Shown here one piece after another: positions 1 through 64,000 of a stretch of DNA of 64,000 nucleotides. The notes under the pieces were generated by a model. That model ran no database searches and was not told the origin of the DNA. It worked only from the letters and a program-made list of their open reading frames with translations. The DNA comes from Apostichopus japonicus. Taxonomy: Eukaryota > Echinodermata > Holothuroidea > Aspidochirotida > Stichopodidae. Every line of letters starts with the position of its first letter. The stretch's first letter is position 1. Made by a program: the position numbers and the translations under genes. The stretch spans positions 4,270,001 to 4,334,000 of the forward strand of contig NC_092562.1 in assembly GCF_037975245.1 (NCBI RefSeq), read 5' to 3'.

Positions 1-72
1 GTTGAAGAAGTGTAATTGCATTTCTTTACCTATAAATAATACTGATATCTGACGTACGTGTATAGACTCAAC

Positions 73-1653
73 CAGTGTTCGACTTATGGCCAAAAAATTG
101 CATAGCAACAAATTTTGACAATTGCTATACAATATTTTTGTTGCATAGCAGTTCCCCAATATTGAATAGCAGTTTTGAAATTACCACAAAACGGACCAAA
201 TGTTGGCGATCAATGTATTAACTAGAAAATGTTTGTTTATTATGATTATTTATACTAGTGTTGCTACGATAATCGTTTTCAACATCGGTATCGGCCGATA
301 TTTGCAATATCGGCAGCATATCGGTATCGGTAAATCGGCAGCATATCGGTATCGGTAAAATTTTGCCTAATTGCCGATAACAGCAAACCGATATTGAACT
401 TTTCTTTTTAACAGCAGAGCTACCTGTACTTATTTATACTTGCAATGATTTGTTAATCTGCCCAAGACGATCCATTTCTTTAGCGTCAGTTAAACTCAGA
501 TTCATTTTCGATTAATATCCATGGAAACCTGACTCTCCGTAACATCTAAAAACACGTCTACGGCGCGCGAATATAACCAATGACCTTCGTGAACCTTGGC
601 CTACACACAGCATTAGTGCAGCATATATACACTGTACTAACCATTCATTTCCTCAAAGGCCTCCGTGAAAACCTTGAACATGATGCATACAGTAACTGCA
701 CAGTTTCAGCAGTGTTGGAAAACCTTGTTCAATTTCACGCGAACACACTGCCGATTTCCCGCCGGTGTTCGCCTGCCTAGCACGCGTAACGTGCGAGCAT
801 TAAGGCGTGGTGTCCAGGGGCCCGTCTTAGGGCTATGGTGGGGTCATGGGGTAGAACCCCTCGTGGGGATCCTGAGGGCGAAAGCCCCCGAAAATTGTTG
901 CCATTTTTTGCGATGTCTGGCGATGAAAAAAATCGCAGTTGAGGATGCAAAATACTGCCAACTTTTTTATTTGAATTGTCACGAAACTGATGAAAATTTT
1001 AAAATGACAAGTTAAAGTAGCTACATTATGTTATAAAATGAAAAGAGATTTAATCTGTCTTTCAATCTTTAAAAAGTGCAACTTACAAAACTTCCGATAT
1101 TATGAAACAAACAACGTTCAGCAAAGCCCCGTTTCTAGACTGCCTAACAATGAATGGCGTGCACTATGCGTACATTTTTACAACTGCAGTGTTTAACCCT
1201 ATACCCAACTACTGTACCACGGTACATGTGCTGCGAATTTGCCCAGGTACCTTCCCAACAACTGTGAGCTCATCCCCTGTGTAACACCTGTTTGTTAACA
1301 TTTTTTTGGCACGTTGCCAGGGAACCTTTTAGTTACGTGAGATCCGTAACCGCCGAGGTGGTTAGGCTATTTGCTTTACACTTAACTATGGTAGGATATT
1401 ATTTTTTCAGGTTTTTTTTTCCGCTATACGGTCAAGTGAATAAGTTGTACATTGAGTATAAACTCAATAAATTATAACTTCTACATTGTGATCGACAGTT
1501 CGTAAGTTAAGGTTTGAGTGTTTGTTCCCAAATCTGACTAGGAATTTGTATCGCACAAATCGGCACAATGTGCGATGCTGATTTGGAAACGTCTCGCAAG
1601 TTTGTCGTTTTGGATCGCATTTTGCGATGCGATACCTGAAAAATCGAACACTG
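73..1653. mobile_element. hAT-like DNA transposon, apparently non-autonomous
   Basis: The 1581-bp insert begins CAGTGTTCGA and ends with the exact inverse TCGAACACTG. It is flanked by the perfect 8-bp direct repeat GACTCAAC (65-72 and 1654-1661). A paralogous copy of the flanking DNA has a single GACTCAAC at 5217-5224 and no insert, so this is a filled/empty site pair. An 8-bp duplication with CAGTG termini is characteristic of the hAT superfamily. No long reading frame resembling a hAT transposase is visible inside. The interior has short direct repeats around TATCGGTATCGG (284-357) and a GC-rich stretch near 800-890. Confidence 0.85.
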
Positions 1654-2489
1654 GACTCAACGCAGTTGTTTAGTTAATCTGCCAAAATGTTGACCTACGT
1701 TAGTGTACTTTCTTTTGACCTCAAATAAAATGGGAACCCAATAGGAATCTGCATACCTAGTTTGAAGTTCATTTGTATGCTTTATGGTTGTAAGGTTTTG
1801 GAGTGTTTACAGGGTTTGCAGACATTAATCTCAAATAACCTTTCCTTCAGTCATTTGTTCATTCATTTTATCATGTACTGCAAAGAGTAACTATGAAAAA
1901 TACAGTTACACAATAATCCCATTAGAGAAAAGGAAGGAAAGAAACTCTATGCAGATAATGGAGCCACCTTCCAACCTACCCCTTGGATGCTCGTTTGTGT
2001 TTTGTCGTTTTTTGTAGAGGTCAGAGATAAATTCTGAAAACATGATAACCCAAAAGTAAAGAACGGATCGAAACCATTTGTGGTATCCACTTACTGTAGT
2101 TTTAGAAAAGAGTCCAACTGTTTTTTGTACAGGTCAGAGGTTACAAGAAATAAAAGTCTGAAAACCATGTATCAAAAGCATGATAAATTCAAAAGTAAAG
2201 CTTTGATGAACTTCATACTTGGTTTGTAGATCCACTTGGTTAAGCCCAATACCCCAGGCATATTGTTTTCAATGAAGGTCATAGGTCAGCAAAAGTCAAA
2301 AGCACAATAAACAGTTAGCTTCAGCTCCCAGTAAATTATTGATTATTCTATTTTATGCATTGATTGGTCTGTCATGTTTTGGTAGGAAACACATCATCGC
2401 CTCTATCTCTTCATATTTGCACTTTTTAAAAAATATTTGATAACAAATATGCAATTTCCTTCATTCAGAGTAAGTAAAGTACCACTCAC
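1654..2489. repeat. Segmental duplication copy A (with 1-72)
   Basis: Positions 1-72 joined to 1654-2489 match 5154-6078 almost base for base apart from small indels and substitutions, for example a roughly 20-bp insert near 5322-5342 in the other copy. The alignment stops right after CCACTCAC in both copies (2489 and 6078). No open coding exon is visible in the duplicated DNA. The two copies bracket the GPCR gene as direct repeats. Copy A may begin before the window. Confidence 0.8.
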
Positions 2490-2782
2490 ATTCTTTCTGC
2501 TATTTTTCAATTTTGGAAAGAGCATATGTCAATCTGTTTTTGTCTTCCAAATCCATATTGCTGCACTTAGCACAGCTTATGGGTGTAGCCCGGAAATCCC
2601 ACGCTTTTTCAGAAACCCTTTTATGGTCTTTCGCTTTCAAATCGATTGCAATTCAGTCTACTTAATTCTTCGATCTGAAGTAATTGATACCAACAGAAAA
2701 CTGAAAATGATATGAAATATTAACATTATGGAATAAGAACCTTGTTCCTTTCTTCATGGCACACGAATTATACAGTGTTCAA
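2490..2782. other. Spacer 3' of the GPCR gene
   Basis: This sequence lies between the end of duplication copy A and the stop codon of the minus-strand GPCR. The 92-codon plus-strand frame at 2437-2715 straddles the end of the duplication and has no domain-like features, so it is not called as a gene. The part nearest the stop is presumably GPCR 3' UTR. Confidence 0.4.
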
Positions 2783-4486
2783 TCAGGGCGTCGTTTCTAC
2801 TCCGGGGTTCAATGTAACATGTGTGCTCATTTTCACATCATGAGAATGTGCTTGTTGAGAGGCCGCCATCCATTTATAAGCCGGTTGAGGAATTTCACTC
2901 CATTGACGTAAAATGATGGATTTAAAGACTTGTCTAAAGTGGGGATGTTTCACACCGTAAATGATAGGATTCAAGCAACTGTTACAAGCCACGATTATCC
3001 TCGTGTGTAGAATTACGTAATATGGTGCGTTGACGATTTCGCCGATGATGTGTGGGCTAAGACACACCATGTAAATCACAAGGACAAGGAATAGATTTCT
3101 GTTGATAGCCAAATGGTTTGGAGCTATTTCTCTCGTCTTGGACTTGTCCGTTTTAGACCCCGCACTTCTTGGAAAGGAAATATAATGAAAATATTTGTAT
3201 TGTTAAAATGTTGATATGTTTAATGAGCATACTTTTATATCGAACACCATGGTTATAAAGTTTTTTTTATTTATTACATAAAACAGGTTATGTGAAACAT
3301 TTCTTTCTTGTTTCTGTTGACCATTCGGGAAACCTTTGGAAAGTAAAACACTAAAAAAAAAAACTGATTGGTTTACATTTATGATGATTATCATGATTCG
3401 TAAGTATTGCCCCTAATATGCAAGGTAAAAAAGTAGTAACTAATAGTACTATCAGATTTTCAAGGAACATTTTTAAATGCACACTCGGAACATTATCCCT
3501 CTCAGTTTATTTCTCCTAAATGTCTGGGAATAATTTGGATTTTCAGAACTTTGTACGTTTGAAAACAAAAACAATTTAGTACACTTAAATTTACCAGTTA
3601 ATAATTGCATCAATATTAAATTACTTGAACAGTAATTTTTTTAAATGAGCTCCCGATCCTGTAAGGTTACAATGAAAGCCTTTAGAATGTAAATACTCTG
3701 ATTTTAGTCTTTTTCAGCATTGTCCTTAGCAGCATTGATAGAAAATGTTGTTTACCTGCTACTTCGTGGATCATTTTGTGAACAAGAACGCCTCCTTAGT
3801 AATGACAAATTATAGGACACCATACGTCTGTTGTGTCTACGAATGTGGAAATATATACCCAAATAGCATACAGTTACTAAGAATGGCATAGGGACGAATG
3901 CAATAACCACTAACAAGTCATACAAATGAGAGTGTTCATGGTCCGTCCTCGCTCCGCAGGCATGAATTTTGATGTCAAATCCAAGGTGTCCAACTCCAAA
4001 CAGTAAAGGTACTAAATTCACAAGAAACGGATAAGTCCACGACACAAAAAGCCAAATCGCGATGTTTCTGGTCCTGTAAAACCTTTCATACTCCTGATGA
4101 CTTCTGGTGATTAGCACGTAACGGTTAACAGCGATTGAGAAAAGTAATATAATGCTTGTTGAAGCAAACATGGTTATCGCAGCAATGACGAAACCGCAAA
4201 TAATATCAAACTGCGGTTCGATGTAGACAACGTCTTTGACTAAAGACCAAGAAACAAACGGAAGGAACAGACAAGTCAGAAAATCAGCAATGGCGAGATT
4301 GATGACGAAAATGTTTGTCTTTGTCCTTAGTTTGTGAGATAAGATGTAAGCTACAGATGTAAGAATATTGCCGATAATTCCTGTTAGAGAGATACATAAT
4401 AAAATCACAGCGTCTGCAATCCTGACTGCTTTTGGAATATACTCGGGCAATGTTGACGTGTTGGATACTCCCACTGATTCCTCCAT
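2783..4486 (-). CDS. Class A (rhodopsin-family) GPCR, two exons
   Basis: Exons 4486-3756 and 3167-2783 join at an AGCAG/GTAAAC donor and a CCAAG acceptor in frame, giving 371 residues. Visible class A landmarks are GN in TM1 (Asn40), LAIAD in TM2 (Asp68), the TM3 cysteine (Cys97) with a partner in HACGA of loop 2, NRY (121-123) at the end of TM3 in place of DRY, Trp in TM4, and NPIIY in TM7 with a helix-8-like tail. There is an N-glycosylation sequon at Asn9 and no cleaved signal peptide. The intron falls in cytoplasmic loop 3. NRY instead of DRY is known in melatonin receptors and in the Tre1/moody/GPR84 group, so the receptor probably belongs near these, but the ligand cannot be told. TM6 lacks the usual FxxCWxP and reads VIYMVCLSP. 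The gene lies between the two copies of the segmental duplication, antisense to the RAD54L exons. Confidence 0.88.
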
Positions 4487-5153
4487 TTTTAAATGATGAA
4501 ATGGAAAAGGATCTCGTCAGATCTGTTGGATGCGGCAAATACTTGTGTGACTACTGGCTTGGAACCAGAAATCAAGACGAAAAGAAATACGACCGCCTCG
4601 TAATCTCCCAAATAATAAAGAATGAAAGAATGGATGAACAGCTGATGAAGAGTATTAAACACAATGATGCAACGAATAGGCTGGGTTCAAGTATAGCCGA
4701 TGTATACATGTATGGTTTCTATAACCTCGTGTTCACTCAAATTAAACTGAACTTGATAAGTGATAAGGAAACTTCCTTTCCTATGTGGAGAATAACTCAG
4801 AAGATGTATATATAACACTTATAAAAGGAAGCTCAGTCTAATATGCGTTGATGTTACTTATCCATTGAAATATTTAATCTGCTAATTCGAGAACGGAACT
4901 TCAGATTCACACTCAGAAATACAGAATTTAAGCAGTATGTTTCAATTAACTAAACTAGTTTATTGAAGTGATTAAACACACTGACTTCTTGGTTATATAC
5001 TAATGCAATGTTCTTACAGCAGGAAGTACAAAGCCATCCATATTCAAAAATACATCTCACTTAATGTCAAGTTTTGATTTATGTTGTATGAAATGAAACT
5101 AGCATTTGATATAAGAAAGAACCATGAAACTGAAATAATGTTTCCTTTTAAAT

Positions 5154-6078
5154 TTGAAGAAGTGTAATTGCATTTCCTTACCTATAAATAAGACTGATAT
5201 CTGACGTACGTGTATAGACTCAACGCAGTTGTTTAGTTAATCTGCCAAAATGTGGACCTGTTAACAACGTTAGTGTACTTTCTTTTGACCTCAAATAAAA
5301 TGGGAACATAATAGGAATCTTGAACTCCCTAAGTTGGATATATGCATACCTACTTTGAAGTTCATTTGTATGCTTGATGGTTGTAAGGTTTTGGAGTGTT
5401 CACAAGGTTTGCAGACATTAATCTCAAATAACCTTTTCTTCAGCCATTCGTTCATTCATTTTATCATGTACTGCAAAGAGTAACTATGAAAATACAGTAA
5501 TACAATAATCCCTTGAGAGAAAAGGACGGAAAGGAACTCTATGCCGATAATGGAGACACCTTCCAACCTACCCATCGGATGCTCTTTGTGTTTTGTCGTT
5601 TTTTTTTTTGTAGAGGTCAGAATTAAATTCTGAAAACATGATAACTCAAAAGTAGAGGTCGGATCGAAACCATTTTGTGGTATGTGTATCCACTTAGTTT
5701 TAGAAAAGGATCCAACTGTTTTTTAAACAGGTCAGAGGTTACAAGAAATAAAAGTCTGAAAACCATGTATCAAAAGCATGATCAATCCAAAAGTAAAGCT
5801 TGGATGAACACCATACTTGATTTGTAGGTTGAGCCTAATACCCAAGGCATATTGTTTTCAATGAAGGTCAGAGGTCAGCAGAAATCAAAAGCACAATAAA
5901 CAGTTAGCTTCAGCTCTCAGTTAATTATTGATAATTCTATGTTATGCATTGATTGGTCTGTCATGTTTTGGTAGGAAACACATCATCGCCTCTATCTCTT
6001 TATATTTGCACTTTTTTTTAAATATTTGATCACAAACATGCAATTTCCTTCATTGAGAGTTAATAAAGTACCACTCAC
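5154..6078. repeat. Segmental duplication copy B, with empty hAT site
   Basis: This is the direct repeat of 1-72 plus 1654-2489 and carries the unoccupied target GACTCAAC at 5217-5224. It ends 37 bp before a RAD54L exon. Copy A is not followed by that exon, so the duplication boundary lies inside the sequence leading to the splice acceptor. The likely origin is intronic or intergenic DNA. Confidence 0.8.
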
Positions 6079-6115
6079 CTACACCTACTAGCAGTCTTTC
6101 TTTCCTTCTTTCCAG

Positions 6116-8343
6116 TTACTGCTTTGTTCGATTAGATGGCAGTATGTCCGTGAAGAGGAGAGCCATTGTGGTGGATAGGTTCAACGATCCCAGTGTAAGT
6201 CACTCAAGTTAAATTAATCAACTCTACAGTCAAAACTCTTCATAATCTTATAATTTGTAAATTTGGATCATGAAGTATACCCTGAGGATTTTCATGCTGG
6301 TATTTTGTTCCATCAGCAATGATTTCATCATGCATATTCATCCCATTACTGATGATGATAACGACTGCCATGGTGATGACGACGAAACATTGTTTTAGCT
6401 TATATGATTGATCAAAATTGTTAACTTGGTCAAGAGCAAAGGTCAAGACAAGACAATTGAACGTTAACCAAGTCAAGAACGAAATATGGGGAGTTGCGTT
6501 TTTAAGCATTGCAGTTTTCCATCACAAACTGCAGAAGCAGGGTACAAGTTTGCTAGAGGTGGAAATGGATGTAATGTGTCTGTTTGTAAACATACAAAGG
6601 CATTTTTTATATAATCGTCAGGTGAAGTTTAGTCCAATATATCTATAGAAAACTAATTAATTTTTGTAAAATGAATGTTTTATATATTTTATATCATTTA
6701 ATCAATGGAAATTTCTGTCTCCAGTCCCATGTACTTTTGGATATCACTGTCATCAGGAAATGAACGAAAAAATGTGATGTTTTTCTTTTCTTTGAATTAA
6801 CAGTCCTACACTTGTAGAGAACTAATTATGAAAAATGGAGATGTTTCTATCTTTCATATCACTTCATGTTTGATTAATTTTGCCAGTTTTCTGTCTCCAG
6901 TCATGATAATGTATTTTGGGTAATATTAACTTACTTTATTTTATTTTAGAGTAAAGACTTCATCTTTCTGTTAAGCAGCAAAGCTGGAGGGTGTGGCTTG
7001 AATCTCATAGGCGCAAATCGACTAATCATGTTTGATCCTGATTGGAATCCGGCCAATGACAGCCAAGCTATGGCAAGAGTTTGGCGAGATGGACAGAAGA
7101 AACCCTGTTTCATTTATCGGCTCCTGGCAGTAAGTAGTTCCATGTTGGATTTCATCTTTCTTTTCTGTTCTTCTGAAGAACATATGCCATTATGACATCA
7201 CAGACCACCTGTGATCATCCACTCCAGGGAAGAATCATGGATTAGTCAGTCAAATGAGGTTACATTCAATCAACAATATAATGAATTAGGGGCAAGATAG
7301 TGAGATACAGTATTATTTGCAATGATCAGGTTAGAATGTCCTGCATTTCCAAAATATCACATGTCGGCCATCAAAACATCCCTTTTAATGTTTCTTCCTT
7401 TGAAACATGTCAAGACGACCAGCATTGCCATTCTGGCTTTTAAACGCCAAAAATGACAAAAATTTGCATTTTTCAAGTTTCATTGACCAGAGGGAAATGA
7501 AAATTCTGTCCTAACAGCAGTTTGAATCCGCTTTCTTATGGCATTGATTTTAATGGCCTTCCATTCAAGAGAAAGAAGTAGTAAATTTAAAGTCCTCCCA
7601 ACGAACATTGATAACATTTTAAATGTTGTTCAGCCAGACTTAAGGTTGCATAAATGCCTACACATCGATACGAAAACATTGGGTTTTCCCCTTCCACGCT
7701 TCACTCACTGTTTGTCTAAGAGACGCTGAAATTGCGAACCAACACAATTCCTAGCCAAAAACAGGATTGAATTGTCAGAAATAACAGCCAATCCGTTTTC
7801 GTAATTTGGCCGTTGGCGTCACTGAATAGCTGACAAGCCTGGAGATGAGACCTTTACAAGAAGAGAAATACTCCTCTTTACAATGAAACAGACTTGATTT
7901 GGAACACAGGTAATATTGAAGATCACTCTTTATTAAGTAGCCAATCGCAGTATACAGTAAATGTCCTGCTTTACCAGAGCATTTGAATGTTGGTCAATTA
8001 GAACAGGAAGCACTGGTTTATCTAAATTCGTTGGTTTCATTTTCATTAACAAGGTCAAGTTTTATAAAAAGCTAAATTAAATCTCAAGTTTTTCTCTCTT
8101 AAAACCTAAATGACCTTTCTTTTGTTTGTTTGTTTTTGGAAATGTAAGCATCAATTTCTTTGAATATTGCTTCTTACAGACTGGGACGATCGATGAGAAA
8201 GTATTTCAACGGCAGGCGCACAAGAGAGCGCTGTCAAGCTGTGTGGTCGACAATGAAGAAAACGTTGCCAGACACTTCTCGCTGAACGATTTACGAGATC
8301 TCTTCCAACTCAAGGAAACCACAAAAAGTGACACCCATGACAA
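6116..8343 (+). CDS. RAD54L: RAD54-like DNA repair translocase, three C-terminal exons (partial)
   Basis: Exons 6116-6194, 6950-7129 and 8180-8343 have consensus splice sites and keep frame. They encode the second RecA-like lobe of the SNF2 helicase: [13 protein letters not shown], then [16 protein letters not shown], then [20 protein letters not shown] (SNF2 motifs V and VI), then [19 protein letters not shown] and [12 protein letters not shown] with a final SDTHDK. This order and wording match RAD54/RAD54L closely. RAD54 remodels chromatin and stimulates RAD51 strand exchange in homologous recombination. The first exon starts mid-codon and the last ends mid-codon, so both neighbours are required. 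I found no upstream helicase-lobe-1 exon in 1-6115, nor the cysteine-pair C-terminal exon after 8343. It is either a gene with very long introns (the upstream one containing the antisense GPCR) or a partial duplicate. The three exons themselves carry no stop or frameshift. Confidence 0.85.
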
Positions 8344-9413
8344 GTATGTAATTCCATTTTATTTTATATTGTTCTTTTAAATAAATGTAAGCATTTTAAA
8401 TTAAAAAAATGCACACGTTAAGAAAGGCAGCCTTTTAGTTGTCTGATCAGGTGCAATAGATCCATACCAAGATGAAAATATTGAGTTGTAGCTGTGCTAA
8501 GGTCAAGAGCAAGACAAAAGTGGAAATTTTCATAATTTCTCCCTTTAGTTGATTTGTTTTCTTTGCAAAATGTGGTATTTGAAGCAGTCCACTAAAAATG
8601 TAAAAACGTGTTATGCTAATATCAACTCCAGTACTTGGAGGGAAAACAATGGCAGAATATCTGGTATTTATTTTATTATATTATTAATCTTAGTTTTAGG
8701 TTTAAAAGGTAAAAATAGAGAGACATGAAAAGAAGACCATAGTGAAATAAATCACTTTCAGGTGATTTTTCGTTTTTTTGCATAGAAGGATAAAATAACC
8801 AAAAATATGTTATCTTTTTTCTTGATTTACTGATTTTCTTTGCTTAAAACGTGTTGAAAATCATTGTAAATCTAATCAGGCAATTATAATAATTTGGATA
8901 CTTTTGTGTGCATGGAAGAACTACAATACCGAGAGCACAACAGGCACATACATGCAATAAACTGACTGTAAAACATATGTAAGCAATCCATTCATATCAA
9001 AGCTGAAATATACAATACATTCTAATAGATATCCTTTTATTATTATGCAAAGATACGCTTTTTAATTTCTGGTTCAATTAGAGGTAGGATTTTGAGGTAG
9101 AATAATTAAACTCATTAAACTTTGATTAAATTGTACCCAGCAGTCGAGATAAAAGTAACATTTTCATTTTATCTGTATGCTGCATGCATACTTCAAATGA
9201 TCTTTCTTCAAATGGTCTTTCATTTCATTCTGATTCTTGAACATGTAAATAATACTGAAAATATTGATACTGAATAGACAAAGAGTAGATGTGGATAGAG
9301 ATGAATGTTCTATATATAACTGAAAGAGAAATTATTTTGAAGGAAGAATAAACATTGAAGAATTGATTGCATTCGTCACTACAAACTATTTTACCTGTCA
9401 TTGATTGTCTCAC
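8344..9413. other. Non-coding stretch after the last RAD54L exon
   Basis: AT-rich sequence with no convincing exon, RNA gene or transposon termini. The expected final RAD54 exon, encoding a Cys-x-x-Cys and a tryptophan-rich tail, is not recognisable here on the plus strand. Confidence 0.4.
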
Positions 9414-9652
9414 CTTTTAAATCTCTACTCATATTTTTTTTAAATTTCTTTAAAATAGTCTTCAATGCAAGCGCTGCGTTAACAACATCCAAACCCGCCC
9501 GCCTCCCGATGATGCTAATTGTAATAGCGATATGATGAACTGGCACCACCACACAGACAAGAGAGGACTCACTGACCAAGTACTCAAGGCAACCATGAAC
9601 TCTGGAGTCGTCAGTTTTGTATTCCATCAAAAGTCCCATGAGCAGATAAAAA
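9414..9652 (-). CDS. Possible orphan internal exon of unknown gene
   Basis: An open stretch on the minus strand is bounded by a good acceptor (CATACAG before 9652) and donor (AAAAG/GTGAGA after 9414). It starts and ends in phase 1 and encodes about 79 residues: MGLLMEYKTDD..., a hydrophobic core LVCVVVPVHHIAITISI, then AALALKTILKKFKKN. I do not recognise the family. No flanking exons were identified and the reading frame is not much longer than chance, so this is tentative. Confidence 0.28.
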
Positions 9653-10839
9653 CTGTATGAAAAGAGAAACAGAAATATGAGTCTTGGGTTTGCGGCATTT
9701 TTCCTTCGATATGATTGGATGTGTGGTAACGTTGTCTGACTGAATGCTTCGTTGATTATGGTCTCATAATTAATAGATGGATAGCCAGAGAAGCAGACTT
9801 GTTGAACTTAACTTAACTGAAGAAATGGAGAGGATGCAGCTGACAAAAGATGTCATCACTGAGGACAAAATGAGATGAGGCAAGAAGAGGAAGCATTAAG
9901 CAAGGAGGTTATTGTCTGATGAAACCTTCTAGGAGAGAGGGTGAGAAAGCTACACGAGGAAGCACTTATCTCTTAAAGGACAAGGGAGAGGAGGCAAGCA
10001 GAGTATGTTGGAGAACTTGGAGTATGATGGTGCTCCAGTCTGATCACTTGGTTTCTTACTTAGAAGTCACGTGATCAGATAAAGAATACCTGGTCCAAAT
10101 TACTGTGTAGCCATATTGTAAAATGGAACGTGATCAAGAGTGGCCGCAAGTTCAGTTGTATCTCTACACAAATTGAATCCTGGGTTGAAGTAAATTATTT
10201 TATTATCGGAGATGCTTTTATTGAATAACGAATGTCTTGTCTGAACACTAGAAAATGATGACTGCTGAAGTATCAAAACTTGTTCTCAAGATCACCACCA
10301 ACAGATGTCATCTTTTATCTCCATAAAATGTTAGTAGTGGTGTCCATCAAACACCATGACACCACTGAAGAGTTCCAGCAACAATATTCATTATATAGGT
10401 GAATCCAACGTGGGAGAAAACAAGCACAATAATATCAGCCTTATCAGGTGAAAGGGGATTGAAATATACAACAAAATACAGCATAATAATGTCCTCAATC
10501 CAAAATGTTCCCTTTTTTTGGCCATATCTTATTTGGATATTAATTTAAATAAGAATACTGGCTATTACTTTCTTTGGACAAATATTGTTTAGAAACAGTA
10601 ATGAGAATATTTTATTATCTTTGCATGTGACATTTATGATTTACCTATCACTGAAAAATACTGTGACATCTGAGAAGAGAAGCAAGTTGTGGTTTTTTGA
10701 GAAGGTTAACATTATGAAAAAGACAAATTAAATAACTTTTAGCTATCACTGTTAAAAATTGGTAAGCTTGCAAAAGATTATCAAATCTGATAACTAACAA
10801 TTGGTGTCTTATTTAATGTAATCACCTTGTCAAGCTTTT
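9653..10839. other. Spacer downstream of the arsS-like gene
   Basis: No gene is supported. A purine-rich stretch lies at 9780-10020. TTTATT at about 10611 would read AATAAA on the minus strand and could serve as a poly(A) signal for the arsS-like gene, which ends at 10840. That use is inferred only. Confidence 0.35.
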
Positions 10840-13800
10840 TTAGACAGTGGTGCCCTGACAACTGGAGCCCATCCCACTGGTACATCCAAAGCAATGATTG
10901 TCAGTCATTATCCTTTGGTTCTCCAGTTCTTCAGCTTTCTGGATGTCCCAAACAGTTGGCCAAGCATTGGTAACTACAGAGAAAAAGGCAAACGTGAAAA
11001 TAACCAATCAAGGCGCAATTTATAAATACCATTTGAAATGTCAATTGACAATTTATATGTGTTAGGTTAACATCTACAGGGATTGTGAATATAGTAATAT
11101 CAAAAGTACATACATGGTTTGAAATCAAGCTGATATGCTATGAAAAACTTGAAAAGGAGCAAACTTGAACATGTAAAAGGCTGAAGTTGACATTGTGGTT
11201 ATAAAATATAGTGTCTTTAATAGTAATAACACAAAATTCTAATTTTTTCATCCAAAATTGAACATATATGTATTTTGACTGTTAGAGGCCCAATCATGAG
11301 AACACTTATCAATTGTGGGCTGTGGGGATTAAAAATCTCACAGGTACATTAAGTTATATGTAACTTCTGTTCTCAGAGGAAAGTCCATGAATGGAAATAT
11401 GTCTGGTCTGGGTCCACTGTCCTCTCAGAAAAGTGTCAAGTTTAGTGTCAAGTGGTTTATAAAGTGTCAAGTGGTTATAAAGAATGCTTTAGGATCTGAG
11501 TTTGCTGTGTTTGGTCTTTTTTTTTTTTAACTTGGGTCTTTGATGAGGGCTTCATTTCTCTCCTGAGCCTTTGTGGTTCCATTGCTTTGCATCCATCGGA
11601 ACCTCTATGTGTGTGTGTGTATGTGATGCCCTAGATGGTAAACATGGTATCTCAAGAAAGAAATGTGTGATTGATGTCATACTTGGTACCTACCTTGACC
11701 AGGGTCAGTAGGTGGTCCTCAATAGGGCTGTCATGTATATTAATGAGTGGGGCTAGTTAGGTGACCAGGGTGATTATATGTATTGTTTTGGTTCCCATCT
11801 CTTGAATGTTAACAAGTGGGCAGGGCTTACTTTGAATTGTAAAATTCTCTTCAACAGTATGTCCAATTTAGTTTATACTTGGCATGATGATGTAACTACA
11901 TAGTATGTACATGGTTTTTGCAACAACAAGTAGGCTTAAATTTTTTGGGACCATCTGGTCCCCAAAAATATTCCAGGCACATATTTGAGTCGAATGGGCC
12001 AAAATTTTCTCTCCACCTGGTTTTTCCACCACTGGAATATCCCTTTCATAATTTTTAACTGTTTTTTGATAGAATACCTGAATTTCGTGGCTTCTTCATG
12101 GGTATGTCTAACTGTTGGTTGAAGTCACAGTCAAACAGAGATCCGTCCCAGCCAACACTGATGTAGTTTCTACACATCAACCCTTGTAAGGAAGCTGGGT
12201 TGAAATTCCGTACCAAAACTTCCATGTAAGACTGAAGTTCATTTCTAAAATAGCAGAAGAACAAGATTCTTTGCTGTCATAACACAGACATTTCATGAAC
12301 TGAGCAGATATCAGCAGCATGTCAAAGGTCAACTGAAACGGAATACCATGATACAGAGTGCATGCTGTAACACTAAGAGGTGAGTTCCATGTCCTTTCTA
12401 AATCTAACTTATGATTCATTCTGAGCATGTGTATTTAACGACCCTGCTCATTGAGTAGTGTTGAAATGTTTTGCAAAGCACTAAATATGTTTATCTTTAA
12501 AACATTCCAATTGATTCTCAACCTTGAGGAATATTTTAAAAAGATCAAACTAGCATAGAAATTTCCTATAACTTAACATAGGCCTATCCAAGTGTTTAGC
12601 AGAGAGGGTACAGTACTAACTAGGCCTAGACTATGCAACTTGAACACATATGACCAACTGATTTAACTGATATAACAAAGTAAACGGCATATTACACTAG
12701 CAAGGAAATACACAAACTCTGGGCCTAACTCATTCATGTCGTTCACACTGTTAGATATTACACAACTGTCCTCGAAATATTAGTAGTCTAGAGTAACTGC
12801 TGTAGGAGGGAGGAAAGTTTAGGAGAGGATTCTGGCTAAAATACCTGTTAAATTACCGCAGTGATGGGTGCCGTATGAGTAACTGCTACTTCAAACTAGG
12901 TACTCACTCTCCCCTTAACCCCCTCCCCAGGACATCGATCAGCGTCCTCCTTCATAACAAACAAATATGGTTATCCTAATCCAAACTAGGTGCTCATGCA
13001 TGAAAGATAATTTGCACTCAAATGATCAAATTTACTTCTTGCACAAGACAGGACAATTTCATTTTCCTCCTTTAAAGTTGGTTAGTCAGTGTTTCTTAAT
13101 TCATTCCTGCTCAAAGTTTTCAAAAGAAGCTTGCAAGTTTGCCCACGAAACATTACCTACGATACAAGAAATCAGCAAATCTCTTGATAGGCATATTGGT
13201 CAGTGTAAACAAGTTGTTGAACTCAATGTTAAAACATTTCCAGAGTTCATCTTTGTATTTGGCTTCGAGATCTGCTTGAGGAGGTGGAAGGAATGCACCT
13301 GTTAGACAAGAACAAGAAAGAAAACTTCAAAGTTTAAACAAACTGTTCAGTCCATCACATAGTATTGCCTTGAAAAATGCTTTCAAATTAACTGGTCACT
13401 CACTAATTTGGCTGCAACAATTATCCTTTGGTTCTCCAGTTCTTCAAATTATTTCCCCTTTTCAGACATCGTGTCCATGATAACATTTCTATTGTCTGGG
13501 AATACTTTGCAAGGTGACAATTCCAGGTATACATGTACTTTTGAGACAAAAATTGGGACAATTCTGACCTCAAATTTTAGCCAATTTCCATACCTCAAAA
13601 GTTTCTAAAACTGCGCATATTATTCATTGTTCCTTGAACAGTAGTTTGAGTAATTTGAGCTAAAATCTATGAAAAAAATTATTGTTTATTAAAACACCCT
13701 CCCAAAAACAGCCATACCCTCCTCAATCCCCTCTGTGACAAAATATAAAAGCTACTACCTGATACAGTATAGTACCTATTGGGTTGTACACTAGGTGTAA

Positions 13801-16800
13801 CATTAGGCCACTGTCTGGTTTTCCGTATCCAAGAGCATTCAGTATCTTCAAGGCTTCCATACTTCTCTGAAACACTTGGCTACCCCTTTGCATGTTCACA
13901 TTCTTGGCACTGTTATACGAAAAAGAGAAATGGTGAAATCAAATGAGTGAAGCACACTATAATTACCAAAATATCTTGCGATACCAAAGACATTCTGCTA
14001 CTTTAGCATATGACAGTTTAAATACAGAAAAGGAATGTCATTAATTTCCTTGCAGTGCCATAAATCATCAAATCTCAGATCTAAATTTGACACAAAAGTG
14101 GTGCCCAAAAAATGTGTCTCATTTATTTAAAGAATTTACAGTAGAAAATTAAGAACATTTTAATTAATGTTAGAAATGACATCAGTAAATACTCTATGCT
14201 TATAACTAAATGATTGAAGTCTTAAATTTCATTATCGGAAAGATGTCTTGGGAACATGGAGTGATTTTAGCCTACCTGTAACATGGCAATGATGCAATCA
14301 CTGTGACTTCATGTTCAGCCAGAAAGTCAGCAGTATCTTCCTGGCCTGGCTCCAGGAGACAGGTCAAGTTACACCTATCGATAATGGTACGACCCAGCTC
14401 TCGTCCTCGCTTTACCAGGTAGCGAAATTCTGAACAAAGTTCTGGAGCTCCCCCTGCAGCGAGATTAATGAAAGGATGCTTTTATTTACACACAAGAAAG
14501 CCAGCAAAATTAGTACTTTGTATTTTCATTAACATCTTTGGGAAGTTTGTAACTTAGCACAATTCCATTTGCCTTTCATGTCCAGGATTGTGTGGTAGAA
14601 TATTCGCTATTTCAAATGATGAGCACAGACTTGGTAAATACAGTTTTAACACCTTCTAGATATTCCAACGATTGAAAATTTCACTTCATACAACTAAATA
14701 CTGCTACAAGCGACCACAAATGTGGGAGAAACCCGCAAGGGCTTATGGATTACAACTTACGCGTCGGGTGGCTTTCAATTCAACATTTTAACTCAAATTT
14801 GGAATCTTTTCAATTAAGAAAGTCATTTCAGATGGGACAGTAGATTGCTCTTGGATGAAAAACCCACCTTACTGTGACCCGGCCGGCAATCGATCCCCTC
14901 ACCTCCCGATTGCTAAGCCTCAATTCTTCAAATGCCACTGCCTTTATCCACTCGGCCACAGCACCGGTATATCAAAACCATTTCAACAGCAAGCTTTATG
15001 AAGCTGATGTTTTAAACAAAGATTCTGTTCAAAACCACTGGGACATGGTCATGGGTGATGTGGCAGGATTGGGAGGGGGGTTGGGGGAGGGGTGAGAATG
15101 TGTACCAGTTATATCCACTGTGTGAATGGTTGGACTTCTTTCTAAGATGTCCATGCATTTCTCAGCAGTCTCTCTATTCATCATTTCTTTCCTCTTGGGT
15201 GATGATTCAACATGGCAATGAACACAAGCCTGGTTACAGTAAAGACCGATGTTTAACTGTAGAACCTCAATCGGAGTCTTTCTCAGAAAGTGAGTTAATT
15301 TGGCTGTAAATAAACCAGAAAAAAATATGTAGTCTATTAAGATGAGATAAAATCTAAATGTCTTAATTGAGTCATTTACCCCATCACAATGTTTTGAGTA
15401 GTGAGTCACATGATCCTTAGCATATTTTGTTCATACACTTCAGAGTCAAGCTTGGATCTTTGTAACAGTGGCGGAGCTAGGGGTATTGGTCGGGGGGGCG
15501 AGAATGGTCTGTAGGGGCGCTTTCGACACTGTCTAAGCAGAGCGCCACCACAGGTTGGCGCGGAGCGTACAGAAATTTTTTGAGTAAAGATACTCCCTAG
15601 ATCAACGGAAATGGCCCTTTCCAGGCTAATTTGCAGATAAACGAAGAATAAATAGGTGTCATCGCCATTTTGACAGAAAATTACACCAACAAAATGTGAC
15701 AAATGTCAATAGGTATTTGAGAGCGCAATAAAAAAGTCAATAATCGCGAATAAGTAAAAAGTGGTAAAAAGCTGAAAAGGGCACTAGCAGTCCATTTGAG
15801 TCCGTCAGGGGGGGGGGGCATCTGCCCCCCCTGACTGTATGGACGCTCCGCCACTGCTTTGTAATATGCCATAGTTTTAAGGAACTTGCTAAACTTAGTC
15901 TCCATAATTTGCAATACTCTGTGAGCAAACATTCTTTCACAAAATTGAATGCAACTGGTGGAGTTTGTAGATACCCTCTTTGGGGTCACAATAACCTTTA
16001 GTAAATGAATGGTCGGCCCAGCTCTCGGCCCTTCAGATTACAAAGCTAAATGATGAAACAGTGAGCCATACAACATCACTGTACAGAATGACACATGTAA
16101 GCAAGTGCACAATGACTGAAAGTTGTACCTGCTGTATGTGCTTAGAAGATGTGCTTACGAAATGTTCAGTTATTGCACAACTACACAATGTAGACCAATC
16201 TCTGTGTACATGCCTGGTGGCATGTACATATTTATGTACAGCCTTAAACATTTAGCACTAACCGACAGTGTGCCATTAAAGTAGAAAACAAACATGTTGC
16301 TTGCAGAATATTACTAGGGGGCTACTAGCCAACTAATTCCTATGACACATCTATAAGACCTACCTGGTTTATAGGTGTGTGGCTGAGTACCTACTATTGT
16401 GAGCACTGCCTTCATGTATTTTTCTGTGTTTGATTCATGAAGACAACGTTTAACTAACCTACTTTACCCCCCCCAGCCCAAATCAAAACCACCACTACCC
16501 TCCCCACTTCGCCCCAATTTCTAATTCTTTGGCTAACAGGTTATCCCCAAAGTGACCTTACCACCATCATCTGTGGGAGTTTTCATCAGAAATGACCTAA
16601 AGTCAGGGACCTGAAGGTTGTGCAATGCCCGCTGTCTCTTTCTCCGTTCATCCTTGGTTAGTTGTTTCTGACCTAACTTCTTCAGCTGAGCTGCTGTAAC
16701 TTGAAAGTCTTTATTGACTTCCATGTCCCTTAGCGTTTCAGGTATGAGAGATGTCTGCAGAAAGAAAGAAAGAAAGTTAAGAAAAATATGTAAAGCTTGA

Positions 16801-17448
16801 CCATATATTGTATTGGGAGTTTCACTTACTAGGCATAAGAGGCAGGAAGCTATGACGACTCAACTTTCCCGAAAAAATATGTATACAAGTACTGATTCGG
16901 AAGCTGTCACATCATCTGTCCCAGAATGAACCTGGGAGGAGGGAGGAGGGGGAGGGTTGGATGGGTATTGGTCTACCAGTTGGCTAAGGCATTTCCTTTT
17001 AATTGTTAACAGAGTTAGTTTTGTCTGAGGTGCCAAATGTGCTGTTTATGTCAGGGCACAGTACCACCGGTTGGATCATTGCACTGTCAGCAGATTACAC
17101 CTCAGTCCAAACCTGGATGAGGGCTTTTAGGATGACGCAAAAGTCATCGGCCACACCATGATACTTAGAATGCTATTCATCTCTACCATGTACAACTCAT
17201 ATGACCATAGTTTTGCAATTGCAATTTAATTATAGTTATAGCCTTACCAAGTTTCTTTTAACATTCTGTTTTATCTCTGCCCCTCTCTGTATTTTCTCTG
17301 GCCTCTTCAGTTTGTGGGTGTGTACATCTACGCTTGTATTGTAGTCCGGCAAGGAAGTTTTCCCAGTGTCAGGTTGGTAAAGCACTGTGGTTGTACATAG
17401 CGGTTTAACCGATAGCTGAAATCTTTGACAGTATCGTAAGAAAGCCAT
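10840..17448 (-). CDS. arsS: ArsS-type radical SAM / Cys-rich domain protein (arsenosugar biosynthesis)
   Basis: Eight exons, 17448-17248, 16754-16562, 15303-15106, 14453-14276, 13909-13776, 13298-13157, 12244-12078 and 10973-10840, have consensus junctions and join in frame to 448 residues. Residues 142-161 carry TPIEVLQLNIGLYCNQACVH, with the radical SAM CX3CX2C cluster ligands Cys154, Cys158 and Cys161. Then follow DITGGAPEL, IDRCNLTCLLEPGQ, IASLPCYSAKNVNMQRG, VYNPIGAFLPPPQ and FNNLFTLTNMPIKRF. The C-terminal Cys-rich module has GLMCRNYISVGWDGSLFDCDF (373, 388) and HCFGCTSGMGSSCQG (432-445). This series is diagnostic of the ArsS family, which in bacteria transfers a SAM-derived adenosyl group to methylated arsenic, the step that leads to arsenosugars. 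About 130 N-terminal residues precede the radical SAM core. The first 20 are rich in Arg, Ser and Thr with no acids, suggesting a mitochondrial presequence. All cluster and Cys-rich cysteines are intact. The substrate in this animal is inferred from family membership only. Confidence 0.93.
14880..14975 (-). repeat. tRNA-derived (SINE-like) head in arsS intron 3
   Basis: Read on the minus strand, TGGCCGAGTGGATAAAGGC is a tRNA D-arm/A-box-like sequence. It is followed about 55 nt later by GGGATCGATTGCC, a degenerate B box. The Leu/Ser-like layout with a long variable region suggests an old tRNA-derived SINE rather than a working tRNA. The body may continue towards 14700. Confidence 0.45.
15466..15856. 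mobile_element. hAT-type MITE in arsS intron 2
   Basis: This 391-bp element has inverted ends CAGTGGCGGAGC and GCTCCGCCACTG. It is flanked by a perfect 8-bp target duplication CTTTGTAA at 15458-15465 and 15857-15864. Runs of G and C lie inside. No transposase frame is present, so it is non-autonomous. It sits in the intron between arsS exons 2 and 3 and leaves both splice sites untouched. Confidence 0.85.
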
Positions 17449-19293
17449 TTTTGTTCAGCCGTCGCAAGTCCATGAATCTACAACAAAAGCCAATAAATGC
17501 ATGATGGATACATTCAGCTTTAAATTTACTTCTCCATATTAAAACATTTGCAGAATGTGTTGCAGCTCCTTTTGTTGACTGAAGCTGCCTATTAATTTAC
17601 CAAATCTGTACTGAGTAGTAATCAAAAGTGGAGATTGCATTTGATGAACCACATTTTATTTACCGCAGCCTGCTACTTCTAGATATTTATCCACTTGATG
17701 AAAAGTAACTATAGCTACTATAGCTACTAACTATAGCTACTAACTATAGCTAGAGGTCTATATAAGCCTCATTTACTGATACCAATTGGAACTAAATATT
17801 TTAATGTCAACACACATTAAAATGGAAAAAGCAAATCCAAAAAGGTTTAAAAGATGTGACATTTTTTTCATCATAGGAAATATAACTTTGCAAGCCAGTA
17901 GTCATGCTAATGAATCACATTGTTTAATTAATGTTGTGGTTTTTATAAAGAGTAAAATAAATATTATGAACACCTGATGGATATCAAGGTAAAGTTAATT
18001 AATTGCATTATAAATGAGCTAGGCCCACGTAAAGACCGATTTGACTGCTACTATTAGTTTTAATTGGTACTTCGCCTGGCCTAGTCTATACCTATGTTAT
18101 ATTTTCAACGTATCCTAGAAAATAATCTTCAACCAATACTAGCCTAGGCCTACATCGATATCGCCCTATGGACATAAATTTACTACACAGTAACTGTGTA
18201 GTTAAGCCTATACTGTATAGTATAACCTAGATTTCACAATCACACACTGGTGAACAGCACTCCATGCAAATCTTACGTGTCATTTAGTCAAATTTTTAAG
18301 TGAGAAAATACGATATTTTAACACGTCCAGTAGTTTACGAAAGCCAATTAAACTAGTGCCATACGAAAAATATGTTTAATTCGTTCTTGCGAAATAATAA
18401 TTCGGTCTTACGATAAAATAATTCGTTGTACGAATTAATAATTCGTTCTTACGAACTAATAATTCGTGAAATACGCTGGAATCAAATTTGAAGGGAGAAT
18501 ACCTCGCGCATCGTGGTAATATGATTTTAAGGTAACTGTTAAAGTACTGGAAAAGACGATTTAGGTCGTCCTTGATAGCTCAGGTATTGGTTTGTGCGGT
18601 ATTTCAAATCACGTAGGTTGTTCTAATTCTCATTACTTCCCTTCTATTCGTCCCATGATGTAGCAATTCTCCGTATCGCTCGCGGTGAGCGTAGTGCAAG
18701 AAACCACGGAAATTTATACATAGACGTCATATCGCATCTGCTGACAACTATACGCTTTGCAGCTATCTGAATGTCACACGCGCCATCTTGATACACCCAA
18801 AACATTGACTCGCGCAAAAGGTGCCTGTGTTAATGTAACGGGGTTTCGACGAAATCCTGATCTTATCGTCAAAACATCTTGCGTTTTCACACAAAGAAAA
18901 ACTTGATTCACCAAATTAGCTCCAATTGTTTGGGGGAAAATATACTAGTTGAACTTAATTACAACTCACGGGTATTTACACGCTGTTTGACAGTTTTTCG
19001 TATATTTTGACCAAAAATCTAGCATGTTACCAAATGTTCAAACTTCCGTTAGGCCCTTATTTAGATACATAGGGCACAAAACCCAGCCGTCCTGTATCGT
19101 TCACCATGATGATATTTACTGTTTGAACAAAATGTAGGGGGAGACAGAAATAGTTGAGACAATTGGGAGCATTTTCTCCAAGTTGGAGGGCACCAACCAT
19201 TTATGGAGGGGCATCAATAATTAAAGGAGGGCCACAATACTCATGTGCTGTCACTTGTGAAGGTTTTGTTCACATGATGGTGGGACACATTAA
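17449..19293. other. Region upstream of the arsS-like gene
   Basis: No exon is supported. It presumably contains the arsS promoter and 5' UTR. A short tandem repeat of CTATAGCTACTAA lies at 17709-17755. A palindrome-rich run of AATAATTCGTTCTTACGAA-like units lies at 18370-18475. Confidence 0.4.
18370..18475. repeat. Imperfect tandem repeat of AATTCG/ACGAA palindromic units
   Basis: About four units of 23-27 bp follow the pattern AATAATTCGTTCTTACGAA, each with self-complementary TTCGT and ACGAA halves. It lies about 0.9 kb upstream of the arsS start codon. Confidence 0.6.
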
Positions 19294-19663
19294 AGGGTGT
19301 GAAGAGTCGCGCAAAAAGAAACGTCTAATGCCGGTAATCTGACATAGTTTCGAATGAGGTGTAACAGAAGTGTTAGACACCACCATAATTGATCCCAGAA
19401 AATACACACACGGCTTGCTACCGTTAGTACCGTCGGTAATTAGACACTCGTGTACAGTCAGTACATACAGCTGCGGTCAATACCCACAGCAAAGTGTATA
19501 AACGATACAGCGATGGACATCTCAGGTCCAGCTAAAGATAACAAGGTATCGCGTTTTATTACTGTCTGCATTCTGTAGCGACACGAACAAAACGTCAATT
19601 GCAAGCAACAGAAAGTTAACTTTTCAGATGGCCGCGAGCGGTTTGGGCGAGTCTTCAATGCCT
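19294..19663. mobile_element. TTAA-flanked MITE, copy 1
   Basis: The element starts AGGGTGTGAAGAGTCGCGC after TTAA (19290-19293) and ends GGCGAGTCTTCAATGCCT. It is homologous along its length to 37882-38236 and 49235-49594. The left TTAA is kept, but the right flank is CTAGGG, so that side is degraded. TTAA targets and AGG.../...CCT ends suggest a piggyBac-type non-autonomous element. Confidence 0.7.
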
Positions 19664-20239
19664 AGGGTGGGGTGGAAGAGCACTAAAGTCTGAATTTAGG
19701 CTTCATTTCAAATCAGTTAGGCCCAAATAGGCCCGTACTGGACAAACAGCAAGAGCACTAAGACTGTCATCTCAGTCTCAACAAAGCGTGCTATTACCAA
19801 TAATTGTGTTGGATTCTACTTTCATAGCCTAGACCTAATAACTACTCTAACTTTACTGCAGCCATAACTTTACAGTTGCACAGTAGTACTAATATTACTA
19901 CTAGTAGTTAACTTGTAGCTAGGTCTTGGCTAGGCAAGCCGTATATGATATGGCCCGTTGTGTCATTACCAGTGAAATACCAAAGGACAGACGCAGTCTA
20001 GCGGTAATCTAATACTGATCGATATAAACTTCGGTTACATCCTACGACTTGAATCTTTGTGCAGTGAAAAGCTGCGTACAGGAGAAAGTTGCTGTCATTA
20101 GTATTTATTGTTAATTCTAATAAGTCTACTAATTGTCTACTTATCCTCTTACATCAATATCTTTTATGTTCACCCTGTTCATTAACATTATATATGTATT
20201 CTGTGCTTGTATTTTGTCCCTTGTATAGTTTATGGTTAC

Positions 20240-20360
20240 TTGTCATTCGGCCTTTCAAGAAGATCCTGCCAGGATCGAAACGTTAGGCCCACTTACTTTT
20301 ATACACATTCTCTTACACAGCCTCTTTAGTGGATAAGCAGTTTGCTAACAGTTTTTGTTT
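20240..20360 (+). repeat. Possible Penelope-like retroelement 3' remnant
   Basis: A 7-bp hairpin GATCCTG/CAGGATC (20262-20276) followed directly by GAAACG resembles stem II plus the GAAA core of the hammerhead motifs found in Penelope-like elements. The upstream core is CAAGAAG rather than CUGANGA, so a ribozyme would be inactive. The downstream TGGATAAGCAGTTTGCTAAC recurs inverted at about 48608-48628, so the segment is dispersed. The family assignment is a weak inference. Confidence 0.3.
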
Positions 20361-21528
20361 TAATTATATTCTAATATGTAATAGTTCCCAACGCAAAAAA
20401 GAATCATCCTGGTCCCTCTTAATTCGGTTAAATATATTTTTAAGTCCCCTGTTTTGGCCCCCAGGCCACTCGTAAAGTATGTGTTTCTGCGTTCCTGGTC
20501 TTTGAGTGTCTTAAGTACCATTAATGATTACTGATTAATGAAGATAAAAGAAATTACTCAAAACAGACATAATAAGGAGAATCATTCAGATATTTTTTGT
20601 GCTAATTAAGGGAAGAGCATCAGTTATAAACAGTGAAGCTCAAAACATGCACTTATAGGTATGTTCCTGTAAGGGATGGGGGTTGGGGAGAGGGGTTGGG
20701 AGGGCAGCTGTGTGGAGGGAACATATTCTCCCTCGGAACTGAAATATATGTTTATGGCAAATATAAAACATCCCAATATAACCAGGCTAATCATTTACCC
20801 CTTAATTTAAAATACCAAACATGGATGAATTTCCTACGGCAGTATTTACACCTTCCTCGTATAGGTATGGCATGGCCTAACTTTGCGACTGCAGTCATTA
20901 AACTGAGGAACTTATAAAATGAATACTGTAACTTTAAGAATCATCCCCACCCTAAAACATAAAGAGTTAATTAAATGATAAATAACATCTATAGATAATA
21001 ACACAGGGAGGGGTGAGGGGAAGGAAAAGTGTAGGAGTTGTCGTAGAAACGAAACATCGCAAGAGTGCACGGACAGAGCCCGTACCTTAAATGCAAACTG
21101 TAGATGAAAATATCCCTCTTAATAAAGTTATTTCCTCCTCCCATTGAGATAATAAGTATGTGGTAACACACTACAAATGAACCATCATTCCTTCATATAT
21201 TTCTGATAACAGCCTTTCTTCATATTTTAACTTCTACTACACTCACAGAAGATCAATACTCAGTTGCAAAGCAACACTTCTGAAAGAGCGCCCTCCAAAT
21301 AAATTACAGTGCCTAACATGCAGATACCAGAAAACATTAAAGTAGGTTGTAAAAACATCAGGGGCACATTCCTGCCCCCAAGCTAACTATATGATATCAT
21401 CATGTTCAAATGCATTGTAAATACATACCACATGATCCCATCGATAATCAGTCCTTTGGAAACTACAGCTTACAGTATCTGGTTACTCAAAGCTTCTGTA
21501 ACCTGTATGCACAGTATACCTTGATCAT

Positions 21529-21567
21529 ATCATGGAGGTAAAAACAGTCTGTTTTTACCTCCATGAT
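21529..21567. repeat. Perfect inverted repeat (19-bp arms, 1-nt loop)
   Basis: Arms ATCATGGAGGTAAAAACAG (21529-21547) and CTGTTTTTACCTCCATGAT (21549-21567) are exactly complementary around a single T. It lies about 330 bp beyond the methyltransferase stop codon on its 3' side, possibly inside the 3' UTR. Confidence 0.9.
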
Positions 21568-21897
21568 CATATATAGCAAAAGGCATTTCAGGTTCCTGTT
21601 GACCAACGGATTACTATTAACAATGTGTTTATATAGTGAACAAGTCAGGTTTAGTCAATGATATGATCACTATGAACACATATTAAATAAACAGTAATGC
21701 CATCATCACCTCTCCTCATGTTATGCCTCTGAAGTATTTAATAAAACTGTTTGAACAGAATATTGCTATCACTTCTCAAGAGCATCGGGCATCAGTTGTC
21801 CGTTTCACACAGTAAATGTATACACCTTATACCATAGGATTATATGTTTATATTGAAGATGTATGATATGAAGCTCCATGAAGCATGCCATGGTTTT

Positions 21898-24946
<3,049 letters not shown>

Positions 24947-25545
24947 CACTGTAAATTATGTTTTATAAACAAGTCTTTGGCGAGCAGAATCGGCGGCGGT
25001 AACGATTAAGATAGATCCTTATGTAAAGTGTAGTGTACATGCATGTTAAACCTATGACGCGGAGTTGACACTTTCTCACATACCCTTACATTTACATAAA
25101 GAACCTGACATGACGGCGATACGTGGTATGTTCACATGTTATCATAAATCGTATCGAAAACACAATCAAGTGTTAAATGGAAATATGACATCCTGCATGT
25201 GACATGGCTTGATTGTAGGCCTACTGGTGGGGAGTTAGCAACGATGATACGTCACTCAATATGAAAATATGCCAAATTTGAGTTATATTGTTGAATTGGA
25301 AGCCACTGCTGAATAAAATTATTATTATATTAATATTCTTTGGCAAGAAAAAGGGCGAAATCAGGAATTACATGTGTAGAGGAACAAAATAAACAAATCT
25401 TCATCTCGTGTCTAAGACATTTGGTGCAGAATTAAGAGATAAACTGCATGACATTTGCACATTTTACATATCTACCTCGACCAAATGGCATCAAACATGA
25501 TGCTAACTAACTCGAAATCATTTGTGATTCCCAAAGCCGGATCTC

Positions 25546-25578
<33 letters not shown>

Positions 25579-25638
25579 CTATATATATAGGCTATATATA
25601 TAGGCTATATATATAGGCTATATATATATATATATAAA

Positions 25639-25714
<76 letters not shown>
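25546..25714. repeat. (TA)n microsatellite with TATAGGC interruptions
   Basis: Long alternating TA broken by four evenly spaced GGC-containing units (25576-25620). Confidence 0.95.
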
Positions 25715-25718
<4 letters not shown>

Positions 25719-25784
25719 TGCATGTTAATTGTTCTCTAGGGTGAGGCAAAATATGTCAATACAGAACTAGCATTGTTCGATACA

Positions 25785-26060
25785 GGTGGCAAAAGCCTGC
25801 AGTGGAAACACGACCCTTCTTACTGGTTCCGAACCTCGGCTCAGAATCAACATATATGGCCTAGTTGGTTAGGGTGGCCGCATATAAAGCGGGAGTCCCG
25901 GTTTCGATTCCCGTTGAAGGCTGGAATCTTTTCCACTGTTCTGGATTTTCCAACTCATTACAGTTCGAGACAATTAGTTGTGATATCTTGTACGGTGTTG
26001 AGAATACCCCTCCCCCTTGTTTCCTTTCCGTTATATACTATAAAGAGAGAACCAGTCAAG
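25785..26060 (+). repeat. tRNA-derived SINE-like repeat
   Basis: TGGCCTAGTTGGTTAGGGTG resembles a tRNA A box. GGTTTCGATTCCCG about 35 nt later resembles a B box, and both lie in an element of roughly 270 bp. The anticodon arm is not convincingly tRNA-like. Boundaries are approximate. Confidence 0.5.
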
Positions 26061-26551
26061 GGTTCTAGCATTGAATAGCATAGTTAATTGCAGGCAGTAT
26101 CGAAATAAATACCTTCTTAAGTTCACGGTTAAATGACATCAATTAATTTGTCGATTTGAATTGGTACATGTCGATAACATTCATTTGAAAACCAAAAGTG
26201 ACCTTCGAAAGAAGCGAAAATCACCGGAAAACGAAATAAAAAAGTTTTACTGCATTGACGCTGAATGGCTTTCCTATAACCGCCTATCACCTATCACCGC
26301 GAGATAAGAAAAAATGTGACACTTTAAAAGTTTGTTCATGGGCATGCGCATGCCACGCACTGATCTACACTAAGTAGATCAGTGTAGATCACTGATCAGT
26401 GATGCCACGCCAAACAGTTTGATCGTAGGTATACATGCGTTTGCACATATATGTGATCGATATACGCAACACAGATTGCGGCAGCGCTTGTGATATGGAA
26501 CTGCTTATCTGACCCTAAGCTATGACCATTGGTGCAAAGTAAATCACTTCC

Positions 26552-29500
26552 ATGACGATTGAAATTCAGTTAACGACACCATTTTTTATTATTTTATGTT
26601 CTTTATTGTACAATTATTTGCCTCCCTCGATTCGTTTTGGGCCACAGTCTGGTAAGTAAACATGCAAGCCTATCACTTGTCAGGAAAAAAACAAACTTTA
26701 ACTTTTACATAACACATTAACAGTTACTGTAGCCTAGTGTTAGGCTAGGTAACTTAGGCTAACCGAATTTTAATAAAACCATTTTTACGCATTTTATGAC
26801 TGATTTTTTACCCATTGTCAAGTAAATTGCTCTTATTTTAACATAGCCTGGGTTAGTAATATTAGCTTTTGTAGGTGTAAACAACATGTCATTAGCCTAA
26901 CCGTAGGCCTTTGCCAAGCCTACACATTTATATTTTACCTAAGTTAGGCCTATGCTAGCCATTTTGTTGAAATTGTGAGCAATTTTCGTACAGACAGGTA
27001 TCTAAGCTAGCAAATGGCAATTTCTGTCGTGCTTTAAACAAAAATTGGCCCTGAGGCTGTAAAACTAGGTTTACTGCATAACTCCACCTAGGCCTAGAGC
27101 GTCCAAAGTTCCAGTTCCTGCCATCCTAATTTTCTGTTTTCTTTTCTTGTAATCTCAAACTCAAGCTGTAGCATCATGGTCTGAATGGTCGGCATGGAGT
27201 AACTGTAGCGTTAGCTGTGGGGAGGGGGGATTCCAGCAGAAGATCCGGAGTTGTGAGAGTGAGGAGTCCATGTCCTGTCTGGGGGCCAACTTCGATGGTC
27301 GGGTATGTTCCATGGAACCTTGCCCAGGTAAAATAATGTATTAGAAAGTTCAAAAAGAAAGTGGGATTACTGCTTTCCTCATTTTTTTTTTTTTTCACAA
27401 TGAGTTCGGCTTTCAGAACAACAATTAATTGCAGTATGGTACTTGTTAGGCCTACGTAAAGATTTAACTTTTATATACAATATCTATAAAACTTATTTGT
27501 CACTTTAGCCCGCCAAACTTGCTGCAGAAATGATAATATCTGTTAGGATATCTTCAAGTATAAAACTTGGCAAATGAAAACCATTTGATAACTTTGTGAG
27601 ACACGAAAAAATTCTTGTATTGGGCCAAATAGTTATTGGTACGTGAAGCCGACTAGATGTAACAATATTGTTGTTTCAGGTAGATTGAGGAGTATGCAGT
27701 TATGTGTAAACATATAGCTTTGGTCAGAATGAAAAAGTAAGCCTGCACAAGGCAAGGAAGCTCTAATCCTAAACAGCCTCTCAACTGCAGAACTATGTAC
27801 TATGTTACCTAATTGAACTGAAGTGATAAAACACAGTTCATTCATACTTAGTAAAGATTCCTAAATCCTATTGGTCCATTCAGGTCAGCTGACCGTGGTT
27901 AATCCTGTGAGTAACGCACGGTAAAATTACGGGGCATCACTTTAATAAATCTGTGGTTATATGTAACCAAAAATGTTTTGTTTTATGATTTTTCCCCCAC
28001 ACAAATGGTAGTGTATGAATGAACGGGGTTAATCAACGGTCTAGCGTGCGTTACTCACATGATTAATGCACTCCGGGTGTTGATGCTATCGCTGGATGCA
28101 CTCGGGCTCCGCCCTCGCTTGCATTATCCCCCGATCGTGCATTAATCCTGTGAGTAACGCACGCTAGTCCGTTGATTAACCCCTTATTGTCAACTGACAA
28201 TTTTTCTTTGGTAACCCTTACAAAGATACATATGATTGGCTGCCCTAGTATACCAGGCCACAGTGTAAAGTAATCATTGAATGAACATCAACCAAAAGTA
28301 TCCATTAGCATGAATGAAACCAATTAATTTCTCCTATCTGCTATTAGTTTTGGTGTATTTATACGTACCAATACATGATCCAGCGTTGACTCATAACAGA
28401 ATCCATTTTCTGATGGTGTATCCATGCTGTTAATTTTGATCAAACAATTTTTTCTCTAAAAAAGTGGATGGATTTTGGCTGGATTGGTCCACATGGACAA
28501 ACTGTACCTTAGAGTGTGGAGCAGGCACCCGACACAGAGAAAGACAATGTCAGGATCCAATGTATGGTGGGGCCCACTGTGAAGGGGATCACAATGAAAC
28601 AGCAGCTTGCAATGTTGATCCATGTCCAGGTATGTGATGGAGATAATTTGAGAAAAAATTGTAACATTGCTCAGATTTTTCAGAGTAGTTGTAAGGTTAA
28701 GCTTGCAAATCGACAAACATTTTTAACGATTCATTATCTGAGTGAACATTTAAAAGTATTGTCAGTTTAAGGTGAAAAACATCTAGTTGAAAAAGGTCAG
28801 CATTTTTAGTATTTGCTGTTTAATTGGTCTATACCAACGAAACAGGTATAGGACTTAAAATTACAATGATTCTACAGACATGTGATTTAAATAATGGAAC
28901 GTGTGCTTTCAAGTGGATAAATTCATACCAGTTGGTCAATTAACAATCTGCATAGTGAAGAGGCCCATAGCCCAAGTAACCAATTTCAGGTCGGAGGAGG
29001 GGGAGGGGGGGGGGGGCACATCAATGCAGGAGGCTTAGCATCCTGGTAGAGGGGTCTAAGGAGAAGGATGTCCCTCTCGCTTATTTCAATGGGCTTAGAT
29101 GCCAAATGATGCAATACTTCCATCTTTTGTCACTACATTTGTAATCCATTCATCTGCTTGTATACAACCTTACCTTTTTCTATTGAGCTAGAAATTTTGA
29201 AAAATAAAGAATGATTTGTTTTTTTTGGAGGAGGGGGGTGGGGGGCACCTGGCTGATAGTGAATTGCTTAACTGCTTAATCCTTCTTTGCAGTCGACGGT
29301 GTGTGGACAGAGTGGACCGTCTGGCCACCGTGCCCAGTGTCTTGCGGTGGAGGGCTGCAGGTTCGGAACAGGACCTGTCTTGGGCCATTCTATGGTGGAA
29401 ACGAATGCAATGGCACTGACGAACAGTCGATGGACTGTAACACAGAGAATTGTCCAAGTAAGCAAAAAGAGAGAGGAGGTTTCTGTGATTCTACATAGAT

Positions 29501-32500
29501 ATTATATAGCACCAATGTTTGTATACACTATATGGTCGGAAAGATTTCCATCCAATTCAAATTTGACAACCTAACACGGTATTCCCTCCGAATTGTTATG
29601 AAGCAAATATTGATATGTTTAGCTGTCACATCTTAGATACACATTTCTAGTCTGCCACTTGTTAGAGTCATCGTTAACAAGGTATAACCAGGAGCAAGGA
29701 GTATGCAAACTATGGATTTAATTTCAACTTAAATTGTGTGACTTTTTCATGATTCTTCAAAGTAAAAAAGTTGGATATATAAATAGAATGACTGACATTG
29801 GAATATTTTCTTTAAAAGAAAAATTACAGTCAGATTAATATCCTCATAGTAATACCCCTGATGGGATTGTCCCCAAATATTCTAGAACAGTCCAGATTTG
29901 GTCGTCCAGGGTCCAACTTCTGGTAGGGCCTTTTGTGTGAGTGTTACTGTACCTTGAAGGAACCTCACAGGTGAATTTATTTGCAGTTAACATATTCTGT
30001 GAAACTTTGTTTGGACACTTCACACTTTTTTCTACTTTTCGCTCTGAATTTGCTGGCATTCATGTTGAAATATCTCTTTTAAACCTCAAATTGTCTTGAC
30101 AACAAATATGGAGTCTGCCAAACTTGACTGAAAAGTACATTTCTTGAGTGTTGTAGTCCCTGAAAGTGAATGTGTAAGGTTTACCCCTTAATAAGGCCAA
30201 AAATCATTGCTAGTCCAACTAATGGGACAAAAAGAAACATTTTTTGTATACCAATTTATAACTTTATTCAAATCTGTATAAGTTTTCTTTGTCTCATTTT
30301 GTTATTTGCGTTCATTTTTTTTGTCCTTCAGTTGATGGTGCTTGGAGTGGCTGGAGTGAATGGACTCTCTGCTCTGTCTCTTGTAATGAAGGCACCGAAG
30401 AACAACGGAGGTCTTGTTCCAGTCCTTCCCCACAATACGGAGGTCAGAACTGTCCAGGACAGAAAAAACGAAGACGGGTTTGCGTCCCAAAAATTTGCCC
30501 TGGTACGGGATCCCTCAAGTTTTTGCAGTGAAAAGTTTCTAAGAGCAATATATTCGCAGGTTCAGACAGATTTTTTGTTCAAATTTACTTTGAAATAGGG
30601 ATTTAAATCATTTTTGGGGGTTTATGAATCTATTGGGGTATTTTTAACTTGGCAGCACCATCAATTTTTGTATGCATGGTTTCCAATTGATTCATTTGGT
30701 TTTCAGTCAATGGTGGTTGGTCTCTGTGGTCTTCATGGTCAGAATGTACTCACAGCTGTGGATGGGGCACCAGATACCGGCAGCGTACCTGCACCTCCCC
30801 CGCCCCCATGTACGGAGGGTCATTCTGCGTCGGTACTGCCCAGGCTGGTGCTAGCTGCTTGATCCAGGATTGCCCAGGTATGGAATGGATGCTGGTCTCA
30901 CATTTTGTGTTCAACCAAGCTACATATATCTATATAGAGTTTCAACAATCAGAGATGTTACTATACTACCCTTACAATAAGTATATATACATAATTGCTC
31001 AATTTTTTTCTTGATTTTGGTTTAATCAGATCCCTACGGAGGTTTCTGCAGTAAAATATCTCAGGAAAAGAAAACTATTATAATTGTAAAAATGATGCAC
31101 AGAATAATAATATTTGCTGATTCACTTGCTCCAATTATCCTCTCACACAATTCTTACCGTTCTCAGTCCAAAGCTTTTTTTAAGCTTTTTAAGTCCCTGA
31201 CTTGCATACAATTCAGGCTAGTTGGGATATCTTGTCATGGTTGTATAATTAAATATGTTCAACTTCATTTCATCTATGTCAGTGCAGTTAGCTCTACCAA
31301 GGACATTAAATGTATATTTGATATTAATTATATACTAATGTTGATAGCCATTTAGTCTGAGAAAGTTTTATCTTATAATATAGACTGATGTTTGGATTCT
31401 GTACATGTTTGATACCCATACAGTGGATGCCAGGTGGGGCCGCTGGGGCCCATGGACTCCCTGTAGTCATACATGCGGTTCAAATGGTACCTACACCAGG
31501 ACCAGGCTCTGTAATGCACCCCCAGCTCTTTACGGTGGAGAGGACTGCACTGGTATAAACAATATGACCTCAGACTGTTATGTGACCAGATGTGAAAGTA
31601 AGTCCTAAATGACTTTCAACAAAAAAATTATACTTTTATGATTCTTGTTTTGTTCAATACTAATTCATGGTAGTTTGCAACTTCCTACAAGTATACTTCT
31701 TGGGCAGGATGTTATAGTTCAATAATCCTATTTTCTCTCAAAATATTTGTTTTACAGGCCCAGCTCAGATGAGCATATCAGTAAACTAGATCAGATATGT
31801 AAAACTGACTTCGTTGCACAGCTGCTGAAATTTTTTCCTGGAACAATTCGTACGGGTATCGCGTAGCAAGACGCTATGTTAAATGCCGGGAAAAATGCTA
31901 CACGAATGTAAACTGAAATCCTATTGATTGATATCACAGTGTTTTGCTATACACTGGAGCATATTATTTTCAGTGATATTTACAAGAAATATGATTCAAA
32001 AACCTAAAAACTTGCTATCAATACTAAAAAAAGGAAACATCAAAAAATAATTCCCTGATTTTGCAAACTATGTATCGAGCCTTGGATGTCTAATTTTGTT
32101 TGTCTTTTCTGATTTTCATTTTTTTCGGGTTTGAAGTCGATGGAGGCTGGTCTGACTGGAATCAATGGTCAGAATGTAGCCGGAGCTGTGAGACAGGCTC
32201 AGAGTTGAGAAATCGAACCTGCGACAACCCCCCTCCAACCCCACCCTACGGGGAAGACTGCCACGGCCCAAGTAACCAGTCTCGTGAATGTAACGTTCAC
32301 ATCTGTCCAGGTCAGTAACCATCTTCGGGGACAAAGTCTAGAGTGCCACGTTCATTTTCAAGCAACAATATTGAAAACAACTCTGAAACAATAATGTTAT
32401 AGCTACTCTATAAAACATGTATTTGATGCAACATTGTGAGTAAAATGTCAGCATTTACTACTATAGACTGAATGTATTTGGTGATTTTTTTTGGGGGGGG

Positions 32501-35500
32501 GCATTTGCAACCCTGTGTAGATTAGGTATGCAATGTTTTATTGTTGGATAGGAGTGGAAGTCAAAGAGGTGTATACATCTTCAGAAGGAAAGTGAAATTG
32601 AGGGGAAAATAACGATTTATGACTGAATTTAGTACACATGGGTTTCATTTAATTATTATAGAAAAAGAGGTTCTTAACATGAAATACATCAAGACACAAC
32701 TGAAATTATATATGGTAATTTATTCAAGAAATGCAAAATGTCATCAAAGAATGCCAAACTCTTGTAATTCAAAAGTCCAAATTTCGAGATGACAGACTAG
32801 AGCGAAAAATGTTCAATTTAAAGGGTGGCTTCTAATATCATGAGATTATCTCATTTTCAAATCAGAAGGTCAATTGGATTAGAAGTTGAAAAAATTTCTC
32901 TCAAGGAGAAAAAATTGAATGGAGGAAGCTGGAATAGAGTTTAAGATGTCTTGACTTGAAGGGAGCAGTCTTTTTATATCACACATTCATCTACTCTCAA
33001 TATTTGAATATTCAACAGTTCAGGGAAATTGGACGAGCTGGACGGGATGGTCAGATTGTCCTGTGACGTGCGGAGGCGACATCCAGACACGTTACCGCCT
33101 CTGCACTAATCCTCCTCCTCTCTTTGGAGGTGATCCTTGCCAGGGGGACATGAATGAAGAAAGAGATTGCAGTACAACTGGTTGTCCAGGTAACAGGGAT
33201 TGTCAGTCCAACAAGGACCAACAGATTAGTTGTCAGCCTAAATAATTTATTTCATTAGTCAAGAGATCCTATCAGAATATTGCCTTTTCCTAACAAACAA
33301 CAAACAATTTGTTTTGTCTAATTCTGACATTGCTCAGCTGCAAAACAAAAAGGGTGTGAGCAAAGTTTGATATATTTTTGTTTATATATGGAGAAGTTTG
33401 GCTGCTGTTTCAGTACATGAGCCTTATAATGAGGGTGGAGGGGGAGATTAGGCTTTTAGGGGTAAGCTCAGGAAGGTATCAACCAAGTTTAGCCTCCTAC
33501 TTTGTAAAATATATGATTGGACATGATGTTGCTCCTTTCTCTTCGACGTGATATATGAGAACTCTTCCATTACAATTGTTTTGACAGAGTTAATTACTTG
33601 TTATTGATGTTGTTGTGCTTTGGAGGTGGCAACAAGCTCAGATTTTTAGCATGCCCTTGCAGTCTGATGTAATTACCATCTGGTCTTATTACTAATATTC
33701 ATCTTCAGCTGATGCTAATTATCAATTATGCAAAACATATTTCCTTATTACATAATATATCTGTTTGTCTCTAAACAGTTGATGGAAGTTGGGCTTCATG
33801 GGAACCATGGTCTGAATGTACTGTGAGCTGTGGAGGGGGCAGCATGACCAGAGAGAGGACCTGTAGCGACCCTACACCCATTTGGGGCGGAGATGACTGC
33901 CCTGCGGGAGATGAAATCCAGCAGACGTCAACTTGCAACGGGTTCAATTGTCCAAGTGAGATACATTTTTGTGAAGAATGATTGTGCTGGTATTTAATGT
34001 TGAAGAATATTTCCCGCTATTTTTTTTTTTTTTAGTTTTTATTATTATTATTTTTTTGGGGGGTGGGGGGGCGATATGAAACTGTTAGATAATTTAAAGT
34101 CAATCCAATCAACAGAGCTCTAGTCAGAAAGCAGGGTTTGCTAGATTAATTAAGTGTTAAAATTTACATAAAGGGTAAGTGGAATATGCATTGAAGAAGA
34201 TGACTAGTGGAGCAGTCACTCACCGTTCGTTGTCATTTGCTCCTTTATTGAGTTTTGTAACGTTACAATATCTAAAAGAATTGCTGTAATCAAATGTAAC
34301 AGACCTGAGAGAAGAGATAGTAGTTAGTATGTGGACCTTATGCGACATATTTATAAATTACAGCCTAGTAATACTATAATATACTACTTTACTATACTAC
34401 TATACTGTTAAGCCTACCCCTAACTTCAGCTCACTATAGGAGCGCTGCTTGGGTTCCACATAAAGGGGTTACTGCAACAATCACAGACTGGTATAATTGT
34501 GTCAGTTAAAAGGCACATCTCTGGATCTTATACAGGTTTAATAAATTCACCTCTTGATTTGTTTTCAGTTGATGGAGATTGGTCAGAGTGGTCAGTCTGG
34601 GAGGCATGTCCAGTGACCTGCGGGAGCGTGGCCATTCACAGGAACCGGTCATGTGACAACCCCGTCCCACAGTACGACGGGAGAGAATGCCAAGGAAGTG
34701 AGATGGAGTCTTTGACTTGTGCAGATACCCCATGTCCAGGTACGCCACACATGGGTATAGATGTACAGTCCTTTTGTAATCTACAAGGTCAAAGGTCATC
34801 TGAGAATCATCCAATCACACAGCTGTCAACAGCTATACATAAATATATATATACATCGGTATAGATGTAAAGTCCTTTTGTAATCTACAAGGTAATCACT
34901 CAATCACACAGCTATCAACAGCTATACATAAATATATATACACATCGGTATAGATGTAAAGTCCTTTTGTAATCTACAAGGTAATCACTCAATCACACAG
35001 CTATCAACAGCTATACATAAATATATATACACATCGGTATAGATGTAAAGTCCTTTTGTAATCTACAAGGTAATCACTCAATCACACAGCTATCAACAGC
35101 TATACATAAATATATATACACATCGGTATAGATGTAAAGTCCTTTTGTAATCTACAAGGTAATCACTCAATCACACAGCTATCAACAGCTATACATAAAT
35201 ATATATACACATCGGTATAGATGTAAAGTCCTTTTGTAATCTACAAGGTAATCACACAGCTATCAACAGCTATACATAAATATATATATACATCGGTATA
35301 GATGTAAAGTCCTTTTGTAATCTACAAGGTAATCACACAGCTATCAACAGCTATACATAAATATATATATACATCGGTATAGATGTAAAGTCCTTTTGTA
35401 ATCTACAAGGTAATCACTCAATCACACAGCTATCAACAGCTATACATAAATATATATATACATCGGTATAGATGTAAAGTCCTTTTGTAATCTACAAGGT

Positions 35501-35529
35501 AATCACTCAGTCACACAGCTATCAATGGC

Positions 35530-35560
<31 letters not shown>

Positions 35561-38500
35561 TCGCATGTCGTGAGCTGGGTATCCCAAAAGGGTGGAGGAA
35601 TAACGCTTTTCCGAAAACTTTGTCACAAATTTGATTGGTATTTCACAACCCCTTATCCTACAGTGCTGGTTAATACCTCATTTTAAGCCTAATTTAATAT
35701 GCTTTCAGTGTGGAGAAACATGAGATCATACAGTGCTGTGTAAAAAAATGGCATCAGTTTGAATGAAAAATGCCAGGGGTGGAGGTGCAGGCGGATGCGG
35801 TGCAGGCGGATGCGGGAGTGAGCAATATATGAAAAATCATGGGCATAAGTTCAAATAACTGGTTTCTTTTACCATGCTTTTACAAATTTAGACAGGAAGG
35901 AATGTAAAAACAGTATTTAAGTTGATTTTTTCAACAATTGATACGCAATAAGTCGTGACTTTTGGTTAGAGTGCATATTTCTGTAATTTTGGCTAAAAGT
36001 CCATATGCAATGATGGAATGGGCATTCATTACCTTAATTACTGGTAATCCTATTAGTGAGCCAATTTGAATATTAAAATAAGTTATTTGTTAGTCTATTC
36101 TTTCATTTTTAAATTCATTTTCATTACTTCAAGTGGAGGAACCTACTATTTTGCTTTAACAAAATAAGCCATACATCTGGGTTAGGAGTGGAAAATTTTG
36201 GTAATTTCAGCCATTGGTATTGTACGCAACAAAGGAATGGACATTCAGTACTTAATCCCATAAATGAGCCAATTTAAATATTAATTGAGTTATTTGTTTG
36301 TCTTTTCTTTCATTTCATAACTTCAAGTAGAGAAACCTCCTAATTTGTTTTAAAATAAGTCATGTATTTGGGTTGGAGTCAAAATTTTGTTATTTCAGCC
36401 GTTGTATTATACGCATCAATGGAATTGATTTTCTTTACCTTAATTAATCCTATTAATAAGCCAATTTGAATACTTTAATGAGTTATTTGTTCTATTTTTT
36501 CATTTTTAATTGACTGTAACATTAATTGCAGTACCTTAAGAACTTGCTTGTGTATATATTTCTCTTCTTGACTTTAATTTCCTTAATGATAGAATAAACT
36601 GTTCATTAATTACACGTAAAAATGTCGTTGACCTTGCTGATGTAATTAGCATATGAACTTCTTAATGTAAAATATTTTGAATTATACCATTTGAAGTATT
36701 ATCATGTTCAGAACAAATCATCCAAATCTGGTAAATTTCTTGCATGAAATAAAAATTTGGTAGGTCATTTTGTGAAAAAGGTCCGATTTGAGAAAAACGT
36801 GTTTGAAAATTGAGATTAACATAGACGACTGTGTATTAATTAATTAGTAATTAAGGATTATCTCGAAAAATAAACATGTTTTATGGCTAAAAATGGTGTT
36901 AACTATTAGAGGCTATCAATATATACAAAATATCAAGAAATATGTTTTTTGCCATTTTTAACCCCGTTATTCAAAAGGTGCCCACCTTACGACATGCGAC
37001 CATATATATATATATGTATGTATATATATATGTATGTATATATATATATAGATATATATATATATATAGATATATATATATATATATAGATAGATATATA
37101 GATATATGTATGTATATATATATATAAATATATACATATATACATATATTGTCATTTATGTATAGATATTTATAAAAGCCTTATATTTTGTCATATAAGC
37201 ATAATTTTTTACTTCAAAAATGAGACATCAAACACAGCAACTTGTTCTAACAACATTGTAGCGGTTCTCTAGGTTTTATCTTACAAGTGTTCTATGTATG
37301 TTATGTTTTTATTAATAAAAATATACTTTTGCACTTTACAAAGGCAGTTGAGTTAATTTATAGTTTTAACCACATACCGAAGGCACATCAAAATTGTTTG
37401 CTTTTCATAATTTTTGTCTTTTATTTGGTTTAATAGTCCAGCTACTGAAGTGCAATGCTATGAGACATTAAGTATCACATAGGGTTGCATCGAGGGCCTA
37501 CTCCAGTACATAAGAAGTCTATCTATAGAACTTTAAGCCAGCTTAAAATCCATCCCAGCAGGAATAACTATGAAAGCAGACATGCTATAATGATACAAAG
37601 ACAAATGTGTGACAAAACATTAACGATTGTCTCACAACTTTTTTTCCGTTTCCGTCAGTGAATGGAAGCTGGTCTCAGTGGGGACACTGGGGTGAATGTA
37701 CAAAGTCATGTGACCATGGAATTAAGACAAGGACACGATCATGTTCAGACCCATCAACGGCTCACGGCGGCTTCAACTGCCGGGGAGATCAGACTGAAGA
37801 GATGGAAGATGACGTACATGGGACCTCATGTAACAGTATCCCTTGCCCGAGTGAGTTATACCTATACTTAGAATTAGTTAAAGGAGTGAGGACTCCCGCA
37901 CAAAGAAACGCCTGATGCCGGTAATCTGACCTAGTTTCGAATGAGGTGTAAGTGTTAGACACCACCATCGATCCCAGAAAATACACACACACCGCTTGCT
38001 TCTGTCGGTAATTAGACACTAGTGTACAGTCAATACATGCAGCTACGGTCAATACCCAGAACACAGTGTACATAGCAGCGATGGACATCTCAGGTCCAGA
38101 TAAAAGATAACACGGTATCACGTTTTATTACTGTCTGCATTTTGTAGCGACAGGATAAAAACTTCACTCGCAAGCAACGGAAAGTTAACTTTTTTCAGAG
38201 GGCGGCACGCGGTTTGGGGCGAGTCTTCACTGCCTTTTAAGAATCAGATGTGTTTGCTCGAAACTGCAGCTTAATATAATTGCTAAAGCGCGTTCTATTT
38301 TGCTTGTTACAGTCTAATTCCACACAGGTCATCAGTATTGGCCCCCCCCCCAAATATAAGCATGTTCATTTTTTCCATTTTTTTAAAACTTTTAAACAAC
38401 AAAGACACAAAATTTCAACTGTTCGTTGCCGCTTGTTGTTTGCAGTTTTGTATGACAATTGTTTTAATTATTCTGTGATAGTTCATGGCGGATTTACAGA

Positions 38501-40286
38501 CTGGTCGGAGTGGCCTCCCTGCCCAGTGTCTTGTGGAGGTGCATCCATAACCAGGAATAGGTCCTGCAGTAACCCAAAGCCCATGTACGGGGGTGACAAC
38601 TGCACAGGCGCACCCACAGACTCCATGATATGCAGTGGACTGATACAGTGTCCCAGTAAGTGCATTAACATTTAACTGATACTTGAGTTAAAGGTATGCG
38701 GTGGAATGACACAGTGTCCTAGTAAGTAAATATTCTTTTGCGGCGGCTGACTCCTAGATATGCTGTGGGTTTGACACAGTGTCCCAGTGAGGTAAATATT
38801 CTTTTGTGGCGGTAAATATTCTTTTGCGGCGGCTGACTCCTAGATATGCTGTGGGTTTGACACAGTGTCCTAGTAAGTAAATGTTCTTTTGTGGCGGCTG
38901 ACTCAAAGATAGGCTGTGGGCTGACACAGTGTCCCAGTAAGGTAAATATTCTTTTGTGGCGGTAAATATTCTTTTGCGGCGGCTGACTCCTAGATATGCT
39001 GTGGGTTTGACACAGTGTCCTAGTAAGTAAATGTTCTTTTGTGGCGGCTGACTTGAAGATATGCTGTGGACTGACACAGTGTCCCAGTAAGGTAAATATT
39101 CTTTTGTGGCGGTAAATATTCTTTTGCGGCAGCTGACTCCTAGATATGCTGTGGGTTTGACACAGTGTCCTAGTAAGTAAATGTTCTTTTGTGGCGGCTG
39201 ACTCAAAGATATGCTGTGGGCTGACATAGTGTCCCAGTAAGGTAAATATTCTTTTGTGGCGGTAAATATTCTTTTGCGGCGGCTGACTCCTAGATATGCT
39301 GTGGGTTTGACACAGTGTCCTAGTAAGTAAATGTTCTTTTGCAGCGGCTGACTCAAAGATTTGCTGTGGGCTGACACAGTGTCACAGTAAGGTAAATATC
39401 CTTTATGGCAGTAAATATTCTTTTGCGGCGGCTGACTCCTAGATATGCTGTGGGTTTGACACAGTGTCCCAGTAAGGTAAATATTCTTTTGTGGCGGCTG
39501 ACTTGAAGATATGCTGTGGACTGACACAGTGTCCCAGTAAGGTAAATATTCTCGTATAAGTGACTCTAAGATTTGCATTGGACTGACAGAGCGTCCCAGT
39601 AGGTAAATATTAATGTGTAGCTGTCTTTAAAACATATGCAGTGGACTGACACAGTAAACGAATAAATTATACCTTTCTTGAAGCTGACATTTGCAGGTAT
39701 AGACACAATATCTCAATGCTTATTCACCAGATGTAGCTACATGATTGTCAATTTTAAACGGACCTGTAATATTTAGTAATAGCTAGTAGGTAGCTAAGGT
39801 GAATAAGGGAAGGGGGCTGTGATGGTGGGTGGGGGAGTTAAAATAAGATGGGTGCATCTACATAATAAATGATACATGGAGAAACACTGTTATTACTGTT
39901 ATAGTCAGGTTATTATGAAATACTTTGGTGACATTCTTAAAACTGAGGATACTGTTGTCAAATAAATCATGGTAGACAAATCAATTTGACTTCAATCTCT
40001 TTAATCCTATTTTCCCCCTCCAGTGGACGGTAATTGGGGTCGATGGCTAGACTGGGCCCCCTGCAGTAAATCCTGTGAGGGCGGGATCACCTCCCGGATC
40101 CGTCTCTGTAACAATCCTTCTCCTCTATACGGAGGGAGAATCTGCGAAGGATCAAACGATGCCACGATGTCCTGCAACTCTTTCTCTTGTCCTGGTGAGT
40201 ATACAACATCTTTCATGACTCAAATGTTTCGATGATATCTATCCCTCCTTTGATTGATCAGAAATCAATATAATTATCCAAGTTAG

Positions 40287-40317
<31 letters not shown>

Positions 40318-43300
40318 CCACTGTAATGTTAAGCCACTGCACTATTCTCATCTCATGCCAATCCAGTTCCATCAAGCTTCAAACAATCATAATATTAAGC
40401 TTTCGTAAATGAAATTGATAAGAATTTGTTGGCCTTAGCTGTTTGAAGTTTATCATTCCATGTGCACAATTGTATAAATGTGATACATTTTACTTTATAT
40501 ACCTGCTACCTTAAGGTATATTTGATTGAGGTGGAGATATGATCAAAAAAGGTGGATGGGCGGGGGAGGGGGGGGTGTGGATACTTACTCTGAGAGTATG
40601 AAATAACATATCTCGTCATATCTTTGGCATTTTCTTCTGCTGATTGTCATCTGTAGTACATGGAGGGTTCTCTGAGTGGACTGACTGGGAACCTTGTTCT
40701 AAGAGTTGTGGAGGAGGCCAGACTTTGCGGACAAGAAATTGTACCTCACCGTCACCGCAGCATGGCGGCCTGCCTTGCTATGGAACCTACACGGAGAGGA
40801 GGCTCTGTGCTGCTTTTTACTGCCCAGGTACTATGAAACAAACATCAAAACTGGAATATATCTAAAGCCTAAGGAACGAAACATATTTTATATTGAATTT
40901 TTGGCAATAATGAAGGAACAGATGATTTAGAGAAAGATTGAGAGGGGTAGACACTTTCCTTGGTACTAAAATGGTGGTGTGACTTTAAGACTATGGTACA
41001 AATTGTCAGTTTTAATTTTGTTTATTACGCAACCTTTTTTGATGGGAAACTAGCCACAAAATTATGCTTGAATCGAACAAAACTTGCTTTCCCTCTGTAT
41101 AAATGATATTGTTATAATAATATAATAATCCTGAATTGAGCTACTGTGTACTCGGGCTCTTCTGGAGCCAAAGACAAAATTGAGACAATTTCTGTTTCTT
41201 TTTCCTTTGCATTTTGTTCCTTTCATTTCTTTGGGGGGAGGGGGTGGGGTGGTGGATAGAGGGCAATTGTTTCAGGGGATATTGTGGTGATATATACAAC
41301 ATGGGACAATTGTGTTAGTCACTTGCATTGCAGCTCACCTTCTTGGCTTGGGGGGTGGGGGGATTCTTGGTTGGGCTGTGCAGGGGTTCACTAATTCAAA
41401 ATCACTAATTTGTGGATATTCAATGCCAAATAAAGAATGAAGGGGTGAAGCATTAAAGGCCGATACAGGGGCATATAAACTCAAGCCAGTTTAAACATGT
41501 TAAGGCTGATAATATCTCCAGATGTATATTTTCTCCTCTTGTCAGTTCATGGAGGATGGAGTAGCTGGACTGATTGGTCAGAGTGTGGTGTTACCTGCGG
41601 TGGTGCCATCGTCAACCGTACCAGGACATGCAACAATCCAGCCCCCAAGCATGATGGACTCCCTTGTGAGGGGACTCTGGAAGACTGGATGATATGTGCA
41701 AACAACTCTTGTCCAAGTAATTAAACTGATATATTTGTTGATTAATAATAGGAACAGACCTGCGCATAGGGTTTGATAGATTTTAAGATAGTTTGACACC
41801 ACTATTCAACTGACATAGCCACCCTTCACTCCTCACCCAAATCAGTTTGGAATTGAAATAAATATTAATGGAAGCTCTTTACTTATTTACGGGTTGGTGG
41901 TAAGGATTTCATCTTGAGTAGTGCATAAAACTCCCAGGTTACTGGCATTTTTGGAAAGATACAAATTTGGGCTTGGAAAAGAATATCAAAGTTTTTGTTG
42001 TTGTTGTTGATGTGATTTAAAGTAACTATCATTGTTCAATGAGCATTCCTTTGTCTTCACTCATTATGTTAAGTCGACGGGTTTTGGTCAGCGTGGACTG
42101 CCTGGTCAAACTGCAGCGTCCCGTGTGGCGAAGGAATCCAGGTGACCAGGAGGGAGTGCGATGACCCTTCACCCCAACATGGAGGAGACTCCTGTCTCGG
42201 AGAGAGGAAGAGACAGTTGTACTGCACTATTGAAGAGACATGCCGAGGTATGCCCTGGCCTGTTACTCTATGTAGTTTGTCATTACAGTTCCAGAAAAAG
42301 CTGGATAGCTAACAAGATCTCTTGTAGGGACCCCATGGGCCTCGTAATAGTTTTCAGAGCAACAAATTTAAAATAGGCCTCAAAACTTAACAACATGAGA
42401 AATATCACTTTCTTATTTGGGTGCAGGGAAGGCCAGGAAAGGTTTAAAAAAAAATACTCTATGCCAAAAGGGAATTTGCAGGGACTTCATACTCTGGACC
42501 CATAATGGTTCTCAACCCCTGTACTCCCCAGGGCCTTTATGCCAACTGAAAACTGGACCCCAGCAATGTGCACAACACAGTCATGTTGAGGGCATAGCCC
42601 GCACCTTCAACACCATTGAACATCGGTCTGACTCCTGAACTTGAATCTCAAATCGTGTGTCCTGGGCCATGTGCTTTATTTACTTTCAATCAAAATGTTC
42701 CAAAATAATATATGGTTCCAGAAACTTTCAATCCATTATGAGCTCTGTCATATGTTCTGTAACAGCTTTGTTTTCATTGCACACCTAACAGGGTTTATTT
42801 TCTGTTTGCTTCTTCAGAAGAGATTCCAGTTCCTGTTAACATCACTGGATCGGTCCACGTTAACGAGCAGACACTCACATTTATTCTGGGATGGACCGTC
42901 AGTCCTGATTCATGGCAAGAAGTGGACCATTTCGTTCTGCAGGTCAGTATCAGATTTCTATACTGGAATAGATATGTGAAACGAATATGGCCAACAGAGT
43001 TTTGTGTGTGTTTTTTTGTATAGAACTGATGATTTGATTAATGCAAGCACTGGTTCCCTGGAGATCATCTGGTCAGTGGTCACCTTGCTTCATCTTACTC
43101 TCTCATGGACATGAATGCCTATTTTTGTGGTCGTTATGAAAAAGTCTCCCGAGGGAAGGCAAAGAGAAATTTGGAAAGTGTTTTGCCTGTGATGACAATT
43201 TTACACAAAAAAAATTAATCCATCTGGCTTTTCTTTTATGTTTTAGCGGGAGGGGAAAAATTGTTCTTTATTAGTGTTTTTTGAGACTAATTATGCTGCT

Positions 43301-43995
43301 GTTTGGGTATATGACTCCTTTAAGGTAAAGATTGTTATGCCACCTGGTAGCAGCAGAAGGAACAACTCCAATGAATGGCAACCCTACGCCTACTTACCCC
43401 AAGCGGCTCGAAGTATACCAATTCGGGATTCGGATAACTCTGGTCTGTTTGCAGCAACTTTCGGTGTGCGGATCATCGTGAAGACTGAATTCGGTGAACG
43501 GACCTCTCGGGAGCAATTATTTAACGGTAAGATTATCAGTTTTAGATTACATTTTTTCAACGTCAAATAGCAACACTTGAAGGTTGTCAGTGTTATCTAT
43601 GATTGTGTGCATAATTATTTTTGGGGCTGGGGGTGGGAATCCTAAAAAAAAATACATTTAGTGTCTGGGTTTCAAGGAAACATTTTCAACAGTCTAGGGG
43701 TAACAATATTTAACCTGCATTTTATCTATCCAAATACAATAACCAACCATAACCTGGTTCTGATAGGGATTGAATGGTGCAGGATTTAGAGTATATCTCA
43801 CAGGATGATTAACACAGCTGTTCTATAATATATTCCTTGAAATTAAGATCCAGTCTTCTCCTGATTCTGTTATCTTTAGTCGCTGAATATCTCGCAGGAT
43901 TGAGAGACAACTCTGGTCCACGTATAGCCACAGTTCGTATTCAACTGTTAGTTCTCTTCAGTGTTACCGTACTATACCTGATGAGAATATCCTGA
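26552..43995 (+). CDS. Surface protein with 16 thrombospondin type-1 repeats and FnIII-like module
   Basis: Twenty exons: 26552-26651, 27166-27327, 28465-28629, 29293-29457, 30332-30502, 30707-30877, 31424-31597, 32137-32310, 33019-33189, 33779-33955, 34569-34739, 37659-37850, 38482-38655, 40024-40194, 40657-40827, 41546-41716, 42074-42247, 42818-42942, 43325-43526, 43880-43995. They join in frame to 1098 residues. Exon 1 gives a signal sequence ([15 protein letters not shown]). Exons 2-17 each hold one complete TSR, phase 1 at both ends, with WSxW-type tryptophans (C-mannosylation sites), a CSxSCGxG core and YGGxxC. Many keep the O-fucosylation consensus Cxx(S/T)CxxG. Exons 18-19 look fibronectin-III-like ([20 protein letters not shown]). 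Exon 20 ends in the hydrophobic tail [13 protein letters not shown], as in a GPI signal or a short-tailed membrane anchor. The TSRs resemble those of hemicentin and coadhesin; the role is probably matrix adhesion or recognition. Exon 1 is the least certain part. Confidence 0.9.
28025..28183. repeat. Foldback MITE-like element in TSR-gene intron 2
   Basis: The left arm 28025-28071 (GGGGTTAATCAACGG...) and right arm 28137-28183 (...CCGTTGATTAACCCC) are inverted copies differing at only a few bases, with about 65 bp between them. A partial third arm (TTAATCCTGTGAGTAACGCA) lies at about 27899-27918. A target duplication is not obvious. Confidence 0.8.
34753..35530. repeat. 89-bp minisatellite in TSR-gene intron 11
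   Basis: About nine tandem units begin near 34753, 34861, 34950, 35039, 35128, 35217, 35298, 35379 and 35468. The period is 89 bp, or 81 bp where ACTCAATC is lost. Each contains ATAGATGTAAAGTCC and ends in a TA-rich run. The first unit is divergent, about 108 bp. Confidence 0.95.
35559..37001. mobile_element. 1.44-kb TIR element flanked by TA repeats (mariner-like?)
   Basis: The left end is GGTCGCATGTCGTGAGCTGG. The right end is its inverse with two mismatches (CTTACGACATGCGACC), and the element is embedded on both sides in (TA)n. A TA target is consistent with Tc1/mariner-type insertion, but the surrounding TA repeat prevents proof. Inside, 35930-36510 holds about three divergent copies of a roughly 190-bp unit containing GAGCCAATTTGAATATT. 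No transposase frame is seen. It lies in intron 11 of the TSR gene. Confidence 0.7.
37002..37145. repeat. (TA)n/TATG microsatellite
   Basis: Alternating TA with TATG and GATA interruptions, adjoining the right terminus of the TIR element. Confidence 0.95.
37882..38236. mobile_element. TTAA-flanked MITE, copy 2 (TSR-gene intron 12)
   Basis: It begins AGGAGTGAGGACTCCCGCAC after TTAA (37878-37881) and ends GCGAGTCTTCACTGCCTT before TTAA (38237-38240). It is homologous to the copies at 19294 and 49235. The insertion lies only about 30 bp after the donor of TSR exon 12 (37850). Confidence 0.8.
38690..39600. repeat. Minisatellite derived from the TSR exon 13 3' end and its splice donor
   Basis: Tandem units of about 65 and 85 bp form a roughly 150-bp higher-order repeat (splice-like marks at 38862, 39012, 39161 and 39311). 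Each contains TATGCTGTGGGTTTGACACA followed by GTGTCC(C/T)AGTAAG. The last 30 bp of exon 13 plus its donor (38626-38662) read TATGCAGTGGACTGATACAG then TGTCCCAGTAAGTG, clearly the same sequence. About a dozen donor-like copies follow the real one. The 150-bp period is a multiple of three, which explains a long but spurious minus-strand frame at 38754-39578. Confidence 0.92.
40291..40317. repeat. Poly(T) tract
   Basis: Unbroken run of T in the intron after TSR exon 14. Confidence 0.95.
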
Positions 43996-45055
43996 GCCAC
44001 CCCCCTCCCCGGGGAAAACTCATCGCTGAAGTCTTGTTTGGCTCCATAACATCAATTGAGCAACTGTTACGAGAAGTAGGTACGCACCTTTTTGCACCTG
44101 ACAAATTGTCAATAAGTTTGTAATGTTCATATTGCTTTTTTTCATCACATTTGTTTTATATTGCACAAACAACATTTTAAGGTAACTTACATTTAATGTC
44201 GTTAACAAATCATTCCATGAACCTGCAGAGCTTTCAGTTATGCACTTAACTTGTTTTCTCATCATCTTCATCATTTGCTTTGAAACTGCTCCTGATTCCA
44301 TTCTCCATGTTGGGGAGGGGAGTAAGAAAGAGGGGGAAGGGGAAATTTGAAAGAAAAGATTAACTTTTCATGAAACAAGAATTCATAAAATAAGATCTGA
44401 GAGATGTTTACGTATTTTTTCTTTATTTTTTTTAGTTCTTGTGTGTGTGTGTGGCTATATATATCTTTAAAGTTTATTAGTTTAAAAATCAACTTCATCT
44501 TGACAAAATTGAAACAACAAACGATTCCAATACAGAACACATGGACGAAAGAGTAAATAGTTGTGTAATAAATTTATAATTCAATGACTTATTCTCGTCA
44601 TCCTTCAGGGAAATATGTGATGAATTTGCATTGTGAGATCCAGAGAGATGCAACTATGCAACAGTCAGTCTATCTCTGACAAAAATTCTTAGGTATCGCT
44701 TGTGGACAGGGATTATCCCTAGCTTAGAGATAGTAATCTCAGATATTTGACCTTGGGAGACCCATTTTAGCCCCAAAAATGTATTTTCAATCCGAGTTAC
44801 TTTTTCTTTATGATAATTAGGTTCATTTTATTGATCTTTAAAATTTCAACTATCAGATTTTTGTGAACACTGCAGATTTGACATTTTCACATTGTCTTTC
44901 CCCCCTATTTTTTAATGTAATATGTTACTATGTATGGAAGTGGCAGTATTACTTGTCAAACAAGTTTTTTTAAAGCTCAGAACTACTGACTAAGTAAGTA
45001 GGCTCCAAAGTACTAAAATTTGGTGTAGAAAAAACAGCAACGACATGCCTTGCCA
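43996..45055. other. Convergent 3' spacer between TSR gene and fibrinogen-domain gene 1
   Basis: No exon is supported. AATAAA at about 44567 on the plus strand, and TTTATT near 44827 (AATAAA on the minus strand), are candidate poly(A) signals for the two convergent genes. A GT repeat lies at about 44440-44453. Confidence 0.4.
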
Positions 45056-47518
45056 TTACTCAAGAGGGGTAGCTTTCGGTCTTATTTTCATCTCTGTTGC
45101 CTTAAGGGATATGTTGAGACCACGCCACTCAGACCAGACTATCCCTTTAGTATCCACCTCCTCACCATGGCTACGGTACAGGCCATTCAGGTTGCTATGG
45201 TAACAGTTTGTGAACCACCAACCGGATTGAAAGTATGCAGCGCAATTGCCGTTGGTTGAGAGGTCGTTGTCGTAGTCTGGGGTAGTGAAAGGAGCGTGGT
45301 TATGACTTTTGAAAGCATCACCTGTGAAAAAAAATAAAGGGTTACAAATATTAAAAAATTGTACTTTGCTCAGCACTGTCAAAATTTGATGAAGATATCT
45401 TAAAAAGAAATATTTATTAATTCAACAAACTAAGAATTTTACTTTATTGCTTTTAAACTTTGGCACTTTGTTTCTTCCTGGTAAGTTTTTTTTTCAGAAG
45501 TGAAAGTTACTCAGCAAAGTTCCTAATCACTGCAATGAAACAAAAGAAAATGCCGATTCGATTGGGAAAACTTGTAATAAACTTTACTGAGTCTCAAAGC
45601 CTTTAGTCTCTGTTCAACATAACTGGCTCCACATTTGATCTTTTTTGGTTAAATGTTCATCTGCAAACAAAAGGCTCGCTGTTACTAATACCCATGTTGA
45701 TGTCACTAATCTACTAATATCTCAAAAACTGTTGTGATGTCATACCTGCATCACCACCATTATAAGAACCAATCAGGAGCTTGTATCTTGTCCCTTCGTC
45801 TCCGACCTTGAAGCGATCATAAATAGCAAGACGGATTGCATCCTGGAAGTCTTGTAGTTCTACTCGCAGTTCGTAGTGGTCTTGCGCCGTCATCCAGAAT
45901 AAGTTTTCATTTCCCATCCAATAGTCCAAGTTCTTACTCCCGAATCCTTTTCGATAATCGACCCAACCACGGTTAAATCCTGTTGACCCGTCAGTCCGTC
46001 GTTGAATGACCTGTCAAGGATACGGCAAGGACTAGTCTGAGTTAAGTTATTTAGGAAAGCAACTTGAGTCGACAGGACTTAGGAATCAGAAGGGGAAGGG
46101 GTTAGAGGAAGCCAACACTTGTAACACCTTTGTAGATGACTAAACTCAAGTTGGATCAAAATTGTAAGAAATTTCTGGAATTATTCCCAAAATCAAGCCT
46201 ACAACCCAAGAAATTGCTCTTAAATTTTAAATATGGATTTATTTACAGAACATAATTGTCTTCACAGGAACATGTTGAATGCTATCTTCAAAACTTTGTA
46301 GTATATAGATTCGGTATAAAGGTTATGTATATAGGTTGTGTATATAGATCCGGTATATAGATCACGTATAAAGATCCGGTCTTTAGATCACATTAATAGA
46401 TCTGGTCTATAGATCCAGTATATAAATCCGGTATATACATCTGGTCTATAGATCCAGTGTATAGATCCGGTAAATAGATCTGGTAAATAGATCAGGTTTG
46501 TAGATTCAGCGATAATTACGAGATTGTTTTTGTGCAGCAAGAGAAAATACTTCTTACATTTGTTAAAAGTATCAAGTAATTTATAGGGCGTTAAATGTAA
46601 GCACAGAAGTGGAGTGTTAGCTCAGTGGTTAACGCCGGTGCCTTTTAATCATAAGGTCCCCGGTTCGAGTCACTCCCAGATTAATGTATGTCGTCCAGTT
46701 ACAGAGTTGTTGACAATTAACAATTCATAATCATGGACGTTAAATATGAATGTAAGAGTACTGACTTCGGTCAGCTTGCGGCTTTGATAAGCCAATGAGG
46801 CTTCTTCACAAGTTCCTGCTTGCAGGAGGATCTAAAATACATACATACATTCATACAAAAAAAAACTACATACAGTAATCCGTACTCTGACAAGTTGAAA
46901 ATATGTATTATTATGTATTAATTAAAAATAATTGCAATAGAATGGTTGGATATATACCATACTGTTCCACTAGGCCTCCACCCCCTCTCCATAGAATTAA
47001 TACTCCCCATACGTCTCAATTTTATTTATAAGGATACAATATTTTGAATGTTCATCCACATGATGATGTGTGCTGACCGTGATGCGTCACCATGGTGATG
47101 ACGGACGTCAAGGACCACACTTCTATGATGATGATGACGTTATCATATAATAATCGTAATAGTACTCACGGTCCATCCACCGCCATCTGTCTCCATGTCG
47201 CAGTAAACTGTGAACGGTTTGCTGCCCTCTATAGGTTTCACGGTGTATACACCAGATTCGCCCGTTATTTCACTGCAGTCCTTAGGGTGGTCAGTATCAT
47301 ATTCGACTACGGTATATCATTGACAAAAGAAAAAAGCAAATTATGACAAGTAGGTGACGTCATAGATTACCTGTGATTCAGTGCAAATCAATGCAGCCAG
47401 TCACGTGGAGAGCCAAGTCCACCCTGAGGGAAATTACGTCACCACATTTATTTTGTAAGTCTTCATTTCTCTTCCGTCAGAACCCCTCCCCCTCCCTTCG
47501 CCAGGCATAAATACAGAA

Positions 47519-47555
<37 letters not shown>

Positions 47556-49744
47556 CATAGTCGATATTGTAGTATCCGAGTGGTGCCAAGTTTGACTCCG
47601 ACAAACATTGCAAACAATAAACTATTTTCATAGATTGTTTTCAACAAAGTTACGTTATTTAGCGACTAATTACGTATTCCCTTTGATGAGCAAACATTTC
47701 TTAGGTGCAGAATTATTTCCATATTAGTATGCATCACATTCAAATACCAAATCAGAGCTTATCAAAGTTAATTTGATTTAAAACTTGATCATATATTGCC
47801 TTGATAACTCCCGCGCTAAAATTTTCCAACTGATAGCCTGAAATTGGTGTGACATTTACAGCATCATAGTCCTTCATCTGTTCATTATACTTATCGGCTA
47901 AAGAACCGTGTGGTTCATGTTCGGGTCATTAATAGGACCACGTTATTCTAATTCCATACTTAATGGGATCCAGTGGAGTATAACCGTTATGAAAAATCTC
48001 CCTCTACCCCATAGGAAGTACACGAAACTTGTGTTGTATACAGAGCCTCTCCATTGCACTCTTGATTTCAAACTGCGCATGGAAACATTCCAATATTGTT
48101 AGCTTATGGAGTGTTAGCTCAGTGGTTAACACCGGTGCCTTTCAATCATAAGGTCCCCGGTTCGAGTCACTCCAAGATTAATATATGTCGTCCAGTTACA
48201 GAGTTGTTGACAATTGACAATTCAAAATCATGGACGTTAAATATGAATGTAAGAGACTGACTTCCGTCAGCCTGCGGCTTTGATAAGCCAATGATGGCTT
48301 CTTCGCGAGTTCCTGCTTGCAGGAGGATCTAAAATACATTGTGTGAATAGAAATACCAATGTAAACCAATCATAATCCTCCTACCAGTTTCCTGTAAACC
48401 TGCTTGGTCAATCTTGCTTTCAATTTGGTCAATCAGGTTCTTCATCGTGACGTATTCAATATCAACATTACTCATCTGAAAGTAAAACGAAGACTACGTA
48501 TTCCTTCTGAAGAGTGATCATTCACTAGAGAGACCTGGACTTGATACTTGACTTGATATATACTTGATACTTGACTTGATATATATATATTTAAATTAAA
48601 TAAAACTGTTAGCAAACTGCTTATCCATATTTGATAGTTTACTTGTTACATCACTTGATCCTCATTTGACGTAATACCGTCATGATCAAATAGATTACAC
48701 TGGGGTGGGGGGGGGTGGGCGGTTGAGACCTGAGAGGTGTATCAAGTAGTTATTTTGTTTTCGTGCATTAGCCCAATCTCGGATGACATTTATTAGATAA
48801 TTATGATGAACACCAACGGCAACTTGTACTCATAATTCATAAAATACTCATAACGGAGTGTTAGCTCAGTGGTTAACACCGGTGCCTTTCAATCATAAGG
48901 TCCCCGGTTCGAGTCACTCCCAGATTAATGTATGTCGTCCAGTTACAGAGTTGTTGACAATTAACAATTCATAATCATGGACGTTAAATATGAATGTGAG
49001 AGACTGACTTCGGTCAGCTTGCGGCTTTGATAAGCCAATTAGGCTTCTTCGCGAGTTCCTGCGTGCAGGAGGATCTAATATACATACATATACATAATTC
49101 AGGATGATTTGTGTACAGTGTAAGATTAGATACTATTACTCGCATTTAAAGACTAGTACTCGTACTTCTACCTATAGGGGAAGTACTCATACTTAAAACG
49201 TTAATGCATACTCAGGATGGTGTACTCTAGTTAAAGGGTGTGAAGACTCGCGCAAAAAGAAACGTCAAATGCCGGTAATCTGACCTACTTTCGAATTAGG
49301 TGTAACAGAAGTGTTAGACACCACCATCGATCCCAGGTAATACACACACAGCTTGCTACCGTCGGTAATTAGACACTAGTGTACAGTCAGTACATACAGC
49401 TGCGTTCAATACCCACAGCACAGTGTACAAACGATACAGCGATGGCCATCTCAGGTCCAGCTAAAGATAACAAGGTATCACGTTTCATTACTGTCTGCAT
49501 TTTGTAGCGACAAGAGAAAAACTTCACTGGCAAGTAACGGAAAGTTAACTTTTAAAAGATGGAGGCACGCTGTTGGGGCGAGTCTTCAATGCCTTTAATC
49601 GGGCCTTGTACTTACGTAAATGTTCTCAATCCGTGGTGTGGTGACAGAGCAACCGATCCTTCCAAAAGCGTCACTGGCCGGGTTATCGGTTGGGTCTGCT
49701 AGAACAGACGGCATCACTACCACGAACAAAAACACCAACGTCAT
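45056..49744 (-). CDS. Secreted fibrinogen-domain protein 1 (FReD, lectin-like)
   Basis: Five exons, 49744-49616, 48475-48385, 47306-47170, 46010-45746 and 45321-45056, join in frame (phases 0, 1, 0, 1) to 295 residues. It has signal peptide MTLVFLFVVVMPSVLA, then an N-terminal region with one Cys (IGC) and a short helical segment MKNLIDQIESKIDQ suited to oligomerisation. One fibrinogen C-terminal domain follows from about residue 84: YCDMETDGGGWTVIQRR, then GFGSKNLDYWMGNENLFW, the calcium site DYDND, the disulfide loop NCAAYF...SGWWFTNCYHSNLNG and the closing LKATEMKIRP. This is the architecture of ficolin/tachylectin-type pattern-recognition lectins and of the small sea-cucumber fibrinogen-like proteins. 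It is probably extracellular and may bind acetylated sugars (inferred). It is paralogous to the next gene upstream and convergent with the TSR gene. Introns hold three tRNA-derived SINEs, a MITE and a minisatellite. Confidence 0.93.
46300..46510. repeat. 13-14-bp minisatellite (TATAGATCCGGTA units)
   Basis: About 15 variable units of TATAGATCCGGTA or TATAGATCTGGTC lie in the intron between exons 3 and 4 of fibrinogen-domain gene 1. Confidence 0.85.
46611..46856 (+). repeat. tRNA-derived SINE, copy 1
   Basis: The head GGAGTGTTAGCTCAGTGGTT holds an A box, and GGTTCGAGTCACTCC holds a B box plus the closing acceptor strand pairing with GGAGTG. A tRNA-unrelated body of about 170 bp contains GTCGTCCAGTTACAGAGTTG and GCGGCTTTGATAAGCC, ending in a CATA-type tail. 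It is nearly identical to the copies at 48108 and 48855. Confidence 0.9.
47521..47552. repeat. (TA)n microsatellite
   Basis: Alternating TA run in an intron of fibrinogen-domain gene 1. Confidence 0.9.
48108..48340 (+). repeat. tRNA-derived SINE, copy 2
   Basis: Same family as 46611-46856, with the same A and B boxes and body and a short tail. It lies in the intron between exons 2 and 3 of fibrinogen-domain gene 1, antisense to the gene. Confidence 0.9.
48855..49096 (+). repeat. tRNA-derived SINE, copy 3
   Basis: Third copy of the same family, in the first intron of fibrinogen-domain gene 1, ending in ACATACATA. All three copies share the same orientation, antisense to the host gene. Confidence 0.9.
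49235..49594. mobile_element. TTAA-flanked MITE, copy 3
   Basis: The best-preserved copy: TTAA (49231-49234), AGGGTGTGAAGACTCGCG at one end, CGAGTCTTCAATGCCT at the other, then TTAA (49595-49598). The terminal inverted repeats extend about 17 bp (GAAGACTCGC/GCGAGTCTTC core). It ends 21 bp from the splice donor of exon 1 of fibrinogen-domain gene 1. Confidence 0.85.
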
Positions 49745-52700
49745 CTAAATAAAAAATAGAAACATCAACGTCAAAATGTTAATTACTAGTCATGAAAAAT
49801 GGTAAATTTTGGATAATATCATCTCTTTCATTTAAGATTTGAATAGGTTTAGGAATAGGACCTTTTCATTGTGACATTTTAACGGGACGTATGAAGACCT
49901 ACAACTCAATCTTTGAAATGTCTTCGACAGAAATATTTTCGCGTAAGAGACAGCGGCGTCGAATAGTTATGTGATCTGTGTCTAGGCATAAGAACGATTC
50001 GCAAAATCATGGGTATGAATTGATGAAACTTCACGAGAATTACCTCACCTCTACCCTTGTTCGGCCTCCCCTACCCTTCGTGTTTCCCCAAACATCAGCG
50101 AGGAATGATAACATAGAAAGCTGTCTTAGAAAAAAAACATTTACCGTCCTAATTTCCGTCGAGGAATGATCACTGCAGTTAATTACTGTTGTCCTATGTA
50201 ATAGATAGTTATCCTCAGTCGCTTGTTTATTTGTAAGGTATGTGGGTGTCTCATTGTGTCAGAATTAGCAGCATTTCATGAAAGCTTTCAAAATAAGGAC
50301 AGAAAGTAAATTGCCTAATTCCTAGACCTACCATTTGTTTTGGTTGTGTTTTGTTGTGGATCACCACCAAGTTAAGTACTTTGACCAGACATCATGAAGA
50401 AACTGAACCGTTTGTCTAAATATGTTGGGAAGGAAGTAGGTAGCCTAACTAAACCGAGGTCCCATCATTTCCAAACCCATTACCCCCTCCACCCCCCCTT
50501 TATTCTATACGCTCCACAAAAATGTCGAGACAGGATTAGAGTTCAGTTTAACCGAAATATTTCAAATTGTAAAAGGATAAGCCTATATGCATGCACATCT
50601 TTCGATCAAAGTCGGAAATGAGACTATTATGATGGAATAGCAACGGCGAACGGCAGACATCCTAACTAAAACAAAAGATGTGAAAATGGTAAGAGAATGA
50701 ATAACTGGATCCCTTCTTTCTCACAAAATACTTGAAAATGAAATCCAAATTACTCCATCTAGCGCAGAAAAAATGTCTTTACGCTCGCCAAACAAGAGCC
50801 TAGAAAGGAAAACTTACCGTGAAAAACTAAACGAAGAAACGTCCTCCAAACCGCGATTGAAAATACAAAATGGCCGCCTCGATGTTTCCGCCAAGGGGCG
50901 ACAGTTTAATTTTTCGAAGAACAAAAGTTGCTTACAAGATAGCCATAATTATCACCAAAAAACATACACACAAAGAGGAAAAGGATGTCGTGGCGCTTTC
51001 CCTAATGGGTCTTAGATCAATGAAAAGGGTTCCTGAATATGTTTTGATCGACAGGTTAATTCTTGTCCACATCCCCTGTTTAAACGGTTTTTTTTTTGTT
51101 TTTTTGTTTTTTTTAAAGAATTCTTAACAAGTAATAGACCTATCCGTTTGATACGTAGAGAGTATATACGTATAATTGTTTGAGTAGTTTCTATGTAGTA
51201 ATTTCTTTATAGTATCCTTTTTATCGAGACATCTTTCAAGTCAGGAGATAAGAGTGTATAAGGAGAGGAAGGATAATCAGGGCACTGATCCAGTGGTGTG
51301 TGAGGGGGTGGGGGGGGTGGGGCGTGTACAAGAGTATTTATTAGCACAATCTCGCGTGTAGGTCTATAGTAATAGTCCTATGCTATTGTCTGCAGTATGC
51401 TTTTGAATGTACCACTTGACTTTTCAAATTTCCTTCTTTTTTGGGGGGTCTGACGGAGGATACCCCAGAACCTATTCCCCACCCCTACACATGTATAAAC
51501 TACTGGATCTGCCCGCCTCTGATAATTCCCTAGTGTGATTGAAATAGTCAGAACGCCAGCATATATTTTGTTCCTTTTTCAAAACTAATCGTTCCCGATC
51601 CGTAAGTTCCCTATCCCTATAGGAAGTTTATGGATGTTTGCCATCTTTTTTTTTCTCAGTCCTGTTATACTTTCATGACTAGAATTCGTCTTAATGACTA
51701 ACTATCGTAAGTATATGTGAAAGTTGACACATTCTCGACTGGCTACGCCTCATGTACCGACGCTCTTGTCGATACTAAATATATATATATAGTGTTTACC
51801 CCCAGACCCCCACCCATATTCCTTCGCCTTGTTGAACTCTGGCGCTCCCTCCAGTATTGTTGACTCTATACTTTGTCTGGTGCCCACGTACCTTCGATTA
51901 TGATCTTGTATGAGGCTCCTTACCCCAACCCCCTACCCAACCCCCACCCCCACTCGTTCGACTCTTGTTATGTCTAATATCCCACTCGTTCGCACACGTT
52001 GTATCTTCACTCACCCACTGATTATGTCTTCATTCGTCGATATTGATTGCATTTGGTGCCCACCCTGTTTTCAGATTCTGTTTAAGTCTGGTGCCCCCTT
52101 TCGTCGGTTCTGATTATATCCCCTTTTCGGGTAAGAGTGAATGGGGGGGGGGGACATTATTAATTGCCAACTACGTCCATCACATCGCTGATAATAATTG
52201 TTTTGGGGGTTCTCTCTGAACGTAGTATTTGTAATCAACGCTACATTAAGCTGCTTTTAGATTGAAATATTACTTGTTTCTAGAAAATATGACTTGGAGG
52301 GTATTCCCCTTCTAAAAGTGTTTCATACATAGCTTGAAAGATCAGTTGTGACGTGAAAAAAAAAACGAATTTCAATCGAAAGAAATAGTTGGAGGGGTTT
52401 CCTCTATACAGGTTTGCTTTTTCTATTGTTTAATTGTTACTAAAATACAATACCTTTTTTTTCAAGCAAACTAACATTCTATGCTCTCATTGTCGGCATG
52501 CGTGATACTACATATTCACTAATAATAATAATAATACTAACAAAATAAAGGTTTCATAGCGTGTGGTGTAATAATATAATAATTTCTCACGTAATTATGA
52601 CGTATAGGCGGTCTTTAAACTCATCGTCCGAACCCCAATCTTTCCGACAAACGTTATAGTCACAAATCACAAGTACATTGTAACAAACAAACATACATTT

Positions 52701-52814
52701 TTTTATATATTTTTTTTATCAAATGTGAAGTCATTGGTTCGAATTCCGTTCTATGTAAAATCATCTTTGATATTTCAAAAGTTTTGTAATTAAAAAGGGT
52801 GATCATGCTGTTTC
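49745..52814. other. Spacer between the two fibrinogen-domain genes
   Basis: No exon, RNA gene or full transposon is recognisable on either strand. Short open frames (for example 50394-50621 and 50773-51127) lack splice context and known motifs. G-runs occur at about 51305-51322 and 52142-52153. It presumably contains the promoter of gene 1 and the 3' flank of gene 2. Confidence 0.4.
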
Positions 52815-55800
52815 TTAAAAAATGGAAATTGTAGATGGGCGAATCTTCATCTCTGTCGCTTTAAGAGAAATATTCAGTCCCTTCCAATCGTACCAGACGA
52901 TACCCAATGGGTTACTCTCTTCACCATCCGTCCGGTATACCCCATTTAAGTTGGCATGGTAACAGTTAGCGAACCACCATCCGGACTTGAAGTGAGTAGC
53001 ACAGTTCCCGGATGTAGCCTGGTCGTTATCGAAGTCGGGGGTTGTGAAGGGTGAACGGTTGTGATATGACAACGAATCTCCTGTGAATGGAAATGAATAA
53101 AGCGAATGAAAACAAGTCTTACAGTGAAGCAGTACAAATACCTTACTCGCCCCTCCCCAACCCCCCCCCCAGCCCTCTCTCCCAACTCCACCCCACCCTC
53201 CGGAATATGTTAAATAATTGTCATGTAAAAGTGATTAACTTTGTTGATTACAGATAACAATTTGCAAGCAATATTACCGGGCACAAACAACCTTCGAAAA
53301 CTTATGGCGATTTTACCCGTCAAAAGCAGTTGGTGGTTAAAGTGAATCTATAATGGAGACCAAAGTATGTGATATTGCAATAAGAAAAAAACAACGTCTA
53401 TTACTGCACGTTAAACAAATTTTATTTAGATTCCCCCCCCCCCCCCCCTCTCTGAAGAAATATAATGCAGCTGGACTACCAAGCTTAGCACACAGACTGG
53501 GACAATGGCTTATGCTGCAGAGCCGCAGAAATCAACAGTAAAAGATAAAACTGACATATCTTCAATACCATCATGTGTACAATTTCATTTTAATATTATA
53601 TTCATACTATAACATTGTCAGTGGTATATCAGGATTGCCTGCCACAAAGTGCAGTGCTAAGAACTCAAACAGTGGTCACTCTTGCTATAATATCATAAAG
53701 CATGTAACTTAACAGCCAACCACAATACCTGTCAGATATATGTAATTGTCAAATTAAATATTCATGTCTGTGAATTAGTTGTCCTTACATGCCCCCCCCC
53801 CTCCCCTCGATTTAGCATGCTAAACTTCGGGCCAATATGCTGATGATGTCGTAATTGAAACAGTGTGTTTTTGTGTGTCACAATTCAAGATGTATTTCAC
53901 TCGGTCCTGCGCAACATAAATCGTGACGTCATTCTCTTCATACCCCGATGCGACCAATCACATTTAATGTTATATCCTGCCCGTTTTCGCTATTATTTCC
54001 TTACCAGCTGTACTGAAATCGCTGTCATAATCGCCGATTTGAAGCTGGTAACGAGTTGCGCTATCTCCAACTCGGAATTTGTAATAAACGGCAAATTTAC
54101 GTTCTCCGTGAAAATCTTCTAGATCGACCCTTAGCTCGTACTTCTTCTGAGTCGTGAGCCAAAATAGATTATCATTTCCAATCCAATATTCAGAGAATTT
54201 GCTCCCGAACCCTGTCTGGTAGTCCAACCAACCACGATGGAAATTGACGGAGCTGTCCTCCCGTCTCTGTATGACCTTCACATATGTAGAGAGGACAAAC
54301 TAGTATATAACAAACTAGTATATAACAAACTAGTATATAACAAACTAGTATATAACAAACTAGTATATAACAAACTAGTAAAAAAACAACTAGTAGAACT
54401 ATTAGAACAAACTAATATATTATGCATGGGATAGCCTGGAATTGTTTATCATTCTTGAATTTTGACCCGCCCGTAGTAATGGACAACCGCGGCCAATTTA
54501 TTTACTGCCCAGACATTGCCATTTGAATGACCGTATTGTTTGTAACTTTGTACATATCTGCTGCACGCCCCCCTCCCCCTCTCCCTACTTATCAAACCAC
54601 AGGGGCGTTCTGGTCATTATAGAAATTCGTGATAACTACAGACTTTGATTCTTTGACGACGTAACAAAAAATTAAAACATGTCTAGGGTTCTCTTTTCTG
54701 TTTTTGTTCTGTTCTGTATATTAGTTTTTTGTTTATACATTTGTTAATTTCTTAGGCCGTTCCAACTAAATATAACTTACCAGCCAGCCACCGCCATCTG
54801 TATCCATGTCGCAATAAACGCGAATCGGGTCAACGCATTCGGCGGGCCGGATCAAGTACACACCACTCCCTTTGCGTCTAACGCCGTCACAATCCACAGG
54901 GTATGTGCTTCGACTGCTCACGTCAACTATATTAAAGAACCGAGCAAGCGATAAGTACTGGCAACTCTTTCAATTGTTTATATTTCAGGACAGTTTCATG
55001 GCATGTAATACCGAACAGCGTTATAACAATCGTATTTTGATAGACATAATATTTAACTTGGCTACTCAGTCAAACGTTGTGGAAAATTTCAACCGTTTTG
55101 ACTTAACGACCAACTGCACCCGTCCTGTCCTGTAAAAACAGAAAGCGTTGCACCCTACTCCCCCCCCCCCCTCCTCGCCCGCCCGTCGTTCCCCAACAAA
55201 CCCTTCAGGTAAAGTCACGTGAGTTTAGATCCTGGATTCGAAAACCAAGCGTGATACACCTTTCTGATATGCAGCTCCATTCCCTTTAGAAAATTTACAT
55301 AATTTTAAATAAACTTACATGGAATATTCATTTTACCAGCTAATCTCTGAATCTTTCCTAACAGCTCTTGAAATTGGATCTGGGCATCGCTGATCTGATA
55401 TCATAATAAGAAATTATTAAAAACAAATTAATAATTACAAAATATATGATCTACCTGCCCAACCCCCCCCCCTCCCCAACGAAAAAATAGGGGCAAATAA
55501 CAACAACAAGTGAAACGAAAGAGCTGATCAACTTTGACAAATGATTGTGCTAAAATTCATTCCAGAGGTACTATAGTTACTTTTTCCTGATAAATTGGGA
55601 AATACCAGCTCTATATTAAGATTCTGGTTAAACTTTGCATTTCGGTTTTATTTCATCGCGTCTTAGAGATGGCAAGATATTCAAACTTTGCGCGCAAATC
55701 CTGGAACATTTTTCGAAACCCAAGAACCAGTAAAATAAATAATTAACGAACCGTAATTGATTGGACATATGGATTTGACACCCGGCAACCGCCCTCGGGG

Positions 55801-55859
55801 CTTCCCTGGGCATAGCCATCAGTTGCTATGGAAACCAGTATTAACGCAAGTAAATGCAT
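52815..55859 (-). CDS. Secreted fibrinogen-domain protein 2 (FReD, lectin-like)
   Basis: Five exons, 55859-55752, 55394-55319, 54926-54781, 54275-54005 and 53080-52815, join in frame with the same phases as gene 1 (0, 1, 0, 1) to 288 residues. It has signal peptide MHLLALILVSIATDGYA, a short Cys-containing lead (GGCRV), and a small helical exon (ISDAQIQFQELLGKIQRLAG). One fibrinogen domain follows from about residue 74: YCDMDTDGGGWLVIQRR, GFGSKFSEYWIGNDNLFW, the calcium site DFDND, NCATHF...SGWWFANCYHANLNG, and the same ending LKATEMKIRP. An extra cysteine (PAEC) absent from gene 1 lies early in the domain. It is clearly a tandem paralogue with probably extracellular recognition or agglutination activity. 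The first exon could start further upstream, but this ATG places the signal peptide correctly. Confidence 0.92.
54296..54390. repeat. 15-bp tandem repeat beside an exon of fibrinogen-domain gene 2
   Basis: About six copies of AACTAGTATATAACA lie directly upstream, in transcript sense, of the acceptor of exon 4 (54275). Confidence 0.95.
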
Positions 55860-57508
55860 CACGAATCTGTCGCAAGAGAAAGATACATAAATCAGTGTAT
55901 CTAAATAATAGATTGAAAATATCAATCCTGTATATATACTTTAAAGTAGAATTTAGCATAATTATTACTGTGACGTCACAACGTGGTGGAGTATAAAAGG
56001 ATAAATATAAACTGAAAAATTACTTACCAAGCCCATTTCTCATTACACTAAGTTATAATATATAAATAATAATAATAACCCTAACAATAAATTACAGTAA
56101 TAATAATAATATACTTATTTTAATAGGTTACAACTCCAAGTTATTTTATATATTTTTTTCGTTTTTTTTTAGGAAGACTTGGTTAAGTTGCGATCTAAAG
56201 AGTAAACTAACATATCAATTTCATATTCTATAATGATATCATCTTAGTGTAAATGTTTCCACACAACTTACCCGTCTTCGTTGATGGATTTGAATTGGGG
56301 AAGAATGAATATATCTTGCAGTCTTGTTCCTTCCTCTTTGGATGTACTAGACTTCTTTGTCTTCAGAATAAATCAGTAAGATGTGTGTGTGTGTGTCATC
56401 CACACGCTTACACATACATGCCGTTATCAGATTTATATCATGCTGTATATAAAAAAAAAAGTCTCTAGAGGAAGTTATTTAAACACAGGAAGGAACAGTG
56501 TATAACCGTTTCAGCCTTTATACAGTCTTGTACATGACATAAAATATGTTACTAGCTAGCCTATACAAAGCCACCGTAAAGTTTCAAGGAAAATGGGCGA
56601 TGGGGTGGGGAGGTCGATTCGAGGTTAGGTCAGGTTGCAAGAATTGAAGGGGGACAGGTGTAGGGATGAGGTCATTCCCCAAAATTCAGTTTGGAATTCT
56701 CGAATTTTTCATACAGAATTTGAAGGTATCACAGAAATTTAGTATCATACCGTGACCGTAAACTCTGCAAGTTATTACAATTCTTTTATTAAAGTATTAT
56801 TTGAGGTGATTTGGTTCAGGCTGGTAGTCTGCGCGACAGACTTAGACTATAAACGCGAACAATGTTACACACACTTGCCTTTAATTTCTTCGGTTCACGG
56901 CATGTTGTGCTCAAAATTGATGAATTTGGCCGGTAAGGCTTTAAATAACTTTAATCTTCAGCCAATTTTATTAGTAATTTTTTTTAAAGTGCTTTCACAG
57001 GCTGTCAAATGATCTGAAGGCAGGGAATGTTCATTAAAAAAAAAGTTGGATATCTGATTCTCGCATTCCACGAAGAATAGAACGTTTAAATTTGAGGACA
57101 TAAATTTCATCGTAACATTATATATGTTGTTCTTAGAGTCGGTTAGGCGTTAGCTTGTTTCTTAACTCTTCTCCTCAATAAATATGGAATATTTTATCCT
57201 CGTCTGCTCTTTTCTTGGCATACGTGATTTCAAACGCAATCAAATCGTGGTAGGGAAAGCTATTGCGCTATCCCCATTTTGTGATTTAAATATTTTGTGA
57301 AACACGTTATGGCACTTGCAAGCCTCCGTAAACTCAGTGAAAGGATAATATCTTTACAATGGGCCACGTATTCAGTGAACATGGGTTGCACACATGCCGG
57401 TTGCAGAGAGTTGTTCAGACTCTCTGGCCATAGAGACAAGGATTCACACGCAGACCACCTAGCTCGCTTCTGGCCGATCAAGATCGGCCGACACTCCACG
57501 GGTATCCT
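55860..57508. other. Upstream flank of fibrinogen-domain gene 2
   Basis: No exon is supported. It is AT-rich with short AATAATAAT runs near 56066-56110. Short frames near 56750-57010 lack gene features. Confidence 0.4.
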
Positions 57509-57610
57509 CCCGGGCCGCGAATTTCTTTTTCCTGAACCTTTCGGGCAGTGTACGTGGAGTTTAGCCAATCAGAGCGAGGCTGTGTTGATGACGTACTACT
57601 CAGTAAAGAT
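57509..57610 (+). promoter_or_regulatory. Promoter-like block, left arm of a 100-bp inverted repeat
   Basis: It contains AGCCAATCAGAG (CCAAT box context) and TTGATGACGTAC (CRE-like), then AGTAAAGATGGTCAGTCGGG followed by GTAAAT, which could read as a tiny first exon with a donor. The block recurs inverted at 58464-58560 with few changes. Promoter function is an inference from motif content. Confidence 0.4.
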
Positions 57611-58463
57611 GGTCAGTCGGGTAAATGCGTCCCCTCAATAACATAAGGTGGAAAACGAAAGAGCGCGAGTTCGAGCCCCCGTGTGGATTTTCCCCCCACT
57701 TTTTCTCATGTTCAAGTAGTTATGTCCAAGTATTATATCATGAATTGAAAATCGATATTATAAGTTATGTCATGGTTTTCGTGCATGGTCATCTTATATA
57801 TGAAACTCCGTAGATAGTGTGGCGAAAATATATATAGTTTCTTTTGTTTATTTTCCTTCTAGATCTTATTAGAGGGAAATCGGTCTCAGCCCCAAAATGT
57901 GGTACATCCGTTTTAGGAAAGTTTATCTTAATTTAAAGGCAGATGACTTGCTAGAATAAAAGACAAGGGAAACAGATATTCATTCTGGAACAATTAAAGA
58001 GAGAGGATTTATTGCATAATAAAACAAGGGCAGTACTTGCACTCTTATTTACCTAATTCGCTCATCAGTTTACAACAAACATTTGGCAGTTTCCACAATA
58101 AACCGTTAATTACTGGACCTCGTCTCTCACAAGGAGGTGCTATAGGACTGTACCACTGTGTACAAATATTGCTGTGTAGATGTGTGTAAACTGTAACATA
58201 CTACTGTACCAGTACTACAGTACTGAGTACAGTGTCATGTCAATCTGAAGACATTGTAAATTTGTACAACAGACAGCGATCATACATCGCCGTTTTTAAC
58301 AAAAACCGATGCAAACGTCACGTAAGTTGTGCACAATGATTCAGTATAATGTTATTAGTGCAAGGCCTATATACCTCAATACTTTCTGCTGTAGTACAAC
58401 AATTATGTTGACTTAGCGAATGTGATTTCCCCATGCCCTTCAACATTTGGTAAGCACGCCGCT
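57611..58463. other. Spacer inside the inverted promoter-like pair
   Basis: About 850 bp with no supported gene. A B-box-like GAGTTCGAGCCCC lies at about 57667. Short palindromic runs of ACTGTACCAGTACTACAGTA lie near 58203-58222. Confidence 0.4.
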
Positions 58464-58560
58464 ATCTTTACTGTAGTACGTCATCAACACAGCCTCTCTG
58501 ATTGGCTAAACTCCACGTACACTGCCCGAAAGGTTCAGGAAAAAGAAATTCGCTCCCGGG
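58464..58560 (-). promoter_or_regulatory. Promoter-like block, right arm (inverted copy)
   Basis: Reverse complement of 57509-57610, with the CCAAT and CRE-like motifs retained. Differences are short indels (GAGCGAGG to GAGAGG; CTACTCAGTA to CTACAGTA). It reads outward relative to nothing recognisable; on its strand it points into the 850-bp spacer. Confidence 0.4.
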
Positions 58561-58754
58561 CCGTTTATGACATCAAGAGAGATAGGTACGGTATCCTAGG
58601 CCACGGAAAAGTACCATACCACAGCCGGAGCGTTATGAAACACCGGACATGCCTCGAACCCTAGCACGTTTAACATGACAACCTCGCTAATCAAAACATC
58701 AGCTGGAAAAATAACTTCAGAACTAGTCCTTAACGATTCTACCCGAAAAAGAGG

Positions 58755-58850
58755 CGGTTAGCGTAATATGAATTTGATCCTGTGGGAATCGAACTCGGAA
58801 CATTTCTCTCGAAGTTCAGTCTTTCATCCACTTAGCTATAGTCGGCCACA
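58755..58850 (-). repeat. tRNA-derived fragment at the satellite edge
   Basis: On the minus strand TGGCCGACTATAGCTAAGTG resembles a D arm/A box and GAGTTCGATTCCCAC is a near-perfect B box, with plausible arms between. It abuts the first satellite monomer. No clear acceptor stem was confirmed, so it is more likely a SINE head than a functional tRNA. Confidence 0.45.
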
Positions 58851-61800
58851 AATGTTCGATTTTCAAATTTCGATGCTCGTTTTGGATTCCCAGGGTTCAT
58901 TATAGCATTTTCATGGAGTTTAAAGTGGCATTCTATAGAATCTTGAGCCTCTAAAAATTAAAAAATGATATTTCATATTTTGTCATCAAATCTAAACATT
59001 TTTTTTAAACGAAATTTGAAAAAAACACAAGGGTATAGCCTTACCAAAAAATTGGCCGAAAATAAAAAATGTTCGATTTTCATATTTCGATGCTCGTTTT
59101 GGATTCCCAGGGCTCACAATAGCATTTTCATCTAGTTAAAAGTGGAATTCTATGGGATCTTCAGTCTCTTACATTAAAAATGATCTTTCATATTTATTCA
59201 TAAAATCGGTCCATTTCTCAGATTGGGGACGGATTATGAGATGATTATCGACTGGTGGGTAATCAGAAGGGCGCCACCGATCCCACGGATGATTTTGGAG
59301 AGAAATAAAAAAGTCACGATTTTGGCCGAAATTTGAAAAAAACATAAGGGTATAGCCTTACCAAAAAAATGGCCGAAAATAAAAAATGTTCGATTTTCAT
59401 ATTTCGATGCTCGTTTTGGATTCCCAGGGCTCACAATAGCATTTTCATCCAGTTAAAATTGGCATTCTATGGGATCTTCAGCCTCTAAACATTAAAAAAT
59501 GATATTTCATATTTATTCATAAAGTCGGTCCATTTCTCAGATTGGGGACGGATTATGAGATGATTATCGACTGGTGGGTAATCAGAAGGGCGCCACCGAT
59601 CCCACGGATGATTTTGGAGAGAAATAAAAAAGTCACGATTTTGGCCGAAATTTGAAAAAACATAAGGGTATAGCCTTACCAAAAAAATGGCCGAAAATAA
59701 AAAATGTTCGATTTTCATATTTCGATGCTCGTTTTGGATTCCCAGGGCTCACAATAGCATTTTCATCTAGTTAAAATTGGCATTCTATGGGACCTTCAGC
59801 CTCTAAACATTAAAAAAATGATATTTCATATTTATTCATAAAATCGGTCCATTTCTCAGATTGGGGACGGATTATGAGATGATTATCGACTGGTGGGTAA
59901 TCAGAAGGGCGCCACCGATCCCACGGATGATTTTGGAGAGAAATAAAAAAGTCACGATTTTGGCCGAAATTTGAAAAACACATAAGGGTATAGCCTTACC
60001 AAAAAATTGGCCGAAAATAAAAAATGTTCGATTTTCATATTTCGATGCTTGTTTTGGATTCCCAGGGCTCACAATAGCATTTTCATCTAGTTAAAAGTGG
60101 AATTCTATGGGATCTTCAGCCTCTTACATTAAAAAATGATATTTCATATTTATTCATAAAATCGGTCCATTTCTCTGATTTGGGGCGGATTATGAGATGA
60201 TTATCGACTGGTGGGTAATCAGAAGGGCGCTATCGATCCCACGGATGATTTTGGAGAGAAATAAAAAAGTCACGATTTTGGCCGAAATTTGAAAAAAAAA
60301 ACATAAGGGTATAGGCCTTACCAAAAAATTGGCCGAAAATAAAAAATGTTCGATTTTCATATTTCGATGCTCGTTTTGGATTCCCAGGGCTCACAATAGC
60401 ATTTTCATCTAGTTAAAAGTGGAATTCTATGGGATCTTCAGCCTCTTACATTAAAAATGATCTTTCATATTTATTCATAAAATCGGTCCATTTCTCAGAT
60501 TGGGGACGGATTATGAGATGATTATCGACTGGTGGGTAATCAGAAGGGCGCCACCGATCCCACGGATGATTTTGGAGAGAAATAATAAAGTCACGATTTT
60601 GGCCGAAATTTGAAAAAAACATAAGGGTATAGCCTTACCAAAAAAATGGCCGAAAATAAAAAATGTTCGATTTTCATATTTCGATGCTCGTTTTGGATTC
60701 CCAGGGCTCACAATAGCATTTTCATCCAGTTAAAATTGGCATTCTATGGGATCTTCAGCCTCTAAACATTAAAAAATGATATTTCATATTTATTCATAAA
60801 GTCGGTCCATTTCTCAGATTGGGGACGGATTATGAGATGATTATCGACTGGTGGGTAATCAGAAGGGCGCCACCGATCGCACGGATGATTTTGGAGAGAA
60901 ATAAAAAAGTCACGATTTTGGTCGAAATTTGAAAAAAACATAAGGGTTATAGCCTTACCAAAAAATTGGCCGAAAATAAAAAATGTTTGATTTTCATATT
61001 TCGATGCTCGTTTTGGATTCCCAGGGCTCACAATAGCATTTTCATCTAGTTAAAAGTGGAATTCTATGGGATCTTCAGCCTCTTACATTAAAAAATGATA
61101 TTTCATATTTATTCATAAAATCGGTCCATTTCTCTGATTTGGGGCGGATTATGAGATGATTATCGACTGGTGGGTAATCAGAAGGGCGCTATCGATCCCA
61201 CGGATGATTTTGGAGAGAAATAAAAAAGTCACGATTTTGGCCGAAATTTGAAAAAAAAACATAAGGGTATGGGCCTTACCAAAAAATTGGCCGAAAATAA
61301 AAAATGTTCGATTTTCATATTTCGATGCTCGTTTTGGATTCCCAGGGCTCACAATAGCATTTTCATCTAGTTAAAAGTGGAATTCTATGGGATCTTCAGC
61401 CTCTTACATTAAAAAATGACTTTCATATTTATTCATAAAATCGGTCCATTTCTCAGATTGGGGACGGATTATGAGATGATTATCGACTGGTGGGTAATCA
61501 GAAGGGCGCCACCGATCCCACGGATGATTTTGGAGAGAAAAAAAAGTCACGATTTTGGCCGAAATTTGAAAAAAACATAAGGGTATAGTCTTACCAAAAA
61601 ATTGGCCGAAAATAAAAAATGTTCGATTTTCATATTTCGATGCTCGTTTTGGATTCCCAGGGCTCACAATAGCATTTTCATCTAGTTAAAAGTGGAATTC
61701 TATGGGATCTTCAGCCTCTTACATTAAAAAATGACTTTCATATTTATTCAGAAAATCGGTCCATTTCTCAGATTGGGGACGGATTATGAGATGATTATCG

Positions 61801-64000
61801 ACTGGTGGGTAATCAGAAGGGCGCTATCGATCCCACGGATGATTTTGAAGAGAAATAAAAATGTCACGATTTTGGCCGAAATTTGAAAAAAACATAAGGG
61901 TATAGCCTTACCAAAAAATTGGCCGAAAATAAAAAATGTTCGATTTTCATATTTCGATGCTCGTTTTGGATTCCCAGGGCTCACAATAGCATTTTCATCT
62001 AGTTAAAAGTGGAATTCTATGGGATCTTCAGCTCTAAACATTAAAAAAATGATATTTCATATTTATTCATAAAATCGGTCCATTTCTCAGATTGGGGACG
62101 GATTATGAGATGATTATCGACTGGTGGGTAATCAGAAGGGCGCCACCGATCCCACGGATGATTTTGGAGAGAAATAAAAAAGTCACGATTTTGGCCGAAA
62201 TTTGAAAAAAACATAAGGGTATAGCCTTACCAAAAAATTGGCCGAAAATAAAAAATGTTCGATTTTCATATTTCGATGCTCGTTTTGGATTCCCAGGGCT
62301 CACAATAGCATTTTCATCTAGTTAAAAGTGGAATTCTATGGGACCTTCAGCCTCTAAACATTAAAAAAATGATATTTCATATTTATTCATAAAATCGGTC
62401 CATTTCTCAGATTGGGGACGGATTATGAGATGATTATCGACTGGTGGGTAATCAGAAGGGCGCCACCGATCCCACGGATGATTTTGGAGAGAAATAAAAA
62501 AGTCACGATTTTGGCCGAAATTTGAAAAAAACATAAGGGTATAGCCTTACCAAAAAAATGGCCGAAAATAAAAAATGTTCGATTTTCATATTTCGATGCT
62601 CGTTTTGGATTCCCAGGGCTCACAATAGCATTTTCATCCAGTTAAAATTGGCATTCTATGGGATCTTCAGCCTCTAAACATTAAAAAATGATATTTCATA
62701 TTTATTCATAAAGTCGGTCCATTTCTCAGATTGGGGACGGATTATGAGATGATTATCGACTGGTGGGTAATCAGAAGGGCGCCACCGATCCCACGGATGA
62801 TTTTGGAGAGAAATAAAAAAGTCACGATTTTGGCCGAAATTTGAAAAAACATAAGGGTATAGCCTTACCAAAAAAATGGCCGAAAATAAAAAATGTTCGA
62901 TTTTCATATTTCGATGCTCGTTTTGGATTCCCAGGGCTCACAATAGCATTTTCATCTAGTTAAAATTGGCATTCTATGGGACCTTCAGCCTCTAAACATT
63001 AAAAAAATGATATTTCATATTTATTCATAAAATCGGTCCATTTCTCAGATTGGGGACGGATTATGAGATGATTATCGACTGGTGGGTAATCAGAAGGGCG
63101 CCACCGATCCCACGGATGATTTTGGAGAGAAATAAAAAAGTCACGATTTTGGCCGAAATTTGAAAAACACATAAGGGTATAGCCTTACCAAAAAATTGGC
63201 CGAAAATAAAAAATGTTCGATTTTCATATTTCGATGCTTGTTTTGGATTCCCAGGGCTCACAATAGCATTTTCATCTAGTTAAAAGTGGAATTCTATGGG
63301 ATCTTCAGCCTCTTACATTAAAAAATGATATTTCATATTTATTCATAAAATCGGTCCATTTCTCTGATTTGGGGCGGATTATGAGATGATTATCGACTGG
63401 TGGGTAATCAGAAGGGCGCTATCGATCCCACGGATGATTTTGGAGAGAAATAAAAAAGTCACGATTTTGGCCGAAATTTGAAAAAAAAACATAAGGGTAT
63501 AGGCCTTACCAAAAAATTGGCCGAAAATAAAAAATGTTCGATTTTCATATTTCGATGCTCGTTTTGGATTCCCAGGGCTCACAATAGCATTTTCATCTAG
63601 TTAAAAGTGGAATTCTATGGGATCTTCAGCCTCTTACATTAAAAATGATCTTTCATATTTATTCATAAAATCGGTCCATTTCTCAGATTGGGGACGGATT
63701 ATGAGATGATTATCGACTGGTGGGTAATCAGAAGGGCGCCACCGATCCCACGGATGATTTTGGAGAGAAATAATAAAGTCACGATTTTGGCCGAAATTTG
63801 AAAAAAACATAAGGGTATAGCCTTACCAAAAAAATGGCCGAAAATAAAAAATGTTCGATTTTCATATTTCGATGCTCGTTTTGGATTCCCAGGGCTCACA
63901 ATAGCATTTTCATCCAGTTAAAATTGGCATTCTATGGGATCTTCAGCCTCTAAACATTAAAAAATGATATTTCATATTTATTCATAAAGTCGGTCCATTT
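58851..64000. repeat. Satellite array of ~319-bp monomers with a ten-monomer higher-order repeat
   Basis: About 16 head-to-tail monomers run off the right end, marked by GATTATCGACTGGTGGGTAA at intervals of 318-320 bp. Each has GATTTTGGCCGAAATTTGAA, TTGGCCGAAAATAAAAAATG and GATGCTCGTTTTGGATTCCC. The first monomer (58851-59070) is diverged and lacks an internal block, as at array edges. Private variants recur about 3189 bp apart: GCTATCGATC at about 60228 and 63418, AAATAATAAAG at 60580 and 63769, AACACATAAGG at 59976 and 63165. The array is thus organised as a ten-monomer unit with roughly 1.5 copies visible. Minus-strand frames starting MSPGNPK repeat only because the monomer does. Confidence 0.97.

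Follow-up and report, generated by a model that had tools for sequence, protein, structure and literature searches.

An intact, intron-bearing arsS gene in an animal genome and the case for a proposed host arsenosugar pathway of bacterial origin

Can a marine animal carry its own gene for arsenosugar synthesis? To our knowledge, how marine animals come by their arsenosugars and arsenobetaine is a long-standing open question. Food-chain transfer is discussed as a source of arsenic compounds in the available part of one report (PMC10456119), and the arsenic compounds of earthworms are attributed to uptake from soil in that of another (PMC3838358). A host genome that contains arsS together with both glycosyltransferase domains of the bacterial pathway makes the question of arsenosugar origin directly testable. 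Here we analysed a window of 64,000 nucleotides (positions 4270001-4334000 of contig C2, one of the 35 contigs that make up a 671.6 Mb assembly), in which an animal arsS gene had been predicted.

The primary papers on ArsS are said to be those of Xue (2019) and Cheng (2021). The product of the enzyme is 5'-deoxy-5'-dimethylarsinoyl-adenosine, from which adenine is subsequently removed. As far as the accessible portions of the sources describe it, ArsS of Synechocystis acts together with ArsM at the initial stages of arsenosugar synthesis (PMC8552651), arsenic is adenosylated by a radical SAM enzyme (cited in PMC12159101), and incorporation of arsenic into the ribosyl part of SAM, with a later adenosyl nucleosidase step, is a possible route to an algal arsenolipid (PMC10456119).

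The arsS gene lies on the minus strand at 17448-10840 of the window. Its eight coding exons form a coding sequence of 1347 nt that encodes 448 amino acids, with the stop codon included and no internal stop. All seven introns are of the GT-AG type, and the exon phases are compatible. The exon borders were set by hand at GT-AG sites with the use of known ArsS family motifs, and the splicing is predicted. When the gene was rebuilt from the DNA in this way, the coordinates and the exon number of the original prediction proved to be exact.

arsS exon 1, 17448-17248, minus strand: start codon at 17448; first part of the N-terminal extension, with a weak resemblance to a mitochondrial presequence
arsS exon 2, 16754-16562, minus strand: remainder of the N-terminal extension
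arsS exon 3, 15303-15106, minus strand: CNQACVHC radical SAM cluster motif (C154, C158, C161)
arsS exon 4, 14453-14276, minus strand: core with the GGAPE motif; splicing creates the ITGGAPE joint
arsS exon 5, 13909-13776, minus strand: coding
arsS exon 6, 13298-13157, minus strand: DUF3641 begins, from residue 305
arsS exon 7, 12244-12078, minus strand: MCR...DCDFNQ motifs (C373, C388)
arsS exon 8, 10973-10840, minus strand: HCFGCTSGMGSSC motif (C432, C435, C443); stop

For exon 1 and its start codon, the support consists of the open frame and the splice donor, because the ArsS match begins at residue 138. Residues 1-137 lie outside both the TIGR04167 and the Pfam matches. The first 25 residues include three K/R and no D/E, and their amphipathicity was not significant (8.5% of shuffles were equally high); this composition is only suggestive of import into mitochondria. 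A search of the whole genome with TIGR04167 gave six matches, all of which were exons of this gene, and thus one copy was found. The search was made exon by exon, a setting in which no single exon reached the cut-off and the model also matched 14/14 control genomes, in one of them above the cut-off.

The assignment of the predicted protein to the ArsS family is decisive. Among NCBIfam models, TIGR04167 matched with 427.4 bits (cut-off 300, E = 2.9e-128) over profile positions 2-302 of 303, and the next-best of the 17 matching families scored 35.5 bits. This gap of 427 versus 35 bits led us to reject membership of another radical SAM subfamily; a neighbouring family is excluded by score and not by phylogeny, because our tree contains no outgroup family. 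In Pfam, DUF3641 (PF12345) was matched over its entire length (1-134 of 134) with 177 bits, and Radical_SAM with 37.5 bits. For comparison we used 86 bacterial rows, made up of six plasmid loci (from 52 matching records) and the best 80 of at least 590 confirmed genome relatives. At the 84 columns conserved in at least 95% of these rows, the animal protein keeps 81 residues and differs at V221I, G268Q and A437S. The cluster and Cys-rich cysteines were correctly described as intact: the CX3CX2C cysteines 154, 158 and 161 and the DUF3641 cysteines 373, 388, 432, 435 and 443 are all present, and each is Cys in 86/86 bacterial rows, where the genome loci were fetched with patterns around DCDFNQ and HC[YF]GCT and those columns are therefore conserved partly through selection. 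Cys255 occupies a variable position of the family (Cys in 66/86 rows). TIGR04167 is tabulated as a predicted prokaryotic selenoprotein in the available part of a review (PMC9312934), and a second review names it once. The notion that animal ArsS is already described as a eukaryotic selenoprotein was considered and rejected; a Sec codon is unnecessary, since the animal protein has Cys wherever the bacterial rows all have it. Radical SAM or arsenic terms were not mentioned in an algal selenoproteome paper, nor Fe-S or oxidoreductase in a metazoan selenoprotein paper.

The closest sequences found are bacterial. The animal protein is 43-54% identical to the six plasmid proteins (54% for Cupriavidus ArsS), at most 56% identical by tblastn to the 80 genome loci (best 80 of at least 590), and at most 58% identical to any of the 86 rows that include them. 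Trees were built from these bacterial rows and the animal protein, with neither an outgroup family nor eukaryotic rows. In a careful maximum likelihood tree of 87 rows, the animal protein fell inside a set of 25 rows with support of 95/94, consisting mainly of Myxococcota, Pseudomonadota and Bdellovibrionota. The support for its exact sister was just 48/43, and its end branch was 0.71 versus a median of 0.33. In a quicker tree it belonged to no starred set and its position was unresolved. This placement fits an old transfer of arsS from bacteria. Of the phylogeny proposed with the original prediction, the tree covers the bacterial part, in which the animal protein falls among ArsS rows. One bacterial locus, L063, matched over 27-446 and was considered as a homologue with the animal N-terminal extension. 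It was rejected because this bacterial ORF owes its upstream part to spurious read-through. As for the spread of arsS by viruses, phage records gave no match, and a viral scan with the single animal protein gave three pattern matches and no relatives. Among viral contigs, 4/65 pattern matches encode relatives.

The view that this is an animal gene was confirmed by its surroundings. The window lies within a contig of 32.56 Mb, and its other genes include ones for a rhodopsin-type GPCR, a helicase that we take to be RAD54-like, and proteins with fibrinogen C domains or thrombospondin type 1 repeats. Elsewhere in the 64-kb window, no further arsenic gene and no arsenosugar pathway partner were seen. 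A methyltransferase gene at 24946-21898, on the same strand as arsS, was tried as a candidate ArsM and rejected with 31.6 bits to the ArsM selenoprotein model (cut-off 510); its best BioC score was 54 bits (cut-off 185). The mitochondrial contig C35 carries COX1, followed by a frame that is presumably ND4L. In comparison with bovine COX1 (codons counted on a table 9 alignment), AAA stood opposite Asn at 10/11 sites, AGA opposite Ser at 4/6 and ATA opposite Ile at 13/23, and table 9 gave the top score among five genetic codes tried. The reading of AAA as Asn and AGA as Ser, together with the order COX1 then ND4L, is characteristic of echinoderms; flatworms have the same code. The mitochondrial codon use therefore points to an echinoderm host. 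A tRNA scan at the COX1 locus under the bacterial code found none.

In a search of the whole genome, the sole TIGR04282 matches were three collinear exons on contig C20; only 3/14 control genomes also matched. These exons belong to a predicted gene at C20:26416009-26428531 with 11 exons, ten GT-AG introns and a product of 531 amino acids. Its introns were placed by hand, and the acceptor of exon 4 was chosen since a stronger-looking alternative leaves a stop. The less sure joints are this exon 4 acceptor, the weak-looking donor of exon 7 and acceptor of exon 9, and the join to exon 11, which lies 4.4 kb 3' of exon 10. The protein matched TIGR04282 with 167.1 bits (cut-off 134) and TIGR04283 with 197.7 bits (cut-off 182), and Pfam agreed with DUF2064 and Glycos_transf_2. 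It is thus a fusion of two glycosyltransferase domains, and at its N-terminus a single hydrophobic stretch precedes basic residues, which we read by eye as a putative membrane anchor. arsS and the fusion gene lie on separate contigs, and operon-type clustering is absent. By their predicted gene models, ArsS, TIGR04282 and TIGR04283, which together typify the arsenosugar operons of bacteria, are all nuclear-encoded here. Their co-occurrence is the strongest evidence for a retained role in arsenosugar synthesis. With both glycosyltransferase partners encoded in this genome, the original observation is strengthened beyond what was first claimed.

At the 80 bacterial genome loci (best 80 of at least 590), relatives of TIGR04282 were found in the flanks of 21, of TIGR04283 in 27 and of ArsM-type methyltransferases in 26-27; these counts accept relatives up to E 1e-8 and have no control set. 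Any arsenosugar glycosyltransferase or ArsM-like partner was present at 46/80 of these best-matching loci, and the remaining 34/80 had no pathway partner within their flanks, some of which are short. At 4/6 plasmid loci such partners are annotated beside arsS; L002 is unannotated, and none was found in the flanks of the Burkholderia plasmid locus L007. Both TIGR04282 and TIGR04283 were matched at 20/86 bacterial loci (including the best 80 of at least 590), and at two of the 86 they are fused in the same order as in the animal, namely L061 (Isosphaeraceae) and L039 (Kofleriaceae). The L061 fusion is 34.6% identical to the animal fusion over 489 columns, and the same locus has arsS and an ArsM-like gene.

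No arsenite methyltransferase was recognised. NF008823 gave nine weak matches in the genome, the best with 50.7 bits against a cut-off of 263, and the model also matched 14/14 control genomes; four of the nine were inspected by eye and resemble generic methyltransferases. NF038099 gave a single match of 29 bits that contains three stops, and likewise matched 12/14 controls. A human AS3MT fragment had no match in the genome. These AS3MT and ArsM searches were run exon by exon, without a control genome that has a known animal AS3MT.

Taken together, our results favour, with a probability of about two in three, a nuclear echinoderm arsS that came from bacteria long ago and was kept intact, and whose product would act as bacterial ArsS does within a host arsenosugar pathway. 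In such a pathway, a [4Fe-4S] cluster on C154, C158 and C161 would cleave SAM to give a 5'-deoxyadenosyl radical, and the radical would combine with trivalent dimethylarsenic to form 5'-deoxy-5'-dimethylarsinoyl-adenosine. Adenine might then be removed by a host nucleosidase or phosphorylase, and the TIGR04282-TIGR04283 fusion protein could supply or attach the sugar aglycone. In this way the animal would convert methylated arsenic, either its own or dietary, into arsenosugars. We infer the catalysis, the substrate, the order of steps, the subcellular site and the bacterial donor. The original suggestion that an endogenous gene raises the possibility of host synthesis or modification of arsenosugars is supported by the TIGR04167 score, the single chromosomal gene, its place among bacterial rows in the tree and the fused glycosyltransferases, and the proposal of arsenosugar production by the animal is, on these sequences, well motivated.

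The source of the methylated arsenic bears on one alternative, which we regard as unlikely but credible. A genuine ArsS may act mainly on methylated arsenic of dietary or microbial origin, so that the animal adds the adenosyl or ribosyl part with no methylation of its own. In line with this reading, the genome encodes ArsS and the two glycosyltransferase domains, and no arsenite methyltransferase was recognised. However, the missing AS3MT is weak evidence, given an exon-by-exon search with no positive-control animal, and a figure legend on the spread of AS3MT names the sea urchin Strongylocentrotus purpuratus (PMC5398495, in its available part). It is also possible, though improbable, that the protein was re-purposed after transfer for a new substrate such as another metalloid, a nucleoside or a peptide. 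The long end branch, the 137-residue extension beyond the ArsS match and the lack of arsenic genes in the remainder of the window are in line with such a change, but the family columns are almost fully conserved and arsS co-occurs with the pair of glycosyltransferase domains typical of arsenosugar operons.

A decaying or unexpressed relic is very improbable, as the eight exons are open, the splice sites are intact and 81/84 conserved columns are retained. The closest sequences found were bacterial, and the present genome was the sole animal genome searched, which would fit a bacterial contaminant or symbiont sequence in the assembly. However, that explanation is already refuted by the gene structure with its seven GT-AG introns, and its probability is negligible when arsS is flanked by animal genes on both sides, sits in a 32.56 Mb contig and shares at most 58% identity with the bacterial rows (86, including the best 80 of at least 590).

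The wider claim, that echinoderms and perhaps other marine invertebrates synthesise arsenosugars through a horizontally acquired bacterial pathway of nuclear ArsS and a fused glycosyltransferase, seems to us evenly balanced. If it is true, part of the arsenosugar of marine animals, usually credited to dietary algae or symbionts, would be an animal product, animal metabolism would gain C-As bond formation by radical SAM chemistry, and the interpretation of arsenic in seafood echinoderms would change. In an earthworm study, no arsenosugars were found according to the available part of the report, and uptake was preferred over synthesis in that animal (PMC3838358). A search of the open literature by title and abstract found no report of an animal ArsS among the matches listed, with subscription papers mostly outside its scope; this is not proof of absence.

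By sequence, the animal protein had no close chain in the PDB (best E = 0.0025). The nearest structural comparison comes from a bacterial ArsS, L008 (aligned with 50 others of the 80 genome loci), whose AlphaFold2 model had a pLDDT of 92 and a pTM of 0.91. The solved folds nearest to this model are the SPASM/twitch enzymes SuiB, EpeE/YydG and SkfB, with TM scores by query length of 0.48-0.59 and identities of 14-18%. Such a SPASM/twitch-like fold would be consistent with the DUF3641 cysteines serving an auxiliary cluster or binding the substrate, and these cysteines probably hold one or the other. ArsL, the arsinothricin enzyme, is likewise a radical SAM enzyme that makes a C-As bond; it transfers a 3-amino-3-carboxypropyl group, as described in the accessible part of PMC8552651, and is set apart from the animal ArsS by this description. 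None of the 17 NCBIfam matches of the animal protein was a model named for ArsL.

With bacterial ArsS, for example that of Synechocystis (SsArsS, itself outside the comparison set), the animal protein shares the full-length family match, CX3CX2C and the five DUF3641 cysteines. Unlike the bacterial genes, the animal gene has eight exons, an N-terminal extension of 137 residues and no operon. Bacterial arsenosugar operons contain ArsM, TIGR04282 and TIGR04283, whereas the animal genes are unlinked (C2 and C20) and intron-bearing, with a putative anchor on the fusion and no ArsM recognised. Nevertheless, the animal likewise has TIGR04282 and TIGR04283, and they are fused as in L061 and L039.

The window carries the following features besides the minus-strand arsS gene (17448-10840), which encodes a member of the arsenosugar radical SAM enzyme family TIGR04167.

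about 6950-8380, plus strand: SNF2-type helicase exons, with Helicase_C (Pfam) at 6950-7192
24946-21898, minus strand: gene for a Methyltransf_11-type protein, six exons, 281 aa
30262-42309, plus strand: exon series of thrombospondin type 1 repeats, a single domain per exon, recognized by eye
38722-39626, minus strand: long open frames consisting of tandem copies of a short unit (GHCVSPQ...KNIYRHKR...)
45059-54299, minus strand: fibrinogen C domains, two by Pfam and the remainder by eye
59488-59748, 60765-61049, 61407-61685 and 62677-62937, minus strand: four closely similar open frames

The helicase, which we take to be RAD54-like, and arsS are arranged tail to tail. The methyltransferase gene shares the strand of arsS and lies upstream of it. 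The top NCBIfam match of its product was BioC, under the cut-off, and an arsenite methyltransferase was ruled out by score. The sole exon tested in the thrombospondin series (30262-30528) matched TSP_1 in Pfam. The fibrinogen C domains, of which 45059-45421 and 53973-54299 were the two tested, perhaps belong to adjoining ficolin/FREP-like genes. Two frames are open in the tandem-repeat stretch, and the four similar frames probably represent a local repeat family.

Partial arsS matches were found in four IMG/VR viral contigs (L094-L097), every one of them close to a contig end; the matching DNA may be cellular, from the borders of prophages. Beyond the mitochondrial contig C35 of the same animal's assembly, COX1 gave five more, fragmented matches at C29:14745-31219, which point either to another contig of mitochondrial type or to copies in the nuclear genome.

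One further gene belongs to the arsS finding, though it is located beyond the window.

contig C20:26416009-26428531 (L109, L110): animal TIGR04282-TIGR04283 fusion gene, 11 exons, 531 aa

Both domains of the fusion protein exceeded their curated cut-offs, TIGR04282 and TIGR04283 being glycosyltransferase families of bacterial arsenosugar operons.
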